From Crateriforma spongiae (GTDB lineage: Bacteria > Planctomycetota > Planctomycetia > Pirellulales > Pirellulaceae): 64,000 nucleotides of DNA. A model generated the notes under the pieces. That model had not been told where the DNA came from. It did no database searches and saw only the letters and a list, made by a program, of their open reading frames with translations. Where the stretch lies: the NCBI RefSeq assembly GCF_012290005.1, contig NZ_JAAXMS010000010.1, forward strand, positions 124,001 to 188,000. Reading direction: 5' to 3'. Below are positions 1 through 64,000 of this stretch, piece by piece; position 1 is the stretch's first letter, and each line of letters begins with the position of its first letter. Made by a program: the position numbers and the translations under genes.

Positions 1-197
1 CGATGCTGGGGCATTTCGCTAACAACACACTAAGCGTCGTGATCACCGTGCTGGCACCGGAAGAAATGCCCGACACGCTGGCGCTGCCATCGGTGATGTT
101 CGCCTTTGCGATCTTTTCGGCGGGGATGCTGGGATTGGCCGGGTCCGTTTTGGCGTCGCTGTTGTTCAGCCAGCGACCGGATCACGAATTAATTTAG
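1..197 (+). CDS. C-terminal end of a membrane protein (5' end outside window)
   Basis: The reading frame is open from the first base to a TAG at 195-197, so this is the tail of a gene that starts upstream. The visible 64 or so residues contain one clear hydrophobic helix (about residues 31-55, rich in Ala, Phe, Gly and Leu) followed by a short polar tail, as in the last helix of a multi-pass transporter or permease. There are no diagnostic motifs in this fragment and I do not recognise the family. The coding call is supported by the membrane-helix composition and by the absence of any better frame here. Confidence 0.55.
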   Translation, partial: MLGHFANNTLSVVITVLAPEEMPDTLALPSVMFAFAIFSAGMLGLAGSVLASLLFSQRPDHELI

Positions 198-860
198 TTT
201 GCAATTCGGCGCAGCCCATCAAGACGTCGTCAAAGGATCGCCGGAACGGGCACGATCGTTCGGGCTGAACCATACCGATGAAACGAGCGGTTGCGTCGGC
301 AGCGTTTCCGATTGGCGCGATTGTGTGGCGTCTGCAGCTGGTAGCAGTGAACGCAGCCCATGCAGCGGCAAATTGCAATTCAAACGTCGCCCCCGGCCGG
401 CAGCAACGAGCAACCTTGCGTCTATGAGATAGCGTTCGGGTGAGTGGACCAGCGTCGACGTGGGGCAAACCTGTCGACGACTCGGCGATCACTCATCGGC
501 TTCCGGTCGATCAATCGTCTGCAGGGGCAAGCAGCCGAATCACGTTGTGGGGATGTGATTCCATTGGTCGACCGGAAGCCTGTTTTCTCTCCCAGTTCTG
601 CGGCCCGAATTTCAGTACGTCGTCGGACACGGCTCACACGAGCCCCAATCCGCCGGATTCTCTTCCGGCCCGCACGATTCTTTATCGGATGCCACTGCAG
701 GACTCAGTCTTACCTTCGTTCAGACGCAAACGGCCTGCCTGCGCCCCAGCGACACCACGAACAGCCCGATCGCCGGAATCCGTTCGTCGATCGGGAGATA
801 CCATCCCCTTTCGCTACGGGGTGCGGGCGATGGCCATATGAAATGGTGCAGTGCTTCGAC
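198..860. other. 663-base gap without a convincing gene
   Basis: Several overlapping open frames of 60-150 codons exist on both strands, but their translations are low-complexity, rich in Arg, Ser and Pro, and show no signal peptide, domain motif or ribosome-binding site. I see no tRNA, hairpin terminator or repeat array. It may be a decayed region or the long 3' flank of the PEP-CTERM gene. Confidence 0.5.
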
Positions 861-1592
861 CTAGGAAACTCGTCGCCTGCGACGAACCATGCCAGCTAAG
901 CCACATAAGGTCAGAGCGGTCAAGCTGGCGGGTTCAGGAACCGCGACGACTCCGGTTATCTGTGGATCGGTGAATGTTCCAGAGTCGAAGTGGCTGATGA
1001 TTCTCCATGTACTATCCTCGTCCATGTCTTCTTCTCCTGGTATCGATGGACTAGCCGGTGTGACTCCTCCAACGTTAAGGAATCGCAGACGAAAGTCTCC
1101 GGTGACGGTACCGATGGATGCCAGGCTGATGATGCTGTTGCTAAAGTTGCTGTCCTCATCGATTGTCGCAATGGCCGTTGTAAATCCGTCAGTTGACGCG
1201 AAAACCCCAATCTGGCTTGGACCGCTTGTCGACGACCTGGTTCCAATAATCAATTCATCTAGGGTCGCAGAATATCCCGGATCGAGCGCAAAGCCGATCT
1301 CAACGTAACCGTTGGGATTTAGCACCGTCGGGTCACCATCCAAATTGGTGGCCCAATTGTCAGAATTGAAAGCGTTATTCGTTGGTGTGTACTGAAGCCC
1401 CCCGCCACGAGTCATGTCGATGCCTGTGACTCCGGTAAGAGTGGTAGCACCAGCGACACTATCGCGGACACCGCTGTCAGCATCGCTGTAGGGAAATACC
1501 CCGTATGAAACAATGATGTCGGCGTAAACAGGAAGGCTGGTTGCAACCGAAAGCAGAGCAATGCCAAGGCTGAAGATGCTAAGTGATCTCAT
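861..1592 (-). CDS. PEP-CTERM sorting domain protein
   Basis: A 243-residue exported protein. It begins with a signal peptide (hydrophobic core about residues 5-20, cleavage near the Ala-Asp at 24-25). The C-terminus carries the PEP-CTERM signal: the VPEPAS motif at about 218-223, a hydrophobic helix, then an Arg cluster (RRRRR) at the very end. Proteins of this kind are recognised by an exosortase, cut at the PEP motif and released or attached at the cell surface, usually with exopolysaccharide. The middle is rich in Ser, Thr, Gly and Asp and looks like a beta-sandwich, but I cannot name a binding function. No exosortase gene lies in the window. It stands alone on this strand. Confidence 0.85.
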   Translation of the reverse strand: MRSLSIFSLGIALLSVATSLPVYADIIVSYGVFPYSDADSGVRDSVAGATTLTGVTGIDMTRGGGLQYTPTNNAFNSDNWATNLDGDPTVLNPNGYVEIGFALDPGYSATLDELIIGTRSSTSGPSQIGVFASTDGFTTAIATIDEDSNFSNSIISLASIGTVTGDFRLRFLNVGGVTPASPSIPGEEDMDEDSTWRIISHFDSGTFTDPQITGVVAVPEPASLTALTLCGLAGMVRRRRRVS

Positions 1593-1650
1593 GTTGTTTT
1601 TTTGAGGTTTGCATTTGCGTTAGTTAGTTGCCCCGGGGCCTCAAAATAAC

Positions 1651-1677
1651 GAAAAAGCCCCTGGTTTACCAAAGGGC
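1651..1677 (-). terminator. Possible intrinsic terminator on the minus strand
   Basis: On the minus strand a GC-rich inverted repeat (GCCCTTTGG ... CCAGGGGC, with one wobble pair and one mismatch) is followed at once by TTTTTCG. It overlaps the stop codon of the dockerin-like remnant, so it would end transcription of that gene and insulate the PEP-CTERM gene lying downstream on the same strand. Confidence 0.4.
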
Positions 1678-1740
1678 ACGACCCAGTTTCCCCAAATTAA
1701 CGATAGAACCGTCGCCATCATCATCACCAAAATAAGATCG
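1666..1740 (-). pseudogene. Truncated tail of a dockerin/EF-hand-type protein
   Basis: Read on the minus strand, this stretch gives a peptide with the calcium-loop pattern RSYFGDDDGDGS followed by VNLGKLGRALW and a TAA stop. This closely resembles the short 'FGDxxGDGxVNLxDFG' calcium-binding tails common at the C-terminus of large secreted planctomycete proteins. The open frame can be followed upstream only to an in-frame TAG near 1890, with no start codon or signal peptide, so it looks like the leftover end of a decayed or rearranged gene. It could also be the true end of a gene broken by a frameshift at the nearby 11-C run. The motif is seen directly; the remnant status is inferred. Confidence 0.4.
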
Positions 1741-2282
1741 TTGGATGGAAATCCCTTGATTGCAAATGGCACCTCTTAGCCTGAAACCAAATCTATTGAG
1801 CAAGGACACAGTTAACTGGGATGCGGTCCATTTGAAATCGTTGAAGCACTCTGGGGAACCCTCGAACGCACTGTTTGACTACAAGGCAAGAATCAACGCC
1901 TCCAAATTGGCCATCGACGTGAGGCAGCCCCCCCCCCCTGCCTAGAGGCCACACACCACCATAATGGAGCGACCGATCGCCAATATGTTTCCTCTGCCCA
2001 CATGGTTAGCAAGTTCTTTTTGACTGCTGGAAAATCTGGTGCCTTTGGAAATTTTGCTTTCTACCCTCGCACAAAACCACTCTTCCGGCCACCAAAACGA
2101 CATCCACGTAAGGGGCCCTGGTGTAATGCAAGTGGTTGCGATCAGGCGTACCATAGGGTTGCCCGAAGTGGCTGGATCTAGATCCGAAGCACGAAGTGAC
2201 GCCTCATTGATGCGGCCAACGCCGTCTGGGGCGAAATCGCGACCACCGGAGAAGAACGATAGAAACGCCGTTTGCCGTTCCG

Positions 2283-5200
2283 TTGCTGGCTTTGTTGCCA
2301 AGTCTGCGTTTGGGTTTTGACCACCCGGGCTACCTTTGGCTGTTGGCGGCTTTGCCCGTGCTGTGGTGGATCGGTTCGGGCCCATTACAAGTCTTGGGGC
2401 CTTGGCGACGTCGTTTCGCGTTGCTGTTTCGCACCATCGTTTGGGTCGGCGTGGTCCTGGCCATTGCGGGTGTCCAGTTGGTTTGGGTCAGCGACCGCGT
2501 CACCGTGATGTATGTGCTGGATCAATCCGAGAGCATCCCGCTGGCCAAACGCCAGGTGATGCTGGATTACGTGACCCGCAGCGTCGCGACCCACCGGAAT
2601 CATACGCGTGAAGACCGAGTCGGCATCATCGTCTTCGGCCGTGACGCGATCATCGAAATGCCTCCGTTCGATGAAGACATCGCGGTCCGGCGTCTGGAAT
2701 CCAATCTGGATCGAACCGACGCGACGGACATTGAATCGGCATTGAACCTTGCGCAAGCATCAATGCCCGAAGACACCGCTCGCCGCATCGTGATCGTCAC
2801 CGATGGGAACGAAAACCTGGGCCGCGCGACGCAAATGGCATCACGACTGGGCGACGCCGGCATCGGTATCGATGTGGTGCCCGTCGAACTTGATTTTGCA
2901 AACGAAGTCTTGGTGGAAAAGGTCGACCTGCCGACCGAGATTCGTACCGGGCAACCGTTCGAAGCACGCATTGTCGTGACCAACTACAGCGATGACGGCG
3001 GTTCGGCAACCCAAAACGCGGGCGGCGATGCTTCCGACGGCGATGATTCCGACGGCGATGCGTCTGGTCCGGTCAAAGGTTTGTTGCGAGTCAAACAATC
3101 GGTGTCCGGTGAAGAATCACTGTTGCTGGAGCAGGAGATCGAACTGGATCCGGGCAAGAACGTCTTTCCACTGCAACACACGATTGATCAACCGGCGCCG
3201 TACACCTACGAAGCGGAATTCATCCCCCAGAACGATGACCAAGACGGGCTTCGCAAAAACAATCGCGCGACCGGGTTTACTTACGTCCGTGGCAAAGGAC
3301 GCGTGCTGCTAATCGAAGACCGATCACGTCAGGGTGATTTCGATCTGTACGTTCAAACGCTGCGTGACGCGGACATCGAAGTCACCAAACAAAACACCGA
3401 TCAGCTGTTCGGATCACTGGCAGAATTGCAAACGTTTGACGCCGTGATTCTGGCGGGTGTTCCCCGTGTCGGCGGCGGCGAAGGCAGTGGGCTGGTGTCG
3501 TTCACCGACGAACAAATCCAGATGTTGGTGCGGAACACACAACAATTGGGGGCCGGCCTGCTGATGATCGGCGGGCCCGAATCGTTGGGTGCCGGTGGCT
3601 GGACGGGGACCGAGCTTGAAAAGGCAATGCCGGTCGACTTTAAAATTCGCAATACCAAGATCCAAGCGGTCGGTGCGTTGGCGTTGATCATGCACGCCAG
3701 CGAAATGGCCGAAGGCAACCACTGGCAAAAGGTCATCGCGCGTGCGGCGGTCAAACAGTTGGGACCGGCCGACTATGCGGGGCTGTTGCACTGGACCATG
3801 GGCGGTGACGCTTGGCTGTGGGGCGGTCGTCAGGGACTGTTACCGGTCGGTCCAAACCGTCAAGCCATGATGGCCGCGATCGGACGCATGACCCCCGGGG
3901 ACATGCCCCAGTTCGACCCCGCGATGCGGATGGCGGCTGCTGCGTTGACTCGCACTCCGGCGTCGATGAAACACTGTGTCATCATCAGTGATGGCGACCC
4001 GAGCGATCCGACGCCTGGAACAATCGCCGCATTCAAGAACAACAACATCACGATCAGCACGGTTGCGGTTGCCTCACACGGGCTGACCGAAAGTCAACGG
4101 CTGCGGCGGATCGCCCAGGCCACCGGCGGAAAATATCACCAAGTCAAAGACGGCCGGGCATTGCCGGAAATCTTTCAGCGGGAAGCCCGACGTGTTGCAC
4201 GGCCGTTGGTCTTCGAACCGTCCGGCGGCACCGTCCCGGAAGTCATCTTTCCGCACCCGATGCTGGACGGTGTGGATCGTGTCATGCCACGGATCGGCGG
4301 ATTCGTACTGACGCAAACCAAGAACAGCCCGCTGGCCCAGGTGCTGATCCAGTCCCCCAAACCCGATTCGCCGGAAAACGCGACCATCCTGGCGGCATGG
4401 ACCTATGGGCTGGGCCGAACCGCCGTACTGACCACCGACGCGGGTGCACGCTGGGCGTCGTCGTGGACGCCGTGGAACGATTACGAAAAATTCCACAGCC
4501 AATTGGTCCGCTGGCTGATGCGACCGACCGGCGATACCGGAAAGTTCACACTGGCGACGCAAGTCCGCGACGGCGAAGTCGAAGTCATCGTCAATGCGTT
4601 GGACAAGGACGACGAATTTTTAAACTTCCTGGAAATGAACGCGACGGCGTTGGATCCCGAATTGAAACCGATCGCTTTAAGCATGCGGCAAGTCGCACCG
4701 GGGCGATATGTCGGTCGCTTTCCGGTGGATCAAGCCGGCAGTTACTTCGTCAACGTGATTCCCGACGAAGGCACCGCTCCGTTGACAACAGGCGTCAGCG
4801 TTCCGTTCAGCGAAGAATACCGAGTCCGCCGAACCAACCTAGCTTTGATCAATGCTTTGGCGGAAACCAAGGTCAACGGCGGCGAAGCGGGAATCGTGAT
4901 GCCGGCGATCGATCAACGGGCCGCCGACGAATTGGTCCAAGTCGACACGTTCCGTGGGGGATTGCCGCCGGCGCGCAGCATCAAGGACGCTTGGCCGTGG
5001 TTTCTGTTGGCCGCATGTGTGCTGTTCTTGTTCGACGTGGCCGTCCGCCGCATCGCGATCAGTTTCGCATGGCTGGGGCGATGGGTCCGCAAACGTTTCG
5101 GCAAAGCCAAAGCGACCGACACGCCCACGACACGCCGCTTGGACGAATTGCGTCAAAGCAAAGACGCGGTTTCGCAATCCATTGATGCTCGACGACGCAG

Positions 5201-5417
5201 CGTTCGGTTTGATCCTCAGTCCGTGCCGACCGAATCGACGGGTCAAACAAGTGCACCGGAGTCATCGTTTGATTCGCCCGCGAGCTCCGGAAAGCCGCCG
5301 AAAGAATCGGCCAAAGACGGTAGCCGCCAAAGCGACGGGTCGACCTCGGACGCCCCGGTCAGCTATACCGAACGTCTGCTGGAAGCCAAACGGCGTGCTC
5401 GCAAGAATCGCGATTGA
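2283..5417 (+). CDS. Large VWA-domain membrane protein (BatA/BatB-like with GATase-like fold)
   Basis: 1044 residues. Two N-terminal membrane helices (about 14-30 and 47-67) are followed by a von Willebrand factor A domain with a MIDAS metal site: DQSES at 80-84, a TD pair near 145-149 and TDG at 173-175. Next come a beta-rich, Gly/Asp-rich segment, a glutamine-amidotransferase-like region (from about residue 340), a second VWA-like half and a C-terminal membrane helix (about 900-920) with a charged cytoplasmic tail. Similar proteins in planctomycetes often sit with MoxR ATPases and DUF58 proteins in Bat/aerotolerance-type operons, but those partners are not visible here. The start is taken as TTG because no in-frame ATG gives the usual short N-terminus before the first helix. 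A role in envelope assembly or protein complex formation is inference. Confidence 0.85.
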   Translation: MLALLPSLRLGFDHPGYLWLLAALPVLWWIGSGPLQVLGPWRRRFALLFRTIVWVGVVLAIAGVQLVWVSDRVTVMYVLDQSESIPLAKRQVMLDYVTRSVATHRNHTREDRVGIIVFGRDAIIEMPPFDEDIAVRRLESNLDRTDATDIESALNLAQASMPEDTARRIVIVTDGNENLGRATQMASRLGDAGIGIDVVPVELDFANEVLVEKVDLPTEIRTGQPFEARIVVTNYSDDGGSATQNAGGDASDGDDSDGDASGPVKGLLRVKQSVSGEESLLLEQEIELDPGKNVFPLQHTIDQPAPYTYEAEFIPQNDDQDGLRKNNRATGFTYVRGKGRVLLIEDRSRQGDFDLYVQTLRDADIEVTKQNTDQLFGSLAELQTFDAVILAGVPRVGGGEGSGLVSFTDEQIQMLVRNTQQLGAGLLMIGGPESLGAGGWTGTELEKAMPVDFKIRNTKIQAVGALALIMHASEMAEGNHWQKVIARAAVKQLGPADYAGLLHWTMGGDAWLWGGRQGLLPVGPNRQAMMAAIGRMTPGDMPQFDPAMRMAAAALTRTPASMKHCVIISDGDPSDPTPGTIAAFKNNNITISTVAVASHGLTESQRLRRIAQATGGKYHQVKDGRALPEIFQREARRVARPLVFEPSGGTVPEVIFPHPMLDGVDRVMPRIGGFVLTQTKNSPLAQVLIQSPKPDSPENATILAAWTYGLGRTAVLTTDAGARWASSWTPWNDYEKFHSQLVRWLMRPTGDTGKFTLATQVRDGEVEVIVNALDKDDEFLNFLEMNATALDPELKPIALSMRQVAPGRYVGRFPVDQAGSYFVNVIPDEGTAPLTTGVSVPFSEEYRVRRTNLALINALAETKVNGGEAGIVMPAIDQRAADELVQVDTFRGGLPPARSIKDAWPWFLLAACVLFLFDVAVRRIAISFAWLGRWVRKRFGKAKATDTPTTRRLDELRQSKDAVSQSIDARRRSVRFDPQSVPTESTGQTSAPESSFDSPASSGKPPKESAKDGSRQSDGSTSDAPVSYTERLLEAKRRARKNRD

Positions 5418-5537
5418 ACCGATCTGCAGACCGCACCCGCATTGACGTTTCCGCGAGCAAGCCCCAAGCATCCACTGGCTTTTTTGCCGCCCGCTTTGTT
5501 TCAAACCGCCTTTCTCTGACGACGCAAAACGATCGCC

Positions 5538-6134
5538 ATGTCTTCCGTCCCGTGGTGGCGTCGCTTTTATGCGACCGCCGTCTTTTACCCCACGCTTGCC
5601 TGGAACTACTTACTGGGCCGTGTGCTGAAGACGCGTCGATGGTGGGACTTCGTCGACACCAATGTCATCGTCGGTGCCCGGCCGTTTCCTCGCGATGTCA
5701 GCAATCTGAACGAGGCGGGGGTCCGAGCGGTGGTCAACACGTGCGAGGAATACGCCGGCCCGATCGTCGAATACGATCAATTCGGCATCGATCAACTGCA
5801 CATCCCGACGACCGACTTTACCCACCCACGACTGGAAGACGTACGCATCGCGGTGGACTTCATTCAGTCCTATGTCAGCGAGAACAAGACGGTCTATGTG
5901 CATTGCAAAGCGGGACGTGCACGCAGTGCGACCGTGGTGATGTGCTGGCTGATTCAGTACCGCGGCATGACCGCCGAACAGGCCCAGCAAGCTCTGCTAA
6001 AGGCACGGCCCCACGTCAATCCCCATCTGTATCGCCGGCCGGTCGTCACCCAGTTCGTTCAATCGCTGGGTGACGACGCTTCGGACCATTCACCGGCGGC
6101 GTCGACCGCCGTTACAGGGGAGCCTCACCGCTGA
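5538..6134 (+). CDS. PTPMT1-like dual-specificity phosphatase (probable phosphatidylglycerophosphate phosphatase)
   Basis: 198 residues. The catalytic loop HCKAGRARSA (Cys123, Arg129) fits the CX5R signature of cysteine-based phosphatases and closely resembles the HCKAGRSRSAT loop of mitochondrial PTPMT1. An Asp in TTDFTHP (Asp93) is placed as the general acid, and the EEY motif near 70-72 is also PTPMT1-like. PTPMT1 removes phosphate from phosphatidylglycerophosphate, the step before phosphatidylglycerol and cardiolipin, and a functional enzyme of this type has been described in Rhodopirellula baltica. The N-terminus has a hydrophobic stretch (about 11-27) that could hold it at the membrane. 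It follows the VWA gene by 120 bases and overlaps the convergent TolC-type gene by 23 bases at their 3' ends. Substrate assignment is by similarity only. Confidence 0.8.
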   Translation: MSSVPWWRRFYATAVFYPTLAWNYLLGRVLKTRRWWDFVDTNVIVGARPFPRDVSNLNEAGVRAVVNTCEEYAGPIVEYDQFGIDQLHIPTTDFTHPRLEDVRIAVDFIQSYVSENKTVYVHCKAGRARSATVVMCWLIQYRGMTAEQAQQALLKARPHVNPHLYRRPVVTQFVQSLGDDASDHSPAASTAVTGEPHR

Positions 6135-9048
6135 CCGAAATCGGTTGCGGCATCCGTTGGATCGGTTGATCCATGGGAACGCCACCGGTGTAATCGTTCT
6201 GCACCGGCACCGGTTCGCCGACCGGGACGTCGCTGATGATCACCTCGTTGGGAACCACACCCGATTCCAACATCGCACCGTAGGCATAGCCGTAATTCGG
6301 TCCCAACGGTTGACGTCGGATCGGAATACAGCATTCGTCTTCACAGCAACCGCACAGGTTGGGATTCTTGGTTCCCGGCAGGGTCAACAAGTATTCCGCA
6401 TCCAATTCGCCCGGATCCATCCACAATCCGTCCGGCGTCAGGTCCATCACACCCAAGTCGAAGTACAGGCCGCGACGGACGACTTCGTAGTTGACATAGA
6501 TGTTCAGCAGCTGGTTTTGCGATGCCAGCAGAGCATCCAACGCACGAATCGTATCCTGGGCGGCGGTGGGTCCGCTGTTCAATCCTCGGGCGTCACGCAA
6601 CAGTCGAATGTCTTCATTCAATTCGATCTGTGCCGCGGCGATTCGCACGGCTTGTCGACCGAGTTCGAAATTCAATCGGTTCTGTTGCAACTGGCGAACG
6701 GTGCTTCGCATCAGACTCCAGATGCCGTCTTCGTATTGATAGTAGCTTCGTTTGGCTCGATCAAACTCGATCAACGACTGACGATACGTGTTGCGTTCTT
6801 GCAGTCGAGTGATGGGTGCATCCCACTGCAAACCGACTCGCAATCGTCCGGTGTCGCCACGCAGTGCGAACGGATTGTTGCCGACGTTTTGGACATCACC
6901 GCTGAAGACCACGTCCAGGCTGCTTTCCAAGTCATCCGCGTTGAATTCGATCAGACGCCACGAATCGACCAGCGATGCACGAGCATTGGCCCAGTCGCGA
7001 CGGTTGACGCGGGCGATCTGGAACGCTTCGGCCGGATCGATTTCGATCTCGGGCAACAGCACGCTTTCGACGCGGGCACGAGCCTGGATCAGCTGGACCG
7101 CCAAAACGTCGTCGCCCAGTTCGGCCAACAGGTCTTGTGATTCCAAAATGATCTCATCACGCAATCGGACGGCCAGATCGGATTCGTCGCCGGCCCCTTG
7201 ATTGGCCAGCAAGTCCTCGATGCTTTCGTCCAGGGCCTGGATCCTTTCGCCGTACGATTCCAAGCGTTCTTGCAACGCCGTGAAACGATCGGCCAGTTCG
7301 TCGGACAGTTCATCCAGTTCTTCGATTTCAAAGATCGACTCGTCGATTTCCTTGATGTTCAGCAGCGTACAAATCTGTGCCTTTTCCTGTTCGTAAAGGT
7401 CGTACAGCGATTCGTTTTGGCTGCGGCGATCGGGCAACGTCTCGATAAACTGTGCCAAGTCCTCTTTGACTCGTGGCAAGTCGTCTTCCAGCAAGGTTTC
7501 TCGGAAATCGGCCAGCGGGTCGATTTGTTGCTTCAAATCACGCAGGAAGTCCGCAACCTCGGGCGTCCATTCGATCGTCGATTCGGGCAGCCCGGTTTCC
7601 TCGTTGATCACCGGCTTGGCGGTTTCCAATAATGACACGTTCAATGCACCGACGTTGGTCCGCACGTCGACCAATTGTTCGCGTCGTCCACGCAGTTCGC
7701 GATCGATCAGTTCGAATCGCTTCAAGATCGGATCGTCGATTCGCACACAGATGTACGGCGGCAAACCAAGTTGGACCAGGAACCGATCCAGCGACGTTTG
7801 GTATCCGACCTTTTGTTGAACGAGCTGGCTTTGCGAGCTGAGCAGGGCCGAACGGGCCTGTGCGACTTGCAACCGTTGACGCACGATCGCTTCGGCGTCG
7901 TCTGGAATCGTGGTCAACAGTTCGACCAAGGTGTTTTCCAGCACCAGCAGGTTTTCGCTAAGCCGGGCAATGTTTTCTTCCAAGTTTTGGATCTGCAATT
8001 GATCCTGCAACAAGCCCAGCAGACCGCCGGCTTGGGGCACGCCACCGAAACCGGCGCCACCGCCACCGCCACCAGTCAGACCGGCGAATCCGCCCCCCAA
8101 TCCGGTGAAGCCGCTGAGTCCGACGCCGAAGACCCCACCACTACGTTGCACGGTGCTTTCGGTCGATCGCCCCACGGTGATGTTCAGATAGAAGCTGCGA
8201 CGATAACGCTCGAACGCACGCACATTGGATAGCAGACGACGTTCCGACAACGTCAGTCGTTCCAGCACGCGGTCGCGGCCGGCGTTTCGCAGCAACGGTT
8301 GAATCAGTGAAAAATCCAATACCGTCGATGCACTTTGTGCGTTCGGGCCGCTCAGTTCCCAGACAATGCTGTTGGCCACGCCGGCAACCAATTCACCACC
8401 GGTCGCGAAGGACCGTTGTAGCGCCAGGTTTCGTCGTCCAGTGCTGTACGGACCAACCTCCAGACGGGTGCTGCTGTCGCTGCCACCATTACGACGCCGG
8501 CCGTCGGCGGTCAGGAATGTCCGAGCCCCGCCGAAAAACTGGGTATCAAAGCGGAATCGTTCACTGCTGACGTCCAGTGCGGACAGGTACAGTTGTTCCA
8601 GCTGCTGTTGATAGTCGGGCGAATGCAGCAAAGCCAACTGGACCGCCGTGTCGGCATTCAGCACCAGCACGCCGTTTTCGTCCAGGGGCAGGAATTGCCA
8701 CCAGTCGGGACTTTCGGTGATGTTCGTTTGGCCCGCTGCATCCCACATCGGATATCCGCGTCGGCCGTCCACGCACTGCATGTACTTGTTGGACGCCGGG
8801 TCATCCAAAGGTGCCGGCTGAAAATCCGGATCAAACGGATTGAACATCCGGCTGCGGCGATCCGGCAGAATGCCCAAACGGGTTTCCGGGGGGCGGGCGA
8901 CCGTGCAAGCCTTCTCGCGAATCAGTTCGCTGACTTCTTGGTCTGCTTGCTTGCGGTAGAACTGGCGGTGGCAGCCGGCCGTTGGAACGATCGTTTGGAT
9001 CAGGGCCAACCCCAATATCAGACCGGAACGCAGTTTTGGTTTTTTCAC
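6112..9048 (-). CDS. TolC-family outer membrane lipoprotein
   Basis: 978 residues from a GTG start at 9048. This start is chosen because it opens a lipoprotein signal: a positively charged n-region, a hydrophobic core and the lipobox TAGC with Cys26. Further N-terminal codons in the frame are not signal-like. The body shows TolC/OEP features, with alternating amphipathic and coiled-coil helices (for example the AVQLALLHSPDY segment), and is about twice the usual 450-500 residues. A Gly-rich loop sits in the first half, and a long acidic coiled coil with many Glu/Asp/Leu residues fills the middle. TolC proteins form trimeric outer-membrane exit ducts for efflux pumps or type I secretion, but no inner-membrane partner is nearby. 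The divergent gene at 9578 is separated by about 530 bases. Confidence 0.8.
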   Translation of the reverse strand: MKKPKLRSGLILGLALIQTIVPTAGCHRQFYRKQADQEVSELIREKACTVARPPETRLGILPDRRSRMFNPFDPDFQPAPLDDPASNKYMQCVDGRRGYPMWDAAGQTNITESPDWWQFLPLDENGVLVLNADTAVQLALLHSPDYQQQLEQLYLSALDVSSERFRFDTQFFGGARTFLTADGRRRNGGSDSSTRLEVGPYSTGRRNLALQRSFATGGELVAGVANSIVWELSGPNAQSASTVLDFSLIQPLLRNAGRDRVLERLTLSERRLLSNVRAFERYRRSFYLNITVGRSTESTVQRSGGVFGVGLSGFTGLGGGFAGLTGGGGGGAGFGGVPQAGGLLGLLQDQLQIQNLEENIARLSENLLVLENTLVELLTTIPDDAEAIVRQRLQVAQARSALLSSQSQLVQQKVGYQTSLDRFLVQLGLPPYICVRIDDPILKRFELIDRELRGRREQLVDVRTNVGALNVSLLETAKPVINEETGLPESTIEWTPEVADFLRDLKQQIDPLADFRETLLEDDLPRVKEDLAQFIETLPDRRSQNESLYDLYEQEKAQICTLLNIKEIDESIFEIEELDELSDELADRFTALQERLESYGERIQALDESIEDLLANQGAGDESDLAVRLRDEIILESQDLLAELGDDVLAVQLIQARARVESVLLPEIEIDPAEAFQIARVNRRDWANARASLVDSWRLIEFNADDLESSLDVVFSGDVQNVGNNPFALRGDTGRLRVGLQWDAPITRLQERNTYRQSLIEFDRAKRSYYQYEDGIWSLMRSTVRQLQQNRLNFELGRQAVRIAAAQIELNEDIRLLRDARGLNSGPTAAQDTIRALDALLASQNQLLNIYVNYEVVRRGLYFDLGVMDLTPDGLWMDPGELDAEYLLTLPGTKNPNLCGCCEDECCIPIRRQPLGPNYGYAYGAMLESGVVPNEVIISDVPVGEPVPVQNDYTGGVPMDQPIQRMPQPISVSGEAPL

Positions 9049-9577
9049 GGCAATCGGCGGGGGCAGAAGGAGTGATAGAACGTCGTCGACCGACACAGAC
9101 GGCACGACCGCCTCGTTCGCTTCTTCTGTTCGGTCCGGTCGTGCGGGCCGCTTGATCGCTGAATGTGGTCTGACCGGCCGAACCCCACCCAAGTGGTTCC
9201 GGTGGTTCGGGCTGTACCGGTTGTGCGACACTCCGCCGGGAGAATGCTGCACATTCGCACCCTGGCGTTTTAGCGCCATCGGGGACTCTTTGGGCGACCG
9301 ATTGGCCCGTCCCGGCGGGCAATCGAATGCGGCCTGCTGTCGGTTCGGCGCAGAACCCCGTACAGTTGGCACAACCGGTCCAACGAATGGCGGGCATGAA
9401 AGATGGCGGCGAAACGCCCGCAGAGGCGGAGAAAAGCTTGACGCTACAAATACCCCAATTTACTATCCGGACTGGCCTTTTCTCCGCGTTTTGGCGGCCT
9501 TCCTGATCCTCTGGTGCCCGACGCGGTGCATCGCTTGTCCAACCCGCTCGGCGGGCCCCCCACGCCACGGTCGTTTC
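9049..9577. other. Divergent intergenic region (529 bases)
   Basis: This spacer separates two divergently transcribed genes and should hold both promoters. Open frames run through it on both strands as extensions of the flanking genes, but their translations are Arg/Pro-rich and start outside any signal peptide. I see no clear promoter boxes or RNA structure. Confidence 0.45.
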
Positions 9578-11005
9578 ATGCAGTACGTCATCCTCGCCGT
9601 CCTGGTCATTCTGGTCATCGCATTCTTTGTGATGGTCTGGAAGGCTTCCCCGTACTGGCGGTGGTACGCCCTGACGACCGCGTCGTTGACGATGATTTTG
9701 GCGGTCGTTTTCATCTTTCCGACGGCCATCGTGCTGAAAAGCCGATCCGCCTGGCACAAGATCAAGGAAGATCTGGAAACACGGTACGACGGGGCGGTGG
9801 CCCAGCAAAAGGTGCTGAATTTCGGCGATCCCACCGACCCGACCGCCGGCCCCGGCGCGGTCGATCTGAACCAGCAACTGGCCCAACTGGGCACCGAAGC
9901 CGGTCGACACTGGCGGGGACTTCGCGTTAGCAACATTCAGGACCGCGCGATCACCCTGGTGCAGCCGCCGCGTCCCGAGGATGATCCGGCCGCCGGTGGT
10001 GACGATAACGCACCAGCCCCCGCCGACGGTGCCCAGCAGACACTGGTCCCCGGCGAACTGGTCGTCCATGCCTTCGCCGACCAACCGCGTCCGGGTTTCG
10101 AATTTCCGGTTCCCAATTTTTACTTGGGCGAATTTCGCGTCACCGCCAGCGATGCGAACACCGTGACGATCGAACCCACCACACCGCTTCAACCGCAACA
10201 AGAACAGGTCATCGGCAATCGCCAAGCGGTCGGCTGGTCACTGTACGAATTGCTGCCGCTGGACGGTCACCAGGTCTTCATCGCTGCCGGCAGCGAACCA
10301 GACGACGAAAACCTGTTCGGCCGCCCAGACGAAGAATTGATCCGCAGTTTGCTGGGCGACAGCGTCAGCGAAGAAATCTTGCAGTCCTATATGCGAGACG
10401 GTTCGCGTGCGACGCCTGAAGATCCGATCGAAACGGTTTGGAACAAGATTGAGTTCTTGAAGCCATACACGTTGGATGTCGACAGCCCTACGCAATCCGG
10501 TGTCCTGCAAGGCGGGTTCTTTGACGGCAGCGGACGTGCCCTGGACAGCCGCCTTCAGCATGGCGGTGAAAAAGGCGTTCAGTTCAAACAGGGTGACCAG
10601 TTGGTCGTCAAGCAGGAAGCCGCGGAGAAACTGTTCGACGAAGACGTCGCCAAATTGATCGACAAGTACTACGTCCGGCCGCTGAATGATTACCGATTCG
10701 GGATCCGCAATATCCGGTTGCGATTAAAAGAATTGGCGATGCGAAAGGCGGAATTGGAATTCGAAAACAATGTGTTGCAAGAAGCCACACGGTCCAGCCA
10801 AAACCTGTTGGTCGAATACCAGGACGAAGCGTTGAAGTTGGAACAAGACCTGGCTCAAACGCGAATCGAAACCGAGGCGATCACTGAATACATCCAGACA
10901 CTGGAAAGTCGTGTCAAAGAAACACGCGAAACCCTGGTCCGGTTGTATCGCAGCAACCAAGAAATCGAAAACGAGATTCAACGGGTCTACGCATCGCTGA
11001 ATTGA
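9578..11005 (+). CDS. Membrane-anchored coiled-coil protein of unknown function
   Basis: 475 residues from the ATG at 9578, chosen because it places the first membrane helix at the N-terminus (about residues 2-18) with a second helix at about 28-48. The rest is predicted to be outside the membrane. There is an acidic, Pro/Ala-rich middle, a region with repeated hydrophobic beta-like strands, and a C-terminal coiled coil of about 100 residues rich in Glu, Gln, Leu and Arg. No enzymatic motif is visible. It is followed by a very strong terminator at 11062-11103, so it is probably a single-gene unit. It is divergent from the TolC-type lipoprotein and could share a regulatory region with it. Confidence 0.75.
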   Translation: MQYVILAVLVILVIAFFVMVWKASPYWRWYALTTASLTMILAVVFIFPTAIVLKSRSAWHKIKEDLETRYDGAVAQQKVLNFGDPTDPTAGPGAVDLNQQLAQLGTEAGRHWRGLRVSNIQDRAITLVQPPRPEDDPAAGGDDNAPAPADGAQQTLVPGELVVHAFADQPRPGFEFPVPNFYLGEFRVTASDANTVTIEPTTPLQPQQEQVIGNRQAVGWSLYELLPLDGHQVFIAAGSEPDDENLFGRPDEELIRSLLGDSVSEEILQSYMRDGSRATPEDPIETVWNKIEFLKPYTLDVDSPTQSGVLQGGFFDGSGRALDSRLQHGGEKGVQFKQGDQLVVKQEAAEKLFDEDVAKLIDKYYVRPLNDYRFGIRNIRLRLKELAMRKAELEFENNVLQEATRSSQNLLVEYQDEALKLEQDLAQTRIETEAITEYIQTLESRVKETRETLVRLYRSNQEIENEIQRVYASLN

Positions 11006-11061
11006 GGCGGTTTGATCGGCAAGATTTGTCGAAGCCTCTGGACTGGACCCGCAACCAAACG

Positions 11062-11103
11062 AAAACGCGGGACGCGCCCAACTGGCGCGTCCCGCGTTTT
11101 TTG
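11062..11103. terminator. Bidirectional intrinsic terminator
   Basis: A perfect 14-base inverted repeat (11065-11078 with 11084-11097) has a five-base CAACT loop. It is flanked by an A-run on the left and a T-run on the right, so it works on both strands. It lies between the convergent coiled-coil gene (ending 11005) and the CBS-domain gene (ending 11157). Confidence 0.93.
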
Positions 11104-11156
11104 TTTCGTAATGGTCACTGTTTCGCGGGGCGCATTTTCCCGCGACTCGCGCTGAA

Positions 11157-11630
11157 TCAGACCGGTCGCTCGGTCGATTCCATCAAGGCGCTCAGGTACA
11201 AGCCCGTGACGGCGGGTTCACGCTGGACCTGTTTCATGTGTTCGTAAAACGCTCCCATGATGTCACGACGGGATATCTGTCCCAACAGACGTCCGTAGTC
11301 ATCCAGAACGGGCAGACGTCGGCATGCGGCATCTAAGAACGTTTGGGCAATCGTCAGCAGATCCGTCTCCGCACCGATGACCGGTGGGCTGGCATCCACG
11401 AACGACATCAAATTTGACGATGGCAGTCCGTCATAGGTCGCGTCGACGACAAATCGCATGCACGATTTTTCGGAAAAGATCCCTAGGAATTGACGATCCT
11501 CGTCCACAACCGGCGCGCCGGAAATTCTGCGTTTCAACAACACGTTCAACGCGTCGATAACTTCCATGTCTGGCGAAAGAGTGACCAGATTGGAAACCAT
11601 CAAGTCACGGGCGGTGATCGTATGCATCAT
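11157..11630 (-). CDS. CBS-domain pair protein
   Basis: 157 residues from the ATG at 11630, preceded by a CGGAG-like ribosome-binding site; a TTG at 11705 would add 25 unstructured residues. It contains two CBS motifs in tandem (about residues 6-60 and 75-130), each with the typical pattern of an alpha helix followed by 'GAPVVDED' or 'RLPVLDDYGRLLG' and an I-S-R/D helix. Stand-alone CBS pairs bind adenosine nucleotides such as AMP, ATP or SAM and usually regulate a partner. No partner domain is fused and no obvious target gene is adjacent. It is convergent with the coiled-coil gene and shares its terminator. Confidence 0.88.
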   Translation of the reverse strand: MMHTITARDLMVSNLVTLSPDMEVIDALNVLLKRRISGAPVVDEDRQFLGIFSEKSCMRFVVDATYDGLPSSNLMSFVDASPPVIGAETDLLTIAQTFLDAACRRLPVLDDYGRLLGQISRRDIMGAFYEHMKQVQREPAVTGLYLSALMESTERPV

Positions 11631-12081
11631 GGGCTCGGGGCTCCGGTGAAAAGGCTTGTAACGGAAGACCGAATCTCGCGTCGCAGGACGCAATTCTTGG
11701 GTCAACGAACATTTCCAAAGATCAACGTCAGTGCATCGCAGCGATTGATGGGTCGCCGCATCGCACTAAACGCAATGTTGCGGCGAATGCCGAATCGCGG
11801 TCAAGAAAATTTTGGCGTTCATTCTTCCACCCCGCTCGCCGCGGCATCGATGCGAATCCCGTCGCGGTGGCAATGAATTGGACGGTGATCAAACGCCGGC
11901 GGGCCGCCGACACGCACACGGATCCGCTTCCGCAAACCATGACGGCATAAATACTTACGTCACTGTCGGCGCAACGCGACCGGCAGCGGGGCGGACAACC
12001 AAGCGGTGGATCGGCTATGCTGCCCCCGGGGGTGAAACGCCCAGTTGTGAAAGTTATCACAAAGCGAAGGAATTGACCGTT

Positions 12082-12561
12082 ATGTTTGGCCGTTGGGTGC
12101 AAATCGAGTTCGAATGTCTGCCCCTGCGCAGCGTGTCACGGTTCGACGTTCCGGTGGACGCATCGCCGAAGTACGAGGCCTTTGTCCAACGGGTTAAAAA
12201 CGCGATCGACAAACACGGTTCGCACAACACTTACTACCTGCATCAGGGTCTGTGTGTTTATCACCTGACCAACGATCCGGCCCACGGCGAAGTCAGTTTC
12301 GACTTCGAAGGCGTGGCGATGACGGACAAGACCGATCGAAAGACTCGGTCGGTTGACTTGATCACTCAATTGCGTGGTGAAACCTGCACGTGGCTGAACG
12401 AACCGATCGTCGAATTCTTGGCCGAAAGCGTCAAACACAGCGTGCTGGTGGAATTTGATCGCTATATCGAAGCCGGTGATTTGGAAAAGACGCGTCAAAG
12501 GATCGCGGAGATCGAAAAACAGGCCGAAGAAAGTGGCGGATTCGTTGGGATGTACCTTTAA
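12082..12561 (+). CDS. Small conserved protein of unknown function
   Basis: 159 residues from the ATG at 12082; GAAGG lies about 11 bases upstream. The sequence is a compact alpha/beta protein without signal peptide or membrane helix. It opens with WVQIEFECLPLRS and contains a Tyr/His-rich strand (YYLHQGLCVYHLT) followed by VSFDFEGVAM. The C-terminal 30 residues form a charged amphipathic helix. The clean length, the ribosome-binding site and codon use matching its neighbours support it as a real gene. I do not recognise the family. It converges with the kinase gene, ending 36 bases before that gene's stop. Confidence 0.7.
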   Translation: MFGRWVQIEFECLPLRSVSRFDVPVDASPKYEAFVQRVKNAIDKHGSHNTYYLHQGLCVYHLTNDPAHGEVSFDFEGVAMTDKTDRKTRSVDLITQLRGETCTWLNEPIVEFLAESVKHSVLVEFDRYIEAGDLEKTRQRIAEIEKQAEESGGFVGMYL

Positions 12562-12597
12562 GACGCTGGCGCTGTATCGAACACCTTCGATGCGTCA

Positions 12598-14895
12598 TCA
12601 AATCAAAGTGTCACCGGTTTCACCGACCACCCCGCGTCTGTTGCCAAGCACCCGTGCCATTTTGCGCCAATCACTGATGATTCGGCCGTAGGCAAACAAC
12701 GCGGCGCACAGTCCCGCAATACTGGCCAAAACCGCGACCAGCATCACCCCGCGGGCGATGACGTCGCGGGACAGCAACAACATCAATCCGATCAACGGAA
12801 TCACAGCTGCGGCCAACAAGAAAACGACGCCTTGGGTGGCCACGCGTTTGCCGCGAGCTTCGAATTTCGGATCGGTCAAGCGATCGCGTTGGAACCGCGG
12901 GTAATAGACCTTGGTGACCAGCCACAGCATCCCGAAATACGGATACACCGCCGCGACGCCGCCGCAGATCAGCAGCGACATGAAAAAGTGCATCGCTTCG
13001 GTGCGGTCGAACGACGGGAACCACCATCGCAGCATCGTCGGATAAATGGCCCCGGCAATGATCCAAAGCGAACCACCAATGATGGCCGCCTGACGTCCCA
13101 AACGAAGCGACGCATCGACCTCGTTTTCGGGAACCGGCTGTCGCTTGGCCACCCGCCGGGCCGCCATCACCACGGGCTTGGTGAAGTAAACCAACAAAGC
13201 CGCACCGGTCGGAAATGCGATCGTGTTGACACTGAACGCCAGCATTTCAAAGGCTCCCTGAAACGAAGGTTCAAGGGACGAATAACGCTGAATGATCTGT
13301 TGCTGGTTGTAGAAGTAGTTAAAGACACCGGCGGCGATGTTGGGCGTCAAAATCACCGCCGCGGCCAACCACCGTGGCGACCAAGGCATCAAACGGCGGC
13401 GGTAGCTGGACGGTGGCGGATCAAAGATTCCCGCGACTTCCGGATGCAGTGCCAATTTCAAGTGGGCTTCCAAGCGGGCACCGGCCGCGATGCGAATTTC
13501 CGAATCACGATGCAATGCGTCGCGTAATGCCGATTCCAGCACTCGTTCGCTGGGATCATCGCATCGCACGGGCTCGGCAAGCGGTTGGTCTCGCGATTCG
13601 CATTGCTGTTGCAGCATTTCGGTCCAGGACGACGCTTGCCGTGGCACCTGGAACGGTCGCTGCCCCTGCCATAATTCCCAAAGCATCACCGCCAGGGAAT
13701 AAAAATCAGCTTCGGTTCCCACACGCTTTTGATCATCGGGGTCACAGGTTCGCACCGCGTGTAGGTGTTCCGGTGCCATGTAGGCGATGGATCCACCAAA
13801 GTTCGCGGCTGCTCCCGCACGTCCCGCGGCACCGGCAAAGCTGACGTTGAAATCCGCCAGCTTTGGAACCCCTTCCGCGGTCAACAACACGTTGGCGGGT
13901 TTGACGTCGCGGTGCAGCACGCCTCTTTGGTGGGCGGCCCGCAGTGCCGCCGACAATTGGATCCCGATCCAAGCAACGACGGCCGCCCAACGCGTTTCGG
14001 ACAACCACTGACGCAGGCTGGAACGTTCGGGTACTTGTTGCGTCGCCTGCAATAATTGCTGGTCGATGCACCGGAGCAACCATTGGCCCGTCGGTGTTTC
14101 CCCTGGTGCTGCCGCGGATCCGTCCCGGACGACTTTGACCACATCCGCAAGCGTCCCCCCGGGCACGTACTGCATGTACAACAAATGGACTTCGCCGTCG
14201 TCGTTGCATTCCGGACAGACCGTCATGCGTTGATCATAGACACGGACGATGTTGGGATGATCCAACTGAGCCAGCGTCTGGGATTCAGCGCCGGTCCCGC
14301 GTGACACCTTCAACGCCACCAATCGCTGCATCGAATTTTGCCGGGCCAAGTAGACTTGGGCAAACGCGCCCTTACCCAGTTCGCGAATGATCGAAAAATC
14401 GTCCACCGTCGTACCGACCGGCATCGACTGTGGTGCTCGTGTTTTCACCGCCGCTGATGTCGCCTCCACCTCGCTGCCCAGCGGCAAATCCAGATTCGCA
14501 AGGTGCGGAAACCGCTGTTCCAAAGGCTGCGGCGGGCGTTTACCGAGCGATTGCAATAACTGGCGTTCCTCCATCACCAGATCCAGCGACACCGATTCGC
14601 GTGACAGCGGTGGTGACAAACCATCGATGTAATCTTCGATGCTGCGAATCGAACCGGATTCGGCATCAATGGCCATGTCCATCTTGATCATTTCCGTCAG
14701 CAACAGCGGATGATGCTGGACGGGGACCTGCGACGGAATGAGTTTCAGCATTTCCGCAGGCCGTTGCACCGGAGCCCGCTGGGCGACCGATTCCAAACAG
14801 CCTTCCAGGTACTGATCCAAAACCTGCAGGGAGTGTTCCGCAGGCGGCGCCGAGGGCGTGGTGGTTTCCGATCCTTGGCCCGATCCCAGCGACAT
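12598..14895 (-). CDS. Membrane Ser/Thr protein kinase with DFN in place of DFG
   Basis: 765 residues. A helical N-terminal segment (1-160) precedes a Hanks-type kinase domain. The Gly loop is GKGAFAQV at 174-181, the ATP-anchoring Lys is 196 in VALKV, the catalytic loop is HRD at 328-330 with Asn335, and the APE motif is at 374-376. The metal-binding motif normally written DFG is DFN here (Asp348-Phe349-Asn350). A short Cys pair (CPEC, 227-230) precedes the hinge. The C-terminal third (about 495-750) contains five or six membrane helices. It diverges from an ECF sigma factor gene 171 bases away, a pairing common in planctomycetes. The phosphorylation target is unknown. The ATG at 14895 is used. 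Confidence 0.9.
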   Translation of the reverse strand: MSLGSGQGSETTTPSAPPAEHSLQVLDQYLEGCLESVAQRAPVQRPAEMLKLIPSQVPVQHHPLLLTEMIKMDMAIDAESGSIRSIEDYIDGLSPPLSRESVSLDLVMEERQLLQSLGKRPPQPLEQRFPHLANLDLPLGSEVEATSAAVKTRAPQSMPVGTTVDDFSIIRELGKGAFAQVYLARQNSMQRLVALKVSRGTGAESQTLAQLDHPNIVRVYDQRMTVCPECNDDGEVHLLYMQYVPGGTLADVVKVVRDGSAAAPGETPTGQWLLRCIDQQLLQATQQVPERSSLRQWLSETRWAAVVAWIGIQLSAALRAAHQRGVLHRDVKPANVLLTAEGVPKLADFNVSFAGAAGRAGAAANFGGSIAYMAPEHLHAVRTCDPDDQKRVGTEADFYSLAVMLWELWQGQRPFQVPRQASSWTEMLQQQCESRDQPLAEPVRCDDPSERVLESALRDALHRDSEIRIAAGARLEAHLKLALHPEVAGIFDPPPSSYRRRLMPWSPRWLAAAVILTPNIAAGVFNYFYNQQQIIQRYSSLEPSFQGAFEMLAFSVNTIAFPTGAALLVYFTKPVVMAARRVAKRQPVPENEVDASLRLGRQAAIIGGSLWIIAGAIYPTMLRWWFPSFDRTEAMHFFMSLLICGGVAAVYPYFGMLWLVTKVYYPRFQRDRLTDPKFEARGKRVATQGVVFLLAAAVIPLIGLMLLLSRDVIARGVMLVAVLASIAGLCAALFAYGRIISDWRKMARVLGNRRGVVGETGDTLI

Positions 14896-15066
14896 GACGG
14901 CGAACGTTCCTGAATTGGTCGGAAGACGAAAAATAGGGCAGACTTGCTATCTCGGTCGGTTTCGCCGCACACCCGTGGTGGACGACCGACCTCCGATACA
15001 GGTTAGACTGTAGGCGGAAATGATTTTTTGTCCGATGGGCCTGGGGATCAAGCAAGGAACGTCCGA

Positions 15067-15705
15067 ATGAGCGAATCGGAAGCGTTCGAACCGATCGACG
15101 GTGATGATACAGATCTGACCGAGCGAATTTGCCGCCATGACAGCGAGGCGTTGGCCGAACTGATGCGGCGGCGGGAAAATTTGCTGAAAGGTTTTGTTCG
15201 ATCCCTGTGCAGCGACCGGTTGTTGTCGGTTGTCGAAGTCGACGATCTGTATCAGGAAATCAGCGCCGCGGCGATCAGCAGTTTGGCGACTGCACCGTTG
15301 GATCAGTACACGCCGATGCAGTGGTTACAGCAAATCGCACGGCGTCGCGTGGTCGATGCCCACCGGTTCCATTTCGAAGCCCAGCGACGCGACGCCGGTC
15401 GCCAAAGTTCGTTGCAGGCCGGTGCCGACGACGAAAAAGGCGGCCTGGAGGCATTGTTGGCTGCCAGTTTTACGACGGCCAGCGCGGCGTTTTCCCGGGA
15501 TATCCGCATGATCCGTCTGCAGGAGGCGATTGACGAATTGGGCGACGAGGCCCGCCAAGCGGTGATGATGCGATACAGTCGCGGGTTGCCTTCCAAGGAC
15601 ATCGCCGAACAGCTGGGAAAGACCGATGCGGCGGTCCGTGTCTTGCTGTCACGCAGCCTTCGTCAGCTGGAAAAAAAGCTGTCCGATGTCCGACCGACCC
15701 GCTAG
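15067..15705 (+). CDS. ECF-type RNA polymerase sigma factor
   Basis: 212 residues from the ATG at 15067, with AAGGAA eight bases upstream. Region 2 spans about 30-100 (DDLYQEISAAA and WLQQIARRRVVDAHR), and region 4 spans about 150-205 with a helix-turn-helix (SKDIAEQLGKTDAAVRVLLSRSLRQLEKKL). There is no region 1 or 3, as expected for an extracytoplasmic-function sigma factor. Its gene is divergent from a membrane Ser/Thr kinase. Planctomycete ECF groups of this sort are thought to be controlled by phosphorylation from the linked kinase rather than by an anti-sigma factor; no anti-sigma gene is seen here. Confidence 0.9.
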   Translation: MSESEAFEPIDGDDTDLTERICRHDSEALAELMRRRENLLKGFVRSLCSDRLLSVVEVDDLYQEISAAAISSLATAPLDQYTPMQWLQQIARRRVVDAHRFHFEAQRRDAGRQSSLQAGADDEKGGLEALLAASFTTASAAFSRDIRMIRLQEAIDELGDEARQAVMMRYSRGLPSKDIAEQLGKTDAAVRVLLSRSLRQLEKKLSDVRPTR

Positions 15706-15920
15706 CGGCCCCTCCGATTCGGCTGCTGCCGGAACTTGCCGACAGCCGCGGGAATAGGGCGGGACGCCCCGATATTCAATTCCGTTATTCTCCGCGAAAC
15801 CGGACCGGCGTCGCAGGGGTTATTATTCTGGACGTGATCGGCACATCCGCCGTGACGTTCTTCTGCATCTTTGCCTTCCCCATCCCTCCCTGTCATTTCT
15901 GACAAAAGGTAACTCGAAAG

Positions 15921-16490
15921 ATGAATAAAGCTTTCATCGCCGTCTTGGCCTGCGCTCTTGGTTGTTGTCTGTCCCTGACATCGGCAACGGCTGACGACTC
16001 GGCTGCCGCCAAAGGCAACAAGAAAAAGGCTGGCCAGCGTGGCGCCGTTCAAATGGTCATGAACAAGATCAAGGCCGCGGAACTGACCGCCGAACAACAA
16101 GCCAAGTACGACCAACTGGCCGAAGGTTTGAAGAAGGAACTGGCCACGATCCGCGCAGCCGGTTTGACCAATGAAATCAACAAGCAACGCAACCAGCTGA
16201 CCGCCAAACTGCGGAAAGAAAACGCAAGCCGCAAGGAAATCCTTGCCGCGGTATCGGAGACCTTCAGCGAAGACGTCGTGGCATTGATCAATAAAGCCAC
16301 CAAGGCCAATGCCGATTTCCGCAAGGCTGCCTATGGTTTGTTGACCGATGAACAATTGGCCAAGCTTCCCGAAGAGACTCAGAAGCAAATCAGTACCGCG
16401 CTGAAGCCGAAGAATCAGGGCAAAGGCAAGAACAAGGGCAACGGCCAAAAGAAACGTAAAGGCAACAAGAAAGCAGAAGCAGCGAACTGA
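15921..16490 (+). CDS. Exported small helical protein, LTxxQ/Spy-like
   Basis: 189 residues with an N-terminal signal peptide (hydrophobic core about 4-22, cleavage near Ala24-Asp25). The mature part is almost entirely helical, rich in Lys, Ala, Glu and Gln. It carries two LTxEQ-type motifs (LTAEQQAKYDQL and LTDEQLAKL), which recall the LTxxQ repeats of CpxP/Spy periplasmic chaperones. The last 35 residues are a strongly basic Lys/Asn/Gly tail. The ribosome-binding site (AAAGG) sits upstream of the ATG, and a strong hairpin terminator follows at 16540-16575, so it is a single-gene unit. A chaperone or metal-binding role is only suggested by the motif. Confidence 0.75.
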   Translation: MNKAFIAVLACALGCCLSLTSATADDSAAAKGNKKKAGQRGAVQMVMNKIKAAELTAEQQAKYDQLAEGLKKELATIRAAGLTNEINKQRNQLTAKLRKENASRKEILAAVSETFSEDVVALINKATKANADFRKAAYGLLTDEQLAKLPEETQKQISTALKPKNQGKGKNKGNGQKKRKGNKKAEAAN

Positions 16491-16539
16491 TCGCTTCCGC
16501 ATCGATCACTCGGTCCGGCTTGTCCGCACCGAAAGCAAA

Positions 16540-16577
16540 CAACGCATGCCGGCACATCGTCGGCATGCGTTTTTGTT
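16540..16577 (+). terminator. Intrinsic terminator
   Basis: A perfect 10-base stem (16542-16551 with 16561-16570, core CGCATGCC/GGCATGCG) has a nine-base loop and is followed by a T-run. It lies 50 bases after the Spy-like gene and, because A residues precede the left arm, may also work for the convergent cytidine deaminase gene. Confidence 0.9.
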
Positions 16578-16660
16578 TGCAACGAAATTCAACCAAGTTG
16601 CAACTTCATTGACATCGCGGGGTTAAGTAGGCGAAATCGGCAACGCCAAGACCGGCCCGT

Positions 16661-17077
16661 TCAACTGTGCGAATGGATGTCCGATGAATCAAACGCATCG
16701 GGCAACAATTGCGACAGCTTGCGCACCTGCCGCTGGTTGTCGATCACATCGATCGTGATGACGGTGATATCCATGCCGAATTCGGCCAGAAACTGGCGAC
16801 AAGCCCCACAGGGCATTGCACCACCAATACTGGCAATCGCGACGGCACGCCAAGTCCGGTACCCCTGGGACACCGCCGCCGATGCGGCGACGCGTTCGGC
16901 ACAGATGGTCAACGAATAGCTGGCGTTTTCGACGTTGCATCCGCCGACAATTTTACCGTCGCCCATCAGTAACGCTGCGCCGACATAAAAATGACTGTGC
17001 GGCGCGTACGCTTGATCGCGTGCTTCAATCGCAGCCAAGACGAGGCGATCGATTTCGGCCTGCTTCAATTCATTCAT
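16661..17077 (-). CDS. cdd: Cytidine deaminase
   Basis: 138 residues from the ATG at 17077; a GTG three codons further upstream is possible. It has the two zinc motifs of homotetrameric cytidine deaminases: CAE (Cys59, catalytic Glu61) and PCGAC (Cys90, Cys93). The substrate-binding FYVGAAL and CNVENASY stretches are also present. It converts cytidine and deoxycytidine to uridine and deoxyuridine in pyrimidine salvage. It lies 30 bases downstream of the pyrimidine phosphorylase gene on the same strand, so the two form a nucleoside-salvage operon. Confidence 0.95.
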   Translation of the reverse strand: MNELKQAEIDRLVLAAIEARDQAYAPHSHFYVGAALLMGDGKIVGGCNVENASYSLTICAERVAASAAVSQGYRTWRAVAIASIGGAMPCGACRQFLAEFGMDITVITIDVIDNQRQVRKLSQLLPDAFDSSDIHSHS

Positions 17078-17107
17078 CTGGGGCACACTGCCGGGGTCAA
17101 GCGATGC

Positions 17108-18391
17108 TTATTCGAAAGGATATCGGCGAATCAACAGAGGGCGTTTCTCCACTTGCTGCTGACGGATCACGATGGCGTCGTGGACCCTTTGAATATACCG
17201 CACGTCTGGTTCGCCGTCTTGATACAGCGTAGCGATCGGCTGGCCCGTTTCGACACGATTTCCGACCCGCTCATGCACATCCAATCCAACCCTTGCATCG
17301 ATCACGTCGTCGACCTTTTGTCGCCCCCCACCCATCACTGCGACAACTCGTGCGAGTTCGATCGCATCGATCTGGGCGATCGTCCCTGATTCCGGGGCCG
17401 TGATCACGTGCGCGTCGGCAAGCGTCAGACGTTCGGGCAAACGCCCGCCTTGGGCCTGGACCATTTGTTGAAATTTTTCCATCGCCGAACCGTCATCCAG
17501 CAAACGCGTCAAAATGTTGCGCGCTTGATCGACGTCAGTGGCAAGTCCACCTTGGACCAACAAAATTTCGGCGGAGGCAAGCGTAAGTTCACGAACTTCA
17601 TCGGGACCGCCGCCGTCCAGAACGTCCAATGATTCATTGACTTCGTTCGCGTTGCCAATCGAACGCCCCAGCGGCTGGCTCATGTCGGAAAGAATGGCCG
17701 CGGTGGGCAAGCCCGAATCTGTCCCAACGCGGATCAATGATCCGGCCAGCGATTCGGCCTGTTCCACCGATGTCATGAAAGCGCCCCGCCCCACCTTCAC
17801 GTCAATCAGCAAGGCATCCAGTGTCGCAGCCAACTTTTTCGACAGGATACTGGCCGTAATCAATGGAATTGAATCGATCGTCGCGGTGACGTCACGCAAG
17901 GCATACAGACGGCGATCGGCAGGTGCGATTGATGCGTCGGCGCCGACAATACAGGCCCCAACTTGCTTCAGAACCTCATTGCGACGTGCCGCCGACAGGT
18001 CGATTTGGAATCCGGGGATCGCTTCCAGCTTGTCCAGCGTGCCACCAGTGTGCCCCAGTCCGCGGCCGCTGATCATCGGGACTTCCGCCCCGGCGGCGGC
18101 CAGCAACGGTGCCAAAATCAGCGAAATCTTGTCGCCCACGCCGCCGGTGCTGTGCTTGTCCAGCCGGGGGCGATCGGTCAGCCGATCAAAACGATCACCG
18201 CTGTCGACCATCGCTGCGGTCAGTGCGGATGTTTCCGCATCGCTCATTCCGTTGATGCGAACGGCCATGGAAAAGGCCGACATCTGATAATCGGCAACCT
18301 CATCGCGAACGAATCCTTCGATCAGCGATCGAATTTGTTCGCCCGACAGTTCGGCGGCATCCCGTTTAGTGGCCAGCAGATCAGTTATCAT
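17108..18391 (-). CDS. deoA: Thymidine / pyrimidine-nucleoside phosphorylase
   Basis: 427 residues, the usual length for this family. The signature DKHSTGGVGDKISL (about 77-90) is the phosphate/substrate loop of thymidine and pyrimidine-nucleoside phosphorylases. The GRGLGHTGGTLDKLE and SKKLAA segments also match. It cleaves thymidine or uridine with phosphate to the base and (deoxy)ribose-1-phosphate. It is transcribed with cytidine deaminase, 30 bases away. Sequence alone does not separate the thymidine-specific (deoA) from the broader enzyme (pdp), so the symbol is tentative. The ATG at 18391 gives the standard N-terminus. Confidence 0.93.
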   Translation of the reverse strand: MITDLLATKRDAAELSGEQIRSLIEGFVRDEVADYQMSAFSMAVRINGMSDAETSALTAAMVDSGDRFDRLTDRPRLDKHSTGGVGDKISLILAPLLAAAGAEVPMISGRGLGHTGGTLDKLEAIPGFQIDLSAARRNEVLKQVGACIVGADASIAPADRRLYALRDVTATIDSIPLITASILSKKLAATLDALLIDVKVGRGAFMTSVEQAESLAGSLIRVGTDSGLPTAAILSDMSQPLGRSIGNANEVNESLDVLDGGGPDEVRELTLASAEILLVQGGLATDVDQARNILTRLLDDGSAMEKFQQMVQAQGGRLPERLTLADAHVITAPESGTIAQIDAIELARVVAVMGGGRQKVDDVIDARVGLDVHERVGNRVETGQPIATLYQDGEPDVRYIQRVHDAIVIRQQQVEKRPLLIRRYPFE

Positions 18392-18630
18392 AGGACGCGA
18401 GCGTTACCGGCCAGGCGGCTTGTCGGACGCATCGGACCATCCGTCCGGAGGCGACCGATGGCCGCCGTTGCAAATGTTCGCATCAACCGTTTTTTCATCA
18501 AATGAGTTTTGTGCCGGTGTCGAGGTGATTGCGGACCAGCGGCATCGACTGGTCGCCGGATCCCTTTGGGTCACCCAGAATAAAACACAGCTGACCGAAT
18601 TTCCTACCTTTGAAACGGAATTTCCCCGCC

Positions 18631-20085
<1,455 letters not shown>

Positions 20086-20154
20086 TCAACTCTGACGCCG
20101 GGTCCGATTTCAGGTCATTCGCGTCGTGGCGCGGCATTGCCGGATAACTTGACT

Positions 20155-20195
20155 AAAAAAAGGCCGACACAGCGCAATCTGTGTCGGCCTTTTGC
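20155..20195. terminator. Bidirectional intrinsic terminator
   Basis: A perfect 11-base stem (AGGCCGACACA with TGTGTCGGCCT) with an eight-base loop is preceded by an A-run and followed by TTTT. It separates the oxidoreductase gene from the convergent copper-protein gene and can serve both. Confidence 0.93.
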
Positions 20196-20244
20196 TTTTT
20201 CGGTTGGGTCTTCGTTCGAAGATCCGAATCAGAGTGTTATCGAA

Positions 20245-20577
20245 TCACGCGGCCATTGCCGAGCAACTTTCTTGACATGCTCGACAGGCATCGACGCACT
20301 GTTCCATGCCGCCGATCTGTTCGCAACTGTCGGCACAAACGCGACAAATGTCTGCACACGCAGCGCAGTACCGGTCATGAAACTCGCTGTGGCGGCTCAT
20401 GAAATCGACGCACGCCTGACACGCGGCGACACAGTCCAGCATGGCTTTGACGTGGTCCTGCTGGACATGCCGCCCACCTTCGGCCAGACAAGTTTCGGTC
20501 AACATTTGGCTGCACGTTGTTTGACAATGTTGGCAGTTTTCAATGCACTGTTGCATCGATGCGGTTGCTTGGCTCAT
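20245..20577 (-). CDS. Cys-rich four-helix-bundle copper-binding protein
   Basis: 110 residues from the ATG at 20577, which has a strong GGGAG ribosome-binding site 10 bases upstream; longer upstream frames lack one. The sequence holds 17 cysteines, mostly in CxxxC and CxxC spacings along helices (CIENCQHCQTTC, CVAACQAC, CAACADICRVC, CVDACRACQESC). This is the pattern of the DUF326 / Csp-type proteins that line the core of a four-helix bundle with Cys and store many Cu(I) ions. There is no signal peptide, so it should act in the cytoplasm. No copper ATPase or regulator gene is adjacent. Confidence 0.88.
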   Translation of the reverse strand: MSQATASMQQCIENCQHCQTTCSQMLTETCLAEGGRHVQQDHVKAMLDCVAACQACVDFMSRHSEFHDRYCAACADICRVCADSCEQIGGMEQCVDACRACQESCSAMAA

Positions 20578-20707
20578 ATGGTTTCTCCCTTCAGAAACGC
20601 GATGGTTGGCTAAAACGTTCGATTGAATTGCCAGTCCAACGGTAGCAAAGGCCATGCCATCCAACACCAAGCAGATCCCAAGAATCCCGTGCGGGCGTTC
20701 GATCCGT

Positions 20708-21115
20708 TCAACCACCGACCGGTGAACAGATCTCGATCAAAAAGCCGTTGGCATCTTTGACGTAGCTGATCGTTTGGCCCCAGGGTTTGTCCGCCGGCGG
20801 TCGGACCGCCACAGCACCGCCTTGGATGGCCCTTTCATACGCCGCTTCGACGTCGTTAGTTACCAACGCGATTTCGATCGCCGGTGGCGAACGATCCGGT
20901 CGAACTTTGGCATAGTCGAACTCGTGCGAATCGGCCAACGTCTCCGATGCAAAAGCCAGTACGGTTTGACCGGTTTCCATTTCCGCATAGTCGTTGCCTT
21001 CGGCGCTGTGTCGAAATCGACATTCCATACCGAATGCGGTTTCATAAAAGCCAATGGTCGATTCGACGTCCCGGACGTACAGAATCACGTAACCCAGTTT
21101 CATTGCGTTTACCAT
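20708..21115 (-). CDS. VOC-superfamily (glyoxalase-like) protein
   Basis: 135 residues with the paired beta-alpha-beta-beta-beta modules of vicinal-oxygen-chelate proteins: YVILYVRDVESTIGFYETAFGM at the front and TNDVEAAYERAIQGGAV plus DANGFLIEI at the back. Glu in the final strand fits the metal-ligand position. VOC enzymes include lyases, dioxygenases and antibiotic-binding proteins; the reaction cannot be set from this. The start codon follows directly on the stop of the upstream DUF1569 gene (TGAATG), suggesting coupled translation; an ATG four codons in is an alternative start. Confidence 0.85.
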   Translation of the reverse strand: MVNAMKLGYVILYVRDVESTIGFYETAFGMECRFRHSAEGNDYAEMETGQTVLAFASETLADSHEFDYAKVRPDRSPPAIEIALVTNDVEAAYERAIQGGAVAVRPPADKPWGQTISYVKDANGFLIEICSPVGG

Positions 21116-21616
21116 TCAAGTATTTGCACCGGAGTCATCCGCATCAGACGGCATTAAAAAGCTTAGGTGGTGGGCCGCATGGATCCACATGAAGTCTTTC
21201 CACCGGTCGACCGGCGGATCTTCCAACAGCGGATAGTCTTTCATGGGGCCCGCAAAGCCCTGGGCCCGCCGCACTGCTGCGATACAGGCGTTGATGACCG
21301 CTTCGTCTTCATCCGCGTCTCCCGCGGCATCCACGTCGGCCGGACGCAACATCTTCAGTGTGGGCGTGCCGGCCGGTAGGCTACGTTTCTTCAGCGCGCG
21401 ATCAAAAGCCCACTGGATCACCGTCTTGCGCAGAATCCATGGAAACCGGAATCCGAATCCGTCCATCCCCCCGGTCATCGTCTTTTCCAAGTGCTCGCAA
21501 ATCTGGGTCAGATTCCAGTTGCCCGCACGCCGGTAACCGTGATGGTGCAAATGCTGGATGTCATCGATGACCGCATCCCCATCGCTGAAGTCTAGCTTTC
21601 GACGTTCGACTTTCAT
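21116..21616 (-). CDS. DUF1569 (DinB-like fold) protein, copy 1
   Basis: 166 residues from the ATG at 21616. It has the DUF1569 pattern: a WNLTQICEHLEKTM segment near residue 35 and a C-terminal WIHAAHHLSFL segment. The conserved His residues in these two segments would form the metal site of a DinB-like four-helix bundle. The function of the family is not known. It is expressed with the VOC gene downstream and faces a second DUF1569 gene (21816-22304) across a 199-base divergent spacer; the two proteins share the same segment order, so they look like diverged paralogues. Confidence 0.85.
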   Translation of the reverse strand: MKVERRKLDFSDGDAVIDDIQHLHHHGYRRAGNWNLTQICEHLEKTMTGGMDGFGFRFPWILRKTVIQWAFDRALKKRSLPAGTPTLKMLRPADVDAAGDADEDEAVINACIAAVRRAQGFAGPMKDYPLLEDPPVDRWKDFMWIHAAHHLSFLMPSDADDSGANT

Positions 21617-21815
21617 GAAGCACCTAGTTTTCGGGACGACTTTGGTCGCAACAACTGCATCGGCATTGCAAAGAATCCGACCGGCCAGCGAATAGTAAGG
21701 CGTTGATCCAACACCAATTGATTTCGACCGGATTCGACGCAGCACGCTCGATCTTGGTCGACCGATGCTGGCAACGGACCATCTTTGTAACCTTCTGGGT
21801 GGTGATAAACCGACA

Positions 21816-22304
21816 ATGAACAAGGCAGCCGAGATGAATGAGCTAAGAAAATTACAGTTCGATGACCTGGAGGACGCCACCAACGAAGCAACGCGACTGC
21901 TGCAAACCGGTTATCGGGCGAAAGGTCGATGGACACTGGGCCAGATTTGTCGCCACCTGCGACTGGTCCAAGATCCCAGCATTGACGGCTATCCACGGTG
22001 GATGTCGGCGTTCGCTTTTCTGCGTCCGGTGATGCGACGTACCCTGTTGCCGAAGATTTTGACCACCGATTCACCACGCGGGATTCCGACGTCGCCGCCA
22101 TTTCAACCCGGCGCTGACCTGGACGATGCATCGGAGGTGGAACGATTTGCCGCCAGCGTTGTTCGTTTGAAAAACCACAACGGACCTTTCGCACCCCACC
22201 CCGCTTTCGGCAAACTGGAACGCGAGCGTCTGTTACAAGTCCACACCGCTCACGCGGCTCACCATTTGCGATTCCTGGATCCCGATGAACCCAACGCCCA
22301 CTGA
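21816..22304 (+). CDS. DUF1569 (DinB-like fold) protein, copy 2
   Basis: 162 residues from the ATG at 21816 (an ATG at 21834 is also possible). It shares the layout of the gene at 21116: a KLQFDDLEDATNEATRLLQ start, the WTLGQICRHLRLVQD segment and the C-terminal VHTAHAAHHLRFL segment. The His-rich motifs at both ends suit a metal-binding helical bundle. It is transcribed away from copy 1, and its 3' end overlaps the start of the HD-domain gene by 20 bases, which suggests an operon with that gene. Confidence 0.83.
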   Translation: MNKAAEMNELRKLQFDDLEDATNEATRLLQTGYRAKGRWTLGQICRHLRLVQDPSIDGYPRWMSAFAFLRPVMRRTLLPKILTTDSPRGIPTSPPFQPGADLDDASEVERFAASVVRLKNHNGPFAPHPAFGKLERERLLQVHTAHAAHHLRFLDPDEPNAH

Positions 22305-22971
22305 TGGATCAATGCCCGTGGATCGGCCATCGGTGGTCCGGCAAGTACGCGACATCGTCATTGACCGCATGTCAGGCCAGGGTGCCGGACACGATGCCGA
22401 CCACGTGCTGCGGGTCTGGCGAACGGCACGTTGGATCCAACGTCAAACCGGCGGAGAAGCCTTTGTGGTGGAATTGGCCGCGTTGTTGCACGACATCGGC
22501 GACGCAAAATTTCACCAGGGAATCGAACGCAGCGGCGTGCTGTCAAAGCACATTTTGGCGACCTTTTCAGTGCCCGAGGACGTCGTCGAGCAGGTGGTTC
22601 ACATTGTCGACAATATTTCGTTTCGCAAAGCCGCCGATCCGAACACCCTGTCGATCGAAGCGAAAATCGTGCAAGACGCCGATCGATTGGACGCGCTGGG
22701 TGCGATCGGAATCGTGCGGACGATCGAATATGGCGCGGTCAAAGGCCAACCGTTTCATCGCCCGGGATGCGACGATCATTCCAAATCGGGTATCGGCCAT
22801 TTTCACGAAAAGCTGTTCAAGCTGCGTGGCCTGTTGAATACCGAAGCCGCCAAACAGATCGCCGAAGAACGCGAAACGTTCATGCGAGACTTCTTGGCGC
22901 AGTTCCTTGCCGAATGCGACACCGCCGGCGATGATGGTGAAACCGGCGTCACCGATCCGACGGACGCCTAA
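22285..22971 (+). CDS. HD-domain metal-dependent phosphohydrolase
   Basis: 228 residues. The HD metal site is spelled by GHDADHVLRVW (first His), LLHDIGD (His-Asp) and VQDADRLDALGAIGI (final Asp), the order seen in YedJ/YpgQ-like phosphohydrolases. These often cleave nucleotides or related phosphates. The start at 22285 overlaps the DUF1569 gene; a second ATG at 22312 lies after that gene's stop and would shorten the protein by nine residues. The stop overlaps the convergent VKOR gene by four bases. The physiological substrate is unknown. Confidence 0.88.
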   Translation: MNPTPTDGSMPVDRPSVVRQVRDIVIDRMSGQGAGHDADHVLRVWRTARWIQRQTGGEAFVVELAALLHDIGDAKFHQGIERSGVLSKHILATFSVPEDVVEQVVHIVDNISFRKAADPNTLSIEAKIVQDADRLDALGAIGIVRTIEYGAVKGQPFHRPGCDDHSKSGIGHFHEKLFKLRGLLNTEAAKQIAEERETFMRDFLAQFLAECDTAGDDGETGVTDPTDA

Positions 22972-24587
22972 CGCAGGTTTTGCTTGACCAAGTTGGTGAT
23001 CGTCGAACCGCTGCTAATTTCGCCGACCACGGTCGTCCGCGGAAAGACAAGCTTTGGCAAGGTTCCGGCGCCCGATTCTTTGTACAAAAACACCGTCTTG
23101 GCGATGTAATCCGACGGGGTCTTGCTGGCCATACGTTGATTGAATTGTTCGGCGCCGATCAATTCAATCGCTTTCGCGCGGGCCTCGCCGGCGGACCGCT
23201 GTTGCGACATCAGAAAGTCGTGGAACTGTTGAAACTTTTCGCGATCGGCCAACCAGACCGCGACAGCCATCTTGGCGACGTCACAGCGGTGGGCTCCGGC
23301 GGGATCGTTGCTGGTCGCCGCATCGTTGCACGACCGGTGCAACGGGGTGGGCAGGGCCACGACCGCTAGATCCAAGCCATCTTTCTCCACGGCTTCGCGG
23401 ATTGCTTTGCAGGTCGACCGACAATGGGTGCATGTGTAGTCGAACATGGCGACGACAACGTACTTCGCATCCAGATCACCGTACAACGGCCACTGGGCGA
23501 TGTTCAACTGGCGGCGGCCGGACGAAACCGGAACCAGTCGGGGTTCTTCCTTTTCCTCTTCATCACCATCCGCGGCGACCACACCCATCAGCGAAAACCA
23601 GGGTGATGCGGCGGCCCAAGCGAATCGCCCGCTGTCGGCGGGATGATCAGCAGGCGTTGATGCGGAATCTTGAACCGGAGCGTTGAAGACCGGCGGACCG
23701 TTCGCGGGCGCTTCGAAGACGGGCAGTTCGTCGGCGGGCGACTGGGCGGGTTCTGCGTCGTCGACCGCCGGGGCATCAAATACACCGGGTGCCGATTCGG
23801 CCGGAGCATCAAAGACGCCGGGTGCCGAAAAGACATCGTCACCCCCTGCAGATCCAGGCGCGTCAAAGGTCGCCGGTGCACCGAAGACATCGTCGGACGT
23901 CTGTCCCGGTTCGGTCAGCAAGGGCGGCAATTCGTCATGGGTTTCAATGCGGAACGTCTGCGGCGGCTCCGATTGCCACTGGATCAGTGTCAACGTTCCA
24001 ACCGCGGCGACCCCCATGGCGGTCACCATCAACAGCCGTTTCCAGGGCAGCCGCAATCCCGGAACCACCACCAAAGTGGTCAGCGCGCTGCACGCATGAG
24101 TGGTGCAGCAGTAGAAGCAAAATTTTTGCATGTAGAACTGCAAAGCCACGAACCAGATGGCCGATACCGTTGCCGTCATCAGCAAGAAGGCCAGGGCACT
24201 GCGCTGCAGCAGCGACGCCCGCGGCGACAACGTGCCGGCGGCCAACAGTCCCAAGACGGCGATGTAGACCCCCGCGGCGAACAGGCCGACGGGCAACCCG
24301 AAGACTTTCGACCAACGGCTGGTCAGCACGTGATTGCAATCAAACGTGCTGCCGTCACAGCCGGCGACGGTCGAACCGGTCAATCCCGACCAAGCCAAAT
24401 ACAAACTGAGAACCAGACCGCTGAATGCCAATAAACAGGCGACTGCGACCACGGCGATGTGAAACCGCTTGGCCCACATCGGTGCTGACAGGGCGGACGG
24501 GGAAAATTCCGGGGCAGGGCTTGGCCTTCCTGGCATCATGGTGTCTTTCTCTTGGGAAAGGGAGCCAAGGTTGCGGTGGGACGACAT
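22968..24587 (-). CDS. VKOR-thioredoxin fusion (disulfide-forming membrane enzyme)
   Basis: 539 residues. Part one is a vitamin K epoxide reductase domain with four to five membrane helices (about 40-205). The loop cysteines are Cys77 and Cys84 and the redox pair is FCFYC (Cys157, Cys160). A Pro/Ala/Asp-rich linker (about 232-305) repeats the unit FxAP at least seven times. Part two is a DsbA/thioredoxin-like domain with the active site FDYTCTHC (Cys386, Cys389). Such fusions carry electrons from a periplasmic thiol oxidase to quinone, driving disulfide bond formation outside the inner membrane. The ATG at 24587 is used; an ATG pair at 24536-24539 has a better purine-rich site upstream and may be the real start. 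It lies downstream of the sigma factor gene on the same strand. Confidence 0.88.
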   Translation of the reverse strand: MSSHRNLGSLSQEKDTMMPGRPSPAPEFSPSALSAPMWAKRFHIAVVAVACLLAFSGLVLSLYLAWSGLTGSTVAGCDGSTFDCNHVLTSRWSKVFGLPVGLFAAGVYIAVLGLLAAGTLSPRASLLQRSALAFLLMTATVSAIWFVALQFYMQKFCFYCCTTHACSALTTLVVVPGLRLPWKRLLMVTAMGVAAVGTLTLIQWQSEPPQTFRIETHDELPPLLTEPGQTSDDVFGAPATFDAPGSAGGDDVFSAPGVFDAPAESAPGVFDAPAVDDAEPAQSPADELPVFEAPANGPPVFNAPVQDSASTPADHPADSGRFAWAAASPWFSLMGVVAADGDEEEKEEPRLVPVSSGRRQLNIAQWPLYGDLDAKYVVVAMFDYTCTHCRSTCKAIREAVEKDGLDLAVVALPTPLHRSCNDAATSNDPAGAHRCDVAKMAVAVWLADREKFQQFHDFLMSQQRSAGEARAKAIELIGAEQFNQRMASKTPSDYIAKTVFLYKESGAGTLPKLVFPRTTVVGEISSGSTITNLVKQNLR

Positions 24588-24714
24588 GGTGTAACTCGCG
24601 CAGTGAAACGGGAGTCTCGCAGACCGCTATCGGCGAGATCAAGTGGAACACAACAGAAAATCGGCGGCCGGCCCCGATGTCGGCCCACCGATGTTTCCTT
24701 TGCGTCATCGGCCG

Positions 24715-26409
24715 TTAGGCGCTTCCCAGTTCAACGTCGATCCGTTCTTCGTCGGCGGCTTCACGCAGTTTCACCAACGCTCGGGCTTCCAGTTGGCGAA
24801 TTCTTTCCTTCGTCACACCCATCTTTTCGCCGACTTCTTTCAGGGTCAGCGGTTCGCTGCCGCGTCCCAGGCCGAAGCGGGCGGAAATGATCTGCTGTTC
24901 CCTTTCGTCCAAGCGATTCAGGATCTTCGACAGTTCGCGTTTGCGTCGCAGGTGCGCCGATTCTTCCACGTACGGGTCCATGCGGTCGTCCTGACGCAGC
25001 AAGAACAGTTCTTCGGTGGTCGTTCGAAAACGGTCCCGATGCTTGAACTCGCTGGGAATCGTGCGGGCGAAGTTTTTCATGATCGCCCACGACGCATAGG
25101 TGCTGAACTTGTTTCCACGCGAGTAGTCAAACTTTTCCACCGCGCGGATCAGTGACATGTTGCCGTCGCTGATCAACGTGAACAGGTCATCGACCTTGGC
25201 CACGTGTCGTTTGGCGATCGAAACCACCAAACGAAGGTTGCTTTGCACAATCAGGTTTTTCACCTTCACGGCTTCTTCATACAGTTTATTGATGCGATCG
25301 ATTCGCTCGGTCTTGGACATCGAATCGTCGCTGCTCCAGCGGTTGTCGGACAATTGTTCCCGCAACCGGCTGGCCTTGTGCTTCAGATAATTCATCTTGC
25401 GGAACAGGTGGTATTCCTGTTCGCGGGTCAGCAGTGGCACGTCGTAAAGAGCGGCCAGATAGCTGGGCAGATCGGCGGGCGGACGCACTTTGCGCGCGGC
25501 CTTGGCCGGTTCAGGCGTTTCGCCCAAGAATTCCGCTTCGCGGCCGGGTTGGTCAAAGTCTTCGTTGTAAATGTAGTCCAGCGGCAGTTCGAAAACGCAC
25601 TGCACGCGAACATCCAACAGCAACCGGTTGATGCTGGCGCGGGACCGGTTGAACCGCTTGCAAAGCTGGCTGACGGTCATGCCTTGGCTGTGCAATCGGA
25701 ACAGCGTCCGCTTGTCGTCGTCGGTCAGCGTGTCGCGGTGGCTGGGGAAAATCGCCAGCGACTTGTGATCGGCGTCGAAGTTCTTCAGCGTGTAGCGGAT
25801 CGTTTCCGGACTGCGTCCCATCTGTTCGGCGATTTGCCGGGTCACTTCGGCCGGCGTTGCACCGCCTTCGACCAATTGACGTGCCCGTTCGACGATCTCG
25901 CTTTTCTCTTCATCACTCAGCTGGCTGAAACGTTCACCGCGGCGAACCTTTTCTCGGTTCTGTTGGCTGAAGTGTTCGATGCTGGTGTGCAGGAAACCGA
26001 CGCGTTTGCGTCCGTCGACGACATATTTCCGGCTGACCAGGCCGGCGTTTCGCCAGCGGCTAATTGTCTTGGTGGATACACGGAACATCCGTGCCAGGTC
26101 CTTCAGCGTGTGGACCGGCTGGGCGACTTGTTCGACCGGGATCTCGGCTGCTTCGGTCAAGTCTTCGATCATTTGCCGCAAGTCATGTCGCAGGTCGACG
26201 CCGGCGATGTTGTGACGGCTGGGATTTTCCGGCCGAAACTTGGTCAAACGAAAGTAGACAAAGTCGTACGCGTACTGACGGTCTTCGGTGACGTCATTGT
26301 GCAGCGACTCCGCGGCATCCGCCAATTCCGACTTATTCGCCTTGGGCGAAAAGCGGATCAGTTGGTCACGAAGTTCCTTGACTTTTGCGTCGCGATAAGT
26401 CGTATGCAT
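24715..26409 (-). CDS. Sigma-70 family factor with extra N-terminal helix-turn-helix domains
   Basis: 564 residues from the ATG at 26409, fixed by GGGAGGA eight bases upstream. C-terminal half: region 1.2 (about 313-350), region 2 (about 384-452, with NLRLVVSIAKRHV and FSTYASWAIMKNFAR) and region 4 (about 490-555, GVTKERIRQLEARAL). Region 2 and region 4 are joined by only about 37 residues, so region 3 appears to be missing. The N-terminal half holds a MerR/excisionase-like helix-turn-helix (TLKDLARMFRVSTKTISRWR, 101-120) and one or two homeodomain-like helix-turn-helices (180-210 and 236-265). It resembles group 1/2 sigma factors in regions 2 and 4 but is built differently. It is likely a global sigma factor of planctomycetes; whether it is essential is unknown. 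Confidence 0.85.
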   Translation of the reverse strand: MHTTYRDAKVKELRDQLIRFSPKANKSELADAAESLHNDVTEDRQYAYDFVYFRLTKFRPENPSRHNIAGVDLRHDLRQMIEDLTEAAEIPVEQVAQPVHTLKDLARMFRVSTKTISRWRNAGLVSRKYVVDGRKRVGFLHTSIEHFSQQNREKVRRGERFSQLSDEEKSEIVERARQLVEGGATPAEVTRQIAEQMGRSPETIRYTLKNFDADHKSLAIFPSHRDTLTDDDKRTLFRLHSQGMTVSQLCKRFNRSRASINRLLLDVRVQCVFELPLDYIYNEDFDQPGREAEFLGETPEPAKAARKVRPPADLPSYLAALYDVPLLTREQEYHLFRKMNYLKHKASRLREQLSDNRWSSDDSMSKTERIDRINKLYEEAVKVKNLIVQSNLRLVVSIAKRHVAKVDDLFTLISDGNMSLIRAVEKFDYSRGNKFSTYASWAIMKNFARTIPSEFKHRDRFRTTTEELFLLRQDDRMDPYVEESAHLRRKRELSKILNRLDEREQQIISARFGLGRGSEPLTLKEVGEKMGVTKERIRQLEARALVKLREAADEERIDVELGSA

Positions 26410-27111
26410 CGCGGTATCCTCCCAGTGCTGCGATCGGTAACGAAAGCGAATTTCCATGCGACCCCGGCGGGCCGCTCGTTCCAACCACAAATGTTTCCCG
26501 GGGACCATCCGAATCCGGTGGACGGTACGGGGGTGGGCGACTCCTTGTCGCCCGCCTCATTAAAACCTACGCGTCAAGCGTCGGGTGTGGCCTGTTTTCC
26601 AGTATCTGACACGGCTGTGACACGTCTGGTCACACTCTTTGCACCACTAATGGGGGTGTAAGCCCGACATGGCTGCCAATCGGACTGAAAAACTGTCCGG
26701 TGAGATGAGTAGAAAATTTGGGGCCAAAACCAAAAAATATTTTCCCTTTGCCCTCACCATCCGACGCGTCGCTCGCGTTTTCATGCCGCTTTGGACAGAA
26801 AACTCGACCGACGGGTTCATCGGTGGGGCCCGGTTTACCGCCCAGATGTCTTGAAACTTTTCCAAGTCGTTGCAACTTTTTCCAGTCTCATTCCGAGACA
26901 TCCTGTTCAAATTTCGCACAGTGTGAAGCAGGCGATTGAGCGACCACAGCGGTCTCCCCACGATCAGGGGAAGCAAGACCAAGCAGGCAAAATCGATTCA
27001 ACCCGATCAACCGGTCTGGACGATTGAACTGGGGTAACCGCAGGACCGCCGCGCCCCATCACGCGGGCGGCGCGTCCAGACCTGTCGCCCTGAAAACGTG
27101 GATTGCCGAAC
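26410..27111. other. 702-base gap between divergent genes
   Basis: This region lies between the minus-strand sigma factor gene and a plus-strand exported protein, so it should contain the sigma factor promoter. Frames here are short and overlap on both strands with no domain content. It contains an imperfect GC hairpin (GGGCGAC ... GTCGCCC, about 26536-26553) and an AT-rich patch near 26715-26750. I see no tRNA or known riboswitch. Confidence 0.45.
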
Positions 27112-28728
27112 ATGTCGTCACGTCCGTCACTGCCCCCAACGTCCACGCCCCGCGCTTCCACCGATGGTCGAGCCGTCACTGATCAGGCCGTCACTGGTGG
27201 GGCCGCGGATCGTCCGGTCGCCGCATCGATCGACCGCCGACGATTCGCCATTGCGACCGCTGCGATGGCGGCGGCTTGCATCGGTCGGACGTCCGATGCG
27301 GCACCGGCGTCCAAAACGGGGCGGGTTTCGCTGGTCGAAAACCCCGACTTGGATTTGTTCCGCGTCCGCTTGGCGATCAACGTTCAGGGGAACGTGAATT
27401 TGCCGTCCGACCCGCTGGTGTCCAAACGCAGCATGACGAAGCTGCCGATCCAAAGCGACGCGGTCTTTGATTACGAAGAGCGTTACCGGTGGCCGACCGA
27501 TGCGAAACCAGGTTCGCCGGTGATGGGGCTGGAACGGTATTACCACGAAGCGGTCAGTTCCGGCACGCTGAGCAAGAATGATATCTCCTTCGGCTTGCGA
27601 CCGACGGTCCGCCAAACCCTGGTCCGACGCGACATGCTGCCGGAAACCATTTACTGCGGCGACGATTACTTGACCCACGAGGAACTGGGACTGATCCGGA
27701 CGCCTGTTTCAGCGGTCCAGTTGGGCGACCTGTTGCCGCTGACCGCGGTGGCCAAAGGCGATCAGTACGAAGTCAATCGCGGCACGATCGGCAACCTGTT
27801 GAACCTTTCGTCGGTGGATGACGGGAAGGTCGAAAACAAGATCGAAGACATCGACGACGCGATCGCCAAGATCACGATGAGCGGGAAGATCGATGGATCC
27901 ATCGACGGCGTCCCGACATTGGTGCGGCTGGTCGGCAAGATGACGTTTGACCGAAAACAGAACGTCTGCAACTGGTTGGCGTTGGCACTGCACGAGACGC
28001 GGGACATCGGCAAAGCCGAGCCTGGATTCGACGTGCAGGCGAAGATCCGAATGATCCGCCAACCGATGCCGCGGCCGGCCGGGCTGCCCGCCAAACCCGT
28101 GGCGATGGACCTGACACGCCCCGTGCCCGGAAACCAAACCCTGGTGTTGTTGCACAGCGACGCCTTGTCGGTGACGGCGTTGATGGACCGCCGCTGGCGG
28201 ATGATCAGCGACCGCCCCGGCGCGGCAATGATGCGGATGATCGACCAGGAATCCAGCATGGGTCAGTGCAACTTGAAGCCGCTGGTCCGATTGCCCGAAG
28301 GCAAGACGTGGACCTTGGCCCAGTTGCAACAAGACGTGCGACGATCTCTGGGCGACCGGATGACACGTTTCTTGCGAGACGACCGGATGACCAGCCCCGG
28401 TGGCATCGAAACCATGCAGCTGATCGCCGCGGGAACCGTCGAAGGGGTCGAAGTCCGCTGGATCGTCCAACACCATGCCGCGCCCAGCGGACGTCGCCTG
28501 CTGGCCACGTTCACGACCGATGCGGACAGTTTCGACGCCATGGCGGGCAGCGAAGTCCAGCTGGCCAGTACGTTGGAATTCGTCGCTCCGGTTCCCACCG
28601 GGGATGCCGAAGACGACGCAAAAGCCGACCAATCCGGCGATGTCACCCTGGCGGCACCGGAACCTGCGACGAAAGTGGCCGATGCGGGGGCCGCAGATTC
28701 GTTATCGTCGGCAAGCGATTTGCGATGA
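27112..28728 (+). CDS. Exported planctomycete protein of unknown function
   Basis: 538 residues from the ATG at 27112 (a TTG nine bases earlier is in frame). A Tat-like signal, IDRRRFAIATAA, followed by an Ala-rich hydrophobic stretch lies at about residues 40-62, so the protein is probably exported with an unusually long, disordered N-terminal leader. The mature part has repeated beta-strand patterns and no catalytic motif I recognise. The C-terminal 50 residues are Ala/Asp/Glu-rich. It precedes another exported protein by about 214 bases on the same strand. Confidence 0.72.
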   Translation: MSSRPSLPPTSTPRASTDGRAVTDQAVTGGAADRPVAASIDRRRFAIATAAMAAACIGRTSDAAPASKTGRVSLVENPDLDLFRVRLAINVQGNVNLPSDPLVSKRSMTKLPIQSDAVFDYEERYRWPTDAKPGSPVMGLERYYHEAVSSGTLSKNDISFGLRPTVRQTLVRRDMLPETIYCGDDYLTHEELGLIRTPVSAVQLGDLLPLTAVAKGDQYEVNRGTIGNLLNLSSVDDGKVENKIEDIDDAIAKITMSGKIDGSIDGVPTLVRLVGKMTFDRKQNVCNWLALALHETRDIGKAEPGFDVQAKIRMIRQPMPRPAGLPAKPVAMDLTRPVPGNQTLVLLHSDALSVTALMDRRWRMISDRPGAAMMRMIDQESSMGQCNLKPLVRLPEGKTWTLAQLQQDVRRSLGDRMTRFLRDDRMTSPGGIETMQLIAAGTVEGVEVRWIVQHHAAPSGRRLLATFTTDADSFDAMAGSEVQLASTLEFVAPVPTGDAEDDAKADQSGDVTLAAPEPATKVADAGAADSLSSASDLR

Positions 28729-28942
28729 TCCCAGGGGGCCGCTCGGGCCGAGGTGTGGAAACCGAATCGGGGTCGATTAGACTGCGGAGTGAAATCTGGA
28801 TCCGAAAGTCCCGTCGATCGGGGCCGACGGGTCAACTGTCGCCCGCTGTGGGGTCGAATCGATCGCCCCGTTCGTCGTGCCCGCTGCGTCGCGTCCACTT
28901 CTCGCTGCCCCTTCTATGGCCCATTTCATTGGGACGTCCCGC

Positions 28943-29992
28943 ATGATTGCATTGCCGTCGACCGCTGCCGCCCGGCCTGGACACCGCGGGCATGTCACGA
29001 ATCGGTCCGCCGGTTGGTGGTTGTCCGGTCTGTTGGTCCTTTGCGGTCCGGCCGCATCGGTGATCGCCCAGAACGGTGCCGACGTCAAAGACCCGTCGCA
29101 GCAGGTCCAGACGCCGTTTGCCGCGGGAGTGTTGATCGAAATTCCGCCGGCGCCGAAGCCCGAAGAAACCAATTCGGGCCCGTTCCCGATGAGCGAACTG
29201 GAACAAATGCACCCGGAAATCGCCTGGCAGGGCGAAGCCTATCCCGAAGGCAAACCGCATTTCCAAGCGGCCAGCCGGACGTTGGCCCGGCGAGCACAAA
29301 GCGTCACGCTGCGTCGCGAGATCTATTGTTTGGAGTTTTCCTTCAAGCCGCTGCGTCAGATCTTTGCCGACGTCCCCGCACCCGGCGGCCAGACCCAGCG
29401 AAAGTTGGTCACGTATATGGTTTTCCGTCTGCGTTACCGGGGCAACGATCTGCGTCCGGCCACCGAACGCGTCGGCGATGCGGATCTGTACGAACGGATC
29501 GAAGCGGTCAGTTATCCGTCGAAGCGTGGTTTTCCGATCCTGGAATTGGTCAATCGCGAAACCGGCCGGCGGGTGATCGACCGTTTGCTGCCGTCGGTCA
29601 AAGAACAAATCACCCGGCGGGAACAAATCGTGGTTCCGCTGTACAACACCGTGGAAATCAGCCGGCAAAAGATTCCGTTGTCTCGTGACCCCGAAGCCCC
29701 CGGCGTTTGGGGGCTGGCCACGTGGACCGACGTCGACCCGGACATCGATTTCTTGTCGGTCGACGTCTTCGGGCTGACCAACGCCTTCGAAATCGATGAT
29801 TTGGGCAGCGACAGCCAGTATCGCCGCAAGGCACTGTCGCTGAACTTCTTCCGCCCCGGCGACGCGGTCAATCCGACCGAAGACAAGATCCGCTTCGGCG
29901 TTCCGCCGTACAGCAACCCGATCGACCAACAGGTGATTCTGGACAAGTATGGCTTGGAAGAACGCCTTGATTATCGGTGGATCTTTCGCTAG
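28943..29992 (+). CDS. Exported protein of unknown function
   Basis: 349 residues from the ATG at 28943, which has GGGA nine bases upstream; ATG 28916 and GTG 28877 are possible longer starts. A hydrophobic segment ([19 protein letters not shown]) ends in an AxA-like site, consistent with a signal peptide. The body has mixed alpha/beta character, with several aromatic-rich strands ([24 protein letters not shown]) and a regular spacing of charged residues. I do not recognise the family. It lies in tandem with the exported protein at 27112 and may be co-transcribed with it. No stable terminator is seen before rpmA. Confidence 0.72.
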
Positions 29993-30276
29993 CTTTCTCG
30001 ATTCGAAATTCGCCGTCCGTCCGGCCTGAAATTTGCCTCGCCGCATATTCGCACCGTGGTGCCAGATTTCCGCGGCTTGGTGCCGACGAACGGATATGAA
30101 CCAGTCGATCCCGATTTTCCCGATCCAGCTTCTTCCGATCCGGCAGCCCTTCACCGGCCGATTCGTGAAGGGTTTCCCCGGTCTGGTGGCACAGGCCATC
30201 GAAGATTGGGTCGCCCCCTGGTTCGAAACAGTTTTGCAATACGCACTTTGGCAATCCGAATAAAGAAGACCCATCG

Positions 30277-30528
30277 ATGGCACACAAAAAGGGACAAGGT
30301 AGTAGCCGAAACGGCCGTGACAGCAACGCGCAACGTCGTGGCGTCAAGCGTTTCGGTGGCCAAGCGGTGACCGCCGGCAGCATCCTGGTTCGTCAGGTCG
30401 GCACCAAATTCAAGCCCGGTCGCAATGTCGGCATCGGCAACGATTACACGCTGTTTTCGTTGGTCGACGGCACCGTCCGTTTCGACCAGGAAGGCCGCCG
30501 GGTCAACGTCGACTTGGCCGAAGCCTAA
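30277..30528 (+). CDS. rpmA: 50S ribosomal protein L27
   Basis: 83 residues, a typical L27 length. The N-terminus [20 protein letters not shown] and the [19 protein letters not shown] core are diagnostic. L27 sits at the peptidyl-transferase centre of the large ribosomal subunit. Its usual upstream partner, rplU (L21), is absent: the 284 bases upstream hold no gene. The obg gene follows 180 bases downstream, which keeps the common rpmA-obg order. Confidence 0.97.
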
Positions 30529-30708
30529 GCGCATCGATTTGACCGACGCCCGGGAATCGCCCGCGATCCGTCTCGGCTGTTGACATTCATCGCCAGGCCA
30601 ACCGTCAGTCCCATGGGCACGCGACGGTTGTTGGGTTTGCCGTGGTGAATTTCCGCCAGTCGATGCCGATGTGCGTCATCCCGGGCCATTGATAGACCAG
30701 CCGCAGCC

Positions 30709-31911
30709 ATGTTCGTTGACCGTGTCCAAATTGAATTGCAGGCCGGTCGCGGTGGCGATGGTTGCATGAGCTTTCGTCGTGAAAAGTACGTCCCCCGCGG
30801 TGGTCCGGACGGCGGCGACGGTGGCAACGGCGGCAGTCTGATCTTGGAGGCCAAGCTGGGCGTTAACAGCTTGGCCGCCTTTGCCAATCGGCATTTCTAT
30901 CGCGCCCCCAAGGGCCAACCCGGCCAAGGTTCGATGCGGCACGGGCGCAACGGCAAGGATGAAACGCTGTACGTCCCGCCGGGCACCACCGTGATCGATG
31001 CCCAGCACGGCTTTGTGATCAAAGACCTAACCCAGCCCGGCGAACGATTCGTGATCGCCCACGGCGGCAAGGGCGGTCACGGCAACGCACGTTTTAAGTC
31101 CAGCACCAATCAGGCACCGCGGCATCGCACGTTGGGCGAGGAACCGGAAAGCCGGGCGGTGATTCTGGAGCTTCGATCGATCGCCGACGTTGGCTTGGTC
31201 GGAAAGCCGAATGCCGGTAAAAGCACGCTGCTATCGCGAATCAGCAGTGCAAGGCCCGAGATCGCCGATTATCCGTTCACGACGAAACATCCCAACTTGG
31301 GAATCGTCGACGTGGACATGGAACGGTCATTCGTTCTGGCGGACATCCCCGGTCTGATCGAAGGGGCCAGCGAAGGCGTCGGTTTGGGACACGAATTTCT
31401 GAAGCACGTCGAACGCGCCGGCTTGCTGGTCCACTTGGTCGAACCGGCGCCGATCGACGGCACCGAACCGCTGCAGAACTACCAAGCCATTCGCGAAGAA
31501 ATCTGTGAATACGATGCTTCGCTGGGCGAACGCGACGAATTGCTGGTCGTCACCAAAGCCGAATTGGACGGCGCCGACGACGTGGCCCGGGAACTGTCCG
31601 AACAAACGGGCCGACAGGTTCATCTGATCAGCGCGATGACCGGCGAAGGGCTGGACACGCTGACCGACGCGATCATGCAACGGGTCCAGCAACGTCGCCA
31701 AGCACTGATCGACGCGGGCGAAGACGTCGTGATGCTGCGGCCCGAAGACGCGAAGCCCACCAAAGGCGAAAAAGTCGCCAAGCGTCGGCGTCGGGTTCCG
31801 CCTCATTTGGCCGGACCCACCGCGCAGCTGAGCAACGATTTGCAGGCCAAGGATTTCCAGGACGGGGACGAATCGACTTCGGACGGCTCGGATCCAAAGG
31901 AGTCGTCTTGA
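30709..31911 (+). CDS. obg: Obg GTPase (ribosome assembly / stress)
   Basis: 400 residues. The N-terminal Gly-rich Obg fold (1-158, for example [13 protein letters not shown]) is followed by a GTPase domain. G1 is GKPNAGKS (165-172), the switch is TTKHP, G3 is DIPG (212-215) and G5 is SAM (308-310). The G4 base-specificity motif, normally NKxD, reads TKAE (282-285). There is no OCT domain; the tail (about 345-400) is instead a basic then acidic low-complexity stretch. Obg proteins assist 50S subunit maturation and stress responses. The gene follows rpmA, as in many bacteria, and overlaps coaX by four bases. Confidence 0.95.
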
Positions 31912-32807
31912 GCGTCCAGGCATATCATCCGTCGGCCGCATCGTGGCAGCCGCCCGGAGGGATTGTGGCGGTCGACTTGGGCAACACGGCCGCCAAGGTA
32001 TTGATCTCCGACGCATTGGCGGGCATTCGCCCTTTTGGTTCCGATCACGTTTCACCACTGTCCCGGTCATTTGCCATCGACGCCGGACCGTGGACCGACC
32101 AGGCAATCGATTGGGTGCGGCAGCACGCGCCGGCGGTGCATCAGTGGCGTCTTGCCAGCGTCAACCGCGGGGCCGCGTCACGACTGCAGTCGGATATTTT
32201 GAAACGATTCCCCGGCGCCGATGTGGTGCGGGTGGTTCACGACCGTGTGCCGGTCACCAGCGACCTGGCGGCCCCCCAGCGGATCGGAATTGATCGTCTG
32301 TTGTGCGCCTTTGCGGCCGGTCTGGCCGACCCCGGCCCCCCGCAACGTGCCACGACCTTGGTCGATGCAGGTTCAGCGGTCACGGTCGATTTTCTGGACG
32401 ACCAGGGAATCTTTCGGGGCGGAGCCATTTTGCCGGGGTTGAATCTGCAGGCACGTTCTTTGGCGACCGGGACGGATCTGTTGCCCCAAATCGACTGGAT
32501 CAGCGAAACGTCATTGCAGTCGCCCGGCAAGGACACCGTCGCGGCGATCCGGCTGGGCATCTTGTCGGGCGTTGCCGGAGCGATCGACCGGCTGGCGACC
32601 CGATACGGCACCGATCGGGTGCTGATCACCGGCGGCGATGCCACCGCGATCGCGCCGCACCTGAGTGTCCGCCATCGTGTCTGTCACGACATGGTGGGCG
32701 TGGGCATCCTGGCGTGCCGCTGTTGGTCGCCATCGGAATCAGCGTCCGGCCCCACCGATCCACCGCCCGATCCGGCCGACGCCACGCCGAGCCAGCGACA
32801 CTGTTGA
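31908..32807 (+). CDS. coaX: Type III pantothenate kinase
   Basis: 299 residues. It starts at a TTG that overlaps the obg stop (TTGA) and has an excellent GGAG ribosome-binding site seven bases upstream, so translation is coupled. The family motifs are present: [14 protein letters not shown] (phosphate-binding, N-terminal), [22 protein letters not shown] and [15 protein letters not shown]. It phosphorylates pantothenate in the first step of coenzyme A synthesis. Type III enzymes use ATP poorly and are not feedback-inhibited by CoA. The C-terminal 30 residues are Pro/Ser-rich and probably disordered. Confidence 0.93.
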
Positions 32808-32853
32808 CCGTTCCACTGCACTGGTATCCTGCCTTGCTGCAGCGATCACAGCC

Positions 32854-33834
32854 ATGATTTACGTTCTGAACCAACCCACCATCGTTGACCTTTGTGGCGC
32901 CGACGCGGACCAGATTTTGCACAATCTGACCACGGCGGACGTGCGTGCGCTTGCCGTCGGCCAGGGCTGTGAATCGTTCATCACCGACGTCCGCGGAAAG
33001 ACGCTGCATCATGTCATGGTGTATCGAACGGACCAGGGATTTCGTTTGGTCGGCCCCGGTGGCGAATCGGCCAAGGATCCCCAAACATCGTTTTGCCAAC
33101 GCTTGGTGGACCACTGCGACCGTTACATCATCCGCGAAGACGCCACCCCGACGATCGTCGAGGGCGATTGGCGACTGTGGGTCGCCGACCCGGAATCTGC
33201 CGCCGGTTTGAACGATTCCTGGCATGATTGTTCGTGGCTGGGACCGGGCAGTCGGATGTGCTGGTCCACTGACGACGCGTCCGTTTCACTGGATGGGCCT
33301 GTCGGTGACCAAGCCGCGTTTCATTGGCACCGCGTCATCGCCGGATTTCCCTGGTACGGCATCGACTTGGACGATTCGAATCTGCCTCAGGAGGCCGACC
33401 GCGATTCCCAGACGATCAGCTTCACCAAGGGCTGTTATCTGGGGCAAGAAACCGTGGCCCGCCTGGACGCGTTGGGCCAAGTCCAACGAAAACTGGTGCA
33501 CTGGGCGATCGGGCCGGCGGATGATTCACAGACGATGACCTCCGGCGATCCAGAACCAGTGGCGGTCACCGTGCCGACCGGCACCACGCTGCTGGCCGGT
33601 GCAAAGAAGGTCGCACGGTTGACCAGCTTGGCAACGCTGCGGCCGCCGAACGGCGTCGCCGAATCGGCGGTCGAAAAATTTCGATCCATGACGCAATCCA
33701 TCTCGTTTCCCGTCGCCGCCGTGGCGATGGGTTTCGCCCGGCGAAGCCACTTCGACCCCGGCGCACGTGCCGAAGGATCCGATGCCGCCGGTCAACCGAT
33801 CCAGGGTGAAGTATTGGCCGTGCCCCATGAATGA
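32854..33834 (+). CDS. YgfZ/GcvT-type folate-binding protein
   Basis: 326 residues from the ATG at 32854. The YgfZ signature KGCYLGQE is near residues 192-199, and the N-terminal part has the aminomethyltransferase-like fold (DADQILHNLTTADV, FITDVRGKTLHHVMVY). YgfZ proteins bind tetrahydrofolate and support iron-sulfur cluster enzymes. The gene end overlaps the following sigma factor gene by eight bases (ATGAATGA), which ties them in one transcript. A function in Fe-S repair is known for the family; nothing local links it to one enzyme. Confidence 0.9.
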   Translation: MIYVLNQPTIVDLCGADADQILHNLTTADVRALAVGQGCESFITDVRGKTLHHVMVYRTDQGFRLVGPGGESAKDPQTSFCQRLVDHCDRYIIREDATPTIVEGDWRLWVADPESAAGLNDSWHDCSWLGPGSRMCWSTDDASVSLDGPVGDQAAFHWHRVIAGFPWYGIDLDDSNLPQEADRDSQTISFTKGCYLGQETVARLDALGQVQRKLVHWAIGPADDSQTMTSGDPEPVAVTVPTGTTLLAGAKKVARLTSLATLRPPNGVAESAVEKFRSMTQSISFPVAAVAMGFARRSHFDPGARAEGSDAAGQPIQGEVLAVPHE

Positions 33835-34477
33835 TCCGCAAACGGAATCGTCCGAAGAATTTTTGGCTCAACTGGAACGGGTCCGCCAAGGCGATGATGA
33901 AGCGACGGCACAACTGTGGCATCGCTATTTTGCTCCTCTGGTGCGTTTGGCCGCCGGCCGGCTGCCGACCAGCTTGCGTCGAACCGGCGACGAAGAAGAC
34001 ATCGCTTTGTCGGCCTTCAACAGTTTCATCGCCGGAATCCGCCGCGATCAATTCCCCGATCTCAGCGGCCCGGACAACTTGTGGGGCCTGCTGATCACCC
34101 TGACCAGCCGCAAGGTGCACGCCCATTTGCGGCACCACACACGGCAAAAGCGGGGCGGCGGCAGCGTCCGGGGGGAATCGGTTTTCATCGATCCGGCCGG
34201 CGAAAAACGTAATAATGGAATCGGCGGAGTGTCCGATGACTTGGGCCCCCCCGATTTACAGGTCGAATTGGCCGAAGCCTGCGACACGCTGCTGGAACAG
34301 CTGGATGATGACCAGCTGCGCCAAATCGCGGTGATGCGGATGGACGGGTTTCTGGTTGACGAGATTGCCCAACGTTTGCAACTAAGCAAGCGGGCCGTTG
34401 AACGAAGATTGCAGTTGATTCGTCGTATCTGGAGCGAACAAGCTGAATCAGCGACGACGGACGACGCTCAGGATTAA
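33827..34477 (+). CDS. ECF-like sigma factor
   Basis: 216 residues from the ATG at 33827. Region 2 spans about 12-85 (FLAQLERVRQGDDEATAQLWHRYF and EEDIALSAFNSFI), and a helix-turn-helix of region 4 spans about 165-205 (LVDEIAQRLQLSKRAVERRLQLIRRIW). This is the 'ECF-like' group typical of planctomycetes. It overlaps the YgfZ gene by eight bases upstream and precedes a Ser/Thr kinase-TPR gene by 79 bases, making a second sigma/kinase pair in this window. Confidence 0.9.
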   Translation: MNDPQTESSEEFLAQLERVRQGDDEATAQLWHRYFAPLVRLAAGRLPTSLRRTGDEEDIALSAFNSFIAGIRRDQFPDLSGPDNLWGLLITLTSRKVHAHLRHHTRQKRGGGSVRGESVFIDPAGEKRNNGIGGVSDDLGPPDLQVELAEACDTLLEQLDDDQLRQIAVMRMDGFLVDEIAQRLQLSKRAVERRLQLIRRIWSEQAESATTDDAQD

Positions 34478-34556
34478 CGATTGTCCAGTGGGTGCGGCGA
34501 CGTCACGGTACCAATCTAGGTAGGAATGCGACCTTCACGGACAACGGATCCACGGG

Positions 34557-37532
34557 ATGACCAAACAACTGAGCGACCTGACGGCAAGCGAATTGGCCCG
34601 CCTGGACGCGATCTGCCTGGAATTCGAAGACATGCTTCGCAAGGGCGTCAACAACGTTGACGACCTGATCGCATCCTTCCTGGACCGTTTCGACGGATCC
34701 TCCAGCGAAATGTCCCCCGACCCGATCCTGCTGAAACAGGAATTGGAGTTGGTCGCCCGTGAATATGCCGGCGACGATTCTCCCCGACCGGTGATGGATG
34801 CGTCTCGAGGCGCATTCGGTCTGCCTCCGGTTGACGATACCCCCGGCGCTTCGACAGGATCCGCCGGCACCGCGACCTCACCCCCTGCCAACGGGCCGCC
34901 GCAAAGCGGGTCGGCCGGCATTTCCCCCACCGGCCACAAGCACCAGGCGGTCGTTGACGACGGATTGCCCCACATCGGTGACACGATCGGCCCGTACATC
35001 ATCGACGGCGAACTGGGACGCGGCGGGATGGGGATCGTGTTCCGCGCGACCGACACACGATTGGATCGCGTCGTGGCGATCAAAATGCTGTCGGTCGGCG
35101 GAAAACATCACGCGGAATTGGTCGAACGTTTCCAACGCGAAGCCAAGGCGGTCGCCAAGATCGTGCACCCCAACATCGTCGAATTGTTCGATGTGGGCCA
35201 ACACAACGGTCTGCCCTATGCCGTGATGGAGTTCCTGCACGGTGAAACGCTGGTCGATCGATTCAAACAGGCACGATTGTCGACCGACCAAGTCCGCCAA
35301 ATCGGCGTTCAAATCGCCAGCGCGCTGGCCACATGCCACGCTTCCGGTGTGATCCACCGCGACTTGAAGCCCCACAACGTCATGCTGATGCACCGCAGCG
35401 GTGGCGTCGATTCGCGCATGAAATCGATCAGCGCCTCTAGCGTCGCCGATGAAGCCACGCTGGTCATCCAACCCGATGACTCACCGACGTCCGGTTCGGG
35501 CGTATCGGTTTCCTCTCGCAGCAATCTGACCGTCAAACTGTTCGACTTTGGCCTGTCGCGGGTTCCCCGTGGCGGGCTGGAGGTCAACGATGCATTGCCC
35601 GCCGACGCGGATTCACCGGTTGCCCACGATGCCAGCACCCAGGGCGGATTGGATGACCAAACTCGGGCAGGTCTGATCCTGGGAACACCGGGTTACATGT
35701 CGCCCGAACAAGCCCGCGGCGAAGCGGTCACACCGGCGGCCGACTTGTTCGGCCTGGGTTGCGTCTTGTACGAAGCGTTCTATGGGCGTCGTGCGTTCGA
35801 AGGCGAAACCTCCGCGGATCGATTCGCGGCATCGCTGCACAAGGAACCGCTGTACGACCCGATGCGACGCCGTGATGATCCGGAATTGGCCGAAATCATC
35901 GAACGCTGTTTGGCCAAGTCCGTTGATGACCGTCCCAGCTCGGCCGCCGAGGTCGCCGAAGCGTTGCGAATCGAACCGGTTGCCGACCCGTCGGGTTCGT
36001 CGATCAGCGGATTCGGTCCACCACCGGTCTCCGATGCGACCTTCGGCCGTCGACGATTTGTTGAATCGTTGATGGGAGGTGCGGCCGGCCTGATCATCGG
36101 CGGGCTTTGGCACCAACAGCTGACCGCAGCGATGTACGACATCCGATCACTCGGGGTGTTGACGTTCGTCGAACGTGGCAAGACGCAAGAGACGCAATCA
36201 CTGCGCCGCGAAGATCTGGGCGAACGAATCGCCAGCGAAGGCGAACAGTTGTCACAAGCGTTGGTCAACGAACTGAGCAAAGTGAAAGACCTGACCGTCG
36301 CGAAGTTCTTTCCGCTTTACGCCCAAAACCCAAAACAGTATCAAGCCGCCGCACGAGAGCTGGACGTTGACGCGTTGGTTGACGGCCAGTTTCGACGCAT
36401 CAGCGATGACACGGGTCAGTCCAAAGCACTGGAGATCAATCTACAGATCATTTCCGGCGACGACGGCAAACAACTGTGGGGCGATACCGTCTTGGTCGCC
36501 GGCGGCGACAATTTATTGGAACGCAAGACGATGGCGTCGGCTTTGGTCAAAGCGATCGGCCGCGGCTTGTCATCCACACGTCAATCCATCGACGGTCTCC
36601 GGCGTCCGAAAGATCCCGAGGTGCTTTGTTGCCTGAACAAGGGCGAAGTCAGCAACGATCCGGACAACGTCGGCGCGATGCGAAAATCGCTGGCTTGTTT
36701 CCAGCACGCATTGGAAGGCGATCCGGAATACGCCGAAAGCCACGCCGGGGTGGCGTTGATGTCGGTTTCGTTGGCGGGTCGTGTTGACGGAGACGAATGC
36801 GTTTCGTTGGTCAACAAAGCTCGCGATCACATCCGCCTGGCTTTGACGTTTGACCCCGACAACATGAAAGCAAAACTGGCCCGGGCGATGATCGATTGGC
36901 AAATCGATTTCAACTATGAACCGGCCTACAAAGCCCTGGAAGAATTGGCCCCCCAGTATCCCAACGCTTGGCAGGTGTATCACCAATGGGGGCTGTTGTC
37001 GCTGACGATGTCACAAAACGCGATCGCGTTGCAACAGCTGCGAATGGCCGTTCGTTTGGCACCGCGCCTGCAATCCGCCAAAGCCGATGTGGCTCGTGCC
37101 CAGTGGTTGCGTGGTCAACGCAGCCGAGCCAGCAAGGACGCACAACTGGAATTGGAAGAACGGCCCACTGACGTCTATGCCCGAGGCCTGTTGATCGATC
37201 TGCATGAACAAATCGAAGACTTCGCCGCCGCGGCTGCCGTCGACCCGGAGTTTGGTTCCCCCACCGGCGCCGTATGGAATCGATCGTCCTACCAAAAGCG
37301 ACGCGCACAACGGCTGTCGGCCATTCCGTACGGACCGTTCGGCAAAGTCAGCAACCAGATATTGTTCTGGCAACGATTCGGCAACACGGAACTTTCCAGT
37401 TACGAACAGTTCCACTTGTGGTCCAAAGCACAGTCGCCGTCGTTGCCGTTCCTGTTGGCCCGGCACCCGGCGTTGCTGTCGATGCGGACAGCCGATTACG
37501 GACGCGAGGTATTGCCGCGTGGCTTTTTCTAG
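34557..37532 (+). CDS. Ser/Thr protein kinase with membrane helix and TPR-like domain
   Basis: 991 residues. After a disordered N-terminus comes a Hanks kinase domain: Gly loop GRGGMG (154-159), Lys176 in VAIKM, catalytic HRD at 267-269, intact DFG at 330-332 and the SPE motif of the activation segment. About 60 residues separate HRD and DFG instead of about 20, so the catalytic region carries a Ser-rich insertion, and a second acidic insertion lies in the activation loop. A likely membrane helix lies near 500-520. The C-terminal part has the pattern of TPR repeats (about 700-880). It follows an ECF sigma factor and converges with lepA, with stop codons five bases apart. The substrate, perhaps the sigma factor, is inference. 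Confidence 0.9.
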   Translation: MTKQLSDLTASELARLDAICLEFEDMLRKGVNNVDDLIASFLDRFDGSSSEMSPDPILLKQELELVAREYAGDDSPRPVMDASRGAFGLPPVDDTPGASTGSAGTATSPPANGPPQSGSAGISPTGHKHQAVVDDGLPHIGDTIGPYIIDGELGRGGMGIVFRATDTRLDRVVAIKMLSVGGKHHAELVERFQREAKAVAKIVHPNIVELFDVGQHNGLPYAVMEFLHGETLVDRFKQARLSTDQVRQIGVQIASALATCHASGVIHRDLKPHNVMLMHRSGGVDSRMKSISASSVADEATLVIQPDDSPTSGSGVSVSSRSNLTVKLFDFGLSRVPRGGLEVNDALPADADSPVAHDASTQGGLDDQTRAGLILGTPGYMSPEQARGEAVTPAADLFGLGCVLYEAFYGRRAFEGETSADRFAASLHKEPLYDPMRRRDDPELAEIIERCLAKSVDDRPSSAAEVAEALRIEPVADPSGSSISGFGPPPVSDATFGRRRFVESLMGGAAGLIIGGLWHQQLTAAMYDIRSLGVLTFVERGKTQETQSLRREDLGERIASEGEQLSQALVNELSKVKDLTVAKFFPLYAQNPKQYQAAARELDVDALVDGQFRRISDDTGQSKALEINLQIISGDDGKQLWGDTVLVAGGDNLLERKTMASALVKAIGRGLSSTRQSIDGLRRPKDPEVLCCLNKGEVSNDPDNVGAMRKSLACFQHALEGDPEYAESHAGVALMSVSLAGRVDGDECVSLVNKARDHIRLALTFDPDNMKAKLARAMIDWQIDFNYEPAYKALEELAPQYPNAWQVYHQWGLLSLTMSQNAIALQQLRMAVRLAPRLQSAKADVARAQWLRGQRSRASKDAQLELEERPTDVYARGLLIDLHEQIEDFAAAAAVDPEFGSPTGAVWNRSSYQKRRAQRLSAIPYGPFGKVSNQILFWQRFGNTELSSYEQFHLWSKAQSPSLPFLLARHPALLSMRTADYGREVLPRGFF

Positions 37533-37537
37533 AACGA

Positions 37538-39337
37538 CTAAGCCTGCTCGGAATCGCTAAGCACGGCCATGAAGGCTTTCTGGCTGATCTCGACGTTGCC
37601 GATGGCCTTCATGCGTTTCTTGCCTTCCTTTTGCTTTTGCAGCAGTTTCCGCTTCCGCGTGATATCGCCACCGTAACACTTGGCCGTCACGTTCTTTCGC
37701 ATCGCCGGCACGGTTTCTCGCGCGATCACACGGCTGCCGATTGCCGCTTGGACCGCAACCTCGAACATGTGACGTTCGATTTCCTTCTTCAAACGCTTCG
37801 CCACCGCACGGCCACGGCGGTCGGCATCGGCGCGGTTGCATACGACGCTGAGCGCGTCGACGCGTTTGCCGTTGACCAAGATATCCATCCGCACCAGATC
37901 CGCCGGTTCATAGCCGACCATTTCATAGTCCAGCGTGCCGTAACCGCGGGTGCAGCTTTTGATTTTGTCGTGCAAGTCGTAAACGACCTCGGCCAGCGGG
38001 ATGTCATAAGTCAACATCGTGCGTCCGGCGGCCAAGTATTCCTGGCTTTTCTGGATGCCACGTCGTTCCTGACACAGCTTCATCACCGGACCAATGAAAT
38101 CATCCGGAACGATGACATTGCATCGCACGATCGGCTGGCGAAATTCTTCGATGTCGCCGGGATCGGGCACGTCTTGCGGCTTGTGGATCTCTTGGACCTC
38201 GCCACGTTTGTCGGTGATCTCGTAAGTGACGTTGGGCGCCGTTTGCACCAAGTCGATGTCGGCTTCGTTTTCCAACCGTTGCTGGATGATTTCCATGTGC
38301 AACAGCCCCAGAAAACCGCACCGAAATCCGAAGCCCAAGGCGTCACTGGTTTCCGGTTCAAATTCAAAGCTGGGGTCGTTGATCGACAATCGCTCCAACG
38401 CGTCACGTAGTTCGCTGAAGTCTTGGCCGTCGCTGGGGAACAAGCCGCAATAGACCATTCGCTTGGGCCGGTCATACCCCGGCAAAGGCTCGGCCGGTTT
38501 GTCGCCGGGAATGCTGACGGTATCGCCGATGTGAACATCGGACAGACTTTTGATGTTGCAAATCAAATAGCCGACTTGGCCGGCCGACAGCGAATCACGA
38601 GACTGGCGTTGGGGCGTGAATTGGCCCAATTCGACCACTTCGTGCTCGGTTCCGGCACGCAGAAAACGAATTTTCTGGCCTTTGCGCACCGTGCCCTGCC
38701 GTATCCGCACGTAGGTGATCGCGCCACGAAAATCATCGTAGTTTGAATCGAACACCATCGCCTGCAGCGTGGCTTTCGGATCACCGCCGGGATCGGGAAC
38801 GTGTTCGATGATCGTGTCGATCAGCCCATCGACGCCTTGCCCGGTCTTGGCACTGACGCGAACGCATTCGTCCGGGTCGGTTCCCAGACTGTTCATCATT
38901 TCTTCGGCAACTTCATCGGGCCGCGCGTGGGTCAGATCGATCTTATTGATCACCGGGATGATGGTCAGATCGTGTTCCATGGCGGCGAACGCGTTGGCCA
39001 CCGTTTGAGCCTCGACACCTTGAAACGCATCGACCAGCAATAGCGCGCCTTCGCAACACGCCAACGACCGTGACACTTCGTATTGAAAGTCGACGTGCCC
39101 GGGCGTGTCGATCAAGTTCAGTTCATAGTCTTGACCGTTTCGATTGAAACGCATCGTCACGCTGCGTGCTTTGATCGTGATCCCGCGTTGGCGTTCCAGT
39201 TCCAAGTCATCCAACAGCTGCGATTTCATTTCGCGTGTGCTGACGGTCCCGGTGACTTCCAACAGGCGATCGGCCAGCGTGCTTTTGCCGTGGTCGATGT
39301 GCGCGATGATGCAGAAGTTGCGTATTATTGTGGACAT
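37538..39337 (-). CDS. lepA: Elongation factor 4 (LepA)
   Basis: 599 residues from the ATG at 39337, the standard length. It contains the translational GTPase P-loop (AHIDHGKST), the RGITIKA switch, DTPGHVDF and NKID motifs, and the LepA-specific C-terminal domain (GYGTLDYEMVGYEPADLVRMD). LepA back-translocates stalled ribosomes and affects translation initiation under ionic stress. It converges with the kinase gene and follows the ROK kinase gene on the same strand after 66 bases. Confidence 0.97.
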   Translation of the reverse strand: MSTIIRNFCIIAHIDHGKSTLADRLLEVTGTVSTREMKSQLLDDLELERQRGITIKARSVTMRFNRNGQDYELNLIDTPGHVDFQYEVSRSLACCEGALLLVDAFQGVEAQTVANAFAAMEHDLTIIPVINKIDLTHARPDEVAEEMMNSLGTDPDECVRVSAKTGQGVDGLIDTIIEHVPDPGGDPKATLQAMVFDSNYDDFRGAITYVRIRQGTVRKGQKIRFLRAGTEHEVVELGQFTPQRQSRDSLSAGQVGYLICNIKSLSDVHIGDTVSIPGDKPAEPLPGYDRPKRMVYCGLFPSDGQDFSELRDALERLSINDPSFEFEPETSDALGFGFRCGFLGLLHMEIIQQRLENEADIDLVQTAPNVTYEITDKRGEVQEIHKPQDVPDPGDIEEFRQPIVRCNVIVPDDFIGPVMKLCQERRGIQKSQEYLAAGRTMLTYDIPLAEVVYDLHDKIKSCTRGYGTLDYEMVGYEPADLVRMDILVNGKRVDALSVVCNRADADRRGRAVAKRLKKEIERHMFEVAVQAAIGSRVIARETVPAMRKNVTAKCYGGDITRKRKLLQKQKEGKKRMKAIGNVEISQKAFMAVLSDSEQA

Positions 39338-39403
39338 AAAGATCGCTATGCGAATCCGCCCTTGGGTCAAGGACGGTGTGAATGGTTCAACCGATCAATC
39401 GAT

Positions 39404-40441
39404 TCAGTCGTGACGCGGATGTTCGTGTCGGGCGTATCCGGCGGCGCCCAGGTAACCAGCGTCGCCGCCAAGGGAAGCGAACTGGATCGACGTGCCTTCG
39501 AAAACATTGTCGAACGTGCGAGCCTGAAACTCATCGGCCACGCCCTTCAGGAATCGTCGGCCGACATCACAATCGGCACCGCCGAAGTTCATCGCGCCGC
39601 CCAGAACGACGCTGCCGGGATCGGTGATGTGGACAATCGTGGTGACGCCGATGCCCAACCATTTTGCCGTTTCGTCGACGATTTCCAATGCCAACTGGTC
39701 ACCTTCGATCGCGGCTTCCCAAACCCGCTTGGCGGTCAGTTCGGTATCGCTGCCACCCATCGAACCGCTCAAACAGCTGTCCTGACCACGGGTCAATTGC
39801 TGCAAAGTTCGCTGGACCACGGCACTGGCCGACGCGTAAGCCTCCAGTTGCCCACGGCCGCCCCCCCAGACACACAGCCGTGCGGTGGGCGATGGATCGA
39901 CGATCAGATGCCCACATTCGCTGCCAAAACTGTTCACCCCGTTGACCAATTCGCCGTCGACGATCAGCCCGCCGCCGACGCCGGTGCCCAGCGTCAGCAA
40001 CACCATCGAACGGTCCGCACGCCCGCTGCCCAGCCAAAATTCGCCGTAGGCGGCCGCGTTGGCATCGTTCAAAAACGTGACCGGCCTTCCGAATCGCTGG
40101 GCGATCGCGTCGACCAGATGATAGCCCCACCAGCTTGGCAATTGTGGCGGCTGAACGAGCGTCCCGGCCTGCAGATCCATCGGCCCGGGAGCCCCGACGC
40201 CGACCGCGGCCACCCGTGTTTGAATGCCCAACTGACGGTCGATCTCTGCGGCCACCTCGGCGACGCGACCGACCGCCGCATCGGGACCTTCACTTTCACG
40301 CGTCGGGATCCGACGATACGCGACCGTCCCACCGCCGCTGTCGACCAGGCCGATTTTGATGCCCGTGCCGCCGATATCCACGCCCCAGTAAAATGGCGGT
40401 TTGGCGTCACCGATGTCGATCAATGCAGGGGTGCTGGTCAT
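39404..40441 (-). CDS. ROK-family sugar kinase (glucokinase-like)
   Basis: 345 residues from the ATG at 40441. The phosphate loop GVDIGGTGIKIGLVD is at the start, and the DANAAAYGE and GTGVGGGL segments and catalytic region are present. ROK kinases often carry a zinc site with the pattern CxCGxxGCxE; here it reads CVWGGGRGQLE, so two of the three zinc cysteines are missing. ROK proteins phosphorylate glucose, N-acetylmannosamine or related sugars; there is no DNA-binding domain, so it is an enzyme rather than a repressor. Substrate preference cannot be read from the sequence, though glucose is the usual one. Confidence 0.88.
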   Translation of the reverse strand: MTSTPALIDIGDAKPPFYWGVDIGGTGIKIGLVDSGGGTVAYRRIPTRESEGPDAAVGRVAEVAAEIDRQLGIQTRVAAVGVGAPGPMDLQAGTLVQPPQLPSWWGYHLVDAIAQRFGRPVTFLNDANAAAYGEFWLGSGRADRSMVLLTLGTGVGGGLIVDGELVNGVNSFGSECGHLIVDPSPTARLCVWGGGRGQLEAYASASAVVQRTLQQLTRGQDSCLSGSMGGSDTELTAKRVWEAAIEGDQLALEIVDETAKWLGIGVTTIVHITDPGSVVLGGAMNFGGADCDVGRRFLKGVADEFQARTFDNVFEGTSIQFASLGGDAGYLGAAGYARHEHPRHD

Positions 40442-40705
40442 ACGTTGGACAGGATCGTCGGTGGGCCGCGGCACGACGGTGGGGTGGTTCGCGTGCAATG
40501 CTGAAATGTCAAAGACGTGGAAGTATAGGAACGCCCCGACATCGTCACAACGCGGCCCCTTTTTCACATTCCACCGCTGTCAGTTCCTATCCGCCCGATT
40601 CCGTCGCCCGATCACCCCAAGTCGGCGCCCGGGTCGGATCCCCCGCATCGGCGTCCGGTCCAACCTGTTCGTCCCCACGTGCACCGAGAAGTATCCCCCC
40701 AGCCG

Positions 40706-42076
40706 ATGAAGCTTGTCTATTTGACCGCCGGAGCCGCCGGGATGTTCTGCGGCAGTTGCATGCATGACAACGCTCTGGCCAGGGCCCTGGCAGGCAAAGG
40801 TGTCGATTGCGTCCTGCAACCGCTGTACACACCGATTCGCACTGACGAAATCAGCGTCGCGCGATCTCAGGTTTTCTTCGGCGGCATCGAAATTTATCTG
40901 CTACAGCGGATGCCCTGGCTGCGATTCGTCCCCGCCACACTACGTTGTTGGCTGAACCATCCGGCGATCCTGCGATGGGCGACCCGCCGCGCCGGATCGA
41001 CCGATCCGGCCGTCCTTGGCGACCTGGCCCTTTCGATGCTGCGGGGCGAACACGGCCGCCAAGCCGATGAAGTCCGGCGTCTGGTCGATTGGTTGGAATC
41101 CGACATGCGCCCCGATGCCGTCGTGCTGACCAATTTGCTGATCGGTGGCATGCTGCCCACACTCAGGCGACGGCTGCCGGAAACCAAGATCATCGTCTTG
41201 CTACAGGGCGACGACATTTTTCTGGACCACTTGCCCGAGCAACAACGTGGCGAAGCGATCCGGCTGTGCAGCGACTTGGCCGAATCGGTGGATCATTTCA
41301 TCGTCAACAGCTGCTTCTATGGCGAAAAGATGTCGGCTCTGTTAGGCATCCCCGATGATCGATGGTCGGTGCATCCGTTGTCGATCGACGTCGCCGAAAT
41401 GCAGGCAACCCCAGACATCGACGGCCCCGTCTCATCCGACAACTCGAGCGGTTTTAGGCTGGGCTACCTGGCACGGATCGCACCCGAAAAGGGTCTGCAC
41501 CATCTGGTCGATGCTTTTATCGAATTGTGTCGACGCAACGAAACGCCCGGCATCGAATTGCACGTCGCCGGCTGGCTGGGCGACCAAAACCGACCGTACT
41601 TTGATCAGCTGGTCCGTCGAATCGAAGAAGCGGGTCTGAGCAACCAGTTCTTCCATCACGGCAGCCCCGACCTGAACGGCAAGATCCGGTTCCTGCGGTC
41701 GCTGGACCTTCTTAGCGTGCCGACCGATTACGAAGACCCCAAGGGGCTGTTCGTTCTGGAAGCGTTGGCCAATGGCGTGCCGGTTGTCCAACCCGACCAC
41801 GGCGCGTTCGGCGAATTGGTACAGTCCACCGGTGGCGGTTTGACATATCCCTGCGACCATCCTGACGGACTGGCGGACACGATCGCTCGGCTGCGCAGCG
41901 ATGACGACTTGCGAATCGAATTGGGACGCAAAGGCCAAAGCATCGTCGGCGAAAGGCACACCATCGATGGTGCCGCCCAGAATTTGATCGACCTGATAAG
42001 GTCACTTCAAAAGCACGAGCACGACGATCTTCCTTTGTCGCCTGAATCTGGCAAGCCCGCGGCAGAGAACGTCTGA
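40706..42076 (+). CDS. GT4-type glycosyltransferase
   Basis: 456 residues from the ATG at 40706. An N-terminal GT-B domain (TAGAAGMFCGSCMHDNALARAL) and a C-terminal GT4 domain are present. The latter has the nucleotide-sugar binding GYLARIAPEKGLHHLVDAF and the conserved E-x7-E-type loop (PTDYEDPKGLFVLEALANGVPVV). It transfers sugar from a nucleotide sugar to an unknown acceptor. The acceptor-side CGSC pair near residue 15 is unusual and may be structural. It converges with the radical SAM gene at 42105. It may contribute to polysaccharide or glycolipid synthesis; it is not within the polyketide gene group. Confidence 0.88.
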   Translation: MKLVYLTAGAAGMFCGSCMHDNALARALAGKGVDCVLQPLYTPIRTDEISVARSQVFFGGIEIYLLQRMPWLRFVPATLRCWLNHPAILRWATRRAGSTDPAVLGDLALSMLRGEHGRQADEVRRLVDWLESDMRPDAVVLTNLLIGGMLPTLRRRLPETKIIVLLQGDDIFLDHLPEQQRGEAIRLCSDLAESVDHFIVNSCFYGEKMSALLGIPDDRWSVHPLSIDVAEMQATPDIDGPVSSDNSSGFRLGYLARIAPEKGLHHLVDAFIELCRRNETPGIELHVAGWLGDQNRPYFDQLVRRIEEAGLSNQFFHHGSPDLNGKIRFLRSLDLLSVPTDYEDPKGLFVLEALANGVPVVQPDHGAFGELVQSTGGGLTYPCDHPDGLADTIARLRSDDDLRIELGRKGQSIVGERHTIDGAAQNLIDLIRSLQKHEHDDLPLSPESGKPAAENV

Positions 42077-42104
42077 TGGCCTGGACGTGCCAGGTCCGCT
42101 TGAT

Positions 42105-43871
42105 TCAAGTCGAACCGGCATGGCTGGTCGCCGAAACCGGCGAGGCATCGGCTGGCGATTCGACCACCGGCAACGTGCCCAATCTCCGGTGCATTTCCTG
42201 GACACTGCGTGGATACGCCGCGTGGTTTTCGGCAAAGTCGATCGAAACGTCCAACGCGTCCAGCATCTTTTCGGTCTGGCCGTGAAAATGCAGATACGAT
42301 CCCATCAAGGTGTGAGCGTATTCGAACTTGGTCGGCCCCATCAGCGCGGCACGGAAAAAGTTCCGCAGGTACAACCAGCGCGTTGATCGGTCGGACAACA
42401 ACCGCCAAGCGATCGTGCGAAACCCGCGAAACATCCGCCGAAATTCCCAGCCATTGGGAACGTGTTTGTTGACAATCTTGATACGCCGGGTCGTGTCCAA
42501 AACACGATCCATGAACGCTTTGGGGCTGTAAACGGTCGCGATGATCGTCCGCAATTCTTGATAGATTTCCAGCCGATCACGCTGAGTCACAAAATTCAAA
42601 CCGCTAATCGTTTGGTCCTTGGACTCGTTGCTGCGAAGTTCATAATCCGCTGATCCATCGGAAAGCCACTGATGATTGGAATCGATCAGCCGTCGTTCCC
42701 GCGCTAAACGACGCGTCAACTGTGTGTTTGGCAGAGCACTTAACAGCCCGACCATCGACAACGCGATGCCACTTTCCTGGATGAAGCGAATCATCGGACC
42801 ATCAGTTCCCGGTTTATCCGTGTCGAACCCGATGATCAGCCCGGCAGCGATCGAAATGCCGTGATCATAAATCGTGCGCACCCGCTGAATGATGGGCTGG
42901 ACGGTGTTGATCCGTTTTTGGGTATGGATCAACGTTTCTTCGTCAGGCGATTCGATGCCCAAGAAGACATACCGGAACTGAACCTCGCGCATCAGCTTCA
43001 TCAGATCCGTATCGTCCGCCAGGTTGATGCTGGCTTCGGTGGAAAACACAAAGGGGTAATTGTGTTCTTCGTTCCAGGTCTTGATGGCTTCCAGCAATGG
43101 ACGAATCAGTTTCCGATTTCCGATGAAGTTGTCATCAGTGAAATCCACCCATCCGCGATAGCCCAAGTCGTACAGCGTTTGCAGTTCCGCGACGAATTGC
43201 TGTGGCGTTTTCACACGCGGAACGCGACCAAACAATTCGATGATGTCACAAAATTCACAGTTGTACGGACAACCACGCGATGACTGGACGCCGACGTGCA
43301 AATAGTCGTCAAATGAAATCAGATCAAATCGTGGCGTCGGGGTCTTCGTTACGTCCGGTTTGCGTTCGGATTGGAACAATCCTCTCGGATTGCCGTCACG
43401 CCAACTGTCCAGCCAAATCGGAATGGTTGCCTCGCCTTCGCCGGTGACCACCGCGTCGGCATGTTCATAGATGTGGGGTTGGCTGGTCGGATCGGGACCG
43501 CCCACGGCAATGAACTTTCCGTCGGCCTTGGCCTTTTCGATCAGCTTCAAGACGCCGGGCTGTTGCGGCAGCATACCGCCGGTACAGATGACGTCGGCGT
43601 TCCGCCAAGCTTCTTCGTCTAGCGGCCGGACATTCAAATCGCACAGTTCGAACTGCCACGTTTCGGGCAAAAGGGCGGCGACGGTCATCAGCCCCAAGGG
43701 CGGCGCGGTGGCCTTGGCCCCGATCGCCCGAGCACTTTCGACGAAATTCCAGTAATTGGTCGATTCGAAGCACGGCTGAACCAACAGACAACGGATCGGA
43801 CCGTCGGGGCTTTCCGGCAAATGCCCCAGGCCGGCCAATGCGGCATCGTGCAGTGCTTCGGAATCGGACAT
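42105..43871 (-). CDS. B12-binding radical SAM enzyme
   Basis: 588 residues. A cobalamin-binding Rossmann domain (about 26-165) precedes a radical SAM domain with CPYNCEFC (Cys201, Cys205, Cys208), which holds the 4Fe-4S cluster. A C-terminal domain of about 110 residues has the pattern of the DUF4070 extension found in this subclass. B12-dependent radical SAM enzymes of this class include the hopanoid methylases and other methylases of unreactive carbons. It stands alone on the minus strand, divergent from the polyketide synthase gene by 352 bases. Whether it acts on hopanoids, the polyketide product or something else is unknown. Confidence 0.88.
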   Translation of the reverse strand: MSDSEALHDAALAGLGHLPESPDGPIRCLLVQPCFESTNYWNFVESARAIGAKATAPPLGLMTVAALLPETWQFELCDLNVRPLDEEAWRNADVICTGGMLPQQPGVLKLIEKAKADGKFIAVGGPDPTSQPHIYEHADAVVTGEGEATIPIWLDSWRDGNPRGLFQSERKPDVTKTPTPRFDLISFDDYLHVGVQSSRGCPYNCEFCDIIELFGRVPRVKTPQQFVAELQTLYDLGYRGWVDFTDDNFIGNRKLIRPLLEAIKTWNEEHNYPFVFSTEASINLADDTDLMKLMREVQFRYVFLGIESPDEETLIHTQKRINTVQPIIQRVRTIYDHGISIAAGLIIGFDTDKPGTDGPMIRFIQESGIALSMVGLLSALPNTQLTRRLARERRLIDSNHQWLSDGSADYELRSNESKDQTISGLNFVTQRDRLEIYQELRTIIATVYSPKAFMDRVLDTTRRIKIVNKHVPNGWEFRRMFRGFRTIAWRLLSDRSTRWLYLRNFFRAALMGPTKFEYAHTLMGSYLHFHGQTEKMLDALDVSIDFAENHAAYPRSVQEMHRRLGTLPVVESPADASPVSATSHAGST

Positions 43872-44223
43872 CGGCGGTCTCCGTCGTTTCGGTTGCTGTT
43901 GGCCGGCCCATTCACCGGATTTCGGTTTCGCTTCGACCCGGTGGCCGGACCTTCAAATGCCCCCCCGCCTGTGCCCCCCTTTCCGCTGTCGTCGGTCACC
44001 GCTCCGAAGAACGGTTTCTGGGCTCCAGCGTCTACCACGATCCTCCGAACGACGCGACCAATCAAGCTCGCAAGGATAATGCGGCTTATCACGCCATTTA
44101 CCGCCTATAAGGCAGGTTAACGCCTGACCATCAAAGGAAAGCCTGGGAGTTTCCCCCGCTCATACTAGACTGCGTGCTTGTCGCACCCCTCGCGAGCCTG
44201 CACTTTTCTGCCGCCGATTTGTC
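43872..44223. other. Divergent spacer before the polyketide synthase
   Basis: 352 bases between the divergent radical SAM and polyketide synthase genes; it should hold both promoters. It contains a small imperfect inverted repeat (AAGGCAGG ... GCCT, about 44108-44124). No gene or structured RNA is seen. Confidence 0.45.
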
Positions 44224-47200
44224 ATGCCAGCCCCGTCGTCGAAGCCGAATTCCGTCCTGCTGACCGGTGCCACCGGGATGGTCGGATGCCACTTGCTGGA
44301 TCGGTTGATCGACCGCAGACGAAACGTCGTCTGTCTGGTACGCGGGCAAAACGATGATCAAGCCCGCCATCGTGTTGATGAAGTTCTGAAGCGATTCGGG
44401 CGACGATTGGATGATCACGCCGACCAGATCGAGGTCGTGGCCGGTGACCTTTCGGCCGAAGCGGTCGGATTGTCTCCGATCCATCGTGAACATCTGGCGG
44501 CCCGCGTCGACACCGTGCTGCACTGCGCCGCGTCGCTCAGTTTTCGCCCCGCCAGCGAATCGGTACAGGGCGAACCGTACCGCACTAACGTCGACGGGAC
44601 CCGTCACTTGGTCCAACTGGCACGCCAAATCGGTGTGAAGGACTTTCACTACGTGTCGACGGCCTACGTCTGTGGCGCCCGCCGCGGACGCGTGTTGGAA
44701 GCCGATCTGGATCACGGCCAATCGTTCGCCAACGATTACGAACGCAGCAAGTTGTTGGCCGAACAGATGCTGCGGAACACGCCCGGCATCCGAGTCAGCT
44801 TTTATCGTCCGTCGATCGTGATCGATTCGACCGGGCGATCCCCCGTCACCGCAGACCGAACGGTCTACGGCGCCTTTCAAACGTATCGTGCTTTGGCAAG
44901 CCGTTTCGGTCTGCCCCGTGAAGGCGGATGGTTTTCGACTTTGGGCTTCACCGGTGACGAACGCAAAAACCTGGTCGAAGCCGACTGGGTCGCCGATTCA
45001 ATCGTCGCTCTGATGCACAGTCCGCCGCACCATCAATCCACGTACCACTTGACGGCACCGTCGGGAACTCCGATTCAACAATTGGAAACGGCATTCCGCG
45101 AAGCATGTCGGCGCGAGGGCGTAGCCGAACAAAATGGGAATGAATCGGCCGAAGCGTCCGCGGTCTTTCAAACGATGGCTGCCCCGTACGTCCGAACCTT
45201 CCTGCCCTATTTCAACAACGACCCAGAATTTGACCGATCTGCAACCTCCGGTGCTTTGACCGGCTTGGGACGTCCGGTCGCCGGTGACGTCACCACCGGC
45301 GATTTGATCGCGTTGCTTTCGACCGACAAAACGGTTTCACCGGCCAAGATCAAGGCCGAACCGCCCGTCGCACCTCTTGTGCGCGAAGATTCGGACGACC
45401 AAAGCGATGACGGCGATCCGCTGGTGATTGCGGGCTTCGACGTTTGCCTGCCGGGCGGCGCGGTCGGCCGCCAAGCTTTCGCCGACTTGTTGTTTGCCAA
45501 CCGATCAGCGATCGACGAAGTGCCCCACGACCGCTTTGACCGATCACTGTACTTTGATCCGCGCCGCGGCCAAATCGGAAAGTCCTACACCACGTTGGGC
45601 GGTTGCGTGGGTGAATCAGCGATCGGACCGGATGTGGTCGATCGAGCGGCAAGGATCGGGCAATTTGATCCCTGTCACCTGCAATTCGCGACCGTGGCGT
45701 TGTCAGCCTGGCAACATGCCGGCGCCGAAGCCAACGAAGACTTGGCGGCCCGTTGTGGCATCTACGTCGGACACAGTGGCGGAACCAAACTGGGTGGCCC
45801 GCTTGCCATGTCGACCTTGGCCGAAGTGGTGTCCGAACAGATTCGCGAAGTCGCAGATTTCCCGCGCAGCAATGATTCCTTGCGTGGCGAAGTCACCGCA
45901 ACCTTGGCCCGGCGACTTCGCGAAACACGACCGCATCGAAAACTGGACGCTGAAACGCATTTCAATGCCTATTCCGCGGCCTCATTGTCGGCACAACTGT
46001 TGAACCTGGGCGGCCCTCGTGAAGTCGTCGATGCCGCGTGTGCATCGTCCCTGGTCGCATTGCAACATGCGGCCACTGCGATCCAAGCAGGCCGAATTGA
46101 CACGGCGATCGTCGGCGGCGCCACGTACAACAGCGTCGACAATTTGATCCTGTTTTCGCAGTCACAAGCCTGCAGCGACGAACACAGTTGTCCCTTCGAC
46201 GAAAACGCCAGTGGGCTGATCAGCAGCGAAGGATACGTCGCGGTCGTCCTAACGCGTCGCAGCACGGCACGGCATCATGGCTTGAACGAACTGGCTGAAC
46301 TGGTCGGCGTCGGTTTGGCATCGGACGGTCGCGGAAAAAGTCTGTGGGCCCCGCGGACCGAAGGCCAGCAATTGGCGATTCGCCGTGCCTATGATCGTTC
46401 GCCCGCGTTGTCCATCGACTACATGGAATGTCACGCGACCAGCACCCAAGTCGGCGACGCCACGGAATTGACCTCGCTTTCGACCTTGCTGGAAACCGAT
46501 AGCAACCGCGGCCCCGGTCGCCCCTTGGCGATCGGCAGTGCCAAAAGCAATTTCGGACACACCTTAGAAGCCGCCGGGCTGGTTGGTCTGACGAAGGTCC
46601 TCGTTGCAATGCAGCACGAAACGCTGCCAGCATCCCTGAACTTCAAATCACCGACGCCACACTTTGATTGGACGCAAGGCCGCTTAAGCGTGGTGGACCA
46701 TAACCAAGCTTGGCCGGTCAATACAAACCGCCAAGGCAAATCCGCCGCGGTCAACGCATTCGGCATCGGCGGATTGAACGCTCACGCGGTGATCCGCCAA
46801 GCGGGGCCGACCAAGCCCAAAGTACCGAATCACGGTTCAAACCAGTCCGCCGTCCGCGTTCGTCCGGCCGATCGGTCGTCGCGACCGACGCCGGGCCAAC
46901 CGATCGCAATCGTCGGACGCGGCGTGGTTCTGCCGGGTGCGAACAACGTGGCGGCCATGTCCGCGATGTTGGCAAACGGCCGGTCGATGATCGCGTCGCC
47001 TCCCCAAGACCGATGGACGGGCGAAAACGTGTTCGCCGTCGACCGTCAGCCTTTCCGAACACCGCATTGTCTGGGCGGTTATATCCGCGACTATCAGTTC
47101 AACGGTCAACCGTATCGAATCCCGCCCAAGCAAGTCACCTATGCCAACCCGATCCAGATGATGCTGATCGATGCGGTACGGCAGACACTGGATGAATTGG

Positions 47201-50200
47201 GCGAGCCCGCGGATTTCCATGTGCCCGCCGACCGCGCGGTGATCGATCGCCGCCGAACCTCCGTGGTGGTGGGAACGATTTTCGGTGGCGAGTTTTCCAA
47301 TCAGCTACAGGTCGGCATGCGAGTGCCGGAAATCTGCCGACACGTCCGCCAATGCCTTTCTGGTCAAGTCGACGTCGGAACATCCATCGACCGTTGGATG
47401 GATCAGTTCGCCCAGCACCTGATCCATCGCCATCCCGCGATTTTGGACGAAACCGGCAGCTTCACCGCCAGCACTTTGGCTTCGCGTATTGCCAAGACAT
47501 TCGATTTGATGGGCGGTGCGTGTGCCGTCGACGCCGACGACGCATCCGGAATGTTGGCCCTGATGACGGCGGTCGACCAACTGCGGTTTGGTCAAGCGGA
47601 CACGGTGATTTGCGGCGTCGCACAGCGCTCACTGGACTTGGTTGCTTTCGAACAATTGAGCCTGAGAGATCAACTGGTCCGCAGCGGCCGGCCCATCGAT
47701 GTTCCGGACGATTGCCGCCAGATTTTGCCAGGCGAAGGCGTCGCGGTTCTTTTGCTACAGCGTCGCGAAGACGCCTTGAGATCCGGACACAAGATCCACG
47801 GGCTGATCGACCACGTCGGGTGTGAACGCATTGCCGCCCAGCATCGCGAAGACATTCGCTGTGATGCCATGGCCGGTGACAAACTGAATGCGGGATTGGT
47901 TCGTCAGTTCGGCTATCTTTCGGGCGCGCACCCGATTGTCCGAACGGTCGCCCAGTCGATCCGTTGGGCTCAGCCGACCGCCGCCGACGAACCGTGTGAA
48001 TTGTTCGCCGTTGCGGAAGACGGATTCGGTGTCCGCGCATCACTCACCTCAGGTCGATCGGAAAACGACGCCGCTGTCTCCAGTGCAACGGCCCGTCATA
48101 CCGAATCGGCGTCACCGATATCCACGACTTCCGCCGTCCGAGTTTCCGATGAACTGGGTACATCCGCCATGTCGCCACAAGCCACACTAGACGAATCGAT
48201 TCGCCCAGTGGTCTGCCGCACCGATTCGGCCTGTGCCAGTTCGCCACGATGGCTGGTTGCCACCGAAAACGACCAAGAAGCGATCCGCCGGCATCTAACA
48301 AGCTGGGCGGAAGACCCCGATGGCGCGTTTGCATCGTCCACCGCTACATTCTCCGGTTCAACGAGTCGGTTCACAGCAGGCTTGGTCGTCACCGATCACC
48401 AGCGACTTGCCGAACAAGCTTCACGCTTGCTGAAATTGTGGAACCAGGGCACGCGTGTCACGGTGGATGAACGTGCTTGTGGGCTTCTGTGGAAGAACCA
48501 ACCACAGCAGGACCGAGTCGCTTGGCTGTTTCCCGGCCAGGGATCGCAATACCCTCGCCGTCCCGAAATCATAGACCATCAAGCGGAATCCCAACGTTCG
48601 TTGGACGATTTCGACAGGGAACTTCAGACGCTGGGCATTGCGCCCATTGCGAACCGATTGCATGATCCCACACGAACCTTGGGTAAAGATGTCTGGTGGA
48701 CGCAACTGTGGGTCCTGGGCGTCAGCCATGTGATGGCTGATTGCCTGGCCCAGGCGGGAATCCCGATGCACGTCGCAACCGGACACAGTTTTGGCGAATG
48801 CGGCGCGGCGTTGCACAGCGGGGCAATGAATCTGGCCCAATCAATTCGCTTTGCCAAACAACGCAGCGAAGCCGTTCTGACCAACGTCCGGCAATCAGGT
48901 TGTTTGCTTTCGGTCCGTGGCGACGCCAGCCGAATCGCATCGGCCCTGAGTCAAGGCGACTGCGACGTCGTCATCACGCACCACAATGCCCCGCAACAAG
49001 TCGTCGTCGCGGGAACGCCGGACGCCGTTGCCCAAGCGAAGGCCGTGCTTTCCGACGCTGGTTTGGCCGCGGTGGTGATTCCGGTACCGGCGGCCTTCCA
49101 CACGCCGATGATGGAATCGGCGGAAAAGATGCTGCGTCAGACCTTTGCATCGCATCGCTTGCGTCCGCCGGTCTGTCCACTGCTGTCGTCCGTGTCGCTG
49201 CGTTACCTGGCCGATCCCGACGAGATCCTGGAAAACCTGATCAGCCAGCTGACGCGACCGGTTCAGTTCGCGGCAACCATGGATCGGCTGTGCGATGACG
49301 GCGTCGGATTGATGGTGGAAGTCGGCCCATCGGACGTCCTCACACGCTTGTCCCGATCACGAAACGATGACCGCGCGATCGCGTTGTCCTTGGATGCCGG
49401 CGACGATACCGAGCGGCAGCTATCGCTGATCCGTTTGGCAACGACCGTCGTCACTGGTAAGCCATCGGACGTGAATCGTGGGTTGCAGCCACCAATCTCT
49501 GCCGCCACCAACGATGTTCGCCACCCCGAAGTGGATCAACGGATTGTTTCCGGGGCAACCGAGGCGGCGATCACGATTGTCGACGTGACGGACAAGCGGC
49601 GCAAAGCAAGCCAGAATTCAGTACCGCGATCGTCTGGCGAAAGCACAGCGTCACTTTCCGCAGGTGATTCAAACGGTCATCACGTCAATGGCGTTCCCAA
49701 TGGACGAATCGCCAACGGTCACATCAGCAACGGCATCGCTGATTCACACACCCAAGTGAATCATTCGATCCGTGACGTCAGCTCCAACCGCATGCTTCCA
49801 CCGACCGACGCGGTTTCGGCCGTTCATCCAACCACCGGCAATGCTTCCACCGACACGACCGCGAAACAGGCATCTGATTTGTTGGTCAACCTGGTCGTTG
49901 AACTGACGGGATACTCGCCCGACATTGTTGAATTCGATGCCGACCTGGAAGCGGAACTGGGTGTCGACAGCATCAAAAAGGCTCAGATCATCGGCGAACT
50001 GGCCGACTGGTCTGGCATGAAGCTGGATCTGGCCCAGATGAAGTTAAGTGACTACACGACGCTGGGCGACATCCTAAATCTTTATTCCCAGCACTTCGGC
50101 CAACCTGATTGTGGCCAACCCGCTGTGACAGCAGCGGTGGCCCCGGCCGCGTCTCCGCCATCGGTAACCGATGCCGTGGCAATCCCGTCGGCATCCGCGG

Positions 50201-53200
50201 CAATCGTATCCGGCCGTGGATCGCTATCACAATCCGTTTCATCGCTGATGGTGGATTTCGTCGTCGATCAAACCGGTTACTCGCCGGACATTGTCGACAT
50301 GCAAGCCGACTTGGAAGCCGAGCTGGGCTTGGACAGCATCAAGAAGGCACAACTGCTGGGCGAATTGCAGGAACAATACGATCTGTCGGGTCTGGATCTG
50401 GGACAGTTGAAGCTGTCCGATTTCCCAACGCTGGGCAGTATTCGTGATTTCGTTTTGGAACAGCTGGGCGAAGACGTCACGACCGCCACTGAAAAAAAAA
50501 AGCCAACCGACCAAAGTAGCGTCACGCTGACGCCCCAGTCGCTCGACCAGTCAGCGTTTTCGAATCATCGATCGCACCCACATGGATCCGATACCAGTGC
50601 CGTGGCCGAAACGCCACGGGGTCCGATTGGTGGCGTGTCCGTCGAGCCGGCCCAAGGACACGGCAATGGCGTCGCGGTGGGCGTTTCCGATGTCACGCGT
50701 CCGGTCGGAACGACGTTCCCATCAGACAACGGTATTCCAACGACGCCAGAGGTCGAAGCACCGGCCCGCGGGACCTGTCGATTCGCATTGCGGACCGTTC
50801 CCGCAGCACGTTTAACCGGCATGCCGAGGCAACCCAATTTCTCGGGTGATGCAATTGTCGTCGGTCACAACCCGATCGCCGATGAAATCGAACGACGCTT
50901 TGGACAAACAACGTTTCGGTGCCATCGTTTTCCCGACCATTTGTCCAGCCGTGATGTGGACCACTGGCTGGACCATCTGTGGGACCAACACGCCACGCCG
51001 CATCTTTTCGTCACGACACCTCGCGACGACGCTGCGCTGGACACGCTGGATGCCAAAGCATGGGGGAAACGCCGTGACGCCGCGCTGATGACACCGTTTC
51101 GTGTCTGTCAGCGATGGATGCAGCGGATGATTGACGATGACCAAATGGATCGCGCCAGTCTGTTGTCGGTCGTCGATGCGGGCGGCAATTTCGGCTTCGA
51201 TGGTCAATGCATGCCCTCGGCCGAATCGGGTGGTATTGCGGGGCTGACCAAAGCCATGCGAATCGAATCCTGGATGCGTGGCCATCGCGAAACGCCGATG
51301 CTGATCGTCGACGGTGCTCCCGGTGCCACCGCATCGGATGTCGTCGACGGCGCATGGCGTGAACTCGCCCAACCGTCACACGACGAAGAAGTGGTGGTGG
51401 ATGAAGATGAACGCTGGACCATTGATGCCTGCTATCAACCGCTGAACGAATCAGGCGGGCCGGTGGGGCCACCCAGCCGCGGCGGCGTCTGGGTCGTCAG
51501 CGGAGGTGGCCGCGGGATCACCGCGATGACCGCGATGTCGCTTGCCCAGCGTTACGATTTGTCACTGCACTTGCTGGGCACCGCCCCGAATCCGTCGATC
51601 GACGATGCGACGCGAAACGCCGCATCCGCCGATCGAACTCAGTTGCGCCGCGATGTGATTCAACGCGCCCAACGCGAAGGCCAAAATCCGATCGAAACGT
51701 GGCGGGACTTGGAAAAGGCCATCGAAATCGACCAAACGCTATCGCAGTGTCGTCAGCGCGGAATCCGGGCGGTGTATCACAGTGTCGACGTATCCGATGG
51801 GCCGGCAATCAACCAAGTCTTGCAACAAATTCGTACCAGTGACGGACCGATTCGTGGGGTGCTGCACGGTGCGGGTGCCGGTCAAGACGCACGGTTCGAT
51901 CGAAAACGTCCCGACAAAGTCGCCAAATGCATCGGGGCCAAAGTCGACGGATGTCTGCAACTGGCAACCGCCACCAACGATGATCCTTTGGAATGGTTCA
52001 TCGGTTTTGGGTCGATCAGCGGTCGCTTTGGTGCCAACGGCCACACTGATTATTCCCTGGCCAACGACATGCTGGCCAAGTGCATCGACCGTCTGCGTCA
52101 ACAGCGCCCGGACGTCCGCTGCGTTACGTTCCACTGGCATGCCTGGGGCGACATCGGCATGGCGGCCAAACCGGAAGCCAAGCTGGCGCTGGAAATGATC
52201 GGGATGCAATTCATGCCGGCCGATGAAGGGCTGCGGCACTTCATGAATGAACTCGAATACGGTGGTGATCTTCCCGAGGTTTTGATCACCGACCGACGTT
52301 ACATTCGCAAGTTCTTTCCAGGCCCCGCCATGCGGGAAACCGGAAAGCCAGAATATCCGATGCTGGATCCATCGTCGCGTGGGATCGCATCGTCCCAGGC
52401 TCACACCATCACGTTGGACCCGACGGTTGACCACTTTCTGAATCAGCACACCGTCGGCGGAAAACCAACGTTGCCGATGGTCATGGCCATCGAAATGATG
52501 GCCGAAGCGGCTGCACTGCAGGCCGGCCAGCGACGTATCACGGCATGCCGGAACGTCCGCGCGATCGCGGCCTTGAAATTCCACCATGACGACGCGATGG
52601 CATGTGAAGTCATCCGTGAAACGTCGTCATCGGAATCCGATGGGGATGGTACCAACGGCCGTTCCCAGCGGTGGCGTCTGTGCGCCGATCTGCGGCGTGG
52701 CGACGGCCGAATGGTTGAAGAGTGCCGCACCCATTTTTCCGGTGAATTCCTGGTTGAAAACGGTTTGCCCCATCCAGATCCGCCACCGGCTCCGGTGCAA
52801 CACGGCGTTTGGGACGACATTGAATACCTGGGCACTGACGCGCCCGTGTACCACGGTGAATCGCTCCAGTGCTTGCGTAAGGTCATGGTTGATACGGAAC
52901 AATCCAAATTGTGGGGCCGCATCGCATCGCCATCCCCCGCACACTTGGGCGGGGAAGATCGACCGCTGGCGGGTTGGCAGATTCCCTGTGCCGCGATGGA
53001 CGCTTGCTTGTACGCCGCGGCGGTGCTGGCATATCGACTGCACGATCGTCCGTCGCTGCCGGTCGGTTTTGATCAAATCGCTTTGGGACGTCTGCCATTG
53101 GCCGGCGAACCGCTGCTGATTCACTGGTCCGTCGAACAAAGCCTGCAGCATGGCCTGCGTTTGCAAGGCAATCTTTCAGGTCAAAACGGCGACACGATCG

Positions 53201-53238
53201 CTCGATTCGACGGTTACGACATTGGTTGGCTTCGCTAG
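44224..53238 (+). CDS. Single-chain type I polyketide / fatty-acid synthase (SDR-KS-CLF-AT-ACP-ACP-KR-DH)
   Basis: 3004 residues. Domains in order: (1) an extended-SDR, thioester-reductase-like domain (about 8-300; NAD loop GATGMVG 15-21, Ser145, Tyr172, Lys176); (2) ketosynthase (about 399-860; Cys606, His737, His779); (3) a second ketosynthase-like domain (about 892-1330) where the catalytic Cys is Asp1106, as in chain-length factors; (4) acyltransferase (about 1432-1740; GHSFG with Ser1522, His1626); (5) two acyl-carrier domains with LG(V/L)DSIKK, pantetheine Ser1916 and Ser2038; (6) ketoreductase (about 2420-2700; Ser2597, Tyr2610, Asn2614); (7) dehydratase (about 2730-3004; HxxxGxxxxP at His2742, Asp2926). 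KS, CLF, AT, tandem ACP, KR and DH recall PUFA-type lipid synthases, but in one chain and with no enoyl reductase. A Rieske oxygenase, a FabL-like enoyl reductase and an acyltransferase follow. Confidence 0.95.
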   Translation: MPAPSSKPNSVLLTGATGMVGCHLLDRLIDRRRNVVCLVRGQNDDQARHRVDEVLKRFGRRLDDHADQIEVVAGDLSAEAVGLSPIHREHLAARVDTVLHCAASLSFRPASESVQGEPYRTNVDGTRHLVQLARQIGVKDFHYVSTAYVCGARRGRVLEADLDHGQSFANDYERSKLLAEQMLRNTPGIRVSFYRPSIVIDSTGRSPVTADRTVYGAFQTYRALASRFGLPREGGWFSTLGFTGDERKNLVEADWVADSIVALMHSPPHHQSTYHLTAPSGTPIQQLETAFREACRREGVAEQNGNESAEASAVFQTMAAPYVRTFLPYFNNDPEFDRSATSGALTGLGRPVAGDVTTGDLIALLSTDKTVSPAKIKAEPPVAPLVREDSDDQSDDGDPLVIAGFDVCLPGGAVGRQAFADLLFANRSAIDEVPHDRFDRSLYFDPRRGQIGKSYTTLGGCVGESAIGPDVVDRAARIGQFDPCHLQFATVALSAWQHAGAEANEDLAARCGIYVGHSGGTKLGGPLAMSTLAEVVSEQIREVADFPRSNDSLRGEVTATLARRLRETRPHRKLDAETHFNAYSAASLSAQLLNLGGPREVVDAACASSLVALQHAATAIQAGRIDTAIVGGATYNSVDNLILFSQSQACSDEHSCPFDENASGLISSEGYVAVVLTRRSTARHHGLNELAELVGVGLASDGRGKSLWAPRTEGQQLAIRRAYDRSPALSIDYMECHATSTQVGDATELTSLSTLLETDSNRGPGRPLAIGSAKSNFGHTLEAAGLVGLTKVLVAMQHETLPASLNFKSPTPHFDWTQGRLSVVDHNQAWPVNTNRQGKSAAVNAFGIGGLNAHAVIRQAGPTKPKVPNHGSNQSAVRVRPADRSSRPTPGQPIAIVGRGVVLPGANNVAAMSAMLANGRSMIASPPQDRWTGENVFAVDRQPFRTPHCLGGYIRDYQFNGQPYRIPPKQVTYANPIQMMLIDAVRQTLDELGEPADFHVPADRAVIDRRRTSVVVGTIFGGEFSNQLQVGMRVPEICRHVRQCLSGQVDVGTSIDRWMDQFAQHLIHRHPAILDETGSFTASTLASRIAKTFDLMGGACAVDADDASGMLALMTAVDQLRFGQADTVICGVAQRSLDLVAFEQLSLRDQLVRSGRPIDVPDDCRQILPGEGVAVLLLQRREDALRSGHKIHGLIDHVGCERIAAQHREDIRCDAMAGDKLNAGLVRQFGYLSGAHPIVRTVAQSIRWAQPTAADEPCELFAVAEDGFGVRASLTSGRSENDAAVSSATARHTESASPISTTSAVRVSDELGTSAMSPQATLDESIRPVVCRTDSACASSPRWLVATENDQEAIRRHLTSWAEDPDGAFASSTATFSGSTSRFTAGLVVTDHQRLAEQASRLLKLWNQGTRVTVDERACGLLWKNQPQQDRVAWLFPGQGSQYPRRPEIIDHQAESQRSLDDFDRELQTLGIAPIANRLHDPTRTLGKDVWWTQLWVLGVSHVMADCLAQAGIPMHVATGHSFGECGAALHSGAMNLAQSIRFAKQRSEAVLTNVRQSGCLLSVRGDASRIASALSQGDCDVVITHHNAPQQVVVAGTPDAVAQAKAVLSDAGLAAVVIPVPAAFHTPMMESAEKMLRQTFASHRLRPPVCPLLSSVSLRYLADPDEILENLISQLTRPVQFAATMDRLCDDGVGLMVEVGPSDVLTRLSRSRNDDRAIALSLDAGDDTERQLSLIRLATTVVTGKPSDVNRGLQPPISAATNDVRHPEVDQRIVSGATEAAITIVDVTDKRRKASQNSVPRSSGESTASLSAGDSNGHHVNGVPNGRIANGHISNGIADSHTQVNHSIRDVSSNRMLPPTDAVSAVHPTTGNASTDTTAKQASDLLVNLVVELTGYSPDIVEFDADLEAELGVDSIKKAQIIGELADWSGMKLDLAQMKLSDYTTLGDILNLYSQHFGQPDCGQPAVTAAVAPAASPPSVTDAVAIPSASAAIVSGRGSLSQSVSSLMVDFVVDQTGYSPDIVDMQADLEAELGLDSIKKAQLLGELQEQYDLSGLDLGQLKLSDFPTLGSIRDFVLEQLGEDVTTATEKKKPTDQSSVTLTPQSLDQSAFSNHRSHPHGSDTSAVAETPRGPIGGVSVEPAQGHGNGVAVGVSDVTRPVGTTFPSDNGIPTTPEVEAPARGTCRFALRTVPAARLTGMPRQPNFSGDAIVVGHNPIADEIERRFGQTTFRCHRFPDHLSSRDVDHWLDHLWDQHATPHLFVTTPRDDAALDTLDAKAWGKRRDAALMTPFRVCQRWMQRMIDDDQMDRASLLSVVDAGGNFGFDGQCMPSAESGGIAGLTKAMRIESWMRGHRETPMLIVDGAPGATASDVVDGAWRELAQPSHDEEVVVDEDERWTIDACYQPLNESGGPVGPPSRGGVWVVSGGGRGITAMTAMSLAQRYDLSLHLLGTAPNPSIDDATRNAASADRTQLRRDVIQRAQREGQNPIETWRDLEKAIEIDQTLSQCRQRGIRAVYHSVDVSDGPAINQVLQQIRTSDGPIRGVLHGAGAGQDARFDRKRPDKVAKCIGAKVDGCLQLATATNDDPLEWFIGFGSISGRFGANGHTDYSLANDMLAKCIDRLRQQRPDVRCVTFHWHAWGDIGMAAKPEAKLALEMIGMQFMPADEGLRHFMNELEYGGDLPEVLITDRRYIRKFFPGPAMRETGKPEYPMLDPSSRGIASSQAHTITLDPTVDHFLNQHTVGGKPTLPMVMAIEMMAEAAALQAGQRRITACRNVRAIAALKFHHDDAMACEVIRETSSSESDGDGTNGRSQRWRLCADLRRGDGRMVEECRTHFSGEFLVENGLPHPDPPPAPVQHGVWDDIEYLGTDAPVYHGESLQCLRKVMVDTEQSKLWGRIASPSPAHLGGEDRPLAGWQIPCAAMDACLYAAAVLAYRLHDRPSLPVGFDQIALGRLPLAGEPLLIHWSVEQSLQHGLRLQGNLSGQNGDTIARFDGYDIGWLR

Positions 53239-53255
53239 GTGCATGAGCTGAACGG

Positions 53256-54446
53256 ATGCCCTATCACAGCAAAGGGACGATGCACCCGCTGATCCCGCCG
53301 GACGACTATGTCGGCGGTGCGGCGCATCAACGCGACCTGGCCGAACTTCGTCGCTCGACATGGCAATTGGTGGGCACACGCCGTGATTTGGCCAAGCCCG
53401 GCGACACGCTTGCCGCCACAGTGCTGGGCTTGCCGGTCGTCCTAAGAAATTTCGGTGACCGCGTGTCCGCGTTTCGAAACGTATGCGCCCACCGGCAATG
53501 CACGATCGCCACCAACGGGACCAGCCACAGCGCCGTCTTGAAATGTCCCTATCACGGATGGCACTACGGGGCCGATGGCCGGACACGAAAGATCCCGGGT
53601 GCAAAGAACTTTCCGAACTTTGACCGCGAAGCCCACCGCTTGCAGACGTATGCCGTCCAGTTCTGTGGTGAATTGGTATTCACACGCCTCTGTGCCCCCG
53701 ATGATGTGGGCCAAGACAGCTTGCAAGCGTGGATGGGCGACACGTTTGATCAGCTGCAACAGGCAACCCGACCGGAACATTGGATCCAAAACCTGGGAAC
53801 TCACCTCGATTTTCCTGTGAACTGGAAGATCCCAATCGAAGGTTCCTTGGAAAGTTACCACTTGGATGAAGTCCACGCGGCCACCTTTGGGCATGACCCT
53901 GGGGAAGAACATTCCGAACACGTGATGAATGCCCAGGGAACGACTTTTCAAACCCACTATCGCACCGATTCGCTTGTGGAACGAATCGAAGAACGCTGCA
54001 TTCGCTGGATGACCGGCGGGTTCGACGGCAGCTATCGACATCTGCACACGTTTCCAAACTTGATGGCATCCCTGAACGATTCGTTGTCGTTGGTTTACCA
54101 AATCGTTCCCACCGGACCGACGACCAGCCGAATGAACTTGTGGGGTTTCGGACGTGCCGCCTCACAAGGCGGTTGGTTCGCTAAGATGGGATCGGTGGCG
54201 ATGCGCCGTGCCAGCGCAAAGATGGCTTTGAAGGTACTGAATGAAGACGCAGCCATCTTTCCCTTGGTACAGCGTGGCATGACCGCATTGTGCGACGACA
54301 CGTTGCCCGAAGATCCACCTGCAACCGCCCGAACACATCGCCCGTCGGCGAAACGCCCGGGTGTTTTTGGCCGCTGCGAAGAACGTTTGGATGCATTTCA
54401 CCGTGATTGGCAATCGCGGTTTACAAGTGTCGGCCGGACATCATGA
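53256..54446 (+). CDS. Rieske non-heme iron oxygenase
   Basis: 396 residues. The Rieske 2Fe-2S ligands are C77xH79 and C97xxH100. The catalytic domain has the mononuclear iron motif ExYHxxxxH (Glu199, His202, His207) at about 199-207. This is the layout of ring-hydroxylating and lipid-hydroxylating oxygenase alpha subunits. A ferredoxin/reductase partner is not encoded nearby. The start ATG lies 17 bases after the polyketide synthase stop, so the two are almost certainly co-transcribed. A tailoring hydroxylation or desaturation of the polyketide-derived chain is inferred from position only. Confidence 0.92.
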   Translation: MPYHSKGTMHPLIPPDDYVGGAAHQRDLAELRRSTWQLVGTRRDLAKPGDTLAATVLGLPVVLRNFGDRVSAFRNVCAHRQCTIATNGTSHSAVLKCPYHGWHYGADGRTRKIPGAKNFPNFDREAHRLQTYAVQFCGELVFTRLCAPDDVGQDSLQAWMGDTFDQLQQATRPEHWIQNLGTHLDFPVNWKIPIEGSLESYHLDEVHAATFGHDPGEEHSEHVMNAQGTTFQTHYRTDSLVERIEERCIRWMTGGFDGSYRHLHTFPNLMASLNDSLSLVYQIVPTGPTTSRMNLWGFGRAASQGGWFAKMGSVAMRRASAKMALKVLNEDAAIFPLVQRGMTALCDDTLPEDPPATARTHRPSAKRPGVFGRCEERLDAFHRDWQSRFTSVGRTS

Positions 54447-54524
54447 CCCAGTGAATCAGCGTCCACGCGGCACCCATGATTCGAGCTTCTATTTTTTACA
54501 TCGCTAGAACAAGACGAACGACAG

Positions 54525-55289
54525 TTGATCGATCTATCGGGAAAGACGGCATTGGTGACCGGCGGAAGCCGTGGAATTGGACGCGCATGCGCGCTGCGTC
54601 TGGCCGATTGCGGCGCGAACGTTGCGGTGAACTTCTTGTCGTCACGCGACGCGGCGACCGAAGTCGCCAAACAGATCAATCAGCGTGGCGCCGGGTCGAT
54701 CGCCGTCCGCGCCGACGTCAGTCGTCAAGACGATTGCCATGCGTTGGTGTCCGCCGTCGCTGAGCATTTTGGCGGACTGGACATCGTGATCAGCAATGCC
54801 GCCGCGGGCGGTTTCCGCGGCGTCGCTCAGCTGACCGCACCCAATTTGGAAGCAGCGATCCGCACCAATGCCGCACCGGTCGCATGGCTTTGCCAAGCGG
54901 CAGCGGAGCACTTGGCCGACGAAAATGATTTCGGCAAAGTGATCGCGATCAGCAGCCACGGTTCGATCCGAGCGGTCGATCACTACGCCGCCATCGGTGC
55001 ATCCAAGGCGGCTTTGGAAAGCTTGGTCCGTCACATGGCACTGGAATATGGACGCCAAGGCATCAATTTCAATTGTGTCATGCCGGGAATCGTTCGTACC
55101 GAAGCAGTGTCAACGATGCCGGGCGTTGAAGACGTGTTGGCTGCCGCCAAGGAACGGTTGCTGGTCAGCAAACGCGACTTGTCGCCCAACGACGTTTCCG
55201 GTGTGGTCGCGTTTTTGGCCAGCCGGCAAGCCGACATGATTCAAGGACAAACCATCATTGTCGATGGCGGGATCACCGTCCGTGTTTGA
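54525..55289 (+). CDS. FabL-like enoyl reductase (SDR family)
   Basis: 254 residues from a TTG start. NAD(P)-binding GGSRGIG at 13-19, Ser143/144, then Tyr154 and Lys161. The Tyr-Lys spacing (YxxxxxxK, HYAAIGASK) and the tail ADMIQGQTIIVDGG match FabL, the enoyl-ACP reductase III of Bacillus, better than classic ketoreductases, which have YxxxK. The upstream synthase has a dehydratase but no enoyl reductase, so this gene could supply that step in trans. It lies 78 bases after the Rieske gene, and its 3' end overlaps the acyltransferase gene by 26 bases. A ketoreductase role cannot be excluded. Confidence 0.85.
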   Translation: MIDLSGKTALVTGGSRGIGRACALRLADCGANVAVNFLSSRDAATEVAKQINQRGAGSIAVRADVSRQDDCHALVSAVAEHFGGLDIVISNAAAGGFRGVAQLTAPNLEAAIRTNAAPVAWLCQAAAEHLADENDFGKVIAISSHGSIRAVDHYAAIGASKAALESLVRHMALEYGRQGINFNCVMPGIVRTEAVSTMPGVEDVLAAAKERLLVSKRDLSPNDVSGVVAFLASRQADMIQGQTIIVDGGITVRV

Positions 55290-56634
55290 CTGGCGCGCGA
55301 CCACCGCATTCGAAAGATTCTTATACCGCTGTGATCCCGGCGGGCCATCGATGACGTTCCGCATCGAAATCGGCTTCGACCACCCGGTGTGCCCGGAACG
55401 GATGCAAAATGCCATTGCACAAACCTCGACGTGGCACCCCATCCTGTTTTGCCGGCTGACCCAAAACCAGCATCATTGGATCTGGGAACCGTGCCCGATG
55501 AACCCCGGCGAATGGCTCGGTGTTTCTTACAGCCCGGATGCCTTGCCGGCGATTGATCCCACAACATCGGCCGGTTTTCGATTCAGCCAAGGCCGAGGTG
55601 CCGACGACGTCCAACGGCTCGCGTTCGACTTTCATCACGCATCGGTCGATGGCATCGCGGCGGCCAAATGGACCGCCGGCGTCCTGCGTTGCTATCACGA
55701 CGAAAATCCTATCGACGGCGGCAGGGAACATCGTGCCAAGGACGACATCGTCCAAGGTCAGCTACGGCAACGACACAAGATGCCGGTTCCCGACCATGGA
55801 CCACCGATCGGATTCCTGGAAGGTCTCCGCAATCTTTGGTCCACGATCCGCGGCAAATCGATTCGGTATGCACCTTTGACGACGCGGCAAAGTGATTTTG
55901 TGGGACAATCGGGTGATCCGTCGGAACCCCAAGCCGACAATGATCATGTGATGTCGCTGAACTTGCCCCCTCATTTGTCACAACGCAGCCGCGAATTTGT
56001 CGCTCAATCCAAGATCCCTTTGAACGATGTCGCCGTCGCTGCCACCTTTCGAATGTTGGCAGACGATCCAGCACTTCGGCATCAACACGGACGTTTGATG
56101 ATCAACAACCCGGTCAATTTGCGAACGATACGGCAGCGTCGTTTTTCGGCGTGCAACTACACCGGGTTGGCATTCCTGCGGCGGCATGGCCAAGAAGTTC
56201 GACGGCACGATCTGCTGTCGGGCTTGCACCGCGAAATGAACTACATCCGCCAGCGTTGCGTGGCCGCAGAATTTTTGCGAGGCCTGGAAGCGGTGGATCC
56301 CCATCCGTCGGCACTGCGATACATCCAGCGGCGTCGCTGGTTCGATGCGACGGCGTCGATGACGTGTCTGTCCAGCGTTCGAATCGGCCGTCGACACGGG
56401 GCCCAGCCCTGTGAACAGGGTTGGCAGTTCGGTGACAACACGCTGCGGTCGATACGCATCGTCCCCCCTCGACCGGCCGGATCATCGTTAGCACTGTCAC
56501 TGAACGACTCTCTGGGCCGTCTTTGTTTGACCGCACGATCAGATCCGACAGCATTGTCGTTTACCGAAACGCAAGATGGATTGCAGCGTTGGGTGAATCA
56601 TTTCAGCGAACTCATGTTGCCATCCGGCCGCTAA
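55264..56634 (+). CDS. HHxxxDG-type acyltransferase (condensation / wax-ester-synthase superfamily)
   Basis: 456 residues from ATG 55264 (an in-frame TTG at 55258 is the alternative), overlapping the FabL-like gene by 26 bases. The motif HHASVDG (124-130) is the HHxxxDG signature of condensation, wax ester synthase and PapA-type acyltransferases, where the second His is the catalytic base. The size and two-lobe pattern fit this superfamily, and the second lobe is well conserved in hydrophobic and Arg positions. These enzymes esterify acyl chains to alcohols or amines. As the last gene of the group it is a candidate for releasing or capping the synthase product, which is inference. Confidence 0.85.
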   Translation: MAGSPSVFDWRATTAFERFLYRCDPGGPSMTFRIEIGFDHPVCPERMQNAIAQTSTWHPILFCRLTQNQHHWIWEPCPMNPGEWLGVSYSPDALPAIDPTTSAGFRFSQGRGADDVQRLAFDFHHASVDGIAAAKWTAGVLRCYHDENPIDGGREHRAKDDIVQGQLRQRHKMPVPDHGPPIGFLEGLRNLWSTIRGKSIRYAPLTTRQSDFVGQSGDPSEPQADNDHVMSLNLPPHLSQRSREFVAQSKIPLNDVAVAATFRMLADDPALRHQHGRLMINNPVNLRTIRQRRFSACNYTGLAFLRRHGQEVRRHDLLSGLHREMNYIRQRCVAAEFLRGLEAVDPHPSALRYIQRRRWFDATASMTCLSSVRIGRRHGAQPCEQGWQFGDNTLRSIRIVPPRPAGSSLALSLNDSLGRLCLTARSDPTALSFTETQDGLQRWVNHFSELMLPSGR

Positions 56635-56686
56635 TCCCCGAATCCATCCATCAGGCACAGACCCAGCGAACGTCGAAAGCAGACCG

Positions 56687-57835
56687 ATGTCCAACACGTT
56701 ATTGAAAGTCGCCAGTGGAATCTTGTTGATTGCGGTCGCCGCAATGATCGCCTTTGGCGTCTATCGCGAAAAGCAGATCCGCACCGATTTGCAACAGCGT
56801 GAAGCCGCCTTAACCGACAGCCAAACCATCGACGAAAACACGACGGCCGACGAACTATCCAAACTGGGCGACGGTGCGGCGGCGAACATACCCGCGCTGG
56901 CCGCCGGCATCATCGGCGATGTCCCGACACTGGAAACGATCCCCAAGGTGGACGCGTTTCCCTGGCGTGATGCCTTGGCCAACCGGTTGTATTCCAACGC
57001 ACGTTCACGTCGTTGCGGTATGTTGATCCCGGGATTGCCGGTGCGTTCGGGGCTGCAGCATCGCGAGGGCAGGCTGACCACGATCGGTCGCATCCCCGCC
57101 ATTTCCATTTCGTTGGAATTGGATGAATCGGCGAAAGACAAAATGCCACGAATCACTCAGGTCCAGACGGAAAATTACCTGGCGAAACACCGACTGGTCA
57201 TCGAGCCGATTTTGTATCACGACCGACGCGGAACGGTTTATTTCGGCACCGATTGCCGCGCCGCATTCTTTGAAAAAGACCGGCCGTTGGTGACCGTCAA
57301 GTCGGAAGCCATGATCGACCAATCGGTCGGCAACTTTCTGGCCCTGGGTTTGTTCCAGGACCAAGGTGAATGCGACGGACGCACGTTGATCATGTCGTTT
57401 CGATACGCCCAAAGCGACCCGACGTTGACCGGGCTGGATGCCGCCAAAAAGACAACCGAGTGTTTAATTCTGCATCTGCGGCCCGATGCAACCCCCGACA
57501 ATCCCATCTTTGACGTGTTTGCCACGACCGAAGGCCGACAACAGATTCATCAGCTGGTGCGGTCCAGCAACCTGCTGACCGACCCGACCACGTCGATTCG
57601 TGCCGGAGTGCGTTTCGACCGTTTCGTGATGATGGGACTGTACCCGGCATCACCGGTGGTGACCGACGTTCGATTGAATACCGATCGGACGATGCCGTCC
57701 GCCAAAGCCCAACTGTTGATGCGTCAAGGCCCGGCGGACGATCGCCCCGGCTTGCAAGACATCTTGGATGACTTCGCGGGCTACGTCGCGGACGATTCGA
57801 TCGACGCGCGGCTGTTGGAAACGTTTTCCAACTGA
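56687..57835 (+). CDS. Membrane-anchored protein of unknown function
   Basis: 382 residues. One N-terminal membrane helix (about 5-24) anchors a soluble domain. No motif identifies a family. A region rich in beta-strand patterns follows (ISISLELDE, VYFGTDCRAAFFEK), and a Cys pair is present at distant positions. It starts 52 bases after the acyltransferase gene on the same strand and could be part of the same transcript, though its sequence gives no link to lipid chemistry. The gene ends before a convergent gene on the minus strand. Confidence 0.75.
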   Translation: MSNTLLKVASGILLIAVAAMIAFGVYREKQIRTDLQQREAALTDSQTIDENTTADELSKLGDGAAANIPALAAGIIGDVPTLETIPKVDAFPWRDALANRLYSNARSRRCGMLIPGLPVRSGLQHREGRLTTIGRIPAISISLELDESAKDKMPRITQVQTENYLAKHRLVIEPILYHDRRGTVYFGTDCRAAFFEKDRPLVTVKSEAMIDQSVGNFLALGLFQDQGECDGRTLIMSFRYAQSDPTLTGLDAAKKTTECLILHLRPDATPDNPIFDVFATTEGRQQIHQLVRSSNLLTDPTTSIRAGVRFDRFVMMGLYPASPVVTDVRLNTDRTMPSAKAQLLMRQGPADDRPGLQDILDDFAGYVADDSIDARLLETFSN

Positions 57836-57895
57836 CGTGCCGGTCTTCGCCGCCGTGTCGTGACCTTCGCCAAACCGACGTTTAGCCAGTTCGAC

Positions 57896-59278
57896 CTAGG
57901 GATCGTCAGGACGAACGATGCTGATCGCGGCTTCGTCTTGTTCGGCGCCAGGTTCAATTTCGACGTCGAAATCCGGTTGTGATTCTTTCAAGCGACGACG
58001 CGCCTCGCCCGCCCAAGGGCTTTCCGGCGACAAATGCAGAAAACGTTTCCAATGCTGTTCCGCTTCGATGTCGCGTCCCGAATCGGCCAACAAGTTTGCA
58101 ACGTGATAGTGCGCATCGGGATAGTCCGGGTGCAATGACAAGACGCCGCGAAATGCCGCGATCGCCAATTCGTCTTGCCCCAATTCCGCCAGCACCATTC
58201 CCAAACAAGCTCGGGCTTCGACCAATTCCGGGTCCAGTTCGATCGCCATGTAAAAGCGTTCTCGGGCGGCCACCGGCTCATTCATCCGGTAAAGCCATTC
58301 GCCCAGCTGGAAACAAATGTCGGCGCGGGGGCCGTCGCGAGCCAAGATGGCGTGGCAACAATCGATGGCGGTTTCCAAATCATCGCGATCATCGGCTTCG
58401 AACGCCGCGACCAACAATTCATCATCACTGGCCAGTGCATCAGCGTGTGCCAGCGGCGCTTCCCACGATTCGATCGGAAAGACGACGTCATCATCAACCG
58501 TTTCGGGCTCACTGGGCTCACACGCATCAAAATCGAAACGCATTTGACCGCCCGTTTCGATCAAGCCTTCGCCGCCACGCAATAAGACGTGCTTGCCTTC
58601 GACCAGAATCGACAACTGATCCAAGGGACGCTGGATGTCGGGCAGAACTTCGATCAAATCGACCAAACGCTGTTCGATCGCTTTCGGGCTGGCTCCCGCA
58701 TCGATCCACTGGGCCAATCGCTTGGCAGTCGCGACTTCTTGAAAATCAAAGTAGGGCAACCGATGCATGGTGCGAACCGGGCGAATCAGCCCGCGGCGCT
58801 GCCACCGCCGGATGACGTGTAGCGGGATATCCAAAAGGTCCGCCAACATCATCGGCGTGTAATACTGTCGACCGACCGTGTCGGTTTCCACCAATCCCAA
58901 ACGTTGCCACAAATCGGCTTCGGCAATCAGTTCGGTGTCACCCTTGCCGACCGCATCACGCAGCGACGCGGGCAACAATTCATGCTGAGTCAAAGGAGAT
59001 TCATCGGCGCCGATCACGACCCAATGAATCGCGTCCTGGTGGGCATCGACGATGGTCGCACCAAACGACCGAAGTAAATTGGTCGCTTCGCGGCGGTTCA
59101 TGCTGCCCAATCGCCCGGCCAAGGCGATCCGAATGCCGTCGATCATCCCCGGTGCTTGGGTCACCACGGGCGCAGTATCTTGGTCCTGATCCATCGGATC
59201 GATCGGTTCGTCGTCGCTTTGATCGATGTCATCCATGCTCGAATTATCGCCCTGGTCCGGTGATATGCCAAGCTGCAT
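57896..59278 (-). CDS. BRCT-MerR-TPR protein
   Basis: 460 residues from ATG 59278 (an ATG at 59236 would drop an acidic leader). Domain order: a BRCT-like domain (about 47-127, GIRIALAGRLGSMNRREATNLLRSFGATIV and a Trp before the C-terminal helix), then a MerR-like winged helix (about 140-205, MLADLLDIPLHVIRRWQRRGLI), then a helical TPR region (about 300-420, CHAILARDGP, ARERFYMAIELDPELVEARACLGMVLAELGQ). BRCT domains usually bind DNA ends or phosphopeptides, MerR domains bind DNA, TPRs bind proteins, so a DNA-associated scaffold or regulator is plausible. It lies divergent from rnpB by 202 bases. I know of no characterised protein with this order. Confidence 0.78.
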   Translation of the reverse strand: MQLGISPDQGDNSSMDDIDQSDDEPIDPMDQDQDTAPVVTQAPGMIDGIRIALAGRLGSMNRREATNLLRSFGATIVDAHQDAIHWVVIGADESPLTQHELLPASLRDAVGKGDTELIAEADLWQRLGLVETDTVGRQYYTPMMLADLLDIPLHVIRRWQRRGLIRPVRTMHRLPYFDFQEVATAKRLAQWIDAGASPKAIEQRLVDLIEVLPDIQRPLDQLSILVEGKHVLLRGGEGLIETGGQMRFDFDACEPSEPETVDDDVVFPIESWEAPLAHADALASDDELLVAAFEADDRDDLETAIDCCHAILARDGPRADICFQLGEWLYRMNEPVAARERFYMAIELDPELVEARACLGMVLAELGQDELAIAAFRGVLSLHPDYPDAHYHVANLLADSGRDIEAEQHWKRFLHLSPESPWAGEARRRLKESQPDFDVEIEPGAEQDEAAISIVRPDDP

Positions 59279-59480
59279 CGGGCGATCGTGCACCCCGGAA
59301 TTGCAAACCACACCCGCCGGCGTGGGCGAGAGAAACGATTACACCGCCCCGGTCGTTTGACGCCAATGCTTTCATCGCTTGGTGCCGTGCTGCGGCCGAT
59401 CAGCCGCCTGAGGGGCTACACCGGCGATCGCCGCACTTGTCGATGACGGACGCGCCAGTCATCTTGGACCCCGATCGCTT

Positions 59481-59893
<413 letters not shown>

Positions 59894-59978
59894 GAGTGAT
59901 CTTCGCCAAGGGTCTTGGCAACCAACGCCTCATTTCAGACGCCGTGCATCATCGGCCTTATCGATTCGCCGGTCGCCG

Positions 59979-61067
59979 CTATTCCAACAACGCGACTTCG
60001 ATTTCCAAACCGGGCCCGAATCCCAACATCAACCAGGGCCGTGGCAAATCACGATCGGCGAATTGACGCAGCACCGCGGGCATGGTTGCCGACGACATGT
60101 TGCCGTGCTCCGACAACACGCTTCGGGATGTGGCCAATTGCTCGGGTTGCAATCCAAGGGAAGACTCAACCGCGGACAAGATTCGAGTCCCACCGGGATG
60201 CACCGCCCAGCCTTGGATCGATTCGATCGTATGGCCCCGCTTGGCAAGCCATGGGGTCAAGAAATCCACCAACCCGGCTTCGATCAACGACGGGACGGTG
60301 GCCGACAGTGTCATCTCAAATCCATGGTCGCCGACTTTCCATGTCATCGCATCGCGGCTGTCTGGCACCAAACACGAACCGGTTTCCACCAAAGTTGCAA
60401 GCGATGGCTTTTGGGAATCACGTCGCAACACCATCGCCGCCGCACCGTCGGCGAACAACGCACCGGAAACGATTCGGTTGGCATCATATCCGTATTGGTA
60501 ATGCAAACTGCACAGTTCGACACAGCACAGCAACACGTTGGCGTTTTCGTTGGCAGCCAGCAGTCCTTGGGCGGCTCGCAATCCGTTGATCGCACCGTGA
60601 CATCCCATGAATCCCACTTGGACGCGTTGCGTTTGCGCGGGCAATCCCAAACGCTGGATCAGTTCAATATCCACGCCGGGTGCGGCAAAACCTGTGCAAG
60701 TCACGACCACCAAGTGGGTGACCTGACTGGGATCAAGTCCCGATTCATCCAGCGCGATTCGCGACGCATCGGCGGCCAGTTGCGGTGCGTGATCGGCGAA
60801 TTGTTGGCTGCGGACGGCGGTCGTCGGACCACGATCTTCGTGATCGACCGCGGGTGGAAAGAAATCTTGTTCGACCGTGCCACACGCGGCCTCGCTCAAC
60901 AACACGCTGCCTCGCGACTGCACACCGCTGCGGCGGTACAGAGCCTCCAAACGACGGCGTTGCTGATCGCTGGAACAGGACAACTGTTTGGCGACTTCGC
61001 TAGATTTTTGTCGACAGATACTGACCGGGGGGACGGCAAAACCGATCCCATCAAGCGTCACATTCAC
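59979..61067 (-). CDS. Type III polyketide synthase
   Basis: 362 residues from a GTG start at 61067 with AGGGA six bases upstream. The catalytic triad of the chalcone/stilbene synthase family is intact: Cys156 in GFMGCHG, His290 in WAVHPGG and Asn323 in EHGNMSS. These homodimeric enzymes extend acyl-CoA starters with malonyl-CoA and cyclise the chain to resorcinols, pyrones or phloroglucinols without an acyl carrier protein. The preceding gene encodes a methyltransferase, a common partner in bacterial alkylresorcinol/alkylpyrone operons. The flavoprotein oxygenase often seen as a third gene is missing. The starter (fatty acyl or other) is not predictable here. Confidence 0.95.
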   Translation of the reverse strand: MNVTLDGIGFAVPPVSICRQKSSEVAKQLSCSSDQQRRRLEALYRRSGVQSRGSVLLSEAACGTVEQDFFPPAVDHEDRGPTTAVRSQQFADHAPQLAADASRIALDESGLDPSQVTHLVVVTCTGFAAPGVDIELIQRLGLPAQTQRVQVGFMGCHGAINGLRAAQGLLAANENANVLLCCVELCSLHYQYGYDANRIVSGALFADGAAAMVLRRDSQKPSLATLVETGSCLVPDSRDAMTWKVGDHGFEMTLSATVPSLIEAGLVDFLTPWLAKRGHTIESIQGWAVHPGGTRILSAVESSLGLQPEQLATSRSVLSEHGNMSSATMPAVLRQFADRDLPRPWLMLGFGPGLEIEVALLE

Positions 61068-61126
61068 TCAGGTCCCTTCGCATACTTTTCGCTTCGAATC
61101 CGCCCCATCCGACGCCACTGCGACGG

Positions 61127-61855
61127 TCAGGCGAATGCAGGAACGATCGCGGGAACCGCAATTTCGTCAATCCTAACCACCCAACAGCCGGGTACCAGCC
61201 TTTCCACATCAACGGGTCTAGCCAGCGCCCGGTGTACGATCCCGCGAAACTCCTCTCGCGTAAAGGCCGCGTAGACCGAATCGATTGCGTCTTTCCGCAA
61301 TGCCGGTGATCGTGACACCAATCGCGACGCGGCCCAGGCGGCCGCCAGATTGGTCCGCGATCGTTCCCAATCACACAGCAGCAGACCGGATGCCGCCATC
61401 TGCATGGACTGAATCAACCGGATCGCTCGGGCATCGTCCACCCGATGCATCCACAGCGCACACAGGATGACATCAAACCCGTCGGGCAATCCTTGGCGGA
61501 ACACGTCGCGACACACGACGTCCGCGTTCAGCTTCCAACGATCCATCATTTGCTGTTGTTGGTCCAGCGACCAAGGATCTGGAACCAACACCGTCATCTG
61601 CAGAGGCAAACCGCGGCGGTCGGCCGTGTCGACCAACTGCAGGGCCAAGTCATCATCGCCCGATGACAAATCCAACACCCGCAGCGGGCGGCCCGGTCGC
61701 CGACGAGCAAACCGCACCAGATGACCAAACAATGCACCGGAGATCCCGGCCAAGGCGCCGATACGGCAATGGCCCCGCATGACAGCGATTCGTTCCGCAT
61801 CATCAGCGTCCGCTCGATCGTCCACAGCGGGAAAAGGTCGTCGCGGTAGGCTCAT
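61127..61855 (-). CDS. Class I SAM-dependent methyltransferase-like protein
   Basis: 242 residues from ATG 61855, which lies 10 bases after the ldhA stop. A Rossmann fold follows the order of class I methyltransferases: motif I LRVLDLSSGDDDLALQL (about 58-74), a second strand (LQMTVLVPDP), then DVILCALWMHRVDD (motif IV-like). Motif I is unusual, because the Gly-rich stretch is SSGDDD rather than GxGxG, so SAM binding is weaker evidence than usual. It lies between a lactate dehydrogenase and a type III polyketide synthase, and O- or C-methylation of the polyketide product is the likely role. Confidence 0.75.
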   Translation of the reverse strand: MSLPRRPFPAVDDRADADDAERIAVMRGHCRIGALAGISGALFGHLVRFARRRPGRPLRVLDLSSGDDDLALQLVDTADRRGLPLQMTVLVPDPWSLDQQQQMMDRWKLNADVVCRDVFRQGLPDGFDVILCALWMHRVDDARAIRLIQSMQMAASGLLLCDWERSRTNLAAAWAASRLVSRSPALRKDAIDSVYAAFTREEFRGIVHRALARPVDVERLVPGCWVVRIDEIAVPAIVPAFA

Positions 61856-61865
61856 GCGGGCATCA

Positions 61866-62879
61866 TCATTCACTGCGGTCGACGATTTCGTTTTCAACCG
61901 CCTGGCCAGATTCAAAACCATCCAAATTGGTCAACGTCGTCATCGCGATCGACCGCATCGCATCGCTTGTGAAAAACGCCTGATGTGCCGTGATCAGAAC
62001 GTTCGGAAACGTCATCAAACGTGTCAGCACGTCGTCTTGGATGATTTGGCTGGACAGATCATTGAAGAACAATCCGGATTCTTCTTCGTACACATCCAGG
62101 GCAAGTCCGCCCAAGTGCCCCGATTTCAAACACTTGATCGCGGCGGCCGCATCCACCAAACCTCCTCGCGATGTGTTGACCACAATCGCGCCCGGTTTCA
62201 TTGTCTGCAATGCATCCGCGTCGATCAAATGATACGTGTGGGGGTTCAACGGGCAATGCAGCGACACAATGTCTGATTCAGCCAGCAGACGTTCCATCGA
62301 AACGTATTCCCCCAGCGATTCCATCTCAGGATCGGTGTGCACGTCGTACATCAGACACCGACATCCAAACCCGCTGGCAATCCGCGTGAACACCTTGCCG
62401 ATTTCACCGGTGCCGACGATTCCCACGGTGCGTCCGTGCAGGTCGAAACCGATCAGCCCTTCGAGCGAAAAATTGTTGTCGCGAACGCGATGATACGCGC
62501 GATGAATTCTTCGATTCAACGTTAACAGCAAACCCATCGCGTGTTCGGCCACCGCGTAGGGGCTGTACTTGGGCACGCGAGCGGCGCGGATTCCGAAATC
62601 TGCCGCCGCTTTCAAATCAATGTTGTTGAACCCCGCACACCGCATCACCACAAAGCGAATGCCGGCGACTTTCAACGCTTCCAAGACTTCGCGATCCAGC
62701 CGATCGTTGACGAACGCACAGATCGCATCCGATTCATCGGCCAGCACGACGGTATCGCGGTTCAATTCTGGCTTTAGGAATCGAAATTCGTGTTGAGGCA
62801 AATCCGCATCACGCGACTTCAAAGCTTCGTCAAGAAACTGACGGTCGTACGACTTGGTACTAAAGCAGGCAACTTTCAT
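61866..62879 (-). CDS. ldhA: D-lactate dehydrogenase (2-hydroxyacid dehydrogenase)
   Basis: 337 residues from ATG 62879, which overlaps the lgt stop by four bases (ATGA). The NAD loop is GIVGTGEIG at 153-161, and the catalytic set is Arg238 (NTSRGG), Glu near 266 (YEEESG) and His299 (ITAHQAF). The sequence follows fermentative D-lactate dehydrogenase (LdhA) closely through GFDLHGRTVGIVG and RLMTFPNVLITAHQAFFT. It reduces pyruvate to D-lactate with NADH. Its place between lgt and a methyltransferase in one tight operon is unexpected for a fermentation gene and may be simple co-expression. Confidence 0.92.
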   Translation of the reverse strand: MKVACFSTKSYDRQFLDEALKSRDADLPQHEFRFLKPELNRDTVVLADESDAICAFVNDRLDREVLEALKVAGIRFVVMRCAGFNNIDLKAAADFGIRAARVPKYSPYAVAEHAMGLLLTLNRRIHRAYHRVRDNNFSLEGLIGFDLHGRTVGIVGTGEIGKVFTRIASGFGCRCLMYDVHTDPEMESLGEYVSMERLLAESDIVSLHCPLNPHTYHLIDADALQTMKPGAIVVNTSRGGLVDAAAAIKCLKSGHLGGLALDVYEEESGLFFNDLSSQIIQDDVLTRLMTFPNVLITAHQAFFTSDAMRSIAMTTLTNLDGFESGQAVENEIVDRSE

Positions 62880-64000
62880 GATTGACGCGGTGTGGTTTGT
62901 GGCATCCCGGCGGTCGCGGGCGAAGTTTCGACCGCGGGCCCACGACGATACAACCAAACCATGCTGGCCAGCGAAATCAACAGAACCGCGATGCTGACCC
63001 ACTGTGAAATGGACAACCCGGTTCCGAACTGTCCCGCTTCATCGACGCGAACCCATTCCAACCCAAATCGAATTATCGCATAACCGACAAATCCGATCAG
63101 CATCAACGCGCCGTCGCGATAGCCCGGACGTCGGGTCCACCACCATCCGAGCAACCACAAGACGACAACCATCACGGCCGCTGAAATGCTGCTGATGATC
63201 TGAGTGGCATGAACCGACAACGATCGACGCGGCAATTGCTGTGGGGAAAAGCGATAAATCTGGTCGTCAACAGACAAAGCGACGCCCACGGCCGCTTGGT
63301 CAGCGGGAACGTCTCGCGGCGCGTCTTCCAGAAACGACGGGTCCAACGAGATCTGATCGACGGTCTGTCCCGCTTCCAGCCCCGCGTCATCGGCCAGGCT
63401 TCCCGGCTGAACTGCGACGATCTGACGCGTGTCATCGTCGATCCGGATCCCGATCAATTCGCCATTGATCAATTGTTCGTGAAAGACGGGACTGGCTTGT
63501 GGAAACTGCACCGCCCAGGATCCCGGTTCGCACCGTCCGCCGTAACAGCAACCGTTCATCAAGCACCCGAGACGTCCGAACATCAATCCGATAAAGATGC
63601 ACGGGACGATCGCGTCGCCCAATTTCAACAGCGGCATCCGGTGTCGCATCAGATAATAGGCCGACGCGGCAAATCCGCCGATGAAGCCACCGTAAACCAC
63701 CAAACCACCGCCGGTGAATGCCAGCATGTTTCGCAGGGTTTCGGTCAACGAATCGGCCATGTATTCGTGGCGATACTGGATGACGTAAAACAATCGGGCC
63801 CCGACGATACCGCCGATGAACGTCCACGGTGCCAAGCCAAAAATCAGGTCCGGATTCAAGCCAAACTTGGACGCACGATAGGCCGCTGCCATGACAGCGG
63901 TTCCGACGCCCAGCAACAAAAAGAATCCGTAACCACGGACCGCAATGCCGATCGGATCGCCGTCGACATTGCGGACTTCGACTTGGGGCAAAATGAAGGT
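62876..64000 (-). CDS. lgt: Prolipoprotein diacylglyceryl transferase with PDZ-like insert (5' end outside window)
   Basis: At least 370 residues; the frame runs off the window edge, so the N-terminus is missing. Several membrane helices surround the Lgt motifs: WTFIGGIVGARLFYVI, GGGLVVYGGFIGG and the loop MFGRLGCLMNGCCYGG, a Cys-containing variant of the usual Lgt loop. Between the helices lies an extra soluble segment of about 90 residues with a PDZ-like start (QPGSLADDAGLEAGQTVDQI). Lgt transfers diacylglycerol from phosphatidylglycerol to the Cys of lipobox proteins in the inner membrane. It is the first visible gene of the lgt-ldhA-methyltransferase-type III synthase operon. Confidence 0.9.
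   Translation of the reverse strand, partial: TFILPQVEVRNVDGDPIGIAVRGYGFFLLLGVGTAVMAAAYRASKFGLNPDLIFGLAPWTFIGGIVGARLFYVIQYRHEYMADSLTETLRNMLAFTGGGLVVYGGFIGGFAASAYYLMRHRMPLLKLGDAIVPCIFIGLMFGRLGCLMNGCCYGGRCEPGSWAVQFPQASPVFHEQLINGELIGIRIDDDTRQIVAVQPGSLADDAGLEAGQTVDQISLDPSFLEDAPRDVPADQAAVGVALSVDDQIYRFSPQQLPRRSLSVHATQIISSISAAVMVVVLWLLGWWWTRRPGYRDGALMLIGFVGYAIIRFGLEWVRVDEAGQFGTGLSISQWVSIAVLLISLASMVWLYRRGPAVETSPATAGMPQTTPRQS

Follow-up and report, generated by a model that had tools for sequence, protein, structure and literature searches.

A putative planctomycete branch of omega-3-type fatty-acid synthases, with an N-terminal thioester reductase domain in Crateriforma spongiae

A 64,000-nucleotide stretch of Crateriforma spongiae DNA, hereafter the window, contains a single-chain megasynthase that, among the ketosynthases (KSs) compared, appears to represent a planctomycete lineage of its own within the omega-3-type fatty-acid machines. 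On balance, the domains of this protein and its neighbouring genes argue for an iterative secondary-lipid synthase that would release its chain reductively as a long-chain aldehyde or alcohol, which would subsequently be oxidised and esterified.

The first-pass annotation had described one 3004-residue protein holding KS, a CLF-like KS, AT, two ACPs, KR and DH, and both Pfam searches and motifs confirm this composition; the domain order is supported as well (Table 1). The thioester reductase (TR) domain matches NAD_binding_4 (thioester/fatty-acyl reductase) in Pfam over residues 13-260 with an E-value of 1e-45, scores 156.2 bits against the PF07993 cut-off of 20.1, and carries YxxxK at residue 172. 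The KS N/C match covers residues 399-807 and is followed by the second KS stretch. The active cysteine of the first KS lies in DAACASS at 603, and the second KS has VDADDASG at 1102, where the cysteine is missing. Further motifs are GHSFGE in the AT at 1520, the ACP serines in LGVDSIKK (1912) and LGLDSIKK (2034), the Rossmann motif GGGRGI of the KR at 2427, and HxxxGxxxxP of the DH at 2742. PKS_DH_N matches residues 2723-2797 with 26.6 bits, slightly below the cut-off of 27, and neither an ER domain nor a FabA-type DH was detected by Pfam. Catalytic residues are widely conserved among the aligned copies: the TR tyrosine and lysine in 35 of 36 (the remaining copy has a gap), the AT serine in 68 of 68, and the DH histidine and aspartate in 39 and 38 of 39, respectively.

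Table 1. Features of the window, with positions counted from its first nucleotide
Feature	Position	Strand	Remarks
Whole megasynthase gene	44224..53238	+	One intact ORF, 3004 aa, TR-KS-CLF-AT-ACP-ACP-KR-DH
N-terminal thioester reductase (TR) domain, aa 1-365	44224..45318	+	PF07993 (NAD_binding_4)
Condensing ketosynthase (KS), aa 398-872	45415..46839	+	Cys-His-His intact
CLF-like second KS, aa 890-1300	46891..48123	+	Active-site Cys missing
Acyltransferase (AT), aa 1434-1709	48523..49350	+	Pfam; GHSxG
ACP 1	49879..50079	+	PP-binding; LGVDSIKK
ACP 2, limits approximate	50250..50450	+	PP-binding; LGLDSIKK at 50323-50346
Ketoreductase (KR), aa 2421-2642	51484..52149	+	Pfam; motif conservation
PKS-type dehydratase (DH), aa 2680-3004	52261..53235	+	Pfam; conserved His/Asp
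Rieske non-haem iron oxygenase, 396 aa	53256..54446	+	Recurrent; 15/79 kept loci
FabL-like SDR, probable trans enoyl reductase	54525..55289	+	PDB 3oic match; SDR in 23/79 kept loci
HHxxxDG acyltransferase, condensation/PapA/WS-DGAT fold	55264..56634	+	Motif and predicted fold; 12/79 kept loci
Conserved protein, 382 aa, with N-terminal helix	56687..57835	+	Kept near synthase in fused subclade
B12-binding radical SAM protein (DUF4070), divergent	42105..43871	-	Adjoins synthase also in G001, L035, L037, L038
Type III PKS and methyltransferase-like gene	59979..61921	-	6.7 kb downstream of synthase

The entire fused ORF is also present in a second genome of the same genus (G001), with 2999 codons and 92.7% amino acid identity to the window synthase. 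Every domain of the window synthase is under purifying selection relative to this ortholog, with low dN/dS throughout (TR 0.061, KS 0.091, CLF 0.077, AT 0.079, ACPs 0.156, KR 0.058, DH 0.163); the four measured linkers range from 0.33 to 0.83. The low value of the second KS, which has no active cysteine, indicates that it is kept for function, as a CLF would be. Cys-His-His is lacking in 72 of 177 KS rows, every one of them a second KS domain: 71 belong to this family and one is the CLF of Persicobacter PfaC. A frame or assembly artefact was considered and is ruled out by the occurrence of the same fusion, under purifying selection, in G001 and by five further fused loci; the synthase of one of these, L035, is broken only inside the KS, at a stretch of unknown residues.

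When 84,980 species genomes were scanned with a CLF profile, 100 candidates were confirmed; the best 80 of these, at 79 loci, were kept. All 79 of these loci are planctomycete by record name or, where tested, by KS placement. Nine are named 'Candidatus Kuenenia', a planctomycete name, and three are named only 'bacterium' (L060, L086, L095) and have KSs that fall inside the family clade; records of Neorhodopirellula pilleata, Aporhodopirellula aestuarii, Rhodopirellula solitaria, Blastopirellula marina and Bythopirellula polymerisocia are also included. In an even sample of 294 genomes of the phylum, with at most seven candidates scored per genome, 52 genomes match the CLF profile at 1e-30 and seven of these at 1e-110 or better, all seven from the window's family or class. 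The remaining 45 are read as probable ordinary KSs from the three that were inspected, in which the match falls on the first KS.

The most careful tree comprises 56 KS domains, with FabF as outgroup and the family thinned to 26 rows. In it, all 26 group together as a single clade (100/100) that lies outside the Type P, PfaA-like planctomycete and modular PKS KSs. The PfaA/PfaC part of the KS phylogeny proposed in the first-pass annotation is covered by this tree, and the window family falls outside both the PfaA and the PfaC branch. Two other KS trees likewise keep the family together: the first, from which 21 near-duplicates among 105 KS rows had been removed beforehand, was built without FabF and has a long PfaC branch, and up to 12 named family rows had been removed before the second. 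The family is thus a distinct planctomycete KS clade among the KSs compared, beside which Type R and Hgl are set by published domain order only. Larger synthases of 3585-3804 residues, with two tandem KR regions ahead of the DH, occur at L025, L027 and L028. In L062, L074, L076, L078, L097, L104, L107, L108, L109 and L110, the main synthase is accompanied by an additional adjoining KS-CLF module that often has ACPs of its own.

Among the papers listed by searches of the open-licence PMC literature, none was seen to describe this family, and neither 'Rhodopirellula' nor 'Blastopirellula' occurs in the main text of Shulse and Allen (PMC3098273). An hglE-KS cluster was reported in Kothea flammea by antiSMASH in a 2026 paper (PMC13190842). 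Among the plasmid-record matches listed (30 of 1260, 5 of 260 and 50 of 1301) and the regions inspected, no row is annotated as Hgl or enediyne. The case against a planctomycete type of its own would have been a described group with the same domain order and a known product, and no relative of known product was found.

The window synthase carries KS, ACP and KR domains and tandem ACPs, the domain set by which secondary lipid synthases are broadly defined: at least one KS, ACP and KR, typically with tandem ACPs, according to Shulse and Allen (PMC3098273). A single-chain PUFA synthase producing cis-polyunsaturated acids, as the term 'PUFA-like' in the first-pass annotation suggested, is nevertheless highly unlikely. 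Such a reading draws on the ACP motifs and kinds of domain, which resemble those of PfaA/PfaC, and on the PfaA model TIGR02813, the best NCBIfam match of the window synthase. This match is, however, in pieces and reaches 583.3 bits, below the cut-off of 1010.1, and the best TIGR02813 match in a search of the whole own genome reaches 383 bits. In the positive control, a Persicobacter plasmid cluster (L114), the true PfaA scores 2529.7 bits, and beside it are encoded PfaD (648 bits) and a PfaC in which FabA domains occur twice. Of nine planctomycete genomes searched, the own genome (97.8% complete) included, one (G037, not the own genome) has a TIGR02813 match above cut-off, and none has PfaD (TIGR02814). 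Together with the lack of a PF07977 (FabA-like DH/isomerase) match in the window synthase and the position of its KS, these results argue against a PUFA product. As far as tested, a standard pfa operon is absent, as the first-pass annotation had stated. Its planctomycete lipid-synthase type is upheld by the separate KS clade; the PUFA-like product class is not, since the FabA-type DH/isomerase and PfaD are missing.

Hgl systems have a reductive TR partner and yield a fatty alcohol. Type F, in which HglC contains KS-CLF-AT and acts with HglE and other partners, has no DH/I as described (PMC3098273), and by that description shares with the window synthase both the KS-CLF-AT order and the absence of a FabA-type DH/I. 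Unlike Hgl, the window synthase is one chain that includes the TR, and there is no evidence of a glycolipid. In the zeamine cluster, homologues of PfaA, PfaC and PfaD are joined by a reductase, by the thioester reductase Zmn14 and by a condensation-domain protein (PMC3547906), and the zeamine chain is termed a polyamino alcohol in PMC13291983. The window cluster resembles zeamine (Zmn10-14) in that a secondary lipid synthase goes together with a thioester reductase, one more reductase and a protein of the condensation-domain kind, but zeamine differs by a PfaC-type FabA-like DH, PfaD, an aminotransferase and an antibiotic product. By analogy, zeamine and, by published domain order, Hgl would be the nearest functional models for the window synthase.

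PfaA-PfaD have the same kinds of KS, CLF, AT, tandem ACP, KR and PKS-type DH as the window synthase, which lacks PfaD and the FabA-type DH/isomerase, and its KS is outside both branches. Type R, given as KS-MAT-CLF-ACP(3-6)-KR plus a PPTase gene in PMC3098273, is by that description likewise a single PfaA-like protein with CLF, but the order in the window is TR-KS-CLF-AT-ACP2-KR-DH. The pfa of Emiliania huxleyi is described as one ORF in PMC4882568, so that together with Type R the single-chain layout has precedents. The Type P (Ars) protein of Beijerinckia indica ATCC 9039 scores 1156 bits, exceeding the PfaA cut-off in contrast to the window synthase, and its KS, the only Type P row, is in a different clade.

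The TR of the window has its best solved matches in MxaA, an NRP peptide synthetase chain and a type I PKS chain. Reductase domains of PKS/NRPS systems release chains. Among the 79 loci kept from the best 80 of 100 candidates, 32 have the TR as an ORF by itself and five have it fused; the window and G001 are two fused cases beyond these. In 27 loci, a synthase or ACP ORF in the same orientation comes immediately after the free TR. In the TR tree, for which the L036 copy was too short, the five fused copies form one group (SH-aLRT 80) that needs one change, and the nearest rows, those of L039 and L041 (a set of seven with support 100), have the TR as a free ORF that, by first start codon, overlaps the synthase start by 65 bases. 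Six fused rows (window, L035-L038 and L040) also form one clade in the KS trees, with a support of 99 in the first and 100 in the second, and the fused TR is restricted to one Rhodopirellula-type subclade. A free TR upstream in relatives and a single change on the tree indicate that the N-terminal TR is best explained, from sequence comparison, as an upstream neighbour gene that was fused on.

A C-terminal tail of 90-181 residues is present on 33 of the 37 free TR rows in the TR tree. Ten tails were scanned: that of L087 passed the SCP2 cut-off with 26.9 bits, those of L085 and L098 resemble SCP2 or an alkyl-sulfatase C-terminal domain below cut-off, and no domain was named in the other seven. 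The gap between the TR and KS matches is 19-100 residues in the fused relatives and about 32 in the window, and the tail of the free TR was therefore lost or reduced in the fused proteins. TR linkage is common, not universal: of the 58 loci whose 5' end is visible, 23 showed no TR in the retrieved stretch, some of these being short contigs (L035 is treated as free TR in this count owing to its split), and in G018 the TR is about 13 kb away from the KS.

The N-terminal position that had struck the first-pass annotation as opposite to the usual one of release domains is real; a separate, inverted mode of release is not supported, as the TR is a separate gene in most of the kept loci where it was seen and its fusion needs one change on the tree. 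Because the TR acts on an ACP-bound thioester and is a separate protein in relatives, its location needs no new chemistry. It is very unlikely that the TR loads or primes, by supplying an aldehyde or acting on another carrier, rather than releases: location at the chain start would fit such a role, but this is accounted for by the fusion of an upstream gene, and the similarity is to PKS/NRPS reductase domains.

The order Rieske, SDR and acyltransferase after the synthase is found in L035-L039 and L041, and L040 has the SDR and acyltransferase. The best PDB match of the SDR is 3oic, an enoyl-ACP reductase (172.6 bits, versus 128.6 for the next), and its NCBIfam FabL score (NF005975) is 249.9 bits, below the cut-off of 328; by similarity, enoyl rather than keto chemistry is probable for this protein, which is FabL-like only. 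The HHxxxDG motif of the acyltransferase is invariant in 15 aligned rows. Its Pfam sequence match is below cut-off, and membership of the superfamily is supported by this motif and the predicted model (pTM 0.83), which matches AzeD (Z 31.3, top), PapA5 (Z 24.8) and WS/DGAT (Z 22.5). Neither of the two fold alignments includes genome-retrieved loci, and one also omits L040.

The conserved 382-residue protein has a counterpart downstream of the synthase in L035 and L036, whereas in L037, L038 and L040 the counterpart is encoded upstream on the opposite strand; its AlphaFold model is poor (mean pLDDT 57.6). No Pfam family above cut-off was found for the L028_2-type neighbour. A protein combining a MerR-type HTH with TPR repeats is encoded at 57896-59311 on the reverse strand. 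No PPTase is among the window cluster genes scanned; a PPTase is present in 15 of the 79 kept loci, and the own genome has two ACPS-family genes, PPTase candidates, away from the cluster. The tailoring set varies among the 79 kept loci: the acyltransferase type of the window occurs in 12, another HHxxxDG-like type in 15, AMP ligases in 8 and metallo-beta-lactamase-fold proteins in 7.

Type III PKS, methyltransferase-like and 2-hydroxyacid dehydrogenase genes occupy 59979-63002 on the reverse strand. They are like the planctomycete alkylresorcinol operons described in PMC10896814, but the oxidoreductase differs. The synthase might accordingly be thought to make alkylresorcinol starters for the type III PKS, like the Ars type I FAS in Azotobacter, and the presence of a type III PKS near the synthase in G001 too, and somewhere in nine of 12 family genomes searched, speaks in favour. 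Against it, no type III PKS match at 1e-20 was found in three of the 12 family genomes with the synthase (G018, G037 and that of L035), of which G018 and G037 are 99 and 100% complete, and in G019 a distance of 1.7 Mb on a single contig separates the two genes, which in G036 and G026 are on different contigs. The 79-locus scan, in which no type III PKS appears, reaches only 3.4-4.9 kb past the synthase (seven checked), short of the distance to the type III PKS in the window. Neighbours of planctomycete type III PKS operons are conserved only among close relatives (PMC10896814), the KS does not group with the Type P KS of Beijerinckia, and a reductive TR is ill-suited to acid transfer. Absence in three genomes and distance in G019 mean that the type III PKS is not a fixed partner; such a partnership was rejected as the main role, and the alkylresorcinol reading is very unlikely.

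In the iterative lipid synthase favoured here, the identities of the domains suggest that the tandem ACPs would receive malonyl from the AT, that the KS/CLF pair would elongate the chain iteratively and set its length, and that KR and DH would process each beta-keto group. The missing enoyl reduction may be provided in trans by the FabL-like SDR, after which the finished acyl-ACP would pass to the TR domain for release of the chain as an aldehyde or alcohol. Oxidation of the chain may fall to the Rieske oxygenase, and the HHxxxDG acyltransferase may esterify the alcohol, adding another acyl group. The predicted product is a long-chain, partly oxidised fatty alcohol ester.

It is rather unlikely that the product is instead a polyketide or polyene specialised metabolite, partially reduced and tailored by the Rieske, SDR and radical SAM proteins, and not a structural lipid. 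The modular PKS KSs are, weakly (86/87), the nearest compared group to the family KS clade, and since this is nearest to them and not to PfaA/PfaC, the tree is as compatible with a polyketide as with a lipid. A polyketide would also suit the absence of an ER domain, a neighbourhood that includes a tailoring oxygenase and a B12 radical SAM protein, and the variation of neighbour sets among relatives. However, the CLF, tandem ACPs and FabL-like SDR favour repeated full reduction, and the SCP2 lipid-carrier similarity of some free-TR tails points away from a polyketide.

Planctomycetes have unusual envelopes, and to our knowledge few of their specialised lipids are known. The analysis defines a planctomycete gene family (best 80 of 100 candidates, 79 loci) that bears on a possible new lipid class, and the natural fusion links a likely release reductase to its synthase. 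We suggest, tentatively, that this planctomycete-only KS-CLF clade with reductive release may make undescribed long-chain alcohol-based envelope lipids, which would be esters, possibly hydroxylated mid-chain, and a counterpart of the heterocyst glycolipids.
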